DNA of 64,000 bases from Moniliella sp. 'wahieum' (Eukaryota > Basidiomycota > Moniliellomycetes > Moniliellales > Moniliellaceae), in assembly GCA_003971905.1 (NCBI GenBank), contig RSEE01000040.1, forward strand, positions 372,001-436,000, given 5' to 3'. A program made the translations under genes and the position numbers. Positions within the stretch are counted from its first letter, which is position 1, and each line of letters begins with the position of its first letter. The notes under the pieces are model-generated. The model saw nothing but the letters and a program-made list of their open reading frames with translations. It did no database searches and had not been told where the DNA came from. Shown here piece by piece: positions 1-64,000 of this stretch.

Positions 1-505
1 TGTGCGCCCCTTTGTTCGCGTGCAGGCTTGAGGTGATGATGAACAGCGCACCCGTTGGACTGGGCAACCAGCAGCCACCGACAAGCATCTGCCTACTCTT
101 AACCCCCCCATTCGCATACGCGTTACTAGTACGGTCCCGTCCAGCAATTCCATTCCATCGAGAGGGAGGACGCTGCGCCCCACACCCGATGATATCAGTG
201 CGGATGGAGCCGCGGGCAGGAAGCGAGCTGGGTCGATGAGGGCGGCGAGGCCAGAGCGCGAGATAGTGTCGGAGTCCCTGCTGAACTGCGAGAGCCCAGT
301 GAAAGCAATGCCCACTAGGGTTGGGCAGCGCGTTCCAGGCGCGGGGGGGCAGTGTACCCCACAGGTAGGGTTCGAGCTTAGGTAACCGCCTCTTCGCAGC
401 TGCCGCCGGCGGCGGTGAGCTTCGTGAGGGAGCCTCTGCGTCGCCGGCCACGAAAGGACCACCACCGCCCGCGCCCCGCCGCCGTCTGCGCCCGCTGCTC
501 CGTCC
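1..505. other. Upstream region of NOT2, no gene recognised
   Basis: GC-rich leader sequence before the NOT2 start. The longest open frame on the + strand (from position 12, about 75 codons) has no family features I recognise. It probably holds the NOT2 promoter and 5' UTR. Confidence 0.4.
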
Positions 506-2107
506 ATGGCATCGCCAGCCGCACGACCATCGTCGGCCTACGCCGCCACCGCCTTCCCGCCGCTCAGCGCCAGTGCCTCGGGCCTCTCCCCCGATGCCTT
601 CCCGGCCCTGAGCTCGTCCGGTGCGCTGGCCCATGCCTCCTCCGCCGCCCGCTCTCCCGCCGCCGCCATGGGGCCCGCGTCTGCCTCCCAGAATGACCTG
701 GCCTACCAGCAGCACGCTCTCATGGTCGCCCGCGAAACAGCACCGCGCCAACCTGCTCGGCAGTGTCAACAACGGGCCACCATCTTCGCCTGGTGTCGCG
801 GCGTTGCTCAGCACGCTCAATGGCAAGCAGCAGCCCGCCAGATGCAGCAAGGAACGGTATGGCACCCACGAACGGTCATGGGACAGGCTAACTTCTCCTC
901 GTTTGCCTCAGCTGCCTCGGTCGCCGCCCTGCCTCCTGGAATCGCTCCGAGCTTGTCCCAGATGAACGGGACACCGCCTCGACAGCTCGCCTCGGCCACG
1001 GTCGATGCCACTGAGCCCAAGCTGCGATCAATGCAATGCAAGCACGTTGGAGGCTCAGAGTGCAAGGGGCAACGTGCAAACCATGTCGCCGCGAGCAGTC
1101 GAGGCGGCGCAGAACGTGTTGGACATGGCCACCTCTACCCAAGGCATGGGTAACAAGGTGGTCGTTTCCGGACCAGGAACCAGCAACCTGCTCTCTCTCC
1201 TGTCCCAGTCGGGGCGACAATCGGGAACAGGAACGACCGCGTTGCCTCAAGCTGTGACCCCGGCCCAGCAGATTTATTTGAGTCCAGCGGACCGATTTGG
1301 ACTGGTAGGGCTCCTTGCGATTATCAAGTCGCAGGGGATACTTCGTTGGTATCAATGGGCACCGATCTGAGGCGAATGGGGATGAACCTCAATTCGCGAG
1401 AGGCGCTCAGCTCTTCCTTCCTTACCCCATGGTCAGAAGATGCATTGGCAGGACCGGACGCAGCCGTCGCTGGCTCACCTGCAGACTCAGTCGATGGTCG
1501 AGCCCGATTTCCATTTGCCCTCCTGCTACAATGTCCAGCCGCCTCCGCCGGCCCAGACGAAAATTCGGAGCCTGGCGGACGAGACGCTGTTCTTCATCTT
1601 TTACAGCGTCCTCGAGATGTGTTGCAAGAGACGGCAGCGCGGGAACTGTAAGTTGGCCTCTTTCGTTTTCCTCTCTGTTCGCGTCTTGTCCCCACTGACC
1701 ACTCTGTTCAGGTACCAACGGGGATGGAGGTATCAAAGACGCTCCGAGTGTGGCTCACCAAGGACCCCAACACTGAGCCCGTGCAAAAGACGTCTCAGTA
1801 CGAGCGGGGCGCGTACGTTTTCTTTGACCCGGGTACGTGGGAAAAAGTGACCAAGCTGTTTACGCTGTATGAGGCTCTGGAAGAACGTTCGTTGTCGCAT
1901 GGAGTTCCTTCGCCGTTGGCTACCACGTCAGCGGCAGCGCCTACGCCGTCCCAATTCAATGCCCAAGCGCCTCCGCCGCCGATGGGCAGCACGTCCAGCT
2001 TGATGGGCTATGCGCCGCCCGCCGCCTTGTCGGCCCAAGCTCAATACGCGCACGCTCAAGCGGTCCAAGCGCATGCCCTGGCCCAGCAGCGGCGAGCCGC
2101 ATCGTAG
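506..2107 (+). CDS. NOT2: CCR4-NOT transcription/deadenylation complex subunit 2 (NOT2/NOT3/NOT5 family)
   Basis: Scaffold subunit of the CCR4-NOT complex, which deadenylates mRNA and affects transcription; NOT2 pairs with NOT5/NOT3 through the C-terminal NOT-box. The N-terminus is a low-complexity Ala/Ser/Pro stretch with FPALSS, a short motif common in NOT2 proteins. From about 1270 come SPADRFGLVGLLAIIK, then MGTDLRRMGMNLNS, then LADETLFFIFYS, the core of the NOT-box. After an intron at 1648-1711 (GTAAGT...TTCAG) follow LRVWLTKDP, TSQYERGAYVFFDP and TWEKVTKLFTLYEALEER, with a Gln/Ala-rich tail and stop TAG at 2105-2107. Joining exons across the intron gives ELYQRGWRY, as expected. The conserved order is spread over different frames: apparent single-base losses near 1333 (gggg run), about 1455, about 1610 and about 1733. 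All look like sequence errors. The start at 506 is chosen because the low-complexity frame runs from there; it is less certain than the identity. Confidence 0.87.
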
Positions 2108-2306
2108 GCCTCAACGCGCGAGCCGCCGCGCGGCACTGCTGATCCGTCAATCTACCTCGCGTCAGGCTGTAGCCTAAGGCCCAAGGAAGGGGCTATGTAC
2201 GATTGTGGGGGCGTGCAACACGTCATGCAATGATAGAGTTGCCGTTGAAACCCGCACCGAGGGCCTACTCTGGTTAGATCGAGCGAGGGGGGAGTGGTGG
2301 TGCAAG

Positions 2307-3551
2307 CTAAACATGCGAGACCCATCGAGAACGGGGGAGCACAGAGCCCGCGTAGGAGGCATCGACAGTACCTTTCACCCTCTCTGTACTGAGTTTCGCC
2401 ACGAACCGCCGCAGTAGGTATCGTTGGTTCTGGAGATTGGGCAGAATGACAGGCTGATGAGGACCAGTAAGCACAATCGTCTGCAACGCCCCGAGCTTGG
2501 GTTGGGAAGCCAGCTGCGAAAGCAGCGGGAGCAAGAGAAGGTTGTGTAAATGCAGGTGGGCCAGAGGGGACAGGACGTGAGCAGGTGGGGTACCCGGCCA
2601 AGTTGAGCAGACCGTAGGACTGGGGAAGGGGGGGGGGGGCAGTTTGCTGGGTTAGCCCGTCAAACTCATTCCAGAACAGAACACAGCAGGAAGGAGGGAC
2701 GAACCGGGTGCAGGAATTTGGAGACGCTCCAGACGAACGCTGGTGGTAACTTCCATCAGTTCCTCCCAGGCAATGTTACCTTGTGGTGAGACAACCAAGA
2801 GACTGAATGGAGGTGGGGGCACGTGTCAAAGATGGTCCGGAGAGAACAGCGCCACTGGCCCACATCGTCCTCATTGTCCCTTGGCCCGGGGAAACCATTG
2901 GCATGAGGAAAGTAAAGCTCCTTGATCAATCGCGACAGGCGTAAAGGGGCTACCATGACAGGGGCAGTTGCGCAAGGGCATATCGGAGTTGGGAATCGCT
3001 GTGCGACGATGAAAGAAGACCGTTGGTCAAACACTGTGCCTTTCAGTAGAGCGAGCGAGATGGGTAGGTCGTAGCAGTTTGGCTGTTGATCAATGTAAAA
3101 CGGTTGCTCCAAGTCTGGTGGACAAACCACACTATCGTCCGGACTGAGGCTAGTCCCCCCTCATGAACAGTAGGGCGGTGAGTCGGGTACTTGCCTTCCA
3201 AAGGTGCATTTCCCGCGCCTTCTACTTGGGCATTCCGCTCCAGTTCTTGCTCCATTCGCAATCGTTCAGCCAAGTGTCGTGCTACGCGTGGAGAGGAAAG
3301 TGTTAAGTGCGAGTAAAGCAGCCGACGCGCTACAGGGAGCAGCGATCGGCACACCCGCGCGGCGGTTGCCAAGTCGCGCCGGCACTGGCGCAGTACCTGC
3401 TCCTGGGCGGCATTCCAAGTAGGGATGACGACTCCACGCTCCGCGTCCTCCCTTTCGGTCCACAGCATACGGGAGGCGCGAGGAAAGAGATGATGTGGGC
3501 GATAATCTCAAAGGGCAGTAGAAGCGGGAGAGGCTGCACGGCGCTCGGCAT
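2307..3551 (-). CDS. F-box domain protein, probably with leucine-rich C-terminal part
   Basis: Probable substrate-recognition subunit of an SCF ubiquitin ligase. Reading on the minus strand from the ATG at 3551, residues about 7-30 give LPLLLPFEIIAHIISFL, the usual F-box helix (LP.E....I..FL). In the next frame follows RRDLATAARVCRSLLPVARR then LLYSHLTL, the second half of an F-box and its linker to the first repeat. Further on, LRTIFDTCPHLHSVSWLSHHK and LGALQTIVLTGP look like degenerate leucine-rich segments. The frame changes at least twice (near 3470 and near 2760), which I treat as sequence errors or unplaced introns. A start at 3587 in the same frame is also possible. The 3' end is uncertain: the last convincing coding sequence stops at 2307. 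The family is fairly certain, the target is unknown. Confidence 0.6.
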
Positions 3552-3587
3552 GGGGGGGTAACGAGGTGGGAGAAGACATTGGGTCAA

Positions 3588-5701
3588 AAGGGGGATCTAG
3601 CGGCGTGCAAAGAGTGTGGTGCATCTGTACCGACGAGGATCGACGGGATTGGCACGGCCATTGCAACGTGCCATCTTATGCAGAGGAGGGCGGCAAGGCG
3701 ACAGAGGAGATGGAGCTGGCGGCGATAGCCCCCGCCGAGGAAATCAGATGGGTTGCGATCTGAGCAACAACTGCCTGTCATCAGTATGAAGAGGATCATA
3801 TTCAATTCAATCAATACTGATCTTGTTGAGTACTGATCAAATCAATCAGTGACCCATCAGTGAGTGCATCAGCCACCAGGCCTGCATCGGCAGGCTGATG
3901 GCTGGCTCACGACACCCTTTGGCCCAATTAAGGCCATTGCCCATTCTTCAATCTTCATCGATCATCGCTTCTCGCCGCCGAATCCGATCGCAGAGAGGCG
4001 AAGGCGATTGCTCTATCACGCCATCCTTCCTGGCTGATGAAGTCGATGGAGTAATAGATGAAGCGCATCCCCTTCTTTGAGCCCCCCGCGGGCGCGCTCC
4101 CGGTAAGTTTGAGCCTTTTGTTGGGCGAGGCCCTTGGCCGTTGCGTGGCTCAGCAAAACATCTTGGTAGGTCGTCATTTATATACTGTGCCCTGAGGTCT
4201 ACTCATTACTCAACCTGCCAGCCTGTAGAGCAAGTCTATAAGCGCACCTGTAGGGCAAATTGGTACTACTTATTGCAGGCGCACATGTACAAGAAAGTAG
4301 ATAGAGTATCCTCACTACAACTATCTTCTCCCCCGCTACGGCGCATCCATCCATAGCAGTTGAAAACTCATGCAGGGACGTGGATCTCTGTCACCTGAGA
4401 GCGGTGGGGGACTGCACACAGCCCCCCCTACCCCCGAGAGTATACAAGGGCAATGAACAATGATCTGTTTTCTGCGCCTCTTCCACCAAGCTCGAATCTG
4501 GACTCCCTCCCTGTAGTGGGGGAGCCTGAAGATCTCTTTCGCAGAACACACTTTGCCTGCCCGACAACAACGAGGAGGAGAGCTGGCGCCCGCCCTGGCT
4601 TCGCCGGAACGTATATGAGAATAAATAAGAGTAGCTCGGTAGTACTAAGATACTGTGAGATCCTCTGGACCCAGAGTCAATGGAAATGATTCCAAGTATA
4701 CCCCCGTCTGCCATGCCTAGTAGCTGTGGTACCTTATATAGGTCAACATGCGGGTACAGACGCCAGAGTCGGAAGTGGGTGCCTATGTGAAGTCAATAAT
4801 AGGGGAAAAGGAAGACACGACAATGATATATTCACACAAGGATATGAAGGAAACATGTGAGAGAACAATGGAGAGCTGATTAGGATATTAGAAGGGACTG
4901 ACGGAAGACAGAACGAAACTTGACTTGGGGTCGGTTGATGTAGCTCGGAGAAGGACATCTATGGCCGCGCAGGGAAAGAGCAAATCTCATCGATGGGCGA
5001 AAAGTTTTGGGCGTAGGCTTTAGCATTGCGCAAAAAGTCGCCCGGACTCCAAAGCTTTTTTGGAAAAAGAGGGGTGGTGGTGGTGAATGGGTACGTGCTC
5101 GATCTCCCTACCTTAATTTTGTGGTCCATCCAACAAAGCGTGTGCATGACCACCCACTCTACAACCATGTTTATGTTTTACTACTCGTTCATTGTGTTCA
5201 TCCATCACTTGTGCCGTCGTTTCGACCCTCCTCTCTTCTCGTTTCCGTAGTCTTTTGTCGCGGTTACTTCTAATGCTTCTTTGATCCCTATAATAGTCGC
5301 CTTTATTTGACTCTTCTGGCTCCCTTTCTAACCTCTCTTCTATATCATTTCGCTATCTCGAGTCATTTACATCCAACCCGACGGATGTAGCGGGAGTTGC
5401 GATTCGAATGAAAACCACACACAGCAACATCAAGGACTCACGCAGCCAAGGCCGTCTTATGGGGGGGCATGTATAGTATACTGCCCCCTCTCCAAATTGT
5501 TTAGTTCAGCGTTGGTTTTCTCTTGCAGTTTCCGTTAAGCCGCGGGGGGGGGGGAGGCTGCTTCTCACCCGAGACTAGGAAATGCAACCATTTATACATC
5601 GCAGAGAGAAAAGGCTTGGGGCCTGACACCAGCTTAACGGCGTGTTGTGACGATTCACATAAGAAAGCATCCACCTATTTTCCCGCGATGGTCATCACCA
5701 A
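3588..5701. other. Intergenic region between the F-box gene and tRNA-Pro
   Basis: About 2.1 kb with no convincing gene. Open frames are short and lack codon bias or domain features. It holds TGATCA/TCAGTGA-rich sequence at 3770-3900 (related to the heptad repeats), T-rich and A-rich tracts at 5040-5400, and homopolymer G runs at 5460-5560. Confidence 0.5.
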
Positions 5702-5800
5702 GGGCTCATGGTGTAGTGGTATCATGCCTCTTTCGGGTCTTGCCCGAGCTAGATACAGTTCGAATAGAGGTGGTCGTGGGTTCAATTCCCGCTGAGCCCC
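5702..5800 (+). tRNA. tRNA-Pro (anticodon CGG) with a 27-nt intron
   Basis: The acceptor stem pairs GGGCTCA (5702-5708) with TGAGCCC (5793-5799), followed by discriminator C. The A-box region reads GGTGTAGTGGTAT. Anticodon stem CCTCT pairs with AGAGG; the loop starts TTCGGG, so the anticodon is CGG (Pro). A 27-nt intron lies between loop positions 37 and 38, the canonical place. The T arm is GTGGG-TTCAATT-CCCGC, a good B box. A T5 run directly downstream (5802-5806) is a Pol III terminator. The 5'-GGGC start and TTCAAT T-loop fit fungal tRNA-Pro. Confidence 0.9.
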
Positions 5801-5877
5801 ATTTTTGTTGCCAGTTCCTGTAACCCTGTAACCCTGTTGCTCATGGACACTGCCCTTGCGCTTGTACACTTACGGAG

Positions 5878-5915
5878 TACTGACGACTGACGACTGACAC
5901 GCTGACGCCTGACGA
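5878..5915. repeat. TSA-N4 heptad run downstream of tRNA-Pro
   Basis: TGA recurs at about 7-bp spacing (TGACGAC, TGACGAC, then TGACACGC, TGACGCC, TGACGAT). Most cores here are not perfect palindromes, so this is a weak member of the class. Confidence 0.6.
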
Positions 5916-6090
5916 TGTGTAGATGTGTGGGGAGAAAGGAAACACAACACCAACCTCTATCATATCGCCACCATCGCCTGTAGTTGCGCCCCTCTGTCCG
6001 CTCTTCTCTGTGTGTGGCGGCGCGTCGTCACCATGGGCACTGCCTTCCTCGCGGGTCTCGAGCGGCTGGGAACTTCGGGCATGCGCTTGA

Positions 6091-7562
6091 ATGTCTTGGG
6101 CGTTCCAGGCGTTGTTGCTTCTTGCTCCCTCCTGGTTCACACCAATTGCTTCGGCCCATCCAGCCCTGACGTCCGGACAGGCCGACTCAGCTAACCCTCA
6201 AGTTCCCGTGGAGAATGCAGGGGATCATGAGCCCACGCTTTCTTACCGAAATGGCCAGCACGCCAGCATCGGCCGGGGCTATACCGACCCATCACACTAT
6301 GGGGCAGTATGCTGCTTCTCGTTGAGAATGGCATGCGAGGCCCATCAACGCAATCATCTCGAGCTTGTCCGATCCTTACATCCTCTCTGATGCTGGTTTC
6401 CGTGACTATGTCCGATCGATCGGCTTTAGCTTCGAATGCTTCGACATGCACATTGGTACCCCCATGCGCGCCGATCTAGGTTGATGGCAATGGGATGGTG
6501 GAGGAGCGATTCGAATACCGCGAAATCAAGGCTTGGGATGCAGGACGCACGATTGGTTCCTGCCGTGAATCGGTGCTGGAGGCAACCACTTCCGAGGTGC
6601 GTTCCGTATTCTCTTTTTTTTAAACAATGGCTGACCTAGTCCCCTGTTCCCCCCAGCTTTCAAGCAGTATGGCCACCTCTCTCAGACGGGGCGCTGGTTC
6701 CTCGCCGTGTCGGCAGAGAAAAACCTGGCATATCAGCACAAGATCATTAGAATGGCTACAACCATGGACGGGACCTCCTCGTCAATGCCTCAATTCTGGC
6801 GGGTCCTACCGCAACTGGGAGTGGACTTGCTGAAGTGGAGTATGTCACAGGGCTGCTCGAGGAGGGCGTCCATGGGATCAACCACAACATTGCCCAAGAT
6901 GGTCGGACTGCAGTAATTAATTACTGTTCAGCGGATCCGGACGGGGGACCCACCGATTCATGTGCGGGGTCAGTGCTAAATTTGCCCAACTGGTATCAAT
7001 GCTTGTCCAATTCTTGAAGGCCGTGCTCACCCAAATCCGAATGCACGCCTACTTGCTCTAAGGCTACTCTAGTGATTGGATCGGTCGATGGCCCTCTCCC
7101 TTCTCCATTCCATTGGCTCTAAATCTGCGCAGCTCCCCCAGGAAAAATCAACGGCGGTACAAACGGCACTGCTATCTTGGAATTCCTGACTGTACGTCGC
7201 ATTGTACACCCCTATGGCGCTCAACTAAAGCTTCAGACTTAACCTAACCTTTTCAACGACCGACCCTGTATACCAGTTTTGATTCGTGCACCTTCACCAT
7301 TTATATCCATCAACTTGCACCTCATCCCTATATGCTGCATCTGAATGGCCGCGGTACTACTGCCGACACCGTTGTCCTGGCAGCGAAATACAAGTCCGAG
7401 GACGGTTGCACTAGCAAAGGTGATGTACGCAATTCCCAACACTTCCTCCACTCAAGACACATTGATGGGGGAGGCTGGGATAATCATTCATTATCGCACC
7501 ACTCTGGCGTTAATCTCAGGATGTGGTACGTCGACGGCTCAACGAGAACTTATCGTTCCTGA
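6091..7562 (+). CDS. Predicted secreted protein of unknown function, multi-exon
   Basis: The ATG at 6091 opens a clear signal peptide: a hydrophobic core FQALLLLAPSWF and a cleavage-like end IASA before HPALTSGQ. A plausible mature chain follows in changing frames: SDPYILSDAGFRDYVRSIGF, then ERFEYREIKAWDAGRTIGS, then an intron at about 6597-6658 (GTGCGT...CCCCAG) and YGHLSQTGRWFLAVSAEK, then EVEYVTGLLEEGVHGIN. A second well-formed intron (about 7191-7275, GTACGT...TACCAG) joins TNGTAILEFLT to FDSCTFTIYIHQLAPHP and a Gly-rich segment with NGRGTTADTVVLAAKY. I do not recognise the family; a secreted enzyme or effector would both fit. The region 6920-7140 is poorly explained, so this may be two genes. 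Frames shift near 6300 and 6480. The 3' end is the stop of the last open segment and is tentative. Confidence 0.45.
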
Positions 7563-8027
7563 TAGCTCAGGATGCGAAAAGACTACGATAGTGACGTCCT
7601 ATATTTTCCGCCTTAGTTGCTGCGCTCCCTCAACAGGAGGGAGAATTTCGGTGAACGAGGAAACAAGAAAGATCTGCCTCGCTTTGCGCACCGCCTTGCC
7701 CGATCCGTCCCTATCCTTAGACTGACACTGAACTAATCCTAGTAATCTCCACGCCCTGTAGTCCATCACAAGCATAGAAAGAGAGAGGAGTAACACTCAA
7801 AGAATACAATTAATTGTTCAGTACGATGCGAGACGATCGATGAGGAGACGGCAACGGAATGAGCTGGAGATTAGCACAGGGTGAGGATGCAAGGCGATAG
7901 GTCCGCGGATTGGTGGCAGTGGTATGGAGGGCGAATGAGGGAGCAAACAGTGCTCGAGGGAAGAGCACGGGGTCAGAGGTTTATCGGCTCTCTGCCGGTG
8001 GTTTTTGAAGTCGATACAAACTTGGAT

Positions 8028-9271
8028 TCAGACTCGGGCTGGAATCTCGGGAGCCGAGAGGTCCAGGGTTGCCACGCTGTCCATGTCCGAGCCAATGGAA
8101 CCCAGACCGACAAGGTAGCTGCACGCCATCCAGAAGGGAGTGTCGAACAGGGCTTAGGCACTGAACGCGGTTTCGCTCGGTGTGGAGGATAAGAGGGAGG
8201 ACGGCAGTGCAGAGGAGCCACATGTGGATGTGTCGGGCTGCCGCAACACGCTCCAGTCTGAAAATGTGGTCCCAGGAGCGGTGTTAGGACGCGAGGAAAG
8301 TGTGGGAACGCTAGGCCCGTCCAGTGTGGCCGCTGTGGGGTGGCGAAAGTGGCATCTGGGGGGCGGCCTGACCCCTTCGTGTTCGCATGCAGCCTGACTT
8401 GACGGCCAGGTGGCGGCTCATCGCATCTTTGCGGTAGAATTGCTTGTGGCAGGTAGGGCAAGAGTAGGGCTTGTTGACCATGTGGATCCGAGCGTGGCGC
8501 CGCAGATCATGATTCCGCGCAAACGCCACGCCGCAACGGTTGCATGCATAATTCTTGGGCAACGACGCCTTGCTCCCGCCCTTACTTGCCCTCTTGGCAG
8601 ATGGAGCAGACAGAGGCGAAGACCCTGTCGTACTGGTCATGGCCTCGGATGCAAGGTCAGAGCCCGGGTTGCGCACTCCCATCGTTCCATTCAGCATTGG
8701 ATACTCCGTCTCAGACCACACGGGTCGAGGTTGGGGCCAGACAGTGCTTGTCTCCTGCCTCCAATCCGCTTCCTTAGAGCTCCAGCTGGCATGGTCGAGA
8801 AACGGAAACGTCCCCGCATCGGCCGGGCGATTATCCCACGAGCCCGGCGGCGGCGGTGGAGAGAGTAGTGGCGCGGACGCCGTCGAGACGGTGGGGGAGG
8901 AAAGTGGGGAAGGGAAGGCAGTGCGAGGGCCAGCGGTCAGGACGAAGGCACGGCCGCCTTTAGTGGGATGGGGAAGGGTGCGGAGCAGGCACTGCTGGGA
9001 GAAAAAACGAGGGACGCTGGGACGCCACAGTGAGCGAGTCGGGAGGAAGGTGAGTGTCCGGTTCGGGCCACGTTCCCAAGGGCGCCGTAAGGTCCAGGCA
9101 GGATGCTAACATGGCTGAGAAGGGGCCACGGGAAGAGTAGGCCGGATCCGCCAGCGATGGAGGAGTGAGAGGAGTAGCAGAAATACCAGCACCTTCACGC
9201 AGTGCAGCGGGATCAAGAGGGGCGAAGGCGTCGAATGGCATAGGTGTGTGCATATCGTGCTGGTCCCGCAT
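8028..9271 (-). CDS. C2H2 zinc-finger transcription factor
   Basis: Probable nuclear DNA-binding regulator. The central part, in the frame ending at 8311, has two adjacent fingers: YACNRCGVAFARNHDLRRH with ARIH (C-X2-C...H-X3-H), then YSCPTCHKQFYRKDAMSRH ending in SGC (C-X2-C...H-X5-C). The pair sits after a Ser/Lys-rich linker. The N-terminal part from ATG 9271 (MRDQHDMHTPMPFDAF) is Pro/Leu-rich, as in activation regions. Between 8760 and 8960 the frame changes, continuing with ADAGTFPFLDHASWSS and WPQPRPVWSETEYPML. After the fingers another frame change leads to a short tail with SDMDSVATLDLSAPEIPA and stop at 8028-8030. Spacing and a finger pair followed by a short tail recall Mig1- or Crz1-type factors, but I cannot assign orthology. 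Confidence 0.7.
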
Positions 9272-10428
9272 CACGGGGTATGGGGGAGAGAGGAGAATGC
9301 AGTGATGGGCATGTCGAATGTCGCCATGGTGAAAAGACAGGGGAATTGTGAGGTGGTGAGAACGGCAGGAAACGTTGCAAGGTTCAGGTGTGTTATTAAG
9401 GGCAGATGCCAAGAGAATAGATCAGATCAAAGGCTGGGAAGAGCGACCTGAAAGGGACCGGCCACGGTGGAAAGGCGCGAAGAAAAAAGACTGGGAAAGG
9501 GAGCAGGCACAGCTGTTGGTAATGCTAACGCCACCCAGCGCCTCGTATCGCAAAGTACTGAGAGTACTGGCTGCGTATACTGAGTCTCTTCAGCGCTGAC
9601 GTCAATATGGACAGCAGCGGTTCGGGCAAAGTGATGGTTGGGGACTGGAAATCGAGGGCGACGACGGGGGCGATGCGAGGCGGGGAAGAGGAAGTGGCGG
9701 CAGGGGGGCACGATGGACAGGGAAGGCGACGACAGGCTTTAGAAGGGAAAAAAGACCAAGGACGCCTTATAATAGCGTCTTTTCTTTGATCTGGGGGCAG
9801 AAGCCCACTACCCGACTTGCGTTGCCGGGACAAGAAGAGGCGCTGAGCCTGAGCGCTGAGCAGTTGAGAGCACTCAGGCGCTCAGGAGGAAGGAGACTGG
9901 TGAGCGCTGAGCCTCACCGCACAAGATAGGATGCGAGAGGCAGGCAGTACGCCAGGGCACACTCGCGAACGGCGGTGAAAGTGGATACGCTGGGTACTAG
10001 CGCACTAGCACAGCCAAGGGGCCAGAGTGATCGAGAAATGAGCAGGTATGCATGGCATGAGACGGGTGACGCGGTGACTCGTGGCGGGGAGTGCGAGAAC
10101 AAATAAGATGACCGATGTCGATGATTAAGATTAAATTTAAAGATTGATGATCGATCGGGATCATCGAGTAGGGTCCAAGAGTGCTGAGTACGTGCTGAGT
10201 ACACTCAGAACTCAGACATCAGACCTACGTATTAATGAGGCCTAGATAGCATCGGGGAAGAGAAGAGGCCAAGGGCAGTGCCACACGGGGGGGTGGCAGT
10301 GCGCCTTCCAGCTTCCCGGTCTGCCTATACTCTCGAGTACAATATACGTGAAAGGAAGACGTGACGTGTGGCGTCACGCGTCACAGGTGACATGGACGCC
10401 TGAGGTTGAGACGCTGAGGGCGTGCGCT

Positions 10429-10470
10429 TGACGCGTGACGCGTGACGAGTGAGGCTTCAGGCCTCAGGGC
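10429..10470. repeat. TSA-N4 heptad run with changing cores
   Basis: Six consecutive 7-bp units in perfect phase. Each starts TGA or TCA, with cores CGCG, CGCG, CGAG, GGCT, GGCC, GGGC. The first four use TGA, the last two TCA. Three cores are exact palindromes, the others are one change away. Confidence 0.9.
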
Positions 10471-10482
10471 CTTGTGCGTCGA

Positions 10483-10506
10483 TGATCGATGATCGATGAT
10501 ATATGA
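10483..10506. repeat. TSA-N4 heptad run (TCGA, TCGA, TATA)
   Basis: Three consecutive TGA units with cores TCGA, TCGA, TATA, followed in phase by a further TGA. All three cores are self-complementary. Confidence 0.9.
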
Positions 10507-10630
10507 CAGTGTCGATTCGATATGTATGAAGTACCAGGCACTAGGGGTAGGATGCTTGGCGCTCGGCGCTCGGCGCTCGATGTCGACGTTAATGCTGTGG
10601 CGCCGTTTGAAATTTCCTTAATTTAACCTG

Positions 10631-10760
10631 TGACATGTGACCGGTGATCGAAGCGATCGAGTGACCAGTGATCTGAAGCTTCAAGCGACTAGTGACAACG
10701 TGACAACGTGACATGTGTGTGCATGTGACATGTGACATGCAGTTGTGATCATGTGTGACC
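10631..10760. repeat. TSA-N4 heptad cluster
   Basis: Starts with three phased units, TGA + CATG, CCGG, TCGA (10631-10651). Looser copies follow: TGACCAG, TGATCTG, a GAAGCTTC palindrome, ACTAGTGA, two 8-bp TGACAACG units and repeated TGACATG. Confidence 0.8.
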
Positions 10761-11271
10761 GGCTGTCTGTAAGCTGCTGCGACCAATCGCGGTGACCGGT
10801 GGCCGGTCCCCTACTATAGCTCCATTTCTCTCGGCCGTACGGCCCATCGACGATAGTCGATAGACGCCAAACGTCACATCATCGATCATCTCTCGTAGAA
10901 GCAAGAAGCAGGTCAACGTTGAACGTGTTGAACGTTATTGAGTGTGAGTTCATCACTGTCACCGACGAAATGCATTTGGACGTTGGAATAGTAGCTGGCA
11001 TTGAAATGAACTGGAGTTGGCAAAGCTTGGATTCTCGGTACTCGGCTCCTTTCCAACTCAGGTGACCCTCACCGGTGGCCCCGGTGTCCAACGTTTACTA
11101 TTCAATGTTCGAAGTTCGATTATCGATGATGGATTGATATGATCGATGATCACGATCACAGGAAATCTGCACAGGATCCGGGGGGGGTGGCTTGACCTAG
11201 TTCCTCGCCATGCACTATACCAGACCATGCATACGTATTCCCTTTGTCACCATGTCGCATATCCCCTGCGC

Positions 11272-11303
11272 TGAGGCTCAGCGGTCAGCGCTTGACGCTC
11301 GGC
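11272..11303. repeat. TSA-N4 heptad run (GC-rich cores)
   Basis: TGAGGC, TCAGCGG, TCAGCGC, then TTGACGC and TCGGCGG: mixed TGA/TCA/TCG spacers with GC-rich cores. Confidence 0.7.
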
Positions 11304-11988
11304 GGCCTATTGGCGTCACAGACTAGTCTCCTGTTTGATGTCACGCATGACACCCTATCCATGAGCGTTTCCATGTTCCAGCGCCCAGCATTCCATGCCT
11401 GCTGCTGCTACACGAAGGCACCACCGCTGCAAAACTGATCTAGATCCACACGGGCAAATAGCGTCTACGTACCCTCGGCCTGATCCCAGATCTCAGAGAG
11501 CTTATGCACTTATGCTGCTAAGCTCCAAGCCACAAACGCACAGCCATGGCGTCTGTCATAATGTCGGTGGTACTCCTCAGTACTTCTGTCTGAGTAACTC
11601 AGTTTTAAACGCACGTTAAATTTTAAACGTTAAATGTGTTAAACGTGCACGGCAACTCGTATACTCCGTCACGCGTATGAGTGACGCCTGAGGCTCAGGC
11701 CCAGAGCCCCTCAGTCCGTCCATCCAAATCCGCCAAGAAGAGCAATCCCATTCCCGCCTAGTCCCGCCGCCCGCTGTAGATGTGGGACCGCCCAGGAGAA
11801 GGGTATGGTCGATGGCCCGAGCCCCCCAGACATTTCTCTGGAAAATCCGTGCCACAAATTTGGTGTAATAAGATCTAAATAATATCGGGCAGACGTTTCA
11901 TCAATCATCATTCTCCTCTCTCAGATCAAAGGGTCTTCATCAGCTCCATCTCAATAACGTTCTCGACTGTCACTGTGACATGTAACAG

Positions 11989-12016
11989 TCACTAGTCACT
12001 AATCATTAATCACTAG
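11989..12016. repeat. TSA-N4 heptad run (CTAG, CTAA, TTAA, CTAG)
   Basis: Four phased TCA units. The last three (21 bp, 11996-12016) recur exactly at 62833-62853. Confidence 0.9.
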
Positions 12017-12179
12017 AATCACTACTAGCCACATGTGACCGTGACTCCGCCTTTCTCGATGTGCAAGGATGCGGGGTGCGAGTAAGGGCGTTGGACATTA
12101 TTGGATGTATTGGATGCGTGTGGGCCTGGCTTCAAGCTTCGTATTTTCGACATACTGTGAGGGATGCATAATATATCCA

Positions 12180-12260
12180 TTAGAGGACCATCGGGCCTAC
12201 GGCCCGGTTTGGGTGCTGGGCCACCGTTTCCCCCCGTCCACCGTTCCATCGTCGCTACCG
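12180..12260. repeat. Dispersed repeat block, copy 1
   Basis: Contains the inverted repeat GGGCCTACGGCCC followed by GTTT, a purine-poor stretch and TCCACCGTTCCA. The same order of words occurs at about 60835-60905. A shorter relative (GGCCGTACGGCCC) is at about 10833-10845. No coding capacity is evident. Confidence 0.6.
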
Positions 12261-12300
12261 TCCTCCCGTCTACGACTGTTAGCATTGGATTTGATTCATC

Positions 12301-14266
12301 TCATCCGTGTAGCCTCCTGCGGCAGCTGCAAGTGTGGCAAGGCTGCGTAGCACCGGCTTGGGCGCGGTAGTAACGTGTCTGAAGCCTTCTCGGGCTCAGG
12401 GACAGGAGTGGCAGCGGCGGACAACCGCTGCCAGAGCTGGATTTGGACTGGGACTGGGGCAGCGTGGCTGCAAGGATCAGATCGATCACACGCGGCTGAA
12501 ATGAGCTGAGCTTCAACGTGGCACGAAGAGAGGGCTCACACGAACTGGGTTGACTGGAGGACGGAGAGCTGGAGGACGAAGTCGAGGTGCGGAGGAGCAA
12601 CTAAGAGGGGAAGTTGCCTGTACTGGGTTGATGAAATGGGGAGTACTGTAGGAGAAGACGCCAATGGACCGTGGGGGAAACCCATGAACCATTGCTTACA
12701 GACAGAGACCAATTGGGATCCAACGCGATAGAGGAAGAACGGGAACAAGGGAAAACGGTGGGACGGTTGCCGCTCGGGCGACCTACAAGGTAAACGGGAA
12801 ACGAGAGGCGACCAAGAGGCGACTATTGTTGCACGGATACGTAGAACTGGTGATCGCCCTGGCGGACTTGCCAGCTACGATCAGAGTGAGTTGAATCTGG
12901 GAGCACCCTCTATTGTTGGGTAGAGCAGACGGGGCCTACTCAGGATTCCACCTCAGCAGAGATCGAATCAGATCACAATTGGGATCCGATGACCGACCTC
13001 ATAGGCTCCGCCGGGCTAGCCAGCCCGTCTTCGTTGGTGACACAGTGGTACGGTTACAAAACGGCCTCGTCTCTGTCTTACATATACGGTGCGGGAGCTC
13101 ATCATTCTCCATCCGCTCGTGCGCTCCCTCCCCGACACCCACACATCCACAACGAACGGACTGTAGAGAGGAAGAGGATGGGACGAGGCGTGGGAGGAAG
13201 ATGATTCGTACTGACTACCGAGTGATAGGACTTGGTGCAATCGGACTACCAGGAATATCGGTGGATCCACACATTACGGGACTCGGGAACGCCGCGGAGG
13301 CGAGATGGGTGCGTACCGGAACGTTGTACACGAGAACATCGCAACACCATTGGAATGCAGGGGAAAAGAGCTGCTTTGGCTGTTGGAACAAGAAGAATGC
13401 AACAAAAAGAACGCCAAGTACCACAGGGCCGCACTTGCGAACCTTTTTCCCTTTAGTTATGACGATGCGAGAGGACTATACTACTATGGCGCCAAGACGG
13501 CGAGCAAGATGTTTTTGGAAACCGGAATGAGTTATACTGAGTCTCAAGGGAGATGGTTCTCCGAATTCCCCGCTCGGATGGGGGCGCCAGAGGGTCCTGA
13601 TCTGCTGGCGGTTCCTCTGGTTTCCTAGACAGGTTTGGCGCCACAAGCAAACACTGGATGTTGGGCATCACCAGGTCGGTTTAGCCAGGCGCAGCGTTTC
13701 ATTTTTTTGTCCCAGCCCTTTTAAGCAGCTTAAGCGTTTTTGTCAATGATACACGGTTGCCAGCTACTATGGTGATATGTGAAGCGGACCCTCAGTTGAA
13801 AGTTCTCCCCCTTCTGAGGCAGACTTGTTAGACGCATGTGCTTTGTATCCACATGTAGCGAGAGAGGCGAAGAAGGCGACTTTTCCTCCAGGGGGTGCTG
13901 CAAACTCCTCTTCTGATCCTGCTTTTCTAGAAGGGTGTACTGATATGAAATCCAGAGATTGTGTTATTGGGGGAAAATGGGGGTACGAGTAGGTTGGCTG
14001 CCGAATAAACTACCAAGCATCTAGACACGATGAGGAAGGCTTTGTAGAAAGGCGGAAAGCGAGTGGATACGCGATATACCAAGGAAAAAAGTATACAATT
14101 GTGGAGCATCTCGGCCCGACGAAAACGGAGGCAGGGCCAATAACAAGGCGTCACACGGGACAACGAATGTGGAGCGAAGCGCTGTTGGGACTATATGTAG
14201 CTTAGGATGGTTTGGTTTGTGGGGCGCCGCGCTCCTCCCGGCCACAGAGGACGGGGGTTAGGATCT
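12301..14266. other. Region without a supportable gene
   Basis: Open frames of 100-205 codons exist on both strands, the longest at 12913-13530 (+). None shows a conserved motif, and overlapping frames on both strands are about equally open. A frame ending at 13628 (+) reads KELLWLLEQEECNKKNAKYH and SYDDARGLYYYGAKTASKMF, which is protein-like, so an unknown gene at about 13200-13630 is possible. Confidence 0.35.
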
Positions 14267-17200
14267 TTAGGACATGCCCATCGGTATCCGGCCCATCCGG
14301 GGCGCAAAGCCTGGCGGCATCATTTCCGACCCTTGTCCCGGCAGGGGGAAATCCGATCCCGGTCCGACATTTGAGGGCGCGCCACGGTACATCACCTGCG
14401 CTTGGGCAGGGCTCAAACCTTGCATTCCCCCAACCCTCGATGGAATTCCGGGAGGAGGTTGCCGGGCCATCCCGAGCATGCTAGGATCGTAGTAAGGCCC
14501 CTCGCCTGCATTTCCGCCGTACCCATAGGGTCCCTTTTGCGGCTGCGAAGAGGCGGCGGCCGAATCTGGGCAAGGAGTTGGTTGCCGCCTTGGGCTTGAG
14601 CTTGGGCTTGAGCCGCCTGGGCCTGGGCCTGAGCCTGAGCTTGAGCCTGAGCCTGAGCCTGGGCCTGAGCCTGGGCCTGTGCTTGAGCTTGGGCCTGTGC
14701 TTGAGCCTGAGCCTGGGCTTGGGCATGCGCCTGGGCCGCCCCTACAGACGGGGATTGGCCCAGCATCGCAGCTCTGGCCTGAACCTGCTGAGCTTGCTGC
14801 ACTGCCTGGGCCTCGGCCCAGGCTTGCTGTTGAGCCGTTTGTGGGGCACCCTCAAACCAAGATGTGTTTTTGGCCGCTTGCTGCTGGTTTTGCCAGCGGT
14901 ACATCTGCTGGAGGTATTGGGCATTGGCACTCACCTGCTGCGGCGAGCTGGTCTCGTCGCCCCGACGGGGATACAGCCCACTCATCACGCGCGATGTGGC
15001 CGGGTCCAGAGCCAAGCCGGACGCATCTCCATCATCCTTGCCCATAAGGCGGGACCGGCGTTCGGCCTCTTTGGGCTCCAGCTTGCCGAAGGTGAGCGAA
15101 GCGTAGGGGTCAAATCGTCCTCGGTAAGAGAATGCGACGAACCCATCGGGCCGCTCTCGACCAACAATGAAGATGGCGCTTGGTCCAAGACTGTAGGGCC
15201 CACGTGCAGTGTCCCGTTCAGCGCACTCAAAGACCCAAACCCAGTAATTGTGCCAATCCCCAGTGCCGCCAAACCAATCGCATGCCAGGACGAGGAGACT
15301 GCAATATTGGTGAGGTCATCTTTGATAGCCAACGTTTCTTGCTTCTGTTGCTCGTCCAGCGAGAACGTCAAGTCATGGTTCACACGACGAAATATGAAGC
15401 CAATGCCTCCACTGTCTCATCCACATCCACATCCAGGGGCATCCGGCCTGTACGGACCTCAGCTTGGTGAGAGGCGTGGTACGGGTCGCAGCAGGCTCCG
15501 AACCATGCTCCTCCGGGACGGGGGCAGCGGGCTCACCGGAGGGCAAGGCAAGACCAGGAGGTTGGGCTGCTACAAAGCTTGGTTTGGGCGAATTCTTAAC
15601 CTTGACCACATCAGCCAGCGACGGTTTAGCTGGGGACGCGGCTGCCTTCTTTCTTGAGGTTGGGGCTGGCAAGGACTTGAGTCTTGCTGGGCGTATCCTT
15701 AGCAGCATCCTTCTTGGCCACACGCTGCTTCTTCGGCTGTTGGGCCGTTGCCTGAGATGCCTGAGAGTGAGCCAAGGCAGCCGAAAGAGGAGGGAGTTCC
15801 TCCTGACGCAAGCCCCCGGGGGTAGTCACGCCATTGACGGCAGGACGAACGGGAAGCCCGCCCCCGAACCCCAAGAGGCCGTTTTGGGTAACGCTGTTCC
15901 ACCACTCTCTCCATCGTGAAGATGAGTGTGGGGGTTCAGGGTGCAGGCGGGTGGGGGGAGTGGGGACGGAGATGACTTTGAGCATGATGCGCGGCTTGTA
16001 GGATGGCGGCAGGAGTGGGGGGGGCAGGTAAATGCGCTTGGGGGAGGCGCCGGAGGACGATCAATGGGTGCGCCCAGGAGGTGAGAAGCTCTTGTTTGGA
16101 TTGGTTGACCACTGTCCGGACCTTGTCCGTATCTGACGCAGGAGGGCGGAGATGGTGCAAGTCTTCCTTAGTAAACGTGTCCATCTCGTCCGCCGGTTCG
16201 TGCAGCAAGGTGCAGTCCATCTTCTGGCACGGCAGGCACGCAGATAGTTGGTGCAGTACTTTTTCGTCCCATAGCTTGCATGGATCGTTCTACCGTCTGC
16301 ACTCTTGGTCCCATCAATCGAGACAATCGCCCGGGCAGCATCTTCGCGCCGCTGGTAGGTCACATAGACACCGATTGATGTGTCCTGTGTGCCCATCACG
16401 AGCTTGCTCTTGGACTGGCGCCGACTGATCTCAATATGACTGATGCGCCCATATTGCCCAAAGTAGTCGTGAGACTTAAGGGTCGGGATCAGATCCTCGG
16501 TTGCCAGTTTGGAGCTCAAGCCCGTCACGTACACAAGGTTGCGCTGCACGATACGGGAGTTGGCGAGCCGGGTGCGGTTCATCAGCTCCAGTCCTCTCTC
16601 CCTCTCGCGTTGTTTCTTGACCTGACTCAGATGCTTGATCTCCTCATTGCTCATCGGGTGAACTCGACCTGATCCTCGCTGTACTTGCGCGGCACGAGGA
16701 CAGACCATTGAAGTTCTGCATAATGTTGTGCCAACAAAGCGGCAGATCTAGTAGTGCAGAGGTTTTCAAGGGTCAGTTTTACTGGCATGGTTGGGAGAGT
16801 GAGGAAGGGGTACATACGCGGTAGCGCATGGGCAAGGCTTGAAGTTGGAATCCGTAATGTCATCTCCTCCAGACAAAGGGACACTCCATCTTCTCATCTT
16901 CATCTGACCACACGGCATCCTGAAGGCGGATCCTCAGAGCCTGGGAAAGGTCGATCTGCGACGGCGGCGGCGGCAGCCCGTTGTGGGATGCAAGGGCGTC
17001 ATGGACATGGCTATGCTCCTTGCCGCTGCGGCTGCCCAAGACTCGAAGGAGGGCAGTCGCCCAGCGATTGACGGCGGGCGGGTGTCGGCACTTCTGCGGG
17101 CACGGGCCGGGTCGGAAAAGCTAATGCGGCACTCAGACCGAGGGGCGGAAGGCGACCATGGTGGGATTGAGCGCCGGCGGGATGGCGGGCGACTCTGAAC

Positions 17201-17367
17201 GGCCAGTAGAATGCGGAGTACGGCGCGGCATCTTCGGCAAATGGGTCGGGGAGCGGCGGGGAAGCGGGGGCGGAGGAGGATGGGGGCGGAAGAGGCGAGG
17301 TGGTGGTGGTGGCGGAGACGCAGCCGCTCAGCGCCTCGTTGCCCCCGACACCACCGAGAGTCTCCAC
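14267..17367 (-). CDS. NOT4: CCR4-NOT E3 ubiquitin ligase subunit 4 (RING, RRM, C3H zinc finger)
   Basis: RING-type E3 ligase of the CCR4-NOT complex, acting in mRNA and protein quality control. In order on the minus strand: a Ser/Pro-rich N-terminus from the ATG at 17367; an acidic lead [14 protein letters not shown] entering the RING at about 16880, with CLEEM and, in another frame, [11 protein letters not shown]; an intron at about 16752-16815; the second RING half (WHN, NGLCP) and KYSEDQVEF; then a basic coiled region [20 protein letters not shown]. The RRM follows: [61 protein letters not shown]3H-like part has [20 protein letters not shown]. The long C-terminal tail is Gln/Ala/Pro-rich with a pure Gln-Ala repeat (about 14590-14735) and ends at 14267. 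Several apparent one-base losses occur (in both RING halves, after the RRM, in the tail). The RING-RRM-C3H order is diagnostic. Confidence 0.88.
14590..14735 (-). repeat. Hexanucleotide repeat coding a (Gln-Ala)n tract in NOT4
   Basis: Tandem six-base units (CAGGCT and variants on the coding strand) give about 24 alternating Gln-Ala pairs. On the opposite strand the same DNA gives a meaningless Leu/Gly/Ser frame of 359 codons (14578-15657). Confidence 0.85.
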
Positions 17368-19106
17368 CGCGTGCCGCGAGCCACTGCCCGCTGGATTCCC
17401 CGCAGCACTGCCCCCGTGCTGGCCCCCTCCACCGGCTTACCTAATTTCGTCAACCCTACTGCTGCGTCGGGGGGCCGTTGCGCATCCGCATCGATCCCGT
17501 TTGGCCTCATCCGTCGGCTTGCGGCCCGTGTGGCTCTCGCGTGGCCACCGCCCCCTCAGGCCTGAGCCTCAGGGTCACTTGTTGTCGCAAGTAGATACAC
17601 CAGTGTGCCTATTACCAGGAAGACACCCAGCAAGATGCATCAAGTCTGTCACGCCTCAGAGCAGCAACATCATGATGGTACCGGACAACCAACCCGCAAG
17701 CTACCGAACCTCTCTCAAAGCAAAAGAGAAGTGACCAGCCAACTCACCCCAGGAGAGAAGCTCTCTCCGTATTATAACCACACGCGGCCAGACCCCCATC
17801 AGCACAGAAGCTCCACACTGCATAATATCTGCGGACGACACTGACACCGAGACGAAGCCAGACGGCTATCGCCTGCACCCAACCCAGACGATCGAGGTAA
17901 ATGAAGAGCGCACATCTGAAGCAGACGCGAAACCCCATACTCCGAAGGAGCCTCCCCACGCCAGCTCTCCTCCCTCTGCAGTCCCTGTAACAATGATTAA
18001 TGATATCTTCACGAGTGTGAACAAAGCTCAGTGTCTTCCCTTTCCGCAGCCACAGGTCCTGTGGCGACTGGCTGCTTGATGTTCATCTGGGTACATAATA
18101 GGTGTTGTTGGCTGCGAGTTCCAACACCACCACACCACCACCACCACTAGTACGATTGCTTTTATTTTCATCATCTCTCATCCTCTCGAGGGCCATCATG
18201 ACCCACAGGTCTCATCAACGCATGAGCAGTGCTATCTCCCGAATGGCGCAACTCTGGTACTGAGTGTGGTGCTACATCCCTATTTTAGACCTAGTCTCGA
18301 GTCTGGTCTCCTTGGCCTTTTAGCCCCGACTGCAGTGTGCCATGCCTGACAGGTGGATTCTGGCGACGAAAAGGGAAAGGGAGCAGAGAGAGACAACATA
18401 TGGGGCATCCCGGCGCATATGCAGCACAACAACCCTTTTCATATATCTGTGTGCGTGCGCGTCTTCCATTTGTTCATGCCTTGCGGAAGGGAATCCACAT
18501 CCCCCTTCTGTATGTTGGGTCGTCTTGGACCGTTCTTAATGATAGTGCTAGTGATTAGTGAAGTCCTGATTGGTATCGTGCAGGGGGGGAGTGTGGGTGC
18601 GTAGCACATATCAGGGCGGAGGCACTGCCGAGGCGCTGAGGCGCTTTGGGATGGCTGTGTGCGACAGCAGGGCCGGGGGGCAGTGTGAGAATGGGCATGT
18701 GCGGTTGGTTTTGCCGTCGCCGCCGCGCCCAAGCGATTCGACGCGCGACTGAACGTTCAGTTGAACGTTCATCGTTGGCGTTCAACTTGAACCTTCCGCT
18801 TGAACTGAACACTCGGCCACAGGCCTCACAGCCTCACGGCCTCCTCGATCATCGGCCTCGCCGACGTCACCGCCTGCCTGCCTCGCCTCACCTCCTAGTT
18901 GCGCAGACGCCCATCTCTTTCCCAGCCCCTCATCGCCTCATCCCCCGCGCCCTCGCCACAGCCTCCCTCGGTCGTTGCGCCCCGCTGCGTCCTGTCTTTC
19001 TGGCGCTCTCCGAGCCTGTGTGCCGTGTCCTGTCTTGCTTTGCCTTGCCTCGTCTTCTTTTCTCTGTGCATCCCTCCCCTTTCCTTCTTTCCTTTACGTG
19101 ACGCAA
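17368..19106. other. Intergenic region between NOT4 and VAC8
   Basis: No gene I can support. On the minus strand, 17570-17650 reads a hydrophobic segment, LLGVFLVIGTLVYLLATT, followed by SDPEAQA and a stop; this could be the end of a small tail-anchored protein. Palindromic GAACGTTC words occur at about 18755-18800, close upstream of VAC8, with a pyrimidine-rich leader at 18840-19100. Confidence 0.4.
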
Positions 19107-21034
19107 ATGGGCAACCTTTGTAGTTGCGGCTGCACGCGGCGCCAGTACGAACCTCTGCTGCTCGACAATGAACGCGATGCAGTTGCCGATCTGCTCCAAT
19201 ACCTTGAGAGTACGTTGCTGTTCTGCTCTCTCTCTTCCTCCTCTCCTCTCTTCTCTCCTGGCCTGGCACCCGACCGGTTGGACCTTTCTGACGATGCCCA
19301 TCTGCTCAGACCGGACAGAGACCGACTTTTTCCAGGGAGAGCCGCTGCAGGCATTAACAACGCTCGCGTACAGCGACAATGTTGACCTCCAGCGCAGTGC
19401 AGCGCTGGCCTTTGCCGAGATCACCGAGAAGGATGTGCGTGAAGTTGGGCCAGAGACGTTCAAGCCGCTCATGCTGCTGCTCAAGAGCCACGATGTGGAG
19501 GTGCAGCGGGCAGCAAGTGCGGCACTGGGTAACCTGGCTGTGAATAGTACGTTGGATTTCGTTTTCTTCTTGTTATGGCACTAGTCACTTATCTATGCCT
19601 GGACCGTACTGACCCGTGCTTGGCTCTACAGCGGAGAATAAGTTGCTGATCGTGCGCATGGGCGGACTCGAGCCGCTGGTCCGGCAAATGCTCAGCCCAA
19701 ATGTGGAGGTTCAGTGCAACGCCGTCGGGTGCATCACTAACCTCGCCACCCATGACGAGAACAAGACAAAGATTGCCAAATCGGGCGCGCTTGTCCCACT
19801 CACCCGGCTAGCCCAGACGTCCAAGGACCCACGCGTGCAGCGCAACGCGACAGGTGCCCTGCTCAATATGACCCACAGCGACGAGAACCGGTACGAGCTG
19901 GTCCGCGCCGGCGCCATACCAGCCCTGGTCAGTCTCTTGGCCAGCAGCGACGTGGATGTGCAGTACTACTGCACTACCGCTCTCAGCAACATTGCTGTCG
20001 ATGCAGACAACCGGAGGAAGCTCGCTGAGACGCAACCAACGCTCGTTAAGCGACTGATTGGCTTGATGGACAGCAACAGCCTCCGTGTCCAATGCCAAGC
20101 CGCATTGGCCTTGCGTAACCTGGCCAGCGACGAGCAATACCAAATTGAGATTGTTCAATCTGGAGGCCTACCTCACTTGTTGCGTCTGCTCCAGACTTCC
20201 TTTCTGCCTCTGATCCTCTCTGCAGCGGCGTGCGTGCGCAATGTGTCGATTGACCCGCACAATGAGTCTCCGATCATCGAGGCTGGCTTCCTTCCCCCTC
20301 TGATCCAGCTCTTGAGCCATGACGACAATGAGGAGATCCAGTGCCATGCCATTTCCACCTTGCGCAACCTCGCTGCCAGCAGCGAGCGCAACAAGGCTGA
20401 GATTGTTGCTGCGGGTGCGGTGCAGCGGATTAAGCAGCTGGTTCTGCACGTCCCCTTAGCCGTACAGAGCGAGATGACAGCATGCATTGCTGTGCTCGCG
20501 CTGAGTGAGGACCTGAAGGCCCAGCTGCTGGGGATGGGCATCTGCGAGGTCCTCATCCCGCTCACTGCCAGTGACGGAGTTGAGGTGCAAGGAAATTCGG
20601 CGCCGCTGCGCTGGGAAACCTGGCGAGCAAGAGCGAGGATTATGCCCCGTTCAATGCAGTGTGGGACCACCGGCAGGGGGGCTGGAAGCCTATTTGGTTC
20701 GCTTCCTTGAAAGCGGCGACTCGACCTTCCAACACATTGCTGTCTGGACTATTCTCCAATTACTCGAGGGCAACGATCACGAACTGAATGGTCACTTCCG
20801 CCTGTCAAAGAAAATATTACCCTTGGTTCGCCAGCTGGCCTTTGTCTCATCCTCTTCTTCTACCACTGGCGCCCGGGTCGAGGGGGAAGAGGACGGCGAA
20901 CTGGCAGGTCGCCAGCAGGCAGCTCCATCGTGCCTTCTAATTCGGGCTCCGACGATCAAGGTGCCGAGGCAGAGATTGCCAATTTGGCCCAGCGTCTTGT
21001 TGTCCTTCTCGAACAGGGAGAGCCTGCAGTTTAG
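19107..21034 (+). CDS. VAC8: Vacuolar armadillo-repeat protein 8
   Basis: Armadillo-repeat adaptor on the vacuole membrane, used in vacuole inheritance, nucleus-vacuole junctions and Cvt/autophagy traffic. The start MGNLCSCGC has Gly2 for myristoylation and Cys5/Cys7/Cys9 for palmitoylation, as in yeast Vac8. Exon 1 ends [15 protein letters not shown]; introns at 19210-19309 and 19547-19631 are GT-AG and restore the frame (ENRTETDFF, AVNTENKLL). Repeats follow: [126 protein letters not shown]. After an apparent lost G near 20600 come [15 protein letters not shown] and then, in a third frame, [20 protein letters not shown]. The end reads [20 protein letters not shown] with stop TAG at 21032-21034. 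Length (about 580 aa) fits the family. Confidence 0.96.
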
Positions 21035-21763
21035 AGGGGATCGACCCCCTGGACCGAGTGAGCACCTAGTGCGAAAGCGGTCCGACCTGCTTCCTCTCGG
21101 GTTTTTGATGGCCGACTGCTTCCGTTCGTCTCTCCCTCCATTTTTAACCTCTTCATTGGTCGCCACCACATGCACCACGTTGTGTCTTTGTTTTGCTCGA
21201 TCACTCGGTTCCTTCAGAGGCGCTATAGCTCCTCGCTCCCCCCTCTGCCCCCTTCAATCCCACCCCGACTTCGTCATCATATCTTCCCTCGAGTTCACCA
21301 ACCTATCCGTCTCAAGCCCATCCTCACCAGGATCTCTATCTCGTCCTTGCTTTGTTAGTTCCAGACCCTTTCGTAACAGAAGGGTTGTTTGCCTCCCATC
21401 AATGCTGTCAAGCCACCCCCCTCCTCCCTTCTCTTTTCTCTATTTCCATCTTTTGTCCAGGGGTTAGCATTTCATCCTTTCTTCCCCATGCAGACGCCTT
21501 GGAGCTTTAAGCATGACATGGGCAAGCATACTAAAACCTCATGGTCATGAGGCCGATTCAGTATTTCCACCTTACGCTACAATGCCGTAGCTCCAGCCTC
21601 GGCTCCCCTACTTAGCTTGCATTTGAAGTAAGAAATGAGAGGGCGGATACCTCGGTCTACAAGCCAGGAGAATGCCTGGTTAACGAGAGGGTCAAGTAGA
21701 TGATCATGTGATAGGAAGAGGGCAGTACATGCAGGGCGAGTCAAAATCAAAGCCATACAGACG
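21035..21763. other. 3' regions of VAC8 and PNO1 (convergent)
   Basis: Pyrimidine-rich sequence after the VAC8 stop and the PNO1 3' side. Open frames here are shadows. No other feature seen. Confidence 0.5.
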
Positions 21764-22765
21764 TTATGCGCGCTGGCGCATCCGGCTGCTGACCACTTTA
21801 AGCTGCAAGTGGTCAAAAAAAGAAAAGGGAGACAGGTTAGTATGGTATTAGGTCCAAACGACAAACGGAGAAGGCAGTGGGGTTCCAACATACGTTGTTG
21901 TATACCTTGCCCGGTGGGCTCCCCATGATGAGGGAAACAATGGCATCACGGGCAATGCGAATGTTCTGGAAGGAACCGAGGATGTGGATCTTGGTATGCG
22001 GCCACAACGACGCGGGTGCGCGACGCATTTTCAATCGCAAACCGTGTCCGGCCATCTTTGCCAGCAATCCGGCCAATGGCCCGAGAAAGATGGTCGCCCG
22101 TCAACGTCTTGACGTCTTTGATCTCAAACGAGTCCACAAACAAATCGTCCATCCGCAACAGCGCCACCGCATCGTCCGCCTCAAAGCCCATCGCATACGC
22201 CTTGACGAAATCCGCCGCCTTTTGCAACAACCCCACCTCGGGCGTGTGCGACGAAGACTTGATCTCGACAGCCTTGCGCTTCAAGTTCATTCGTACCTGC
22301 AGCCCAGCCTGCTCGACCAGCGGACAAAATCTTGGACCAGTCCTTCTTGAGCGGGGTCATGCGGTGCGGCGGGATGGGGATCCGACGCAGCTGACCACGC
22401 GCCACCGATTCAGCTTCCGCCTGCGCCGCCCGCGACACGGGCTTAAACGTCACCCCAGCGGTCTCAGCATCCACCTCCATGCTCTCTCCATCGGCACCAG
22501 CCACTGCGGGCCCCCCTGATCCAAGTGGCTCACGCGGCATCACTAGCAACTCCTCCTCCTCTTCGTCCACCTCCATTGTGGGCCCAGCCAAGTCTTCCCG
22601 GTCCTCCGCCGCCTCGGCGTCCATGGTATCTTGGGATGCGGATCCTGCGGCCTTGGAACCCTTTTTGGCAGCCTTTCCCTTGCCTTTGATTGCGGCGGTG
22701 GAAGAGCTGGTGGGGGCTTGGCCCTTCTTGTTTTTGTAGCTGACCGGGGTGAATGCGGCGTCCAT
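21764..22765 (-). CDS. PNO1: Pre-rRNA-processing KH-domain protein PNO1 (DIM2/RRP20)
   Basis: KH-domain factor of the late pre-40S particle; it recruits the nuclease Nob1 and the dimethylase Dim1. From ATG 22765 an acidic/Ala-rich N-terminus (with [11 protein letters not shown]) leads to [18 protein letters not shown], the family signature. After an apparent frameshift near 22330 come [60 protein letters not shown] and [18 protein letters not shown] (KH core with [10 protein letters not shown]). A further shift near 22005 leads to [19 protein letters not shown] and [13 protein letters not shown]. The intron at 21803-21893 joins the last exon [12 protein letters not shown] with stop at 21764-21766. 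Size (about 310 aa) fits yeast Dim2. Confidence 0.94.
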
Positions 22766-23516
22766 GGTGGTTGACTTTAGGGGAGGCGGCGCTCAGGCGG
22801 GGAAAAAAAGTTTTGCCCTGCGGCGCGCCGGTTCAAATTCACCCATGGGGGGTCGGTGCAAATTACGTCAGCATTGCTGCGCTCTTTTCATTTTCTGCCT
22901 CAGTTGTGGGTTTGAGCTTGGGGCGCATCGAACGGCAGGATCGCCAGAGCGCTACAACTTGTAACCGGAGGTGAACTACAGGAGCACGACGAGCCGAGTC
23001 CGGGAGCAAATGCATGGATTGAAGCCACCTCTAGCAGGAAGGAGGGGTCCAGCCCCCCCCTCTCCGAAGGTGTGCATAGGAATAAAAGTGCCAGGTGCTC
23101 CGGGGCGCGGCAGCTTGGGTAGAGGAGCGGAAACAGGACAGCCGTGAACGCTGGTTCAGCGAGCGAGTGACAAGAGGGTACAGAGGTGAACAAGACGCGC
23201 AGAACGATGTCACAGCCAGCCCAACGGCCATCGACATCCTCGCGGGTGGAAGGGAAGCAAAACCGTGACGCAGTGGGAAAAGAGGGGGGGGGTAAAAGCC
23301 CGCGGTGGGGCTTGAGGGGGAACAAAGGAAGAAACCGGGGCATCCAATGGGCAGTGCTCACGCGGAGGCGGGAGGGGGGAGGTGCAAACAGAGTGAGTTT
23401 GCGTGTGTGCATGCAACTGTATCATCACAATGACATAGAACACAAGGAACGTGCAACAAGGGGAGAAGGGGGGCGGGGGGTAGTAGGGCATCAGGCGTGA
23501 CCAGCACGCCCTACGC
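22766..23516. other. Intergenic region between PNO1 and the membrane protein gene
   Basis: Divergent upstream DNA of PNO1 and 3' DNA of the next gene. Open frames are overlapping and low complexity, with G-rich runs at 23060 and 23285. No gene supported. Confidence 0.45.
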
Positions 23517-25187
23517 TCAATGGGTGCGCCCGTACGGATCGGCATACGGCTGGGCATCCGCCGCGGAATACTGCGGGCCCATGAATTGAGGCTGGTAGGC
23601 TGCATCGACCCGCATCCCAGGTTCTAGGTTTACGGGCAGAGAAGGCTCAGCGTAGCCAGCGCCGTCATAGTACCCCATCTGGGTGTGTTGCGGGTAGGCA
23701 TATGCATCTGCGTTGGCCGTCTGTTCATACGGGTGCTGCATGACGCCACACCGGCGCCCACGCCTGCCGCACCGTATCCACTCGCGTTCGAGGTGTGCGC
23801 GCCCGACACTGACGTGGCTGCGCCCATTGAAGGGCCACGATCCAAACCTGTCGCGCCACCCGATGGTTGTTCATAGGCGTAGTCAGTGGAGTAGTTTTGC
23901 GGGGCCAGGGCAGTGGTGGAAGGCACGGCATATGCGGGATGCGCCGAACCGTACTTGTCTCCGCCCATTTCCGAGGGGAAATTGTCATGGTCGTAGGGAT
24001 GAGTGGCCGAGGTATGGTGAGCATCCTGTACCACACCTTCCTCCTCGTCATCCAACTCATGATCCGACTCTTCACCCATGTCAAACCCAGCACTCCTGTC
24101 CGGCGGGCCGGAAGGGGCTGCATGGCCGCTCCCGTCATGTCATGATCCGCCTTCAATTCTGGCCAGCGGATGTCGTTCGAAGCCGCTTCTCGGTCACGGC
24201 GACCACAGAAACGCCAAAGGAGCAGCGCTGCAAGCAAGATAGCACCCACTGCACCACCGATCGTCGCGCCCGCAATCACCCCCGTCTTGTTCGACGACTT
24301 GTTTTGCGAATTCCCCGTCGCTGTCGGGGAAGCCTGTGACTGCGTCGAAGTCACCGTCACGGCTGTCTGTGCGGTTGCATAGAACTGAGAAGAAGCTTGC
24401 TCCGCCGAGAGAGAGGCCGCGGCCGCTGCCGACGACAGCGACGCGCGCAGCGACGAGATAGAGGCTGCCTGCCCCGATTGCGACGCCATTGCGACTCTTG
24501 GGCCAGTACGCTCGACACACTGGCCAAGGAGGCAATGACCGAGGCGTGGGATGCGGAGAGTTTCGACGCTTCCGAGGCTTGGGCGGCGGAGCTGGCCGAG
24601 GCAGCGGCATCACTGCTTGATGAGGCAGAGGTAGCGGAAGCCGTTTGGGTGGTCATCGCCGTCGTCTCGCTCGCAACGCTGGTGCTGCTCGAAGTGGGAG
24701 AAGAGATGAGAGGGATGAGTCACCCGAACCAGAACCAGAACCCGAGCCGGAACCGGAGCCCTGCATGGACGTGGTATGCGTGGCGCTGGCCACATGAGAG
24801 GAAGAGGAACCGGTGGAAGAGTGGGGGTTATGACCGCCATCTGAGGTGGAGGCAGACCCGCTGCCATCGCCGCTGCCTCCCCGGAACCAGCGGTGGAAGC
24901 AGGCGAGGCGGTGCTGCTGGCGTGCGGCCACCGGCGCTAGTGCCGGCGGCAGAGGACCCGTGGGGGGAAGCGGATGAGGTACCAGCGCCAGAGCCGGAAT
25001 CATCGCCGGATCCAAAGCCAAGGCCACCGAACCCACCGAGGAGGCGTTTGTGGAAGCGTTGGACTTTGTTGTGTGGGTCGAGAGAGGAGAGGTGCATGGC
25101 GCGGGCGGGGGAAGGGGCGAGCGGGTCAGCCGCTGCCGCCAGGCTGGCGGCGGCAGCAGCCGCAATGAGGAGTGAGTGTGTGCGCAT
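23517..25187 (-). CDS. Ser/Ala-rich single-pass membrane protein (Mid2/WSC-like layout)
   Basis: From ATG 25187: signal peptide MRTHSLLIAAAAAASLAAAA, a Gly/Ser-rich ectodomain (GGFGGLGFGSGDDSGSGAG), then a long Ser/Ala/Thr-rich stretch (SATSASSSSDAAASASSAAQ), likely O-mannosylated. Next comes NKTGVIAGATIGGAVGAILL with ALLLWRFCGRR, a transmembrane helix followed by Arg residues. The cytosolic tail has an acidic patch (ESDHELDDEEEGVV) and Tyr/Pro/Ala-rich sequence (PHPYEQ-type motifs, DAAYQPQFMGPQYSAADAQP), ending GRTH at 23517. Signal peptide, Ser-rich stalk, Gly-rich TM and short tail are the layout of fungal wall-stress sensors such as Mid2 and of many Ser-rich surface proteins; no WSC Cys domain is visible. 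Frames change at about 24500, 24080 and 23740. Confidence 0.6.
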
Positions 25188-25312
25188 GCGCGCGAAAGAG
25201 AGCGGGAGGGTGAGCCAGTAGGGTGGGGGAAGGGGGAGGTGGAGGTGGTGGGGGGGGGGCGTGAGCAAATGCGGGCGCGGGGGCGTTCTGCCTGGGGCTG
25301 GTCTACGGAGTC

Positions 25313-25385
25313 CTGAGTACCTGAGCGGCTGGGCCCTGAGGCCGAGGCCTGAGGCCTGACCCTGAGCTCTGAGCTACTGAGTGAT
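25313..25385. repeat. TSA-N4 heptad-like cluster (TGAG-rich)
   Basis: About ten TGA units with mostly GC-rich or palindromic cores (GTAC, GGCC, GCTC, GCTA), with irregular 7-8 bp spacing, in the gap between divergent genes. Confidence 0.6.
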
Positions 25386-25611
25386 GTGAAGCCGCTGCCA
25401 CACTGCCTCTGTGCCTCCCCTGACCGCGTGACAGCTGTCGTTCCCGCAGCTGGCATTCCGCCCCGGGGCGGCGGCTGGGGGTGCTGGGCACAGCGCCTGT
25501 GTCCGGGCGCCCGCACTCTCCCTGCAGCTTGGCAAGCAGATCATCACGTGACCTGTCAGTGTGTGGCAGGGGATGATTCGCACGACCATGAAGCGAAGGC
25601 TGAGTTGATTA

Positions 25612-26391
25612 ATGGAGGCACCGGCGCTGGCCAGCTCCTCTGCCCGCGGACCCGACGCCGATGCCGCCCCAGCCGAGCCCCCCGGCCCCACAACATCCTC
25701 CTCGCCGCCTTCCTCGCGCCCTGGCTCCCCCGCCTGCACCGGAAGCCCATCCCACTCCCCAGCAGTGGCGCCTTGGTGCTCGCCTTCAGCTTCTCGCTCA
25801 TCTCGCCGCCGCCGCCTCTGCCGCCGCCGCTCTTCCGCGCTCGCTCGCGCTTCAGTCGGACCACAGCCGGATGGGTCTTGGATGCTGACCTTGCCCGGCT
25901 ACGGCATCGAGTGGCACGTCGCGCCGTAGCCTGCACGGCCAGCTGCGCCTCGATGCGCTCAATATTCTGTCCACCTGTCCCCTTAGCCCCCTGGTATTGA
26001 CAGTGCGGACCGAGCCGCCAGGGCGCTGGCGCCGTACACACGTACTCTTGACCCCGCATACCACCGCGCAGCAACTCGTGGCTCAGCTGGGAGAACCGAG
26101 CCGCAAGGAGGGGGCGAGATGAGCGATGGGCCCGGCCGCCTGGCTGGAGTGGCACCTTGCTCTCCACATTGCTCCTCCCCCTTTGCCGCTTCGCCGCCGC
26201 CGTGGGCGGGATGCACCTCCGGTGTCCGAGCCTGCGTGGATGCCTGCACGATTGCATGTTACCCTCGCTGGGCCACAGGCGCGCGGTACGGAGCGTGGGA
26301 CAAGGACGTGGGTGGGCAGGCGCGATGGGCAGATGTGTGGCTCGAGCGGCGCACCGACGCTTCCGGGAACGAGAATACAGACGAGTTGTAA
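25612..26391 (+). CDS. Possible hypothetical protein, frame interrupted
   Basis: The + strand from ATG 25612 reads a Pro/Ser-rich N-terminus. In shifting frames come WRLGARLQLLAHLAAAASAA, LTLPGYGIEWHVAP, LNILSTCPLSPLVLTVRTEP and THVLLTPHTTAQQLVAQLGE, and a tail WLERRTDASGNENTDEL with a stop at 26391. The middle part is protein-like, but I recognise no family and the minus strand is also open over much of the region. A start at 25661 is an alternative. Treat as a candidate only. Confidence 0.3.
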
Positions 26392-27284
26392 GCTAGTAGG
26401 AAACAACGGGTCAGTGACAACGCTGAACTTGCTGGAGCTCGATGTGAATGGTTGAGTCGTGAGGCCGTGAGGAAGAGCTTAGGGAGTGTTAAATGAACTC
26501 AGAATCCTCGATCAGAAGCATCACCATGGCAGTCCATCCCTCCCTTCTTGCCTTTATCCAATCCCTTTCCCTTCCCCCCTCGTTGCAAGCTGGAAGGGTG
26601 CCCGACACGCATTCTGAAAAGAAAAACGGTTCTGCGTTCTTGCTGCCATGAGCGCTGATGTGGGAAGACCCGATGAACATTGGATTGACAAACTGCGGCC
26701 TCATCCCTGCTTTGGCCATGGCGCTGCGATGAATCTGGGGTGTAGAGCAGCACTTTTTGGTGCTATATCGGTTTTCAGGTCACAACTTCCCTCCCCCTCG
26801 GGATCTTACATCCTCACTCTTTCTTCTCCCCCTCATGTTCCGTTGGCCTTTGCAAAGCGGAAGCTCGACGCCCCCTTAACCTGGACCTCTGGAAAGGCAT
26901 TGAAGGCACTTGTTATTCTTTACTTGTCCCTCTGTTGTCATACTTTCTCCCTCCCCTCTCCCCTCCTTCCCAACCGGCCCTCCCAGCGGCAACTAGCGGC
27001 TATCCGTTCCCGCTGACATGGCCGCCGCCCATACTATGCACCGCGTTCTTCCTCTGCAATGGAGTATACCCGCAATGTACCTACGCACAGTCCATATGTC
27101 AAAGAACCATCGAGATAAAACAGGATCGTAGGAGAGTGGGTAAAAGTACAGGAACATGGGACGAGAGCTGAGCGAGCTCTGTAATGGTGGAGCCGCACAA
27201 TTATCATCAACCAATCAAGGTGCGGTAAGATAGCAATGCGTTTCGGAAGTAGGGCCTTCGTACAACACCGACGACCGCAGTGCC
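26392..27284. other. Intergenic region upstream of the bZIP gene 3' end
   Basis: No gene supported. Mixed pyrimidine-rich sequence at 26790-27000; open frames under 125 codons without motifs. Confidence 0.45.
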
Positions 27285-29322
27285 TCACCGTATGACGGCA
27301 GTCCGTCCGTGAAGGAGGGGGTAACGGGTTGCTGTGCGTCTGCAACACATCGCGGCCGCAGCATGGACGGCAAGAGAGCGGAGGCGTGCGTCGCAAGAGC
27401 GAACCTGGGCCTGGGCTTGGGCTAGGGCGTGGGCGTGAGCTTGCGAAACCTTGGCATCGAATGTGCGCCTCAGATCAGCCAGCGCATTGTACTGGAATGG
27501 CCCAGGCGGCAATGGAGGTGCAAACATCGGATGCACTTGGGTGATGGGCGCAGCGAACGAGCCTGATGAGCCATTGGAGCGACCAGCAAAAAACGATTGG
27601 GTGCGGCCCAGGGTGCGCGGCGTGGAGGGGTAGGCAACATCCTTTTTGGTGTTGATCATTGACTCGGCAAAGCGGGGCGTGGGTGAAGATGTGAGCGCCA
27701 GAGGGCTCGAAGGGCCGGAAGCAAGAGGATGTTGAGCGTCGAAAGAGAAAGCGATGGAACCTCCAAGCCTTGGCTCGACGACTGCCGAGACACACGAGGA
27801 GTCTCGGTGCGAGAAGGGGCGGGAGCAGCCTGGGATTGGCCCCGACGTAGGAGCTCTAGAATCTTCGTCACATCAGGTTGACCCTTGGGTGTTGGCGCCG
27901 GAGCCGGAGCGGAGGCGGTAACAGAGGCATTTACCGGTGCCGCATGAGAAGATGCTAATGAAGCACCAGCAGCATCAGGCGAGAAGGGAGGTGTCGATTG
28001 TGCTGCAACTCAAGCAGCGCTTTGAGGCGCTGGTTTTCCGTCTTCAGACTCGTGTTATTCGATTTGAGGCTCTCGATTGCAGCGTCCCGTTGGGCCAGCA
28101 CATCCTCCAGGGGTAATGTACCCTTTCCTCCGCTCGCGGAAATTGCGCCCGGATTTTGTTGCGCAGTTGTCGTTTCTCCTTGGACGACATGGCCTTGTAC
28201 TCTGCGGCACTCGGACGGTCCCCCAAAGCCAAGGAAGACATGGAGGCAGGAATGCCCGGCGCGCGATGCGAGGGTGCGCTCGCAGGGGAGGGATCTCGCA
28301 CCATCGAGAGGCCTTGAGGACGGGGGGGGATGGGATCGAGGGCAAGTTGTCAACGACAGAGTCCAAAGTGGAGGGCACTGACTCCGTTCGCAATGCCGCG
28401 GGAGAAGGTACGCTTTGGTCGCTGCTTTGCGATTGGAGCTCTTGTAGGACTTGGAGTTGCAAGTTGATTTGCTCAGCTATCGTCATTTGCACCAAACGGG
28501 GATCAATCGAGGTGGGGTCCAGCGTGGAACTGATGCTGGAGGGGTGCATTTCTGGGACAGACGCAGGTGCCAGGGGTGTGAGGCCAGGAAAGGGATTGCC
28601 TCCTCCATGGTGTATCCTCTGACTTGAAACCCGAATGTGGGTTCGGGTCCAGATTGTATGGTGGGGGGGCTGAGGAGGAGTCGCACTCGGCAGGAGAAGA
28701 AGCTGTGGCTCTTCCAAAGATGGGGTGGCAAAGGAAGGATCAAAGCCGAGGGACGAGGGGGAAGGAGCACGTCAAGCCCCCAGATCATGGAAAATCAATG
28801 TCATGGAAGAAGGGAATGGAGTCATCCAAAGCCGATGGAGCAAGGAACGGAGACTCTTGCTTGATCTTGGTGAAAGGTTGTAAACTGGAGAAAGAGAATG
28901 AGCTTGTGCGTGCTCGGGGATACCAAACATCGTTGGTAACGAACGAAACTCCGAGAGTCGTAGGTCGAGTAAGGGCAATCGCCAGATTCAGAAGCACACA
29001 AAGGCGACAAAGTGGGAGCGTCGGCAGCCAGTGCCAGCTTCTCGGATGAAACCTCAGGGGTGATATTAGTAGGTGTAGAGGTACGCTTGCAATCAGGGCT
29101 GCTGTGGTTGTTGCTGTTGGTGGCGGTGGTGGGGGTGCGGGCACTCGAAGCCGCATTGGCGCTGGCAGCAATGTTGGCACGGTGTGTGCGCAGCGCCGTA
29201 TCGACGAGGGCAGGAGTGGGCTCGATGCCATGGCGACGGAGCTCGAGGGAAAGATGGTAGCGGAAGCGGTCTTCGCTGGACGCCATGCTGGGCAGAGAAG
29301 CGGAGTGGGGAGCAGCGGTCAT
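27285..29322 (-). CDS. bZIP transcription factor
   Basis: Nuclear regulator with a basic-leucine-zipper domain. From ATG 29322: MTAAPHSASLPSMASSEDRF and LSLELRRHGIEPTPALVDTA, then a Ser/Pro/Thr-rich region. Around 28500-28380 QLVQMTIAEQ-type sequence reads SIDPRLVQMTIAEQINLQLQ with VLQELQSQSSD. The DNA-binding part is at about 28230-28020: AEYKAMSSKEKRQLRNKI, then in another frame SGRNFRERRKGYIT, then LEDVLAQRDAAIESLKSNN and LKTENQRLKALLELQ, a zipper with Leu/Ile/Asn at heptad positions. The basic region N-X7-R pattern (RNKISARNF-like) is the common fungal bZIP type. The C-terminus has LPPGPFQYNALADLRRTFDA and an Ala/Gln stretch; the exact stop is uncertain. At least four apparent single-base changes break the frame, two of them within the basic region. 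Confidence 0.82.
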
Positions 29323-30024
29323 GGTGGTGGCGAAGAGCAGCGAGGCGGCCGAGGACCCGGTGGCCCTGGCGAGCGGCGATAGGCGATAAGCGCCAGGCGC
29401 TAATAAGCGCTACCACTCCCTAGCCGAAGCCAGCCGAGCTTGGCTGAGCGCTGACGCTGACAGCGCTGACAGCGCGGCCGCGCTGAAATATTGCCTTCCC
29501 TCGGCATGTTTGTACCGTACGCATTATGTCCGCGCCTTTGTCACCGCTGCCGCCACCGCCACATGGCTGGCCCCAGCTGCGGCATCGGCCGCAGCAGGGT
29601 AAGCTTAGCGCCGCCCCTCTCAGTGGCGCTGGCGGTGGCACATATTCGAATAGGACCAAGCCCCGTGCACAGAAAAGTAGTCTCTCCACATGCCCTCTGC
29701 TTCAACTTCAGAGGCATTTTCGTTCAATTGTTGGTCTTCTATTTTGCCACAAAAGGACCACAGCTGAAAGGGGAGATGGACCCTTCCTATTGTACCAACA
29801 AGCAGCCAGAAGAAAGAGCAATGTAGAAAACAGGAAAAGGAGAGTATACTTGGCAGAAACCCATAGAGTCTCGGAGATTTGTGCAGGATGTCACAAACAT
29901 GCCTCTGAAGGCAGAGCGAAGAAGCAGAAGAAAAGAGCCAAAATGACAGAGAGGGGGCCTCTCCGTGATCTCAATAGTAGTGTGGTACCATTGTTAAAAC
30001 GCGAAACTCTTACCCGCCAGCGGT
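29323..30024. other. Intergenic region between bZIP and glutamine synthetase
   Basis: No gene supported. At about 29435-29485 TGAGCGC, TGACGC and two TGACAGCGC units form a small heptad-like cluster. Confidence 0.45.
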
Positions 30025-31290
30025 CTAAAGCAGCAGCGTTGTCTCGGCAATGATGCCAGTCACTTGGTAAGGATCAATGTTGGAAGCAGGACGGCGGTCC
30101 TCGAGGTACCCCTTTCCCTCGGCAGCTACGCTGCGCGGGATACGGATTGAAGCACCCCGGTTGGCCACGCCATAGGAAAAGTGACCAATGTGGCTGTCTC
30201 GTGGCGGCCAGTAAGACGTTTGTCATTGTCCGTGCCATAGACGGCAATATGCTCATTGTGCCGGCGGCCAAGTTTGGCAATCGCTTCTTCAATCGCCTTG
30301 ATGCCGCCCTCGGTACGCATGGCCAGGGTGGAGTAATTGGTATGAGCTCCAGCGCCGTTCCAGTCCCCGGGTACCGCTTTAGGGTGAAAGGTAACCTTAA
30401 CCCCACTCTTCGGCCACACGGAGAAGCAGGTACCGAGCCACCACCAGCTCGTCGCCCATCGCGATGCCGAGACAGGGACCGACTTGGAACTCCATTGGGC
30501 TGGCTTGACCTCAGCATTGATACCAGAGATGGTGATGCCGGCGTAGAGGCAGGCGCCATAATGCGATTCGATCAGGTCACGCGCGACCACCTTACCGGCG
30601 CCGATACCACAGTAGTAAGGCCCTGCGGGGCAGGAAAGCCGTGCGGGGGCCATCCGAGCGGACGCCCATCCTCGCCTAGAAGCGAATACTCTGCTCAATT
30701 CCAAACCATGGTTCGGCCTGTGAGACCTGGTCCAAAATTTTCTTGGCGGCATACCGATGGTTGAACTGGTTGGGAGCGCCGTCGTTGTTGTAACACTCGG
30801 CCAACACAATCACGTTCGCCCCACCGCGGAATGGGTCGGGATAGAATGCAGCGGGACGAAGGTAGACGTCAGAGTTACCTCCAGGCGCTTGGTTAGTGGA
30901 AGAACCGTCAAAGTTCCACTCTTTCAGATCGGCGAGCGACTCGACGGCATGGTCGAGTGTCGTTGTTTCGCTCCGGATGTCGCCAAAGCCATCGATCCAG
31001 ATGTATTCTGCCTGGATCTTGGGGCCCTGAGGCAGGGCGAGGAAGCGTTGAGCAAGACCTAATGGTTGCAGCAATCATGAGGAAGCAAACGTTGGTCCAG
31101 CATGCGACGGGAAAGATCACCGTGATAGTTAGCAAAAAACAGTGTGAGGCAAAGATCCCTACACACACACCACACTTGCTGAACACGAAAGAAAAAGCAA
31201 AGTCACATGTGGTGTGGGGGAGGACATTTGGGGAAAGAAGAGACACATACCTGACCTACGCACAAAGGGGTTGGGAGCTGCAGACGACAT
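30025..31290 (-). CDS. Glutamine synthetase (eukaryotic type II)
   Basis: Makes glutamine from glutamate, ammonia and ATP in the cytosol; the main nitrogen-assimilation enzyme. Exon 1 is 31290-31251 ([13 protein letters not shown]); an intron of 192 nt (31250-31059, GTATGT...TTAG) joins [14 protein letters not shown]. Then [40 protein letters not shown] (beta-Grasp signature), [15 protein letters not shown] and EPWFGIEQ. After an apparent lost G near 30690 comes [18 protein letters not shown]. Then [20 protein letters not shown] (catalytic region with the NGAG.H motif), [20 protein letters not shown] and LTGRHETA. The end reads [18 protein letters not shown] with stop at 30025-30027. Total about 358 aa, the normal size. 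Three or more frame changes are present in otherwise invariant sequence. Confidence 0.96.
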
Positions 31291-32432
31291 TAGAAAAAGT
31301 GGTAGGGGGGATGGAGGTGGGGACAGAAGAAGAGAAAAAGAACAAAAACCGGTTGTGGCGAAAGGGGCAGGAGAAGATAATTCCAAGAAGAGACGGCGGC
31401 TGGTTCGGTGGCTATATATTGGTGATACGCTCAACGCTTCGTATACAGAGGGTAATAATAGCATCTGCTCCCGGCGGATCGACTGATACTCGGTTATGAT
31501 CGCCACCCGTCCCCACACTGACGTCCTGCCTGAGGCCTCCCTGGCCTGGCTTTGAGTGATAAGGCGATTATATACGCTGTGGTGATAATACTCGATCCTC
31601 GACCCTCTGTGAGAAGCACCGCGCGACTCTGACTCACACTCGGCAAGTACTGCCCCTCCGTGGGGATAAGAGTGTCTCCCTGGAAACACTGGCCTGGTGC
31701 AGGACAAAGTAGTATAGGTATAGTCTCCTCTGTGCGCAGTACACTACTCGTGCCATGGACCCAACAGTGTCCGACAGCCTTCAGTCTCGAGATGCCAGCC
31801 TCTTCTGTCTCTGTGAGAACGTTGAACGTTGAACGTTGAACGTGCTACTATACACTACATCTTCCTCTGGTGTACTCCCACCAGTATAGACGCAGTTTAC
31901 CGCTGTGCCCCACTGATCCTACCTCAGAGCTACGACACATGCCATCCTACGTCTGAGCGAGCTACCTCAGACTCTGCATTTGCTCGCCTGCTCTCACACA
32001 CAACACAATAACTTCATCCTCAAAACGATCGAATTCCACCAAAGGAAAGTGTCGGTACTTAGTAGGCGACCGACAAACGAATCGAGTGGCCAGATCAGGA
32101 TATTTCGCGGGATGTAGGAGGGATACGTGAAGGTACGATAAACACCATCCCCGCGACGAGGCCTGGCAAACGGAACCAAAGGCGCAAAAGGCGCAAGAGG
32201 AGGTGTACAGTCAAATCTGAGAGGGAAATGAGAGGATGGCGGATACACATATAACGACTATGATGAACACAGTGGTACATGGAAGAACTAGGCCGACGGG
32301 GGGAAAGGGATGAGGGAACAAGGGGATACAGTTTAAAAACAAAGAGAGGGGATGTAATGTACACAAAAGCACGAGGAGAGACAGAGAAGAACGTTCCTAG
32401 GTATATATGCGGAGGGCAGGAAGGGAGGGATC
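31291..32432. other. Intergenic region between glutamine synthetase and ferric reductase
   Basis: Promoter side of glutamine synthetase and 3' side of the reductase. Contains one clean heptad run at 31823-31843. Other open frames have no motifs. Confidence 0.5.
31823..31843. repeat. TSA-N4 heptad run (ACGT x3)
   Basis: Three identical phased TGA units with core ACGT, about 530 bp upstream of the glutamine synthetase start. Confidence 0.9.
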
Positions 32433-35356
32433 TTACCCCCCCCAAGTAAAGCTTTCCACTTGGATCTGCACCACGCCACGCGAGTCGCCGTTCCAAACCC
32501 GGGTAGGGTCGGAGGCATGGGCGGCGGCGATCCGAACCGCACGCGCCAGGATGGGTGGGCCACAGGCGGTGACCAACGTCGGACCTGTGCTGCCCTGCAC
32601 AGCCTCAAGTACGGTGCGGTCCAAGTCTGGCCGTCCTGGATGTGCGAGCTCAGCAAGGACGTGGGCATCCTCTTCCTCCTCCTTGGCCAGGGGCAAGTCC
32701 GAGGAAAAGGGGAACATTGCTGCACGTGCGCTGCGGCCCTCGTGCACGATCCGTTGCCCCTCGCGCGCCGGAAAAAAGTGGGCGAGAAGGTTTGACCGTT
32801 GGGGTTGGCGTCCTTGTCATTGTGACCGGGTTTCTTGGTCCGCTTGAGAGTCGCTTTACGAGTGCGCGCTGCGCAGCTTACCCTCGGAATACAACGCTTC
32901 AGTCCCACATCCACTTGGTCTGGTCTTGCATCTTCGCCCTCAAAGTCTGTCAGACCGACCTCAGAGACAGGGGTGGCGATGCGGGAAAAGGGCGGTGGGG
33001 GAAGGGAAGGTGAGGTTGATCGTAGATCCCGATCCGGACAAAGAAGGCAGGTTGAGCAAGGAAGAGGAAGGGGCACCATCGGTGTACCCGGCGCCCAGGG
33101 AAACCGGCCCAGTCCGCTCCTTACTCAATCCCGTCACGTACAGATCCACTTTAAGCACATTCGGCGGCAGCGCCTCGATGCACCGCCGAGGGGAGTGGCC
33201 CCCACAGAAGGTGGGCAAGATCGCGCATAATCCAGACAAAGTGCACTTGGTTCGTCTTCCATTCGTGTTGCGTGCCGCGCCGATAGGCAACGCAGGCACG
33301 CCCAGTAGCGCCGCCACGGCCCTCGCAGCCGGGAGCGTATTCGCACCCGTTGCGGCAGCTAGGGGAGTCTGGACTGCCTTGAGCATCCCAGCACAGAGGT
33401 ACTGAAGGGAAGCAATACCATATGCTACGCCACTCCCAGCACAGATGACGACGGTAGTGTGGTGAGCTCCCAGTCAACACGGGGTGATGAGCCAAAGGGC
33501 CCATCGACTAGCGCACGGAGATGAGTGCCAATGGTCGTTTTGGGAACGAGGTGTACAAGGAGCGGGTGAAGCCTTGGCGGGCACGAATGAGCAAGACAAG
33601 GGTCAAGCCATCCTGGTACACTACCGGGACTGGTCCCGCTGGCTGGGCATGGGGTGCGAACGCTGCACTCTCTACAGCCGAGGCGATGGTGAGGGGGTGA
33701 GATTGTAGCCTACTCACCTCCGGGATGCATAGAGAGATCCACTGCCCGGATACCAAGGAAGCGGATGAAGTAGGCGCAGTGTAAGCCGGATGGTTTGCCC
33801 AGGCAAGACCTGCGCATAGGCCCACCCTGGTTGCAGTTCTGCTGCAATCGTAGGTTATGGGAAGAATGCGTGCGGCAGCACGGGGGTTAGGTGCTGGAAC
33901 CGAGAAGTTAGCCCCAGCTGCTTCGGGGTCCTCCAGCCGAATGACTTCGTGCACAGGGTGGGGCTGGTCACCCCATACTCCGAAATAAGCGCATCAATCT
34001 CCTCGTACTCCTTTTCTTTTCGCATAGTTGTGGGGGAGCGTGCCGGAGAAGTAAGTGGAACGGATGTGGGAATGGGGAGCAGCGTCTGACTTGTGTTGGA
34101 CCCCACTTGAGGTGGCAGGGAGGGAATGACCACCCTCAACCCTCCCTCTGCTCGCCGCGGCGCTGACAGTGGAACTGGAGCAGCTGGTATGGCTGGCGCT
34201 GGTCGCGGAACCGGGTTCATAGGATACGCTTCGCCTGGATTGGGGAGTTTGGGTTCCTCCTCGTGAACGGGGGTATTCAGGGATAAAGAAAGGGGCGTTG
34301 ATCCAGATGCCCTTGATGGCGCGAAGGATGCGTTCTGCAAGCCACCAAAGTAAGGCAGTCCAGAGCCAGGGTGCTAAGGGTGGGTGATGCAATGCGCCTG
34401 CGACGAGGAAGCCGACGATGCAGATCAGATGGGAGATGTAGAAGAACTCATACGCCTTGCGACGAACGATAGGAAGGGAGAGCAACACCAAGAGAGTAAG
34501 GAAGCCATAGGAAACGATGGCCCAGCGGAAGCGCGTCCAGACAAGTGCAAAACTGATCACTTTTTGTCCCCGTAACCATCTTTGGACACTTGGACAATCC
34601 ATGGGATGGTATGCGCCGTAGCGACGACCCAGAGGAGATGGCCGGCATATGCGTGGAGGCTTGCCAGACGATCAAACGCATTCGCCCCAAATACGCGAAA
34701 GGACAGTAGAGCAAACGGGACTTGCCGCAGCGCAAGTAGGACAACAAGAGGGGCCAGCGCGTTCGTCAACACACCCAGCCGGCCACCTACTGTCCACCAG
34801 GTGCGATATGCCAAGGCCTGCGTTGGGGCAGAAGTAGTGACGGGGGGGTAGGATCCTTGGGTCCAAGCGATGGTGCGGCGTGCAGGACCCGTGCCCGGAG
34901 GGCGGAGAGGCTGGGTGGGGAAGAAGAGGGAAATGCGGCAGCCAGGTCCCATGCGGAGGTGTGTGGGTCGGGGTAATCAGCGCCAATGAGCGTGAGGAGG
35001 ATGAGCAGCAGCGTCAGCGCGGCGGGGAGGAGGAGCGAGGCAATGGCTGGGCGACGCCAGCGGGATGGACAAGGCGAGGGCGAGAGACGTGTTTGCGCCA
35101 CACGTGGCGGAAGCGGTGAAGGAAAGACGGGGGCCAAGGGCGAGGCGGAGGCCCTCGAGAAGCGCACAGGCTGCGACTGTGAGCCAGAAGGCGTAGGCGT
35201 ATCGCCATGCGGACGGCGAAGCTTGTGAGCGTCGAGGTAGAGGGCGATGTAGTGGTGGTAGTCGTAAGGGGAGGGGGTGGCGGCGGCGCTCCCGCTGCTG
35301 CTGCTGCTGCCGGCAATGCCTCGCCCATCCGGGCCCGCCGGGCGGGGGGAGGACAT
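32433..35356 (-). CDS. Ferric reductase transmembrane protein (FRE family)
   Basis: Plasma-membrane flavocytochrome that moves electrons from NADPH through FAD and two haems to extracellular Fe(III) or Cu(II). From ATG 35356: a Ser-rich start, YDYHHYIALYLDAHKLR, a first membrane segment AYAFWLTVAACALLEGLRLA, then IASLLLPAALTLLLILLTLI. The ferric-reductase core has LVVLLALRQVPFALL, SLHAYAGHLLWVVATAHTIP (first His-X13-His pair), YGFLTLLVLLSLPIVRRKAY and ISHLICIVGFLVAGALHHPP (second His-X13-His pair). FAD part: SGQWISLCIPEV and SHPLTIASA. NADPH part: DGPFGSS, VICAGSGVAYGIAS and, near the end, TLVTACGPPILARAVR. The C-terminus QIQVESFTW ends with a stop at 32433. Multiple frame changes occur across the gene; introns are not all placed. 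The four haem His residues and the FAD and NADPH motifs are all present. Confidence 0.87.
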
Positions 35357-37430
35357 GGAGGGCGGCAGCAAGGGAGAGGGTGGTGGCGGCGGACGCGGGG
35401 GTTGGCCGCTGCAAGCGAGCGTCCTAGCTTGCCGGCGGCCATGTCTACATACTAAGACCGCCCTGATCGACTGACCTACCGTGGTTGCCCAGTGCCCATC
35501 CCACATCACATCACCGGTCACCTGGCCCTCCCACCCACGGTGATCGACGATATGATCTCGATGACCATCTCATCAACCAGATCTGGATCCGTCGCACAAT
35601 ACTGCATCAAAATGCATGAATATCGATGGCCATACCAGTCTGGCTCCCCGCCCTCCTTCGGGCTCTCGCCAATCAAAAGCACGGGCGCACTCCCCGCCAC
35701 GTGTGGTCCATGCTGCGCGTCCTTCCCACGCCCTTTCCCCCCCAGTCTCCGACGTCCAGCAGGAAAATATGAAGGTGTGTGGATTTTGCGGACCTCTGCA
35801 CAATGATGCCTTCCAGTCCCTGGCACTTGACACAAAAAGATCTCTGGCTAGATTAGTATATTAGTTGTCTACACCTTCTTAGGGAACAAACGGAGACTAT
35901 AGTGGGCAAGACATCATCGACAGTCCAGAGTGGGTACGCGGTAATTTGTTGAAAGAGAACTGAAGATGAGTTGCGTGTTGCGCAGGAATGCCGATGGTAT
36001 GAATTCTGTACGGCTTTTCGCGCACGGATGCAGTGTACATACAAACATCCGCCATCCCCCCATACTCACCAACCATATCATTGACAGTGCTTATGGCTGG
36101 GGCAAAGAAACGCTCCGTCTAAACCGCGACCCGCTCATCCGGCATGTGTTGCTTGTTGGCGTCTCTCGGAATTGCCCAAATCTATGAGAGCATGGAAGGT
36201 CCACTCACGGGAGTTCGTCCTTTTCTGTTCGGAGGTGAATCCGAACGTGATGCTGGGGACAGGGTGAAACCTATTAGTATACTCCGCGGTAGAAGAAGCG
36301 TCGATTTGTGTGGAAAGGCTGTGTATAGACACGGACTTGGGGATATGTGGCAGCGTGCCTATGAGCAATCCTACTCGGAAAAAGATATGGGGAAGACAAG
36401 CCCATTCGGAGAATGAGCGTTTGAAGAAGGCACCAATGTAGGTCTTTGTTGTGGATTAGGGATAGAGGTGGACCACAAAATGACGAACTCGAGAGGACGA
36501 GGAAAGCCAACAAGGGAGTCAACCTTCCGGAAGGTGTGGTAAACATGGTGTGGCACGTCAGATCAGGAGAAGATGACCACTCATGGAGAACACAGGGAGA
36601 ACGAGTGCTGTTTAATTCGCAGGTTGAGACAAAGCAGTAAACGCGCCTAATGCCACGAATGCACTCCAGACTCATTCTTTCCTCTGACCACGACACGACA
36701 CTAGGGTACGACACAAGTACAACGCCATTCGAAAAAAAGACAGCCATCAAAAGGGTTGATCACTATATAAAAGAAGCCTCTGCCAAAGAGTTTTACTACT
36801 GGAGATGGGTTTTCTCACTCTCATATTGCATGTCCACCACCACGCTCACCCGTAAGCAAAATTTGCGCTACATCCAAACATTTGGAAGGAAAAGACGGAA
36901 GCCAAAGAGAGGCCGTTGGCTTCTTGAGATCAGTGTCGAGAAGCTATTATAGCAAACCCTGAGCGAGCGAGTCGGTTTCGCGAAGTGATATGTATCCCCC
37001 TACAGCTTCAAATGCTAAGAGGATACAGCGATGCTATGTGTGATGAGAAAACTGGAGTCCAGGTGGCCTTCGAGAGCCCGATGCAAACGCACTAGCAGTG
37101 ATGGTCGAGGAGGAGGAGGAGGAGGTATATGCCAACCAACCACAGTATAGAGAGACTTCCTGGTGCGGAACGTTGCCATGCACGTGGCATGTGAAGGGAT
37201 ATTTAGCCAAGCCACGGTCGCGCGCGCGCCGCAGCCCCCTTTTCCTCTCTCACTCTCCCGCATCATGTCATATAGACCATCTCCCTTTTCCTCGCCACAC
37301 CACCCTCCCTTCCCTGTCTGTTTCGCTCGACCTGGATAGTTGAATCACTATACTCCCTGACCGATCTTCCTAGAGGCTAGGTGTGTCGACGATTCCTTTT
37401 CTGTGTCGCCACAGGAACAAGGAAATGACA

Positions 37431-37530
37431 AAAAATCAATTAGAGGAAACAGCGAGCACCTAGGCCCGAGGCCTGAGGCCTACTAAGGAGGGACTGAAGG
37501 TTCCTCTTTTTGGCCAATAAACGCACTGTG
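37431..37530. repeat. Dispersed repeat family with GGAGGGACTGAAG, copy 1
   Basis: Shares the words GAGGCCT, GGAGGGACTGAAGG and TTGGCCAA, in this order, with segments at 54640-54740 and 60160-60240. It may be a fragment of a long terminal repeat. Confidence 0.55.
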
Positions 37531-37555
37531 GCTCAGAGCTCACCGTGAGCGACGG

Positions 37556-37583
37556 TCACTAGTCACTAGTCACCGGTCACCGG
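37556..37583. repeat. TSA-N4 heptad run (CTAG, CTAG, CCGG, CCGG)
   Basis: Four phased TCA units with perfectly palindromic cores; the core switches from CTAG to CCGG halfway. Confidence 0.92.
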
Positions 37584-37919
37584 GCTCACCAATTGCAAAG
37601 TGCGAGCAGAGCGTCTAAAAAAGGTGACCACACCAACATTGGCTTTTCCAAAGCAAAAGTGCCTTCAGTCACTATTAGTAACTAGTAAGGGCCGCGAGGC
37701 CAAGAATAGCGAGCTCGGAATACGCGGCCTCAGATCCCCTGCCCCCATACCCGACATCCAGAGCTAAAAAGACAGTAGCCAATGGAAATGGTGTGGTCGA
37801 TGGAAGAGGGAGGGGCATCGTGGCAGGAAGCTAATGGAGTACCGTGGTAATTGATAATCGGAGGCATTTCTGGACGAAGCTCGGGGGGGGTGGGGCGGCG
37901 AAGCAATCGAATTTACATG

Positions 37920-38530
37920 AACAGGCCTGAGCCTCAGGAGCCCAACCCACCGTGCGTCAGCAGTTCCTCAGCAGTGCCTCAGCCGACCTCAGCGCCTCAG
38001 CAGGCCTCAGCGTGGATGACGAGATGACGTGGAAGGCGCTGGAGCTTGAAGCCCTGTGGCGCTCAAGCTCTGCAGCCGAAAAGCCTCATTTCCGGTGTGG
38101 GGACCCGCGGGGCGCGCATGCACGGAGGCCGCGGAGGTGTGCGACCGGTGACCGGGGACGGTGACCGCGCTGGCGGCGCCGCAAAGCGGCCAGGGCAACA
38201 TGTGTCCCTGGTCCGCGGAGTGCGGAGTGGATAGAGTGGGATCGCGGCCCTATTGGGTTTGCTCAACGTCCAGCGTTTCCAGTCAGCTGGAAAAAAGGAT
38301 CCCGCTGAAATGAAAGTGTTGCGCTTGCAGCCCAAGGCCACGGCCTAAAGCTTAAAGCCAAGAATGGCAAACGTTAAACGTTAAACGCGGCATGTGGCAT
38401 GCAACCCGAGTCGTGACTAGTGTTGAGTCACTAGTGACTAGAGTGACTAGTGCCTGCCTCGCATGAGTACCATCACATGCATCACATGCACCAGTACTCA
38501 GCCAGTACTCAGGGTGGGAATCTAGTGAGC
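37920..38530. repeat. TSA-N4 heptad-rich segment
   Basis: TCAGCNN-type units at 37930-38010, TTAAACG units at about 38370, and four TGACTAG/TCACTAG units with short spacers at about 38410-38450, then TCACATG and CAGTACT words to 38510. Confidence 0.7.
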
Positions 38531-38929
38531 AAGTGGTACTGAGGTACTGAGGCGGTGACGCACATGCCCACGGGGTGGCTGAGCGCCCAGGCTGAGCAAT
38601 GCGGTAACGGATTTCTTGCAACGCATCATGCTTTCCCACGTCACGTATCATGCATCAAAACCGATGATCATCGAATCATCCTGAAAGTTGCAGCTGTGCA
38701 AGTGCGGGCACCGGCACCTAGCACCTAATAGCACCCTTGTTGTTGAGCCTATGGTCTTTCCTGTGTGCCACCTGCGCCCGACAACGGGCTACAGGAACAG
38801 GAACCCCGCGCGGCAGGCCGTCCGCGTCCGCGGAGCTGGAGCCGGGCACAGAGGCAGTGTTGCTCGGACTGTTTCCACAGGTTCTGCAAAGTTTTCCCTG
38901 CCTGTTCTTCGAATTAGCTCTTAGAGCGA

Positions 38930-39780
38930 TGATCGATGTTCGATGATCATGATCATGATCGAGGATGCATTTTCGGTGGTCAGCCGGAGCAGACGGGGGT
39001 ACCGGCGTTAAGCTGGTGGACGGCGCCAACTGCGTCGGTAGATTTAAAACCGGTCCGCGGCTCCCCATAGGATGAGTGTCGGGGCACCAGCGACAAAGAC
39101 CCCCGGATAAACCGTGGGCATGGGGGGCGTGTCCTGGCAGGCCCTGGTGGTTTGACTTCTAGCAGGCCAGGCAGCGCTCTGCAGCGCCCCTGCCGGCCGG
39201 CGCGGCCTGGCTGGCGGTACTGGCTCGCTGGAGTTGGCAAGGACTAGCTAGCAGAGCTGCACCTGCTGTGGGACTGGCTAGGACAGGCTAGGAAAACTCC
39301 AGACTAAAAGTCACAGGAGTGACTAGCGACGGAGTACTGGGTACGTATACTGACCGGTGACCAGCGGCAGGCGGCCTCGGGCGTGACCGATACTGGGCCC
39401 TGAGCCTCAGGCTCAGGCCTGAGGCTGATCTCAGCGCGCTGGCCAGGCTCGGTGGGAGCAGCTCCAAGCGGGTCCCAGCACGCTTTACGGGAACCAGGGA
39501 CCGGTGGCCAGATCCAGGCGTCCGACGCCCCAGCGACAGGCGCTTACCTGTATCGATTAATATTCATCGATCATCGATCATTGCGATCATCGACCCTTCA
39601 ACGTGACGCCCACCACCTGCCCTCGGTAGTGCTGATACGCTGAGAGGCACATCATCGATCGCTGCTGACGGTGACATGGTGACATGGGATCTATGATCTG
39701 TGAGCCGTTGCGCGTGCTAGTGGCTAGTTACTAGTTACTCGTTACCTCTGTTACTAGTTCGTTACTCGTGCTGGTCGTGC
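38930..39780. repeat. TSA-N4 heptad-rich segment
   Basis: TGATCGA and TGATCA units at 38930-38965, TGAGCC/TCAGGC/TCAGGCC/TGAGGC at 39400-39435, TCATCGA-type units at 39560-39590, and TTACTAG, TTACTCG, TTACC at about 39725-39750. Confidence 0.7.
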
Positions 39781-40124
39781 GCCTCTGAAAATTGGTCCGA
39801 CCCGCGGGTATCGTCGGGGTTACCCATTGGAACCAGGCTGGAGCTGGATGGACAGCACCCAGGTACTAGCAGCCCTTGCCTTTCGTTCACTTAGATCTCG
39901 GACGTATCGCGTAACACTCGAACGGCACTCACCCATTCCTTGTCCCGCCCTCCGCCCACCGTCCAATCCCCTTCCTTTTGCACGCCCCCAGCACACCCTC
40001 TCTCTCTCCCCCACCATCTCTCCCCTGCCTTTACTCTGCCTTCAGCGGCTGATCTACCTTTGCCGTCGGCCCTGCCCTGTCTGCGTCCCGTCCCCCATCT
40101 GCCTTGGCCCCCTCACCTTCAGCC

Positions 40125-42013
40125 ATGGTGTTTGACGAGCAGAACCCCGACCGGCACAGCTCGTCGGTCACCATCTCCGACCACCCTGACGACCATCCCG
40201 ACCTCCCTAACGCCAAGCCAGTCGACACCCCCATTTCCCCTGTTGCCGACATTGAGAAGAACGGGGAACGGGCAGATAGCGAGGAACAACCCCAACCCGA
40301 TAATGGTGACGGCCCTATCATTGTTGGCTGGGAGGGCGAGGACGACCCAGAGAACCCACAAAACTGGTCCCGCACCTACCGATGGTACATTACCATTTTG
40401 TCCGGCTTTCTCGTCCTCAACTCTACCTTCACCTCGTCCGCCCCAATGGGACAGTGCCCTTTGTGATGAAAGGTTTGGATTTGGACGTGAGGTGGCCACC
40501 TTGACGATCTCCATATTTATCTGGTACGTCCGTGACCCGATCTCTCTCTCTTTGTACCCTGGTCCAATTGGCTAATCCAACGATAGTGGCTACGTTGTCG
40601 GCCCTCTCCTATGGGGCCCGTTGAGTGAGCGAGTAGGGAGGTACCCCACGTTTATGATTGCCTTGACTGGATATGCCGCATTCAATCTCGGATGTGCCCT
40701 CGCTCCCAACACCGCAGGGTCTTGTATTCCGCTTCTTGGCAGGCACATTTGCTTCTTCGCCTTTGACCAACAGTGGTGGTGTGATTGCAGACGTTTGGGA
40801 CGCAGGGACCCGTGGAACAGCCATGTCACTCTTCTCTCTGGCCCCTTTGCTGGTGCGTATCCCCCTTCCCTACACTCACTCACTCGCATTCCGCTACCGT
40901 ATTACCTCTGGGCTGTATTACTGACTTGGACCGACCCTACAGGACCTGCACTTGGCCCAGTAGTCTCCGGTGCCATTGCGGTGCGTGGGGTGGATTTCCG
41001 ATGGACGTATTGGACGTGCTTCTTCTTCTCGTGCGCTTGCTGGCTCGCCACCGCCTTCACAATCAAGGAAACCTATGCCCCCATCATTCTTGCTCGCAAG
41101 GCCAAGCGCATCCGCAAGGAAACCGGCGACGAGCGTTACGTTGCGCCCATCGAAATGATCAAGCTCGACGTCCGCGAAATGCTGAAGGCTACCTTGCTAA
41201 AACCTTTCATTATGCTTTTTAAGGAACCCATGCTTATGGCTGTCACTGTTTACACTAGGTACGCTCCTTTCTCCACTCTCCTGTTTCCTCTTCCCTTCCT
41301 AGACGCACAGTACACTAACATAAAGTCGGTCCAGCTTTGTTTACGGTGTTCTTTACCTCCTCTTCGAAGCGGTTCCCATTGAGTTTGAGACGCCCAAACC
41401 GAAAGGGCATGGATTTAACAGTCTTATTGGCGGACTTATGTTCATTCCTCTCTTTTGGGTGGCGTGATCGGCGTGCTCAGCTATGTGTTTATCGAGAACC
41501 CTCGATACGTGCGGTTGATGAAGGCCTCGCCCACCGGCACGGTCGCTCCTGAGCAACGCCTGGTTGTTGGCATCCTGGGCGGGGCTACCTTCTTCATTTC
41601 CTTTTTCTGGTACGCCTCCATCCTCCTTTCCCCTTGGCCGGTGTTGGAACCCTCACTAATACTGGAATTTTTAGGTTTGGGTTCACGTCCTACCCCTCCA
41701 TTTCCTACTGGAGTCCACTTATGTCTTTGGGTCTGTTGGGGTTCAGTATTCTCCTTCTGTTCCTCAGCATGTTAAGCTACGTGGTAGAGGCCTACCTCTT
41801 TGCCGCCGCTTCGGCATTGGCGTCCAACACGGTTGTCCGGTCTGCCGCCGGCGCCGGAATGCCGCTGTTTGCAACACAAATGTTTGAAGCGATGAATGTG
41901 CGATTTGCCAGCCTGTTGCTCGCTGTGTCGCTGTCCTCTTGGCTCCTATCCCGCTTGTGCTGTTCAAGTTTGGCTCCGCTCTGCGCGCCCGGTCGAGCTT
42001 TGCTCATGGGTAG
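40125..42013 (+). CDS. MFS transporter, DHA1 (polyamine/drug:H+ antiporter) type
   Basis: Twelve-helix plasma-membrane exporter. From ATG 40125 a hydrophilic acidic N-terminus leads to EDDPENPQNWSRTYRWYITI, the usual lead to helix 1 in fungal DHA1 proteins. Helix 2 region after an intron (about 40524-40585): GYVVGPLLWGPLSERVGRYP, with the motif-A-like LSERVGRYP. Helix 4-5: LVFRFLAGTFASSPLTNSGG, VIADVWDAGTRGTAMSLFSL, GPALGPVVSGAIAVRGVDFR WT (motif C-like GPALGP). The central loop has TYAPIILARKAKRIRKETGD. Later helices: LSYVFIENPRY, VGILGGATFFISFFW, LSYVVEAYLFAAASALASNT, RSAAGAGMPLFATQMFEAMN, and AVLLAPIPLVLFKFGSALRA, ending FAHG with TAG at 42011-42013. Introns also lie at about 40853-40940, 41258-41335 and 41609-41674. 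Several frame changes occur. Substrate unknown. Confidence 0.87.
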
Positions 42014-42577
42014 GGCCCCCACCCATATGCCTCCCCTTCCCCTTCACCTTTCGTTCCCTTTCCCTTTCCCTGTCCTTTCGTACCTTCATCCTCTCCTCAC
42101 GCTTTGCTTACCTGCTCCCGTGCCTTCCCTATCCACTTTTTCTTACTCCCGCCCCAGTCTGTCGGGGCATGTATACGGCACGCGATGGGAGCGTACGGAC
42201 TTCCGTGCCTCGCTCAAGCCAGGTTTTCCTCCACCACTTTTAGGCTTCACTTTTCCTTTCTTGGTTCGTGTCCGCATTTTCTGTACTCGACGCCCTTCTT
42301 CTCATCTCCTTGGCAGAGGGCCATACTGCATTTGCTTGTCCAGCGTACTCCCGCCCCTGATCACCTGGATAGCGAGCCAGCGGCGCTGGGTGCGTGGATA
42401 CCATGTGCGAAGCGAAGGGGCGTCCATGTTTTGAACTCAGGGTTTCCATATGGGACATTCTTTACGGCCATTTTCGGTCGTTTGGGGTGCGGCGGCGTGT
42501 GGTTTTGTTGCAGTAGCTGCATGTCGTTTTGTGTCCAGTATTGTGTTAGACTGTGATCCTGCAGCTGCTCTTATCCC
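42014..42577. other. 3' region of the MFS gene
   Basis: Open frames run through this stretch on the + strand (42104-42556), but they have no membrane segment or motif consistent with a transporter extension. I see no separate gene. Confidence 0.4.
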
Positions 42578-42867
42578 GGCTCGATAGCGTAGTGGTAACG
42601 CATCCCTGGCCAATAGGCGATGACATGGGTAATGATCCTGGTGACCCAGCGACGTCCTAAGTGCAGTTATGCTATGGCAGAGAGAAGACAGGAGCTGGTT
42701 GAACCCAGACTGAGGATCAGAAGAAGAAGAAGAAGAAAGGAGAGCGGCACTAGGCCAGGGGATAGGGATACTGGTGGTGCACGGATGAGTAAGATGGTCA
42801 GAAGTGCCGCGGAGGTGGCGGCCCATAGGACCCTGGTCAACAATGGGTTCGAATCCCATTCGAGTCT
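42578..42867 (+). tRNA. tRNA-like locus with widely separated halves
   Basis: GGCTCGA at 42578-42584 pairs over seven positions (one G-T) with TCGAGTC at 42860-42866. A D-arm/A-box-like TAGCGTAGTGGTAACGC follows the first half, and a perfect T arm with B box (ATGGG-TTCGAAT-CCCAT, 42843-42859) precedes the second. TTTT comes soon after (42872). The halves are about 215 nt further apart than in a normal tRNA. I could not fold a clear anticodon arm. It may be a tRNA gene with a very long intron or insertion, or a tRNA-derived pseudogene. Confidence 0.4.
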
Positions 42868-43472
42868 CTTCTTTTCCTCACTATTTCCCCGGGCTGTGCC
42901 TTCTCACATATTGTTCCAGACGGTTGCAGATCCGCAGAAGTTGTCTCTAACCCTCTACTCTTCCCGAGTCGCTTGTCGGGTTGAAATCACTAGCCATGGT
43001 GCATGTGACATGTGACTAGGCACGGTGGCTTAATACGGTGGCTGCTGGTTTGAGTCACAGGAAGTCAGAATCACATGTCGCATATCACAGCCCCTTTTCC
43101 TGCCCTGGATGCTCCCTGAAGCGCTGACGCGTGACGCGTGACGGACCCTCTGTATAGATCTGACGCGGGACGTAACCACTTAACGCCGAACGGGCAGCAC
43201 GTGACCATTTTTGCTGTGAGCATGTTAGATGCGTCGCCGAAAGCAGCGAAACGGAGCCTGACGCGGCCACGTGGGCGCAGCGGGAAAAAAAAGGCGCAAG
43301 CGGAAGTAGCGCGATACGACGCGACGCGACGCGGCTCGGTGACAGGTGTGCGCTCATCATGCATCATGCACCATGCATCATCCGCAAAGCTGCGTGGCGG
43401 GCTCTTCTCGCCCCCCACTTCTCCCATCGCCCTACTCCACCTCCACCTTTACCCCCCTAGTCCTACCCAAGC
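42868..43472. other. Region between the tRNA-like locus and RPA3
   Basis: No gene. Contains CATGTGACATGTGAC words at about 43000-43015, a TGACGCG pair at about 43126-43141 and the heptad run at 43357-43384, ending about 90 bp upstream of the RPA3 start. Confidence 0.5.
43357..43384. repeat. TSA-N4 heptad run (TGCA)
   Basis: Two TCATGCA units, one CCATGCA unit and a degenerate TCA unit, all in 7-bp phase. Confidence 0.85.
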
Positions 43473-43933
43473 ATGTCGGTCCCCCTGGTGAACTGCCTCG
43501 CTCTCGGAGCACGTGGGCCACACGGTACGGGTATGGGGCGTACTGCAGCGCGTGACGGGGGAGACGGCCTTGCTCCAAGCCGCTGACCAGGGCACGATTG
43601 AGGTCCACCTCAGTCCCGAGTCGATGTTGCCTCAGCTTGAAGCGGGCCAGGCAGTGGAGGTGATTGCGCGTGTGAGTGCGGATGGGAGGGTGGTGCGCGA
43701 ATTGAAAGGGGTGCCTTTGCCGAGTGAGCAGCCGTTGAGTACGTCCTCCGTTCTCTTCTATCGCATGCATCATGCGTTCCTCGTCTGCTTCGATGGGACT
43801 AACTCTTTTTTTCTCTCTCTTCCTGGTTTTTTACTTGTCCTGCGTGCATCGATAGATTGGAGCATGGTTGCAACGCCTCTCGAGTCGAGTTGCAGTACAA
43901 GTTCCGGCCCTCTTTGGCACGGAAACCGCTTAA
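43473..43933 (+). CDS. RFA3: Replication protein A small subunit (RPA14/RFA3 family)
   Basis: Smallest subunit of the single-strand-DNA-binding RPA trimer, an OB fold. From ATG 43473 (MSVPLVNCLAL), after an apparent one-base loss, the frame reads GHTVRVWGVLQRVTGETALL, QAADQGTIEVHLSPESML, QAVEVIARVSADGRVVRELK and GVPLPSEQPL: OB strands with the VG.TVR start and VEV...V opposite end typical of the Rep_fac-A_3 family. An intron (about 43739-43854, GTACGT...GATAG) leads to a short exon reading RVELQYKF and, after a second shift, LFGTETA with stop TAA at 43931-43933. The end resembles the VVEL...F..LF end of RPA14. About 110 aa, normal size. Confidence 0.77.
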
Positions 43934-44343
43934 GCCCGAGCCTGAGCTTCCCCAATCTCGGGAGGGGGAGCCTAGCGCAGTAAGCCCCTCAGCCCTCAGC
44001 GAGCAACGCGCCTTCCTCTCTCATGTTACATGTTACCGAGACCGGGGCTTCGTACCTTACTGCATACCACACACTCGCATACACGGTTGTACATATGTAG
44101 CAACAGGCCGGGTGCCCCATGCCCCCTCTCCTTTGCCTTGCGGGGAGGGCATACTGCCTTCGTTCAATGGGCCTCGGCAGCCTCAGGCTGTGCCAGCCTT
44201 CAAGCTGTCAGTAGGGCGGGGGCGTTGCTAGTCACTAGCCACTAGTCGTTGTTGGGATGAATGGTTGCCGTGGTAGCCGTCCCATTGCCACGTTGGGCGG
44301 CGCCGGCCATGTGCATGGCAGGGCGAATCTAGTACTGTCACAA
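43934..44343. other. Region between RPA3 and the copia element
   Basis: No gene seen. ACTAGTCACTAGCC words near 44230-44245 resemble degenerate heptads. Confidence 0.4.
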
Positions 44344-44502
44344 TGTCGGCCTCGCTACTACCACAGAATGTGAGCACTGAACGTCGTATTGACTAGAAGC
44401 TTCTGCGACTGACTCGTCCAGAAGACTGGTTGCGAGCTCGGAAGGAATGAAAGCTGACTCACGTGACTCAGGGTCCGCGCGGTCCTAGGACGGATGTCAA
44501 CA
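44344..44502 (-). repeat. 3' LTR of the copia element
   Basis: 159 bp, beginning TGTCGGCCTCGC and ending GATGTCAACA on the + strand. It matches 49247-49406 along its whole length. The pol reading frame runs into this LTR before it stops. Confidence 0.93.
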
Positions 44503-47500
44503 CCCCGCTGACCGGAGGGCCCAGTCATGTGGACTGGATCCATCTCCTCGACGCGGAGTTGAGCAAGATGGCTTGTCAGGGCGGGACGGCCGAGAGGCTT
44601 GGTGAGGACGTCCGCTGGGTTCCTTTCGCCGGGGATGTGTACAAGTATGGCCTCGCCCGAGTCCACGTGTTGCCGTACATTGTGGTACCGGATCTTCAGC
44701 TCTCGGAGCTTGCCGGTGCTGCCAAATTTGTGGGCGAGATCGACGACAGACTTATTGTCGCAATACCAATGAATGGGTGTACCCTCGCCGATGGCCCCAA
44801 GCTCGATCATGATGTTCTTGACATAGTTGGCGTCAACCAGTCCATCATATCCTGCCGTATATTCGGCGGCGGCGGTACTGGTAACGCTCTTCGGCTGAAG
44901 AATGGATCGCCACGACACCGGCACACCGTACACCATCAGTAGGCATCCAGATGTGGAGCGTGCCTGGATGGGATCTCCCGCCAAGTCGGAATCTGTATAC
45001 AGCGCAATGGCCGGTGCATCTGATGTTGGGGTCAACCTCAGGCCCTTTCCTCGAGTATGGTACAGGTAGCGAAGGAAGTCATCGACTGCTTGATGATGCT
45101 GCTGCGATGGGTCGGCAGCGGCTCTGCTGAGGGCCGTGATAGCGAAGAGGGAGTCAGGCCGGCCCATTCGTGCAGCCCACAGTCCCGATCCGATCTTCCC
45201 CTGATATGCCTTGCGCAAGGCTGGGAGGGATGGGGGTTCAGGGTCGGCACGGGGCGGTATCATCCGTACGGGATGTGGGAGAGTCCGGATCCACGGGGCT
45301 TTGATGTGGTGCTTTGCCACCACTTCCTCGATGAACTTTGGTTGGCTCAGGTACAGCTCCCCACCGATCCGATCGTATTGGCATCCCAGGTGGTAGTGAA
45401 GGGGACCGTTACCACGAACATCAATGTGTGTGTTTATCTCGGCCATAAACTCCTCGTACTTTTGGTGTGACTTGCATGCGAGGAGCAGATCGTCGGTGTG
45501 GACCGCCAGGAGGATCTGCTCACCCGGTGGTGCAGCGCGCACGAACAAGCAGGGCTCGGTCAAGCTTTGCGTGAAGCCGAGCTTGTCACGCAGCAGGTTC
45601 CGGATGTATCGTGCCCAGTTTGCTCCGCTCTGATGTAGCCCGTATAGACTCTTCTTGAGACGCCACACGCGACCACCCGCTTCGGGGAAGTAGGGGGGTG
45701 GGCGGATGTAGACTGCTTCTTCGAGGGGGGCGTTCAGGTACGCTGCATTGACGTCCGCCGAGAAGAGGCCAAACTTATACTTCTCGGCCAGCACGACGAG
45801 GGTCAGGATGGCAGGTGTGCGCACCGATGGTGCGAACGTCTGGCCCCAAGTCTCGGCCGATTGTTGGTGTCCGCCCGCGACAAAGCGCGCGCGGTGGCGC
45901 AGGAACCGGCCCTCGGCGTCCGTCTTTGTGGTGATGCGCCATAGTCCTATGAGGATTTGTGCACCCGGTGGTGGGTACGTAGCCTCGTAGGTGCCGTATC
46001 GCGCGAGTGTGGCCACCTCGTCGGCCATAGCCTGCTTGACCATGGCAAAGGAGGGGTGAGTCTCGAGACCCTTGAGCGTCTTGGGAGCGAGGGGTACGCC
46101 ATCCTTGGTGAGCTGAACCGTGTCCGGGTGGATGGGTGCGCTGAGAGCAGTCATGGCGGCGTATTCGGGAGGTTGAACTGTGTCGGCAAACGGGGGGGCG
46201 GATGTGTCAGGTAGGGGGCGGGCGATGCCGATCTCTGGTGCGGCGCAGTGGGGCGTGGCGGCTGCAGCACGAGCATGGTAGGTCGTGTCGGTGGGGTCGT
46301 CAGCGATTGGGAGTGTGTGCAGGTCGAGGGAGGTGGGGTGGTGCGCTGGCGGAGGGGGGGGGTAGCGGCGCGGAGGGGGGGTGGTGGTGGGAGCGGGTGT
46401 CTGGGGTGTGGCGGCGGTTCGGGGCATGGGTGCTGCCGCGGCTGGCGGAGTAGGGTTAGCGTCTTTTTCACTGTCGATTTTAATTTGAGGTGATTTGGAG
46501 ATGTCGGGTGGGAAGTGGTCGGGGTGGAGATGGGGGTAGATGGCGTTGCCCCATTTGTACGGTTTCGACCAGCGGTAGGTGAAGGTACCCAGGGATGGTT
46601 GGTATGTGGCGAAGAGCCATCCCTTTGATCCGCGCTGATGGTGGTATCCTACCAGCATACCTTCCTCTGCCCGCGCGCTGAGCTTGTGCTCGCGGCGTGA
46701 CTCGGGCAGATGGAGGTATGCAACGCGGCCAAAGGGTTGCATCGGTAACGAGTATGCGTGGCCTTTGTATCGCTCAAATCGCGATTTGTTGTCTTCCCCG
46801 GATGTTTTGAGTGGCATTTGGTTTTGGGTGAAGCACGCAGCGTGGAGGCTGTGTTCCCACCAGTCCGACGTCGGAAGACCTGTACCCAAGAGCAACTGCC
46901 TTGCACGAGTCGTTATGGTTCGGATGGCACGCTCAGCCACACCGTTGCTAGCACTCTGCCCCGGGATTGTCCGTTCTGACGTGATGCCTTGCTCGTCCAG
47001 AAAAGGTTGCAGTGCGCTTGTCAATTCGGGGGCGTTGTCCGTGCGCAAAGTCCGCAGCAGTCTGTCCGGGCCGTAGCGTTGCTCCCGCAATATGAGGTTC
47101 CGCAGTTCCTTCGTTGCAGCGCCCTTTGTCGGGATCGCTGTGGTGAAGACGTACCGCGTGAAGTCATCAACGGCGACGAGGGCGTATCCGTGCCCCATGC
47201 CGGTTACCCGGGGGAGGTCTACTACGTCGACGTGGAGGACCTCGAAAGGTCTTTTGGATCGGAGGCGGTCCCGGCTCGGATGGGGCGATGCTGTCGCTAG
47301 TGCCACCGCGCATGTTGGGCAATCCCACTCTGAACGACAGAGGGAGATATGCTTGGCTGTGACGCGGAGGCCTGCGGTTTCCGATCGTGTAAGCCAGGGG
47401 AGGAGGTCGATGGCTGCGTGGTTCCAGCGTTTGTGGGCTTTAGAGACGTGGTCCAGGGCCAGGGATGCTGCGAGGGAGTTTGGGGTTGAGGGTGGGTCGG

Positions 47501-47927
47501 CCGGTTTGATCGGTTTGGTCGCCATGGCCCGCAGGGGTGTGGGTGGCGTTCGCGGGTTGTGTAAGATCGTGAATTGATAGTCACTGCCGGTTACTTTTCG
47601 TAGGGTGGATCCTGGGTTACCAAGCCAGATACCCTTCTGGTGTGGGGCGAAGTATGATGCGATTCCGGTGTTCGACAGGTGTGCTACACTGACGAGATTT
47701 CGGCTGAAACGGGGCATGTATAGGCTGTTGGGGAGTTTTATCTCCATTTGGTGTCCTCCTAAGCATCGGATACGGATTGTGGCCGTGCCTCGTCCTTCCG
47801 CCTTTACATGTGTCCCGTTAGCAACCTCTATCTCGTCGTCGCAAGGGGTCATGGATGTGAAGACGGATTTGTCTTTCCAAATGGATGGGAATGCCCCACT
47901 GTCATATAATGCCCGGATGATTCGCAT
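44358..47927 (-). CDS. Copia Pol polyprotein (integrase, reverse transcriptase, RNase H)
   Basis: A single open frame. In order: a protease-like start (LYDSGAFPSIW), a GAG-pre-integrase segment (HKRWNHAAIDL ... CPTC), the integrase core (LHVDVVDLPRV, VDDFTRYVFT, LRTDNAPELT), a Pro-rich linker, reverse transcriptase (LIGLWRITTKTDAEG, SVRTPAILTLVVLAEKYKFG, VHTDDLLLACKS with the active-site Asp pair) and RNase H (YTDSDLAGDPIQ, STAAAEYTAGYDG, WYCDNKSVVDLAHK, HIPGERNPADVLTKPL). Integrase upstream of reverse transcriptase marks the copia lineage. Confidence 0.93.
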   Translation of the reverse strand: MRIIRALYDSGAFPSIWKDKSVFTSMTPCDDEIEVANGTHVKAEGRGTATIRIRCLGGHQMEIKLPNSLYMPRFSRNLVSVAHLSNTGIASYFAPHQKGIWLGNPGSTLRKVTGSDYQFTILHNPRTPPTPLRAMATKPIKPADPPSTPNSLAASLALDHVSKAHKRWNHAAIDLLPWLTRSETAGLRVTAKHISLCRSEWDCPTCAVALATASPHPSRDRLRSKRPFEVLHVDVVDLPRVTGMGHGYALVAVDDFTRYVFTTAIPTKGAATKELRNLILREQRYGPDRLLRTLRTDNAPELTSALQPFLDEQGITSERTIPGQSASNGVAERAIRTITTRARQLLLGTGLPTSDWWEHSLHAACFTQNQMPLKTSGEDNKSRFERYKGHAYSLPMQPFGRVAYLHLPESRREHKLSARAEEGMLVGYHHQRGSKGWLFATYQPSLGTFTYRWSKPYKWGNAIYPHLHPDHFPPDISKSPQIKIDSEKDANPTPPAAAAPMPRTAATPQTPAPTTTPPPRRYPPPPPAHHPTSLDLHTLPIADDPTDTTYHARAAAATPHCAAPEIGIARPLPDTSAPPFADTVQPPEYAAMTALSAPIHPDTVQLTKDGVPLAPKTLKGLETHPSFAMVKQAMADEVATLARYGTYEATYPPPGAQILIGLWRITTKTDAEGRFLRHRARFVAGGHQQSAETWGQTFAPSVRTPAILTLVVLAEKYKFGLFSADVNAAYLNAPLEEAVYIRPPPYFPEAGGRVWRLKKSLYGLHQSGANWARYIRNLLRDKLGFTQSLTEPCLFVRAAPPGEQILLAVHTDDLLLACKSHQKYEEFMAEINTHIDVRGNGPLHYHLGCQYDRIGGELYLSQPKFIEEVVAKHHIKAPWIRTLPHPVRMIPPRADPEPPSLPALRKAYQGKIGSGLWAARMGRPDSLFAITALSRAAADPSQQHHQAVDDFLRYLYHTRGKGLRLTPTSDAPAIALYTDSDLAGDPIQARSTSGCLLMVYGVPVSWRSILQPKSVTSTAAAEYTAGYDGLVDANYVKNIMIELGAIGEGTPIHWYCDNKSVVDLAHKFGSTGKLRELKIRYHNVRQHVDSGEAILVHIPGERNPADVLTKPLGRPALTSHLAQLRVEEMDPVHMTGPSGQRGVDIRPRTARTLSHVSQLSFLPSSQPVFWTSQSQKLLVNTTFSAHILW

Positions 47928-47942
47928 TTCGCCCCCGAGTTC

Positions 47943-49192
47943 CTAGTAGTCAGCTGTGCCCGCATCAACGTCAATCACTTCAGACTCGGGAGAGCTCGCT
48001 CTCTGAGCGACGTGAGCGTTGGCTCGGCCTGGGTTGCGCGGAGGGACAACAGGTTTATTAGACGTCGCGCTGCGCCAGGGTTGGTTGGTGCGGTCTTGCC
48101 CCTTGGTCTTTGTGTCCGCGAGGTTGTCGTCGCCGGCTTTGCCCCCGCTGGAGTTTTTTCCCCCGCTGGTGGGTCGTCCCCCGCTGTCGGGTCGAGTCCA
48201 AGGCGTTCCTCCGTTGACCGGCTTGCCTCCGTTTCTCTTCCTTTCTCCACCGGGATACGTGGCGGCTGGTATGTCCATCACGGCCTGCCGTAACTTGTCT
48301 AGACTCGAGCGCTCTTCACGCTGGCGAATGCTCATGTCGCGTAAGCCGAGTAGGATCCCAGTGCGTTCCTGCTCTTCCGTAAGTGGGATGCCCGCTCGCG
48401 TCAGGCTTGCACTGATCTCTTCCATGTAGTCGAGGTAGTCTCGACCCGATCGGTTTCCTTGGTCGGCCGAAAAGTAGCGAATGAGTAGAGGCCCTCTGTT
48501 TGTGCGGTAGGCGTATATCCATACCGCTGACGCAGCATGTTCAGCGTGTCCTGGGTGCATGATATTTCGTGGTGGGTGCGGATCGTCCGGAAGAGGGTTG
48601 ACGGCATGGCTTCCCTAAGAAGGTTGTGCAAGCGTCTGTCGAGGTCCTCGGTGAAGTAGCGGGAGCTGCGACCATTCTGGACGACGTCGCTTGCGTGGGG
48701 GTGGGCATCTGTTATCGCGAAGAGAAATTCGTCTTCCCAAGCGCTGTAGGCGGACGGGTCTTTGTTCAGATCAGGCCACTTGATATTCTTGGTGGGAGAC
48801 TCGCGTAGTGATCTGTAAAGGTCGTACTCGGGTCGCGAGGCTGCGCCTGTAGGTGCCCCCAAAGTTGCGTTGGGTTGAGTTTCCATTTGGTGGATGTTTT
48901 GCACCACAAAATTCGTAGCCCGTCGAACCCAGTTTGTCGTGATAGACGTAGGTTCGTCCTTCCATCCAAGCCACTCGGCTCTGTCGTGTATAGCTCTGTT
49001 GATCTTCTCTTTAACGACATCGATGTCGTTCGTCTTCTTGAACCACAGGTGCGCTTCGGCGCAAAGCATCATGAGTTCCTCGTTGTCGGTGCCAATCGGT
49101 GGCGGATCGCGACCGGTTGGTGTCCAGTAATCGCGCTTGTTCACCATTGTGGTGTCGCTGACCGAGAGATCGGTGTTAGCGTTGGCGCCCAT
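47943..49192 (-). CDS. Copia Gag region
   Basis: Starts MGANANTDLSVSDTTMVNKR just inside the 5' LTR. Holds a capsid-like helical region (DIDVVKEKINRAIHDRAEWL, LLREAMPSTLFRTIRTHHEI, TLNMLRQRYG) and a Gly/Lys/Arg-rich tail. No CCHC knuckle is obvious. Treated as a fossil with about one break. Confidence 0.8.
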
Positions 49193-49246
49193 GGTTGTGG
49201 GTGTAGTTTTGGCCAGCTCAGGGATGAGCAGATAAGGATGTAACTC

Positions 49247-49406
49247 TGTCGGCCTCGCTACTACCACAGAATGTGAGCACTGAACGTCGTATTGGACTAA
49301 GAAGCTTCTGCGACTGACTCGTCCAGAAGACTGGTGCGAGCTCGGAAGGAATGAAAGCTGACTCACGTGACTCAGGGTCCGCGCGGTCCTAGGACGGATG
49401 TCAACA
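49247..49406 (-). repeat. 5' LTR of the copia element
   Basis: 160 bp, nearly identical to 44344-44502. Read in element orientation it begins TGTTGACATCC and ends GGCCGACA. Confidence 0.93.
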
Positions 49407-49686
49407 CCAACGTTCACACTGCCGAGCCAGCCGTTCAGGTTCATGTTCAACTCACCAGCGGGATTCGAAGAGGTGAAGTAATTGCGAGAGCGCGATGTCA
49501 CATGTCACCGTTGAACGTGTACGCGGTACGTTCAGTTGTTCAACGTTCAACGTTCACGGTCCTCACGATCGTCCGAATACCGGAAATCAATCGAACATCG
49601 GACTGATCCCGTTACCACTGAACGCTGAAGGGGAACGGGCTTAGCGGGAGAGACTGGCAGTCACCAGTGTTGGGGAGTGTTGAGCT

Positions 49687-49707
49687 TGAAGCTTGAAGCT
49701 TGAAGCT
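49687..49707. repeat. TSA-N4 heptad run (AGCT x3)
   Basis: Three phased TGA units with core AGCT. Confidence 0.9.
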
Positions 49708-49928
49708 TAGGCAAACTAAGCGTGCACAGTATCGCGCGACCCCCACACCCCGAAACCATCACATAACGCCACGCTTCGTCCTCCTCCTCCTTCTCTTCCC
49801 GGTTGCACTCAAGATGGGCGAGCGTCAAGCCTGAGGGGCTTACAAAAAACGATCTCTGATTGTTCCCTTCTCGTACACCTGCAGAGGACCTTTTGTTAAC
49901 CCATTGGAAGCTCGTAGCTCTCCCGGCG

Positions 49929-49949
49929 TTAAACGTTAAACGTTAAACG
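49929..49949. repeat. Heptad run with TTA spacer (AACG frame, ACGT core)
   Basis: Three TTAAACG units; read as TAA + ACGT the core is palindromic and the spacer is A instead of G/C. Confidence 0.85.
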
Positions 49950-50342
49950 TGTTAAACCCGAAGCGACAGCCACATTTCGAGTGCTCTCTCCGGTGACCGG
50001 TGACCCACTCCTCGTCCCGCGTCCTCAGGCCTCACCCACCGATGGCTCCGCACGGACCCTTGTGCTCTACCACTGCCCTGCGCCATTCTTGCAACTATTA
50101 GGTCCTACGCTACTAGTGAACCGCCTCGATAGAGGCAGCCTTGCTGAGAGGCTGAGAGGCCAAACTCCGCCACTGTGGTGTGTCACGTGACAGGTTACAC
50201 CATTCGCTTTGCAGCGGCACAAGTCTCAGATGGGGGCGGGTGGTTGCCATTTCCTTGGCATCTTCTGTCAGCGTCCAACATTCAACGCCTAACCTTTCTT
50301 CCCACCACCATCGGCTTGCATCTCATCCACCCTTCGCCTGTC

Positions 50343-51777
50343 ATGTCCTCCTCATCGGCTCCCATCCCCGTCACGCTCGTGGGATTCGGCAGCTCTGCTC
50401 ACACGTTCCACCTGCCCTTCTGTTGGCCTTGCCGCAGTTTGTCCTGCACTCCATCCAGCAGCGCCCGGGTTCTTCCCAGCCCTCGGCCAGCCAAGCCTTC
50501 CCCTCCGCCCACACCCTACCATTGACGACATTTTTCAGGGTCCCAACCGGTTGCCTGTGGGTGGAGTGGTGGTTATTACCATCACCAACAGCCTCCACTT
50601 TGCCACGGCCAAGAAGGCTATGGAGCATGGGTGCCACGTGCTGTGTGAGAAGCCGTTGGCACTGAGCTCGGAAGATGTCAAGACACTTCAGGCGGTGGCA
50701 GAGCAGCATGGAGTGGTCTGCTACACCTACCAAAGTACGTTCTCATTGTTATCCTCCAGGGCGAGATGATTGACCGATCGAGCTAACTTGTTTTCCGTTT
50801 TTGTGCCGTGCCAGACCGCCGTTTTGATGCCGACTTTCTTACGCTCCAATCGCTCCTACTGCAGATGCAGTGAAGAACGCGCCTCATCCCTTTCGATTGC
50901 CGGGTACCCCCGTGCGCCGCAAACCATTGGTGTTCCTCTCTTTTTCGAGTCGCACTTTGACCGATACCGCCCCTGTCTAAGGGGGGGTGGAGAGAAGAGG
51001 TGCTGCCAGCACAGGGAGGTGGGATGCTGTGGGATCTGGGCAGCCACCTCGTTGACCAAGGTACGTTCTTCTCTGCTCACAAACTGCAGCGATACTGATG
51101 CGTTGCTCGGTGGGGGTAGCCATCAGCCTGTTTGGTCCGCCGCAGTCGGTCTTGGGTCTGCTGCGTAACTCGCGAGGACAGCAGTCGCCCGAGGTGGACG
51201 ATGGGTTCGAGGCGCACCTCTTTTATCCTCCTGGCGCCCCGCTTCCGGCCGACTCGCCCGCGGCAGGCACCGTGCCTGCTGGGCTGCACTGCCGCCTCAC
51301 TGCCTCGGTCTTGGCCCCGTTCACGAACGAGAAGATGCTACGGTTCAAGGTGTATGGGTCGCGGGGGTCCTATTTGACCTATGGTCTGGACCCACAGGAA
51401 GCGCAGCTCAAGGCCCATGCTGACGTACGCGCCGATACCTTTGGTCGGCACGAAGATCGCGCCACGCTCACCCTCTTGGCCGGTGCCGCGCGCACGCGCA
51501 ACTTTGCCACCGAGCCCATTCAGGACCGTGCGGCTCCCTGGCGCTGGAGCAGGAGGAAGTGCCGCAGCTGCAGGGACGGTACATGGACCTGTACCGCAAC
51601 CTGGCCCAGACGGTGGCTGCAGCCAACGCGCTTCCGGGGACCGAGGTGGCCGCGCGCAATACCGCCATCGACGCTGTTCAGGCTGTCAAGGTGGAGCAGG
51701 TGGCGATTGCCATTCGCACCCTCGAGCTAGCCCGCTTGAGCGCGCAGCAGGGCAAGCTTCTCGACTTTTCCTTTTGA
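50343..51777 (+). CDS. Gfo/Idh/MocA family NAD(P)-dependent oxidoreductase
   Basis: Probable cytosolic sugar- or polyol-type dehydrogenase with an N-terminal Rossmann fold. From ATG 50343: IPVTLVGFGSSAHTFHLPF, a G-X-G-X-X-A-like nucleotide loop. In later frames come VVVITITNSLHFATAKKAME and HGCHVLCEKPLALSSEDVKT; the EKP motif (catalytic Lys, cofactor contact) is diagnostic. Then QAVAEQHGVVCYTYQ; an intron (about 50734-50812, GTACGT...GCCAG) leads to NRRFDADFLTLQSLLLQMQ. Near 51020 comes MLWDLGSHLVDQ and, after a second intron, ISLFGPPQSVLGLLRNSRGQ and FEAHLFYPP (C-terminal alpha/beta domain). The end, RYMDLYRNLAQTVAAANALP and AIRTLELARLSAQQGKLLDF, stops at 51775-51777. Frame changes near 50400, 50520, 50870 and 51520. 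Substrate not inferable. Confidence 0.88.
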
Positions 51778-52824
51778 AAGGCTCCCTTGAACGTTGACCA
51801 ATGTTCAGCATTGAGGACGTTCATGTTCAACCCGGAAGTTACGGGAGAGTCCAGAACTCCAGATGCACGTAGGGTCAATCTACACGTTCTATACGAGGCA
51901 AACCCATCTTCCATGATAGTGCAAGGATGTATGATGCACAATGGATGACTCACATATGAAGGCAACGTTGACCCCACCAGCACTTTGCGTCCCGACAACG
52001 GAGTTCGATGTTCATGCTGTTCATGTTAAGAGTATGGCCTGATCATACACTCATATGCCATTGCCTTTGGCGGCCAAGCCACTGGTATGAGGAAGTCTCC
52101 TCATTGTTTCGCCCTGTTCCCATCTTCCCTTGCACAGTGCAATCGTCCTCAGCTTGTTAGCGTAGCTACTTCTCAGTTAGCGGACAACCGCGGTTCTGGG
52201 CTCTCATTGGTGTGACCGATTCATCGCGCTCACCCATTGATCGCCTACTCTAGTGCTTCGCCCTAGCCGCCATTCTTTCAGCTCATGGGTCTCGTACGTT
52301 TACGGTTCATGCCGCTGCAAGAGCCACGGGGCGTGACATTTTGCTTGAGTACACCTGACCCAATAGAGACGCAAGTATGATGTCTACGTTAGGTAGGTAC
52401 CTGATATGAATGCGCGATGGGTCCTCTTGGGGTGGCAAGCACAATTAGAGGACGAGACTATCCGATAACACAAAATCGCGTGGTGCTGGCCTGACGCGTT
52501 GACGAGAGGCCTGACTCCTGGCTAGCTCTGACTCCTGACTTGTATGATCCGGGACCCCACATGCCCCTCTCATGAAAATGCTGGGATACTGGATATGGAA
52601 TGGGGCCGTTGTCCCGCTGCAAGGGATAACAAAATGGCCACAGACCCCGACGGAAGCGGGGGGGGGGGGGGTATGGGAGGGAGGAGAAATGGTGCGGGTA
52701 TGAACAGGCAGATATTGACGTTGACGAAGAGAAGAGAATTGTGGGAATTGAGAAGAGAGAACGTATTATAACAGGAGAGACAGGACCGATGGGAATTGGG
52801 GAAAGGGGGCACAGCAGACCATAC
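51778..52824. other. Intergenic region after the oxidoreductase
   Basis: No gene. Begins with AACGTT/TTCATG palindromic words (51785-51835) and holds a 12-G run near 52662. Confidence 0.5.
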
Positions 52825-53143
52825 TTATGGCTCGTTGCATCGGACCCCCACGAGTGAATGGTGGCAAGATGTGCACTCGTTCAGCTTGACAATGATGTTA
52901 TCGCAAAAGGGGCAGCGGACGTAAGGTCCAAGCGCCATCAGGTTGCCTGAAGAGGCGCAGTTGCGTGTCAGTCCCCCTTTGCTCTGCGGGCCGAGTGTGT
53001 GGAAGTAAGCAAGAGAAAGGGGAGGGACCTACAAGGTCGGCCAGCGAGTATGGACATGAACTTGGGTAGGTAGTGGAGATGGAGGTGGATGGGGTGGTAG
53101 GGGTAGGAATAGGTGTGGGGGTTGAGATCTGAGAGAGGGGCAA
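52825..53143 (-). CDS. Small zinc-ribbon protein, unknown function
   Basis: Exon 1 from ATG 53143 reads MPLSQISTPTPIPTPTTPST, then Ser/Tyr/Pro sequence ending YSLADLV. An intron (about 53029-52945, acceptor CTTCAG) joins GNLMALGPYVRCPFCDNIIV, KLNECTSCHHSLVGVRCNEP and a TAA at 52825-52827. The product is about 78 aa with CPFC and CTSC pairs plus two His, a compact zinc ribbon. The donor (GTCCCT) is poor, so the exon 1 boundary is uncertain. I recognise no family. The second exon is the firmer part. Confidence 0.5.
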
Positions 53144-55426
53144 CAGATGTCTTTTAACCTCCCCACCGCCACATGGGGGTTTTATTCGGTTGCTGTATTT
53201 GATTTAGTACCTGGGCGCAGTCAGGCCGTTGGCACTGCTGACGCTGACACACTGCCGGTCTGTTATCCGCAGGCCGGTAAGGTTTGCGCGTGCGCGGTTC
53301 CTTGTTCCCGCTGCTCTATAGGGCCGTCGGGGGGATAGGGGGGGATAAGATCTAAAACTGGTATAGACTGGTACAGACTGGTACAGAGCGAGGCCCCAAA
53401 TATCGGCGCTACCATGATGCCGACCGCTCTCCAACGCGGCATCGCTCTTCATCCGTCTCTCATCGCGCCATCGATCATTGCAGCTCCTCTTCTGCCGTGC
53501 AACTGCTGCTCAGGCAACCGCAATTGATGGCCGCGGGACGCGGGCAGGGGCACGTAGGGGCGTTTAATTGGGCAACCGAATCAAAAGGGGAGCCGAGAGT
53601 GGGGAGTGGCAGGCTGGTAAAAAGGCAGCACGGGGCGATAGTGGCGGTGTGGGTTCGGGGGGACCGGAGGTGTAGGCACTGGTTGCAGCATCTCCGACCG
53701 CGCCGGGGTTGAGACGGTTGCCCGGGACGCGGCGTAGGCGCATAACGCAGACTATGTAGCAGCAAGTATCTGGTGTGCTCTCTGGTCTGAATCACCTGGC
53801 CATGTGCATCTCGTTTACCAACGACATCGCCCAAATTTCAAATGTGGATCCCGCTCTGTGGCCCGCCGATCCGTGGGCAGGTCTCTCCAACCGGTAACCA
53901 CTGTGCGTTTTGGACCTAATCTCTCGACCCCATTGTCGCTCCCGCACTGACCTATAGGGTCAAATATGATCGATCATCGCTCATGTTCTATATCATCGTC
54001 CACATGCACCACAGCCGCCTACATCATGTTGGATGACTCGCATCAGTGAGGTGGCGAAATATCGCGGAGGCATAGAGACTCGGGAGAGGGAACACGAAAC
54101 ATATGCGCCACGGCTGCTGATGTTCTATCGTCACATCACTACATCACCACACAGTTGTCATCTTCTGCCGAAATATGTCTGCGGAGCTACATGTCGCGAA
54201 CGCGTTTCTGTTATCACGTTTATCTTCCCCACCTACATCGACTTGATACGTTACATTACGAGAGCTGATGTAGCTTTTTGATATAGGTTGAAGACGTTGA
54301 AGCTGCTGGAGATCGACCAAAAACAACCGACTGATCGCTATATGTGGCCACCCATACTCTGCCACAGAGAGTGAACAGAAGAGCGTTCTGAACCGTGGGC
54401 AAACCACGGTACTATATAGCCGTCCTAACATGACTCACACACGCAACGCACACAAAGGTGCCGAGTGTTATCACTATTACCTGTGTGGAGTCTTGAAGGC
54501 CTTCGAGGGTGATCCAATTGCATTGATGGTGACGGTTATGGTATAAGCCAACTAGCAACACCTACAGAAGGACATGAATATGCAGCCACACGTAATTGCT
54601 CCCGCCCTCCGGTCTGGCTGCGGAGCAAGGAAGGCACGTACAAAAGCGAGAAAACAGTAGAACTCTCTCCTATAGGTCTGAGGCCTGAGGAGGGACTGAA
54701 GAACCCTTCTAGACAAACGCTCGAGCAACCCGTGGCTCAAGAGGTTCAACATCTGATAGCATGATGGTATACGGCCAGATGCGATTCCACAGATTGCTGG
54801 ATACCTCACAGTGTGTTTCTTCTCTTCGAAAAAAGGGTGTATATATATAGGGAGCATGCATTTTTTGATCCTCGCGACAATACACCGAGCCATCTCTGGC
54901 ACGACTACTACTGAATGAGCCAGGCGAGCGTAGCTTCATCCTGTCTATGTCCAAGATTCATAGAGCCCCTGGCCTTGCTACGCTCTTGGAAAGGCGGTGA
55001 GCTCCAGGTTGGGATCGTAGCAGCCAATCGGCGTGGGCTGGGACCACCGCCGCTGGGCGACGCATCACGTGATGCCTGCGGATGATTCAACGTTCAACGT
55101 TGGAACCAGAAAGCCAGCCAGCACGGGTCACGTGCGCATGGCCCCGGTCAATATCCCTCGAGTCAATGCCCTGCACTCCGGCCGTGTAGTGCTGCGGCAG
55201 AATTATCGCGATGTCCGCACTGCACAAGTGTGTACGCTAAATATTTTGAAGGCCAACCCTACTCTTGTCTTCCCCGCTGCGGTGGTGTCCGCTGTCCTCG
55301 CTCTGGACGCCCTGCTAACCGCAAGACCATCAAGGCTCGATTGGTGAGTAAGAGCACTACAAGCAGGCCCTGCCGACGTGGCCGACGCTAACTTTGCTTC
55401 CCCCCATCTCCCTTCCAAAGAACGCA
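53144..55426. other. Intergenic region holding a dispersed repeat
   Basis: No gene supported. A GGTACAGACTGGTACAGA tandem at 53360-53385, then unremarkable sequence. 54480-54740 is a repeat shared with 60.0-60.2 kb. 55085-55100 has an AACGTTCAACGTT word. Confidence 0.5.
54480..54740. repeat. Dispersed repeat family, copy 2
   Basis: Shares with 60010-60240, in the same order, GAGGGTGAT.CAATTGCATTG, a CAACRC block, GCGAGAAAAC, GGAACTC/AGAACTC, CCTGAGGAGGGACTGAAG and GTGGCTC. Likely LTR or LTR-derived sequence of an old element. Confidence 0.65.
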
Positions 55427-56020
55427 ATGGCTGCCGTCAACGCTGCTGCTCCCAAGACCAAGCCGTTCGGCAGGGCACTCGCACGCTTCCGGCGCAGCGG
55501 GCGCACAAGTACTACCCTGCCGTCGACGCCCCTCAGCCCAAGGTGTCGCGCAAGGTCAAAAGCCCTCCAAGCTGCGTGCTAGCATCACGCCTGGCACTGT
55601 GCTCATTCTCCTTGCTGGGCGCTTTGCCGGCAAGCGTGTTGTCTTCCTGAAGCAGCTCGCTTCGGGCCTTCTCCTCGTCACTGGCCCCTTCAAGGTGAAC
55701 GGCGTGCCCCTCCGTCGCGTGAACCAGGCCTACGTGATTGCTACCTCGACGAAGATCGATGTGAACGACGTGAAGGTGCCTGAGAACGTGACGGACGCCT
55801 ACTTTGCCCAGGAGAAGACCCGTGGCCCCAAGCCCGAGCAGGCCTTCTTCCTGGACCCGGCCAACAAGGCGGCCCACCCGCTGCCAAGGTTGCTGACCAG
55901 AAGGCAATTGACCAGGCTGTCATTGCGGCCGTCAAGAAGGCGGGACCCACCCACCTCAAGTACCTTGCCACGACCTTCTCGCTCAGCAACTCGGACAAGC
56001 CCCACGCTATGAAGTTCTAA
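55427..56020 (+). CDS. RPL6: 60S ribosomal protein eL6 (L6)
   Basis: Large-subunit ribosomal protein. From ATG 55427: [20 protein letters not shown], then in other frames [20 protein letters not shown] and, in a third, [20 protein letters not shown], the diagnostic eL6 KOW-like segment. Then [59 protein letters not shown]; after another shift [18 protein letters not shown] and [20 protein letters not shown] with stop TAA at 56018-56020. About 197 aa, normal for the family. At least four frame changes in one of the best-conserved proteins of the cell. Confidence 0.96.
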
Positions 56021-56773
56021 GCGATGTTGCCCCATTCCCGGCCTGCATGTCCCTTCATCCTTCCTGTGCAGCTGGAGAAGGAGGGAGCCTCGTCCACCAA
56101 CCACTGGGCTTGTCTCACCCTAGCCTGATCATTGCGTCCAGATTAGAGGGGGTGGCTTGTGGATGTGGTGTTTACAACCCGGGGCCAATTACTGATGGCC
56201 CCCTCTTCCTCATGCCTCGCCATGTACCTCCGGCGCTATGCCTCTCAAAATGCTCATACGCTAGTATGTTCGGATCCGGTGTGGTCTTGAAGCCGTAGAC
56301 CTCGACTGGGCAGGTGATACATAAGTACCCTTGTTGGACCCCAAAGTCCATGCTTTCACGGGATGAAGATCCGCCCTTCTCCTGGGCTGTACCTGTCCTG
56401 AATTGCATTGTCCGCGATATTATCCAGCTGTTGATATCTGATCTGTCCACTCTGGGCGGGCCCCATTCTACAGAAGGGTCGATGGGCGATGCTCTGTCGG
56501 GGCACCAAAGCGACGGCTCACGACACGCATGGATGGTTTTGTTTCTAATCCCTATCAATCAAACGAGACCCATGCACCCAGACAGTAAAGCCCATACCGG
56601 ACAGGTCAGCGACCTCATCCAAGAGAATGCATGTAAGCATGAGCAGCGCCATTTACCACCCCTGGGAGGAACGGGAGACTACTGCGTCTCGAGAGCACAG
56701 GGGCTAATGGGAATTTTTGGTGGGTGCGGGCAAAGCCATTCGAGGTGGGGCGAACGTGTTGTACAATCAATGT
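56021..56773. other. 3' regions of eL6 and eL33 (convergent)
   Basis: No gene seen. Open frames on both strands at 56170-56860 overlap each other and have no motifs. Confidence 0.45.
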
Positions 56774-57256
56774 TTAGACTGACGGAGGGTAACGCGGGGG
56801 AATTAGATGACCCTTTCGTGCAAAAAAGGAAAACAACATACTGTTCGAGGGGTAGAGCATGATGCGCACGCTCTTGCCAAAGGCAGCGGGGGGAATGTTG
56901 GTAGCAAACTTAGCGCGGACCACACCCGAGTTGCCGTGGGGCGGGTGACGCGGCCCAAATGACGCGGACCTTGGTGCCACGGATCTCCTTGGTGCCCTTG
57001 TAGACGTAGGCCACACGCTTGCCCAGGTAAAACTTGGCCTCAGCCTGGCTTCACACCGTCAATCTGGATGAGGGAGGTGTGGGCGTGGCTGACGTGCTTC
57101 GAGCGCTGGTGGCCCTGGATGCGACCCTTGACGTACAGGCGGACATTGTTTTGCTGACGGCGTCGGTCGATGGGAGTAACAGCGCGCCAAGCAGGCTACT
57201 ACGGGGGGGGCGGCGGCGGCGGGGGAAGGACGCAAGGTAGGGTTGGGCTGACGCAT
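56774..57256 (-). CDS. RPL33: 60S ribosomal protein eL33 (L35Ae)
   Basis: Large-subunit ribosomal protein. The minus strand reads [55 protein letters not shown] and GTKVRVIW. After shifts comes [20 protein letters not shown], then [13 protein letters not shown] donor GTATGTTG at this point and an acceptor GTCAG just before 56778 add a five-base last exon TCTAA (56778-56774), giving the C-terminus MLYPSNI; yeast eL33 ends MLYPSRI. The N-terminus is uncertain: the first coding exon is short in fungi. The ATG at 57256 followed by a C-rich stretch and CCGTAG is only the best guess. Confidence 0.9.
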
Positions 57257-57749
57257 GATGGCACTGTACAGCCATTTATTGCGCCCGCCGCAAGGACCGC
57301 GGTTGAAGTAGAGGAATGGCCCCGACCCTGCTAGGGTCACGTGTAAGTTTTGAAACCGAGAATGAGTGGTTGGCCTGGGTCTCATCATCATCTAGCGTCG
57401 TCTCCGGCCTCGCTCGTGTCCTTGCCCCACGCCTGCGCGCCAAGAAGCGCTGCCGTCGAGTAGGTCGCCATGCACTGCTATCTGTCGGCGACCTGACGGT
57501 AAAGAAAAGAAATGACGACAGCTGTTACTATCACGGCCACCGCCACAACCCTCTGGGCCAAGACGAATTTCAAAGCGGTTATCGTATCGGATGCTGATGT
57601 TCCTGTAGTACATGGGGGGTGGCGGGTGCGGTTCCTTGACTGCGCCTCCATCACAACCTACTTTGTGCCTGACAGACTTGCAGGCCCAGGATGCCGCTTA
57701 TTCACTTATCTTTGGTGTTGGGTATCGACCCTGTGAGTGGATTCCACTG
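57257..57749. other. Region between eL33 and the copia fossil
   Basis: No gene supported; probably the eL33 promoter and then repeat-derived DNA. Confidence 0.4.
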
Positions 57750-59950
57750 AGCGTCCCGCTGCGCTGTGCTGTCTTTTGATGGAACGGATCTCCCTCTCTG
57801 CAATACCACTGGATGAGGCACTTTTTAACCTGGATTGGTCGTTTCGGTTGTGATGATACCTTCTTCGTCCTCCATCATGGCGGGGGTCAACTCGGGAGCA
57901 TTGTAGGAGCGGACCACCTGGAGGGAACGATGAGGGTTTGACCCTCGCGGATAACCAGGTTGCGAAATAGGGATGTGAAGGAGTGGCCTCACTTTTTGGA
58001 GCAAAGAGGCAGGAAGATAACGTACCGGGTGAAGTTGTCGACCATAACCAGCCCCCACTTGTGTTCTCCGCCACCGTGGCGAAGAATGTCGACGACATCA
58101 ACATGGAGCATGAAAAAGGGTCGCTGGGTGCGTGTAGTAGTATGAGAAGGGGAATGAGAGGGAGCGATGGCATGGAAAATACACGAAGGGGGCAATGCCA
58201 CAGGGTGGATAAAATCTCTGTTATCATCATATAATATTGAGGAAAAATACATGAGGAGGAGACTGCGAAGCGGGTACGTTTGGGAGCTGGTTAAGGGAGA
58301 TATGTTCCACTGCTCATGTGGACTCGGTGGACCTTGTCCAAAACAGTGGAGGATTCAAGAGATTGGGCGCTATTGATAAGAGGGGAGACAGTGGAAGCGT
58401 ATTAATAGTAGTCCAAAGGTGTGCAGCGCCCTGCCACGCCAGGGGTAAAAAGGCTTCGTTCAGCAGAACTTTCCCCCCACCATGTTAGCGAACGTTACTA
58501 CCGCTCAGAGAAGAAGCATGCGCTGGGGATGGGATGGCACCTAGGTACGCGCGTCCGCCTGAGTCGGGAGGATCCACCGCAGAAACTAGTGGTGCTGTGA
58601 TAACCGCGTCCCCGAGAGCTGGAAGGGGAAAAGGACAAGGTGCGATGAACCGCAGATGAGTGAGTTGCCACAGCGTCAAGAGTTCCTTGTATGTTTTGCC
58701 GACGTATGAGACCGGCATGGCGTTCTTCTGTATCGCATTAATTTCCGCTGTGGGAGAAGGGTTTCTGTAAGAGGAGAGCCCAGCCATAAATGGTCTTGTG
58801 TACCAACATGCGATTTTGCTCAACAAATTGGGCCCCGGTTCGCGCGACAAAGGGACGATTACCGTCACCGTGTCGATTTTCTCGGAGACATGCGGTCGAA
58901 GCGTTCCCGCAGGGGAGCAAACAGAGACGATGCACGAGAATCCACGACACTCTCTTCTCATGGAACGAGTCATGAACAGTACGGTATAGCCGGACGTAAA
59001 GGGGTTCGAAGACCGTACGGTCTATAGACCTGATTTTAGTGTGGGCGCCAGTAGGCCCATGCTCAACAGTCTCCCGTACCCCCGCAACGGCCGGTTCCAT
59101 GACCGGACAAGTACTTGATTGGCCCATGGCCAGAATGGTTGTTCGGCGTTGAATTTGTCGTCTTTGTCCAACGTGGTAGTCAGGGTCTTCACAGCGGATA
59201 CTGTCTCGGGATCCTTGCCTTCGTCACGGAGTCGTTGGAACAATGCCATTTGGGCGCGAAGCCCTACCACATACAGACCAACGGCATGGGCATGCAGCTG
59301 TGGTTCCAAGAGCGCATGCCACACCGTAAGTCAATTATACATTTTGGAAATGGTGGACAGTATTAGCATCCATATCCGCGGGAAGAAGAGAAGAGGGAAG
59401 ACTGCGTTTGGCAACAGAACGGCGAGATGCGTATATCGCCGAAGGACATTTTCTACAGAACCGCCATAGCAGCGCGTCTGCCCAGACGTCAGCACCCCAC
59501 CGTTTCTTGGGCCACGTCAGCGAGACGTTCCCTTGACATTGCAGCCGGAACTGAGGAGCATCCACGCAATTCGTTGAACTGAAGACGCACCACAGCCGCT
59601 TGGGCAGGCCATCGCCGGGAACCCGCTTCGTGGGTCGTTCACGACCTTCTGATGGTCGAAGAGTGTCGAGCCGACTTGAGATATTCCCCAAATGGTGGTT
59701 GAAATCACGAAGATGATTGGCGCCTTTGGTAGCCACCATAGGCGCCTTCTGGTAAGAAGCTGGGAACTGGTTTGGTATTGCCCGCTATAGTCCTTCGCCA
59801 GCTGTTGAGAAGCACGATCGAAGGGAATTCCTCCTGTCGGAAAAGGAGACAGAAGAGGGTTTTCTTCCACCCAGTCTGGCTTATTCGAAAGGCGAGGGGT
59901 AATAGGAGTGGAGTGGCGCCCATCGTTGACAAAATACGTCAGGGAAGGGG
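57750..59950 (-). mobile_element. Degraded Ty1/copia-type element (fossil)
   Basis: On the minus strand, 58252-57960 reads FFMLHVDVVDIL and GLVMVDNFTRYVIFLPL, clearly a copia integrase core and similar to the young element's LHVDVVD/VDDFTRYV. Upstream (59324-58485) are Gag-like helical segments (QMALFQRLRDEGKDPETVSA, MPVSYVGKTYKELLTLWQL). Reverse transcriptase and RNase H were not found. It has many breaks, is only partial, and is from a different and older lineage than the 44-49 kb element. Confidence 0.75.
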
Positions 59951-60009
59951 ATGGGGAGTGCTAGGTAATCACCGTTGCTCACCAGTGCCGGATGAGCGAA
60001 GAGTTGTAA

Positions 60010-60240
60010 CTCTGATGACATCTGAAGTCCTGATGGTACTCGAGGGTGATGCAATTGCATTGCACTAGTGGTGTTGGTCCCACTAACAACGCTTACCGAG
60101 GAACATCAAGCAGCCAATCGCCACCAGGGGCTAGACGCGGAACAAGGAAAACTGAAAAAAACGAGAAAACAACGGAACTCCTACGCCTGAGGAGGGACTG
60201 AAGGGACGTTGGCCAAAACACCCAAGCTTTCCGCGGTGGC
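60010..60240. repeat. Dispersed repeat family, copy 3 (possible LTR of the fossil)
   Basis: Matches 54480-54740 in word order and lies at the upstream end of the copia fossil, so an LTR or LTR remnant is likely. Matching sequence at the other end of the fossil was not found. Confidence 0.6.
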
Positions 60241-60834
60241 TCGAAGGCTCTTTCGCGTCCTCCAAATCACTTCACCCTGGACCACAGGCGTTGCGCCCAG
60301 AGCCAAGCAGGATCAGGACCCTTCCATTGGCGATGTTTGTGCGGCAGCCACATCTAAGGGGGTGCCACGCCCAGATCCGGACCTCGGCGACTTTTTTTCA
60401 GTCCCTTCTCTCTCCCTGGCTTGATGGTCCCCCTCAATCCACACGCTGACTACCTCAACCCGCATGCTGACCAACTGGACAGAGGCCATTTCCCTTTTAT
60501 GCCAGTCTTCTTTATTCACTTTTGTTCCCATGGCTTTGTCCAGGCCTCCAACAAGAAGGAAAAAAACCCGGGTTTGCTTGCTGCCCACTAGTACTAAGCT
60601 CACCGCCGGGCTTGCCGTCCTCATTTACTTCTTCCCAAGATGAAGTCCGAGAAAACTCTTTCTCTGAAGGATCCTAGTCCAGACTGTTCCGTTTAACATT
60701 GGCTCTTCTTATTGGTAGGTCCAAACTGCTATGACCGAGTAGGCTGTGACCATCTTTCCCCCGCTTGCCACCGGCGCCTCCTTTTCATGTCCAACAACAG
60801 TCAAAAGCGTCAAGCTTATATAGTACGAGGAGAC

Positions 60835-60905
60835 CACCGGGCCTACGGCCCGGTTTCGCTGCGTCGCCACCTTAGCCACCGTTCCCCCGGTCCACCGTTC
60901 CACGC
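60835..60905. repeat. Dispersed repeat block, copy 2
   Basis: GGGCCTACGGCCCGGTTT followed by CGCCACC..CCACCGTTCC and TCCACCGTTCCA; the same word order as 12180-12260. Confidence 0.6.
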
Positions 60906-61639
60906 TGGAGAGGGCATATCACCGATACTCTGGCTGCGGGTGGCTGGGAACGTGGCACGGGGCAGCTGATGTAAATAGTGCAGGCCAATCCAGCCGATCT
61001 TATCACATTGAGATGGAGGATGGGCGGCTGTCACGGTCGGAGCTGAGCGGGGGAGACCGGAGTTGAGACATAGCTCAAGGAATGTAGCAATTGTTCGTGG
61101 GGAGAAGCAAGACAGAGGACATGAGGCGAAGCGGAAGAACATGGTGCAAAGCGGAGGAACATGGTGGAAGCGGAAAACAGGAAAGAGCGAGATGCTCATC
61201 AGGACGAAGAAATTGGAAATGGGAGCGAGATCAGCCAAACCATGATGCAGACAGTGACATTCCTTTCCACATAAACGTCGTCTTGTTTGATGACCTGCTT
61301 AATCCCTCCCACTCCACAACTCAACTTGCGCCACAAGGGCTACCACCCCCGTGGGACACCTTCCATCTTCATTAATTAATCTCTCGTTACGCGTTGCGGA
61401 CGCTGCTCGCCCAGTGTACTCAGTATACTCTCAGTGTTGAGACGAGGAGGCTCTCAGCGCAGTTGTTCGTTTGCTGCCTATTTGCGTTGGCGCGGTGAAT
61501 GGCGTCGCCACCACAGGAAAGGCTAGAGTGTGTTCATCGCGAAGATTTGGGGATGGAGACGCTGTGTCGTGTGTGCATATGGCCTGTGAGATGGATGAGG
61601 ATGCTTACATGTTACAGCTTAATGGCTGATCGGTGATCC

Positions 61640-61720
61640 AATGATGGGGTGATCACCGGTCACTAGTCAGTGGTCACTAGCTAGTCACTAGTCACATAGT
61701 CACTAGTCACTAGTCACTGT
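61640..61720. repeat. TSA-N4 heptad cluster (CTAG-rich)
   Basis: At least seven TCACTAG units with short offsets; 61700-61713 are in strict 7-bp phase. One CCGG and one ATCA variant occur at the left end. Confidence 0.9.
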
Positions 61721-61994
61721 GCTCCGCTGCCGAATGGTGATAGATTGGGATGGGTGGGGCAGTGCGCGGGCATGCTGGGGGCGCTGGGGCGAGCTGGGGA
61801 TTGCGGGGCGCATTCAATCTTCACTAGCTTCGCTAGCTTCACTGGGCCTCGGACCCTCGGCCTCATAACCCGACCCTCTGTGGCCCCGGCGGGCGCCGCC
61901 GGTCCGCACCCTGTCCCACGTGCGCTCGAGGTTTATTTTTTGTTGGGCTCTCGGCACCCGCTGCACGGGCACTGCCTGGCACTACCAGTCCTAG

Positions 61995-62022
61995 TCATGC
62001 ATCATACATCATACATCATGCA
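61995..62022. repeat. TSA-N4 heptad run (TGCA, TACA, TACA, TGCA)
   Basis: Four phased TCA units; the two inner cores differ from TGCA by one base. Confidence 0.9.
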
Positions 62023-62785
62023 TCCTGGCCTGCCATACCCAGTGGCTCTAAGAGCCGCGGCGCCCCAGTACCAACATACTCGTTGCCTCAGCACGTCAGC
62101 ACACTCAGCAGCGCCGCCAGAGCCTGAGCACACGGATCAACCTGATCGCGCTGATGCGTGACCGATCATCTGTGAGGCTCCTGCGCCAGCACCGAGAGCT
62201 GCCCCGAGCCGCAGCAAACGGGGCGTTGGTGAATGGACAGCGCGGATAACGCGTTTAAACAAGGCTGGGATGTGTCATCGATCTCGGCGTCCTTGGTCGC
62301 TACCTCCAGTGCATCATAGCTTCAGCCCCTCAGCGCTCAGCCTCCTCAACACTTCAAGGCAAAGCACCAGCCCCGTTGGACGTTGGGTGGGGCGGCGGCG
62401 GCCACACATTCATTCGCCCAGGCACGCACTAATCCATTTGAGGTTCCAGATCACTGATCACATCACCGATTCCCACCGACTCGGGATCCAAAATCCACTG
62501 GCCGCCTGACCGCGCATCGGTCACAAGCACTAGCCACTAGGTCATTAGCTTCACTTGACATATCACAATCACTCGTCACTAGATACTATCATATATCAAC
62601 AGTCCCTAGTCCTTGGAGAATCGAGAATCGATAACCAGGAAATATTATTCTTTGGTTGCTGCTTTCAAATTGTACTAGCTTCACCCGCCCCACCGGTCGG
62701 GTCACCGTCGTCATCCTCGCATGCATGACAGCGTGGAAGGGGTGGGTGATCAGTGACTGGTGATTGTAAAAACACACAGGTGCGA

Positions 62786-62853
62786 GACAGTGTCGGACTC
62801 AGTACTCACTCACTAGGTACTCGACTCAGTACTCACTAATCATTAATCACTAG
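62786..62853. repeat. TSA-N4 heptad cluster (GTAC, CTAA, TTAA, CTAG)
   Basis: Two CAGTACTCACT segments; the second leads into four phased TCA units at 62826-62853, of which the last three equal 11996-12016. Confidence 0.9.
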
Positions 62854-62934
62854 GCCTTACTCGTCACTTGGAGATCCAAACAGGCTGCGCCCCCTCGGTC
62901 TTTCGGACGACGGATAGAAGTTGCTCCCCACTTC

Positions 62935-63240
62935 TTGTCTGAGGCTTGAGCAGCAGCTTGAGGCCTGAGGGCCTGAGGCCTTAGCCTAAGGCCCAAGGCC
63001 TGATTTGGCCACAATAGAGTGTGGGCACTGCGTGGGCCACCATCGGGTAGTGGCGGGCAAGTAGTGGCCTAGTGGCCGGTGACCACCTCTCTCAGATCAA
63101 TATCATCGTCATCAATCATCGCGGCCACGGGAAATGACGAACTCAAAGCTTATTAAGCCTTTAAGGTTTTAAGCTTTAAGCATTAAGCTTCTAGAGCGTC
63201 GAGGTTGAGCTCCAACGTGCAGCGTCAGCCCCTCAGCGCC
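62935..63240. repeat. Heptad-like cluster (GGCC, AGCT cores)
   Basis: TGAGGCC-type units at 62940-63005, TTAAGCT/TTAAGCA units with TTA spacers at 63150-63192, and CAGCGCC units at 63226-63258. Confidence 0.7.
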
Positions 63241-63833
63241 CAGCGCCCAGCGCCCAGCCAAAATAGTAGCAAGAGACTGCCCACGCCAACAAGCGTGGCT
63301 GCAAAGCGAGAGGGACTGGCAGGCTTCCATGATACATGTGCATGACTAGCATGCTTGTGACATGCGACGTGTGACATGTGCCCGTGGCCGGTTGACAGCG
63401 ACCAGGCCCCAACGGACGTAGAGGGACAGATGGCAGCGGGAATGCGCTGCGTATGATCGATGATGGAGAGCTAGGCAAAAGTGGGCGGTGGAAGGGGTTA
63501 CACATGGAGAGGGCTTCGGGGATGCGATACCCTGCAGGGAGCATGCCAGCTCTGCATTAAGACTACAGCAGGCGCCGTGGGCTACTGTGGGGGGTGGCGG
63601 CTGCAGTTTGCAAAAACACGAACGTCGCGGCGAGGGCAGGGCTACCAGCAACAAGCCACACAGAGAGACAAGAAAGCGGTCGTATACGTACGGGGTGGTT
63701 TTCGCACTGTATGTACCGCAGGTCCCCTGGCATCGTCGTCGTTCTACACGGCGCACACACCCTTCTCGACATACGTATCACTCTTCTCGCACTTATAAGC
63801 ACTTGAGCGCTAAGCCTGGTTGCGGTTGCCGTC

Positions 63834-63880
63834 GAACGTTGAACGTTAAACGTTAAACACGCTGAACGTTGAGTACGTTG
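63834..63880. repeat. TSA/TAA heptad run (ACGT)
   Basis: GAACGTT then AAACGTT units in 7-bp phase, with the spacer changing from G to A, followed by two looser TGAACGT/TGAGTACGT copies. Confidence 0.85.
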
Positions 63881-64000
63881 AGCGCAGAGCGGCGCTCAGG
63901 AGAACTATCGCAGAGGCCGATTATCGATTAGCGAGAGATCGATTACATTTTCCACGTCCGAAGCCAGAAAAAACAGGGCAGGAAGAAGGGCAGAGGGTCG

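Follow-up and report, generated by a model that had tools for sequence, protein, structure and literature searches.

Palindromic repeats with a 12-bp T-N-A unit in a fungus-like genome point to a recurrent, motif-directed templated insertion

The repeats that we describe here share a 12-mer unit, xyTNA-y'x'-xyTNA or its reverse complement, in which the copies of a 5-bp direct repeat flank a dinucleotide reverse-complementary to the repeat's own outer two bases, giving an inverted arm of 2 nt. We consider it probable, at roughly 70%, that a recurrent, ongoing, motif-directed mutation that inserts templated DNA built them. The pattern itself is real, is spread over the sampled genome and lies far above chance. 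Our analysis covers a 64-kb stretch of a 69.5-Mb fungus-like assembly (the window) and a wider sample of 200 kb from contigs C1-C10, for which 20 stretches of ten kb each were taken at round coordinates. Third-order Markov shuffles (n=200) served as background for counts of TSA (TGA or TCA).

A preliminary description of the window had noted runs of period 7 in which TGA or TCA alternates with a self-complementary tetramer, and both the phase and the preference for palindromic cores over other tetramers are borne out. The window holds 154 TSA-N4-TSA sites (shuffle mean 60.1, maximum 82), and those with a palindromic core number 70 where the shuffles average 4.0 and reach at most 11; the 84 sites with a non-palindromic core fall inside the range for other spacings (43-102). 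The excess extends beyond the window, with 137 palindromic cores among the 294 TSA-N4-TSA sites of the 200-kb sample (shuffle mean 9.6, maximum 24). Across 264 kb, palindromic hexamers spaced 7 bp apart number 74 for A....T, against 3 for C....G, 3 for G....C and 4 for T....A. Enrichment between TnA flanks is 4.13-fold for cores of length 4, compared with 1.26-, 1.49- and 0.97-fold for lengths 2, 6 and 8. T and A are required around an N that is mostly G or C, and control motifs of the form A-N-T, G-N-C or C-N-G scarcely exceed background. The TGA/TCA anchor originally proposed holds for most sites but is too narrow for the others, where A or T occupies N at about half the rate of G or C.

The fixed element is TNA, and the 12-mer replaces the earlier unit of TGA or TCA plus a self-complementary tetramer. 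The window contains 81 12-mer matches against a Markov mean of 0.25 (control motifs 1, 1 and 1), and the sample 154 against 0.8 (control motifs 3, 2 and 7); these counts include overlaps and both orientations, so that long arrays are counted several times. At a density of about one match per kb, the earlier statement that intergenic DNA is filled with such runs was too strong. In a motif-free scan for direct repeats with an inverted spacer, the two strongest well-populated combinations were k=4 with arm 3 (337 vs 103) and k=5 with arm 2 (408 vs 219), which are one entity in two registers; the k=5, arm 2 repeats carry T at position 1 in 66% and A at position 3 in 67%. The even palindromic hexamer was rejected as the primary unit: even palindromes are hardly enriched (0.94-1.12 of expectation, and 0.87-1.01 once 7-bp runs are masked), whereas the odd 7-mer xyTNAy'x' occurs 1018 times against 675 expected (683 vs 577 with the runs masked). 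Pairs of palindromic anchors around a non-palindromic core show no excess (3 vs 1.6). Not every site is a clean 12-mer, since an excess is also seen for pairs in which the core is palindromic and neither anchor is (61 vs 23) and, among 147 isolated palindromic units, 42 lack a 2-bp flank extension on either side and 19 have both.

Ordinary replication slippage in short tandem arrays, where the palindromic appearance would follow from the instability of hairpin-forming units, is in our judgement a very unlikely source of this structure. Arrays of 3-7 units are present and do differ in copy number between homologous contigs, and some contain decayed units with single substitutions (locus L011), as slippage would have it. 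Yet the lengths of maximal exact period-7 TNA runs peak at 12 and 19 bp (5+7n) instead of merely decaying: 46, 73 and 44 runs have lengths of 11, 12 and 13 bp, and a second rise gives 5, 11 and 4 at 18, 19 and 20 bp, while A-n-T, G-n-C and C-n-G control runs peak at neither 12 nor 19 bp. Fifty of the 73 12-bp runs fall in two phases, TNAy'x'xyTNAy'x' (26) and xyTNAy'x'xyTNA (24). A genome-wide search for (TGACATG)x3 that allowed 2 mismatches gave 1221 matches, each overlapping match within one array being counted, against 0 for the reversed repeat (TGTACA+G) of equal hairpin potential; TNA(CTAG-TNA)x3 likewise gave 268 against 1 for its reversed string. Self-complementary tandem units are in clear excess at period 7 alone among periods 3-14, with no clear excess at 5 and 9. 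General hairpin instability was also considered and rejected, as it should have favoured the reversed arrays and the other odd periods equally.

The comparison of homologous contigs, which are probably haplotypes, bears on how units arise. The contigs compared span 34,962 aligned positions with 1745 substitutions and 505 indels. The long allele alone carries the grammar in 8 of 15 indels of 7 bp, 6 of 19 of 8 bp, 1 of 6 of 9 bp and 1 of 6 of 10 bp, rates that do not stand for genome averages, since the later stretches were picked as array-rich. Altogether 16 of the 46 indels of 7-10 bp create an rc(zz) spacer, so that the inserted DNA holds the reverse complement of adjacent sequence as template switching or fold-back would produce; 30 do not fit, and none of the 46 does so for the A-N-T, G-N-C and C-N-G controls. 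At a site xyTNAzw the alternative form is xyTNA-y'x'-xyTNAzw or, where the other flank is copied, xyTNAzw-w'z'-TNAzw. In the 8- and 9-bp forms the 2-nt inverted arm is kept and the duplicated block is mostly 1-2 bp longer. V(D)J-like N additions were rejected as the origin of the extra base, which already precedes the T, as a longer duplication, in 5 of 6 fitting 8-bp events; the event at 53458 is the sole exception.

We infer that these length differences are gains, with outgroup copies polarising one case only. In one repeat family a single copy (L020) has the insertion and all 21 other copies spanning the site are without it. When the sequence analysed was compared with itself, 42 pairs emerged, among which there were two distinct gaps of 7 bp; the gap in L020 fits, and the second was left out, its alignment having only 62% identity. 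One 7-bp case in a further 3.1-kb homologous block also fits, as judged by eye. The preliminary description had offered fold-back copying as one possible cause, and this is supported by the 7-9-bp differences between contigs and between repeat copies, in which the two adjoining bases recur in inverted form.

Several polymorphic insertions lie in the region first singled out, 9840..12050, whose homologue (G000:C7:211675-213834) is 88% identical. On the forward strand these include TCATC-GA-TCATC, a 7-bp insertion at 10870..10900 whose empty site lacks GA and also differs by one substitution, the 8-bp insertion TTATG-CA-C-TTATG at 11495..11520, and a (TGACGCG)n array at 10425..10450 that exceeds the homologous contig by 14 bp, or two units. 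Another 8-bp insertion, TCAGC-GC-C-TCAGC, is found at 37980..38000 on the forward strand. Five of the 16 fitting indels (10371, 37555, 38369, 55096 and 39319), all within or beside existing units, can also be read as plain tandem duplications, as slippage would predict. They include TGACG-CG-TGACG (10365..10385, reverse strand), 7 bp of which are missing from the homologous contig, the 7-bp array difference TAAAC-GT-TAAAC (38365..38392, forward strand) and the 7-bp insertion TCAAC-GT-TCAAC (55090..55110, forward strand). Against slippage, the spacer dinucleotide is missing from the empty alleles at 43179, 50023 and 64104, the last of which lies 104 bases past the window end. At 43175..43190 the window has the empty site CTTAACG, without AG, where the homologous contig reads CTTAA-AG-CTTAA and is 7 bp longer. 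At 50018..50040 (reverse strand) the 7-bp insertion CCTCA-GG-CCTCA is flanked by 16 bases on each side that are identical on both contigs, and the empty site lacks GG. At three sites, then, the new unit does not copy an adjacent one as a microsatellite would, and some other events are plain copies. Two near misses show either that the rule has exceptions or that sites change by mutation: the uncounted 7-bp insertion GATAG-TC-GATAG (10840..10868, forward strand; event at 10851) keeps the geometry with TAG at its centre in place of TNA, and at 37678 the spacer is GG where AG was expected.

The observation that phase and symmetry stay constant while the core changes also stands, and two-sided seeding offers an account of it. 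One anchor xyTSAzw can seed y'x'xy leftward and zww'z' rightward, and cores can therefore vary while phase and symmetry persist. Among 15 adjacent differing palindromic cores the left flank is xy in 11 and the right flank zw in 12, where chance gives about 1/16 per side; two ordinary arrays abutting in phase would also pass this test. The TCA array at 37550..37585 (forward strand; cores CTAG, CTAG and CCGG) has one unit more than the homologous contig, and its flanks are consistent with the seeding rule. Another TCA array, at 11989..12012 (forward strand), has the cores CTAG, CTAA, which is non-palindromic, and TTAA, and a (GAACGTT)n array with the core ACGT lies at 31817..31843 (forward strand).

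The other places listed in the preliminary description are borne out too, with 12-mer clusters at 9-12, 31, 37-39, 43, 49 and 61-63 kb and a single match in the 25-kb bin. The 9-11 kb bins hold 18 of the window's 81 matches; the 49-kb bin has 14, with arrays of TGA.AGCT, TCA.ACGT and TAA.ACGT in the cluster at 49400..50050, and the 61-63 kb bins have 16, in a cluster of 12-mers and arrays at 61600..63900. Sites lie in ORF-poor DNA, their flanks being open in some frame in 32% of cases (n=450) compared with 68% of random flanks (n=2520). Pfam searches with ten window ORFs returned armadillo repeats, an RVT_2 domain (reverse transcriptase of Copia type) and, below the cut-off, MFS; the armadillo-repeat ORF is presumably Vac8-like. 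The 5.8S/LSU sequence may be similar to that of Cantharellales. Such clustering in ORF-poor DNA, the constancy of TSA and the 19 12-mers that are identical on both homologous contigs might result if a dimeric protein required symmetric binding sites at even spacing, selection for a symmetric protein site having been one of the two readings first proposed. We nevertheless regard such selection as extremely improbable. All but one of the 16 possible arm dinucleotides occur in the window, at unequal rates, the constant bases being the T and A of TNA alone, so that what is conserved in the arms is base pairing; a protein would be unable to require complementarity of arbitrary bases. Moreover, even palindromes per se show hardly any enrichment, and an insertion is also found in one copy of a repeated element.

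In the mutational process that we favor, each gain would duplicate TNA together with two bases on one side and set those two bases, reverse-complemented, between the TNA copies. Repeated gains would produce in-phase arrays, and neighbouring palindromic cores would come to differ where one anchor was copied with its left flank or with its right. The inverted dinucleotide would need copying by base pairing. The likeliest route may be repair synthesis at an end made 2 nt from the TSA motif, where the two inverted bases would come from a short fold-back or from a hairpin end that is cut open 2 nt away from the tip; joining of the extended end to a filled-in partner would then leave a 5-7-bp duplication. 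A strict length of two inverted nucleotides is unusual for free fold-back synthesis and counts against the mechanism. The fixed motif and fixed arm length indicate a putative cutter or nicker that recognizes sequence. More tentatively, it is possible that a candidate TSA-recognizing enzyme opens DNA two bases away and writes the 7-bp palindromic insertion via a hairpin end; a domesticated hairpin-forming transposase or recombinase may be an example. If so, this enzyme would be a standing mutator, and the repeat class would be set by a copying rule and not by sequence.

P nucleotides are known from V(D)J joining and hAT excision. It is conceivable, though unlikely, that the units are footprints of hairpin-forming DNA transposons of the hAT/RAG kind, with a 5-7-bp target-site duplication and two P nucleotides left after excision and with later re-insertion at one site building the arrays. 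Footprints of hairpin recombinases and transposases do resemble our 12-mer, consisting of a duplicated target around a 2-nt palindromic filler, sometimes with extra nucleotides, and a hAT-like insertion of about 181 bp with an 8-bp duplication (AACGAGTG) is present on the homologous contig at window position 36600. Here, however, the filler matches the zz side only, TNAzzTNAzz, the duplication without filler (gap 0), shows no enrichment at 18 occurrences, and inspection by eye of the larger indels between contigs revealed no element flanked by a TNAzz target duplication. A density of one 12-mer per kb would also require an enormous transposition history.

The templated-insertion process would define a repeat class by a rule (duplicate xyTNA, insert its two outer bases in mirror-image form), and many events in one genome would reveal, at nearly single-base detail, the geometry of a repair or nuclease activity. 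Mutation by itself, the repeats suggest, can let palindromes of arbitrary sequence accumulate, and this is a relevant null model wherever intergenic palindromes are taken for protein sites. The insertions are polymorphic, potentially polarisable markers, and the process is open to direct test in the living fungus.

None of the papers listed in searches of the openly accessible literature describes an xyTNA-y'x'-xyTNA repeat class. The same grammar in bacteria or viruses was considered and rejected, as the strings occur there with one core dominant or with no TNA preference. Cyanobacterial STRR are heptanucleotide repeats. At least 92 stretches of bacterial genomes contain (TGACTAG)3, and in 80 such loci with the matches masked, 28 pairs of A..T hexamers stand 7 bp apart, of which 21 are CTAG and each of the remaining 7 occurs once, the loci having been retrieved by this same dominant core. 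Bacterial heptanucleotide tandem repeats (PMC4692102) share period 7 with ours, but in these 80 loci a rule of TNA with many palindromic cores does not hold. Among viral contigs, 50 stretches contain the reversed CTAG string and 9 the CTAG array, with no TNA rule seen. The (A)n-(T)n microsatellites of Fusarium are likewise fungal, palindromic and variable in presence among relatives, but they are mononucleotide runs in mitochondrial DNA, and the text available describes no 7-bp phase or TNA (PMC7218506).

Closer parallels come from templated repair. Template switching reportedly homogenizes inverted repeats. In formal terms, adjacent bases copied in inverted form and flanked by direct copies amount to a four-point template switch, and ordinary replicative switching of the primate and yeast kind, with a local TSA preference, is a quite unlikely source of our repeats. 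Short templated insertions of this type have been described, in which reverse-complement copying between two switches generates perfect inverted repeats (PMC7954356). Their inverted segments are variable, with a median of 12, and the text available describes no tie to one trinucleotide or single inserted length; here the segment is 2 nt, at one fixed motif and about one match per kb, with strong enrichment at core length 4 (arm 2) alone. Fold-back templated insertions in yeast place very short inverted copies beside double-strand breaks, through fold-back synthesis at one end and NHEJ to the other, and a 2-bp case is mentioned in the text available (PMC11724301). The yeast insertions depend on Pol delta as well as NHEJ. 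They are mostly about 5-34 bp and are primed by inverted microhomology of 10 nt where HO has been induced to cut, whereas the insertions described here combine a 2-nt arm, a fixed TNA and a 5-7-bp direct duplication at sites across the sampled genome.

The preliminary description had proposed period-7 units in which TGA or TCA alternates with a self-complementary tetramer, and the excess of palindromic cores that it claimed holds against Markov shuffles. TSA-N4-TSA sites (S being G or C) with a palindromic N4 number 70 in the window versus 4.0 in 200 Markov-3 shuffles. The excess is also present outside the window, with 137 such sites versus 9.6 shuffled in a 200-kb sample of 20 stretches on contigs C1-C10. 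In exact period-7 runs of at least 14 bp, the unit contains a hexamer palindrome in 29/43 cases in the window and 48/118 in the sample, the baseline being 122 of 1172 possible period-7 units. Among palindromic hexamers spaced 7 bp apart, the excess is confined to those whose outer bases are A..T (74, compared with 3 for C..G, 3 for G..C and 4 for T..A). Whole-genome searches, which tally overlapping matches inside one array separately, gave 1221 near-exact matches to (TGACATG)3 versus 0 for the reversed string, and 268 to the TNA-CTAG array versus 1. Hairpin strength does not explain this preference, because the reversed strings are equally self-complementary.

With TNA flanks (N any base), strong enrichment of a palindromic core is confined to length 4 (4.13x; 1.26x, 1.49x and 0.97x at lengths 2, 6 and 8). 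Odd palindromes centred on T-N-A, with the two flanking bases considered jointly, occur 1018 times versus 675 (1.51x), and the remaining seven centre types of symmetric complementarity lie at 0.90-1.12x. The dominant classes of TNA anchor pairs 7 bp apart combine a palindromic core with one palindromic anchor (74 and 81, about 1.5 expected each), followed by pairs with all three palindromic (57, expected 0.1). A milder excess is seen for the core alone (61 vs 23) and for one anchor alone (48 and 53 vs 23 each), and none in these pairs for both anchors palindromic without the core (3 vs 1.6). The lengths of maximal exact runs show one peak at 12 bp (46, 73 and 44 at 11, 12 and 13 bp) and a second at 19 bp (11, with neighbours of 5 and 4); neither peak occurs in runs around A-N-T, G-N-C or C-N-G centres. 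Two phases, TNAy'x'xyTNAy'x' (26; primes denote complements) and its reverse complement (24), account for 50 of the 73 twelve-bp runs. Upstream and downstream extension of isolated units tend to mutual exclusion (49 and 37, with 19 both and 42 neither). A motif-free scan recovered direct repeats of 5 bp around an inverted spacer of 2 nt (1.87x, consensus T..A) and of 4 bp around one of 3 nt (3.27x; position 2 is A in 85%), two registers of the same entity. The run-length, anchor-class and motif-free results therefore define that entity as xyTNA-y'x'-xyTNA. Its rate per 1000 TNA is 13 where N is G or C and 6-8 where N is A or T, and every arm dinucleotide except AT is found, at unequal rates. 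An inverted spacer followed by an extra 1-2 nt occurs in 30/100 and 38/138 TNAzz pairs (zz, two flanking bases) at those gaps (expected 1/16), and unfilled TNAzz duplication, at gap 0, is not enriched (18).

The window spans bases 372001-436000 of contig C40, part of a 69.5-Mb assembly in 223 contigs, and DNA around the sites is ORF-poor (32% of 450 flanks open versus 68% of 2520 random). Pfam comparison of ten window ORFs found armadillo repeats in one, at 19.6-20.7 kb, and the polyprotein of a Copia-type element (44331-49408) in another, of 1189 aa (44358-47927); both are consistent with a fungus. The element has 171-bp repeats of 96.5% identity (44336-44504 and 49239-49408) and is missing from the homologous contig C7, making it a polymorphic insertion. 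A minisatellite with a (GCCTGA)n-like unit lies inside an ORF at 14591-14737; besides 7, the period abundant among tandem repeats of the genome sample is 6. The assembly's 14 matches to 5.8S rRNA lie on many contigs and take eight distinct scores, pointing to divergence among rDNA copies or to pseudogenes. The 5.8S/LSU sequence of L132 may resemble that of Cantharellales.

The region initially described, 9840..12050, has a homologous copy on C7 over its entire length at 88% identity, and C7 is collinear with the window in all stretches retrieved; two haplotypes are therefore probably present in the assembly. The first 19 kb of homologous sequence surrounded this region and later pieces were aimed at array-rich parts; the resulting ten blocks of at least 700 bp comprise 34,962 aligned positions, 1745 substitutions and 505 indels. 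The number of indels declines to 12 at 5 bp, climbs to 14, 15 and 19 at 6, 7 and 8 bp, and drops to 6 at 9 bp. The units are polymorphic between the contigs: the TNA-grammar motif is present in the long allele only at 8/15 seven-bp, 6/19 eight-bp, 1/6 nine-bp and 1/6 ten-bp indels. The three control centres gave 0/46 at 7-10 bp, and 30 of these 46 indels fit no such rule. Contig alignment yields clean events at 50023 (CCTCA[GGCCTCA]CCC vs CCTCACCC) and 43179 (CTTAA[AGCTTAA]CGCC vs CTTAACGCC), and a third was read by eye at 64104, 104 bases beyond the window end (ACTGA[GTACTGA]GC vs ACTGAGC). The empty sites of all three lack the spacer dinucleotide, so the event itself made the palindrome. Plain duplication is possible at 10371, 37555, 38369, 55096 and 39319. 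Within the aligned blocks, 19 of the twelve-mers of each contig match the other contig exactly, 8 and 7 lie opposite a gap of at least 7, and 51 and 38 lie opposite substitutions or other gaps. A 6-bp indel at 35548 seems to include bases copied in inverted form from about 12 bp upstream (CGGT...ACCG) and is perhaps a longer fold-back event. At 36600 the homologous contig carries an insertion of about 181 bp whose 8-bp flanking duplication, AACGAGTG, is as expected of a hAT-like MITE.

One event can be polarised in a repeated, apparently recently active family (L007:640-960), of which 40 copies were scored among 710 candidates, at 95-100% identity, and 20 of the 40 retrieved. The L020 copy holds ACTGA-GT-ACTGA; L007 and the 20 retrieved copies are without the 7 bp (in the L015 copy the insertion site falls outside its coverage), so the gain is derived in L020. 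For the other events we infer the same direction of change.

It is likely, at a probability of roughly 70%, that templated insertion is the origin of these repeats. The two inverted bases would be copied through base pairing, because no protein can specify bases that are arbitrary and yet always complementary. Suppose that an event can copy the left or the right flank of an anchor xyTSAzw; repeated events at that anchor would then give xyTSA-y'x'xy-TSA-zww'z'-TSAzw, that is, two different palindromic cores in phase between outer flanks xy and zw. Of 15 adjacent pairs whose palindromic cores differ, 11 have xy as left flank, 12 have zw as right flank and 9 have both (chance about 1/16 each). 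A pair of ordinary arrays that abut in phase would also pass this flank test, but would leave the shared phase unexplained. Templated copying of either flank thus answers the main puzzle of the preliminary description, a core that varies while phase and symmetry are kept; of its two proposals, fold-back copying is retained and selection is not needed for the changing cores. The strict 2-nt arm and the need for TNA speak for an end made at a directed site, which might be, for example, a hairpin opened 2 nt away from the tip, a known chemistry. Any particular enzyme carries far lower weight than templated insertion itself.

Bacterial genomes contain (TGACTAG)3 in at least 92 stretches, and viral contigs contain it in 9. 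Masking (TGACTAG)3 in 80 of those bacterial loci left 28 A..T hexamer pairs at 7 bp, of which 21 are CTAG and the others each occur once, a dominance to be read with the retrieval of these loci via the CTAG core. Counts in viral contigs are 50 stretches for the reversed CTAG string, as against 9 for the CTAG array, 27 for the AGCT array and 1 for the CATG array. Given the single-core dominance and the reversed-string counts, these repeats do not obey the TNA rule. Omnitrophota MAG contigs (L064, L066, L113) are rich in (TGACTAG)n, and Gastranaerophilales MAG contigs (L049, L054, L068, L076, L094, L097) are rich both in it and in TGAATAG-like heptamers; these make up a repeat class of their own, dominated by one core. 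Heptamer-string searches of bacterial genomes and viral contigs revealed the grammar in no other organism, and nothing resembling the repeat class was among the matches listed in a literature search. Short templated insertions are already known, and to our knowledge motif-directed, fixed-length templated insertion that creates a repeat class has not been described. The closest experimental parallel we have seen is fold-back insertion at breaks in yeast, in which one end self-primes and NHEJ joins the other (PMC11724301).
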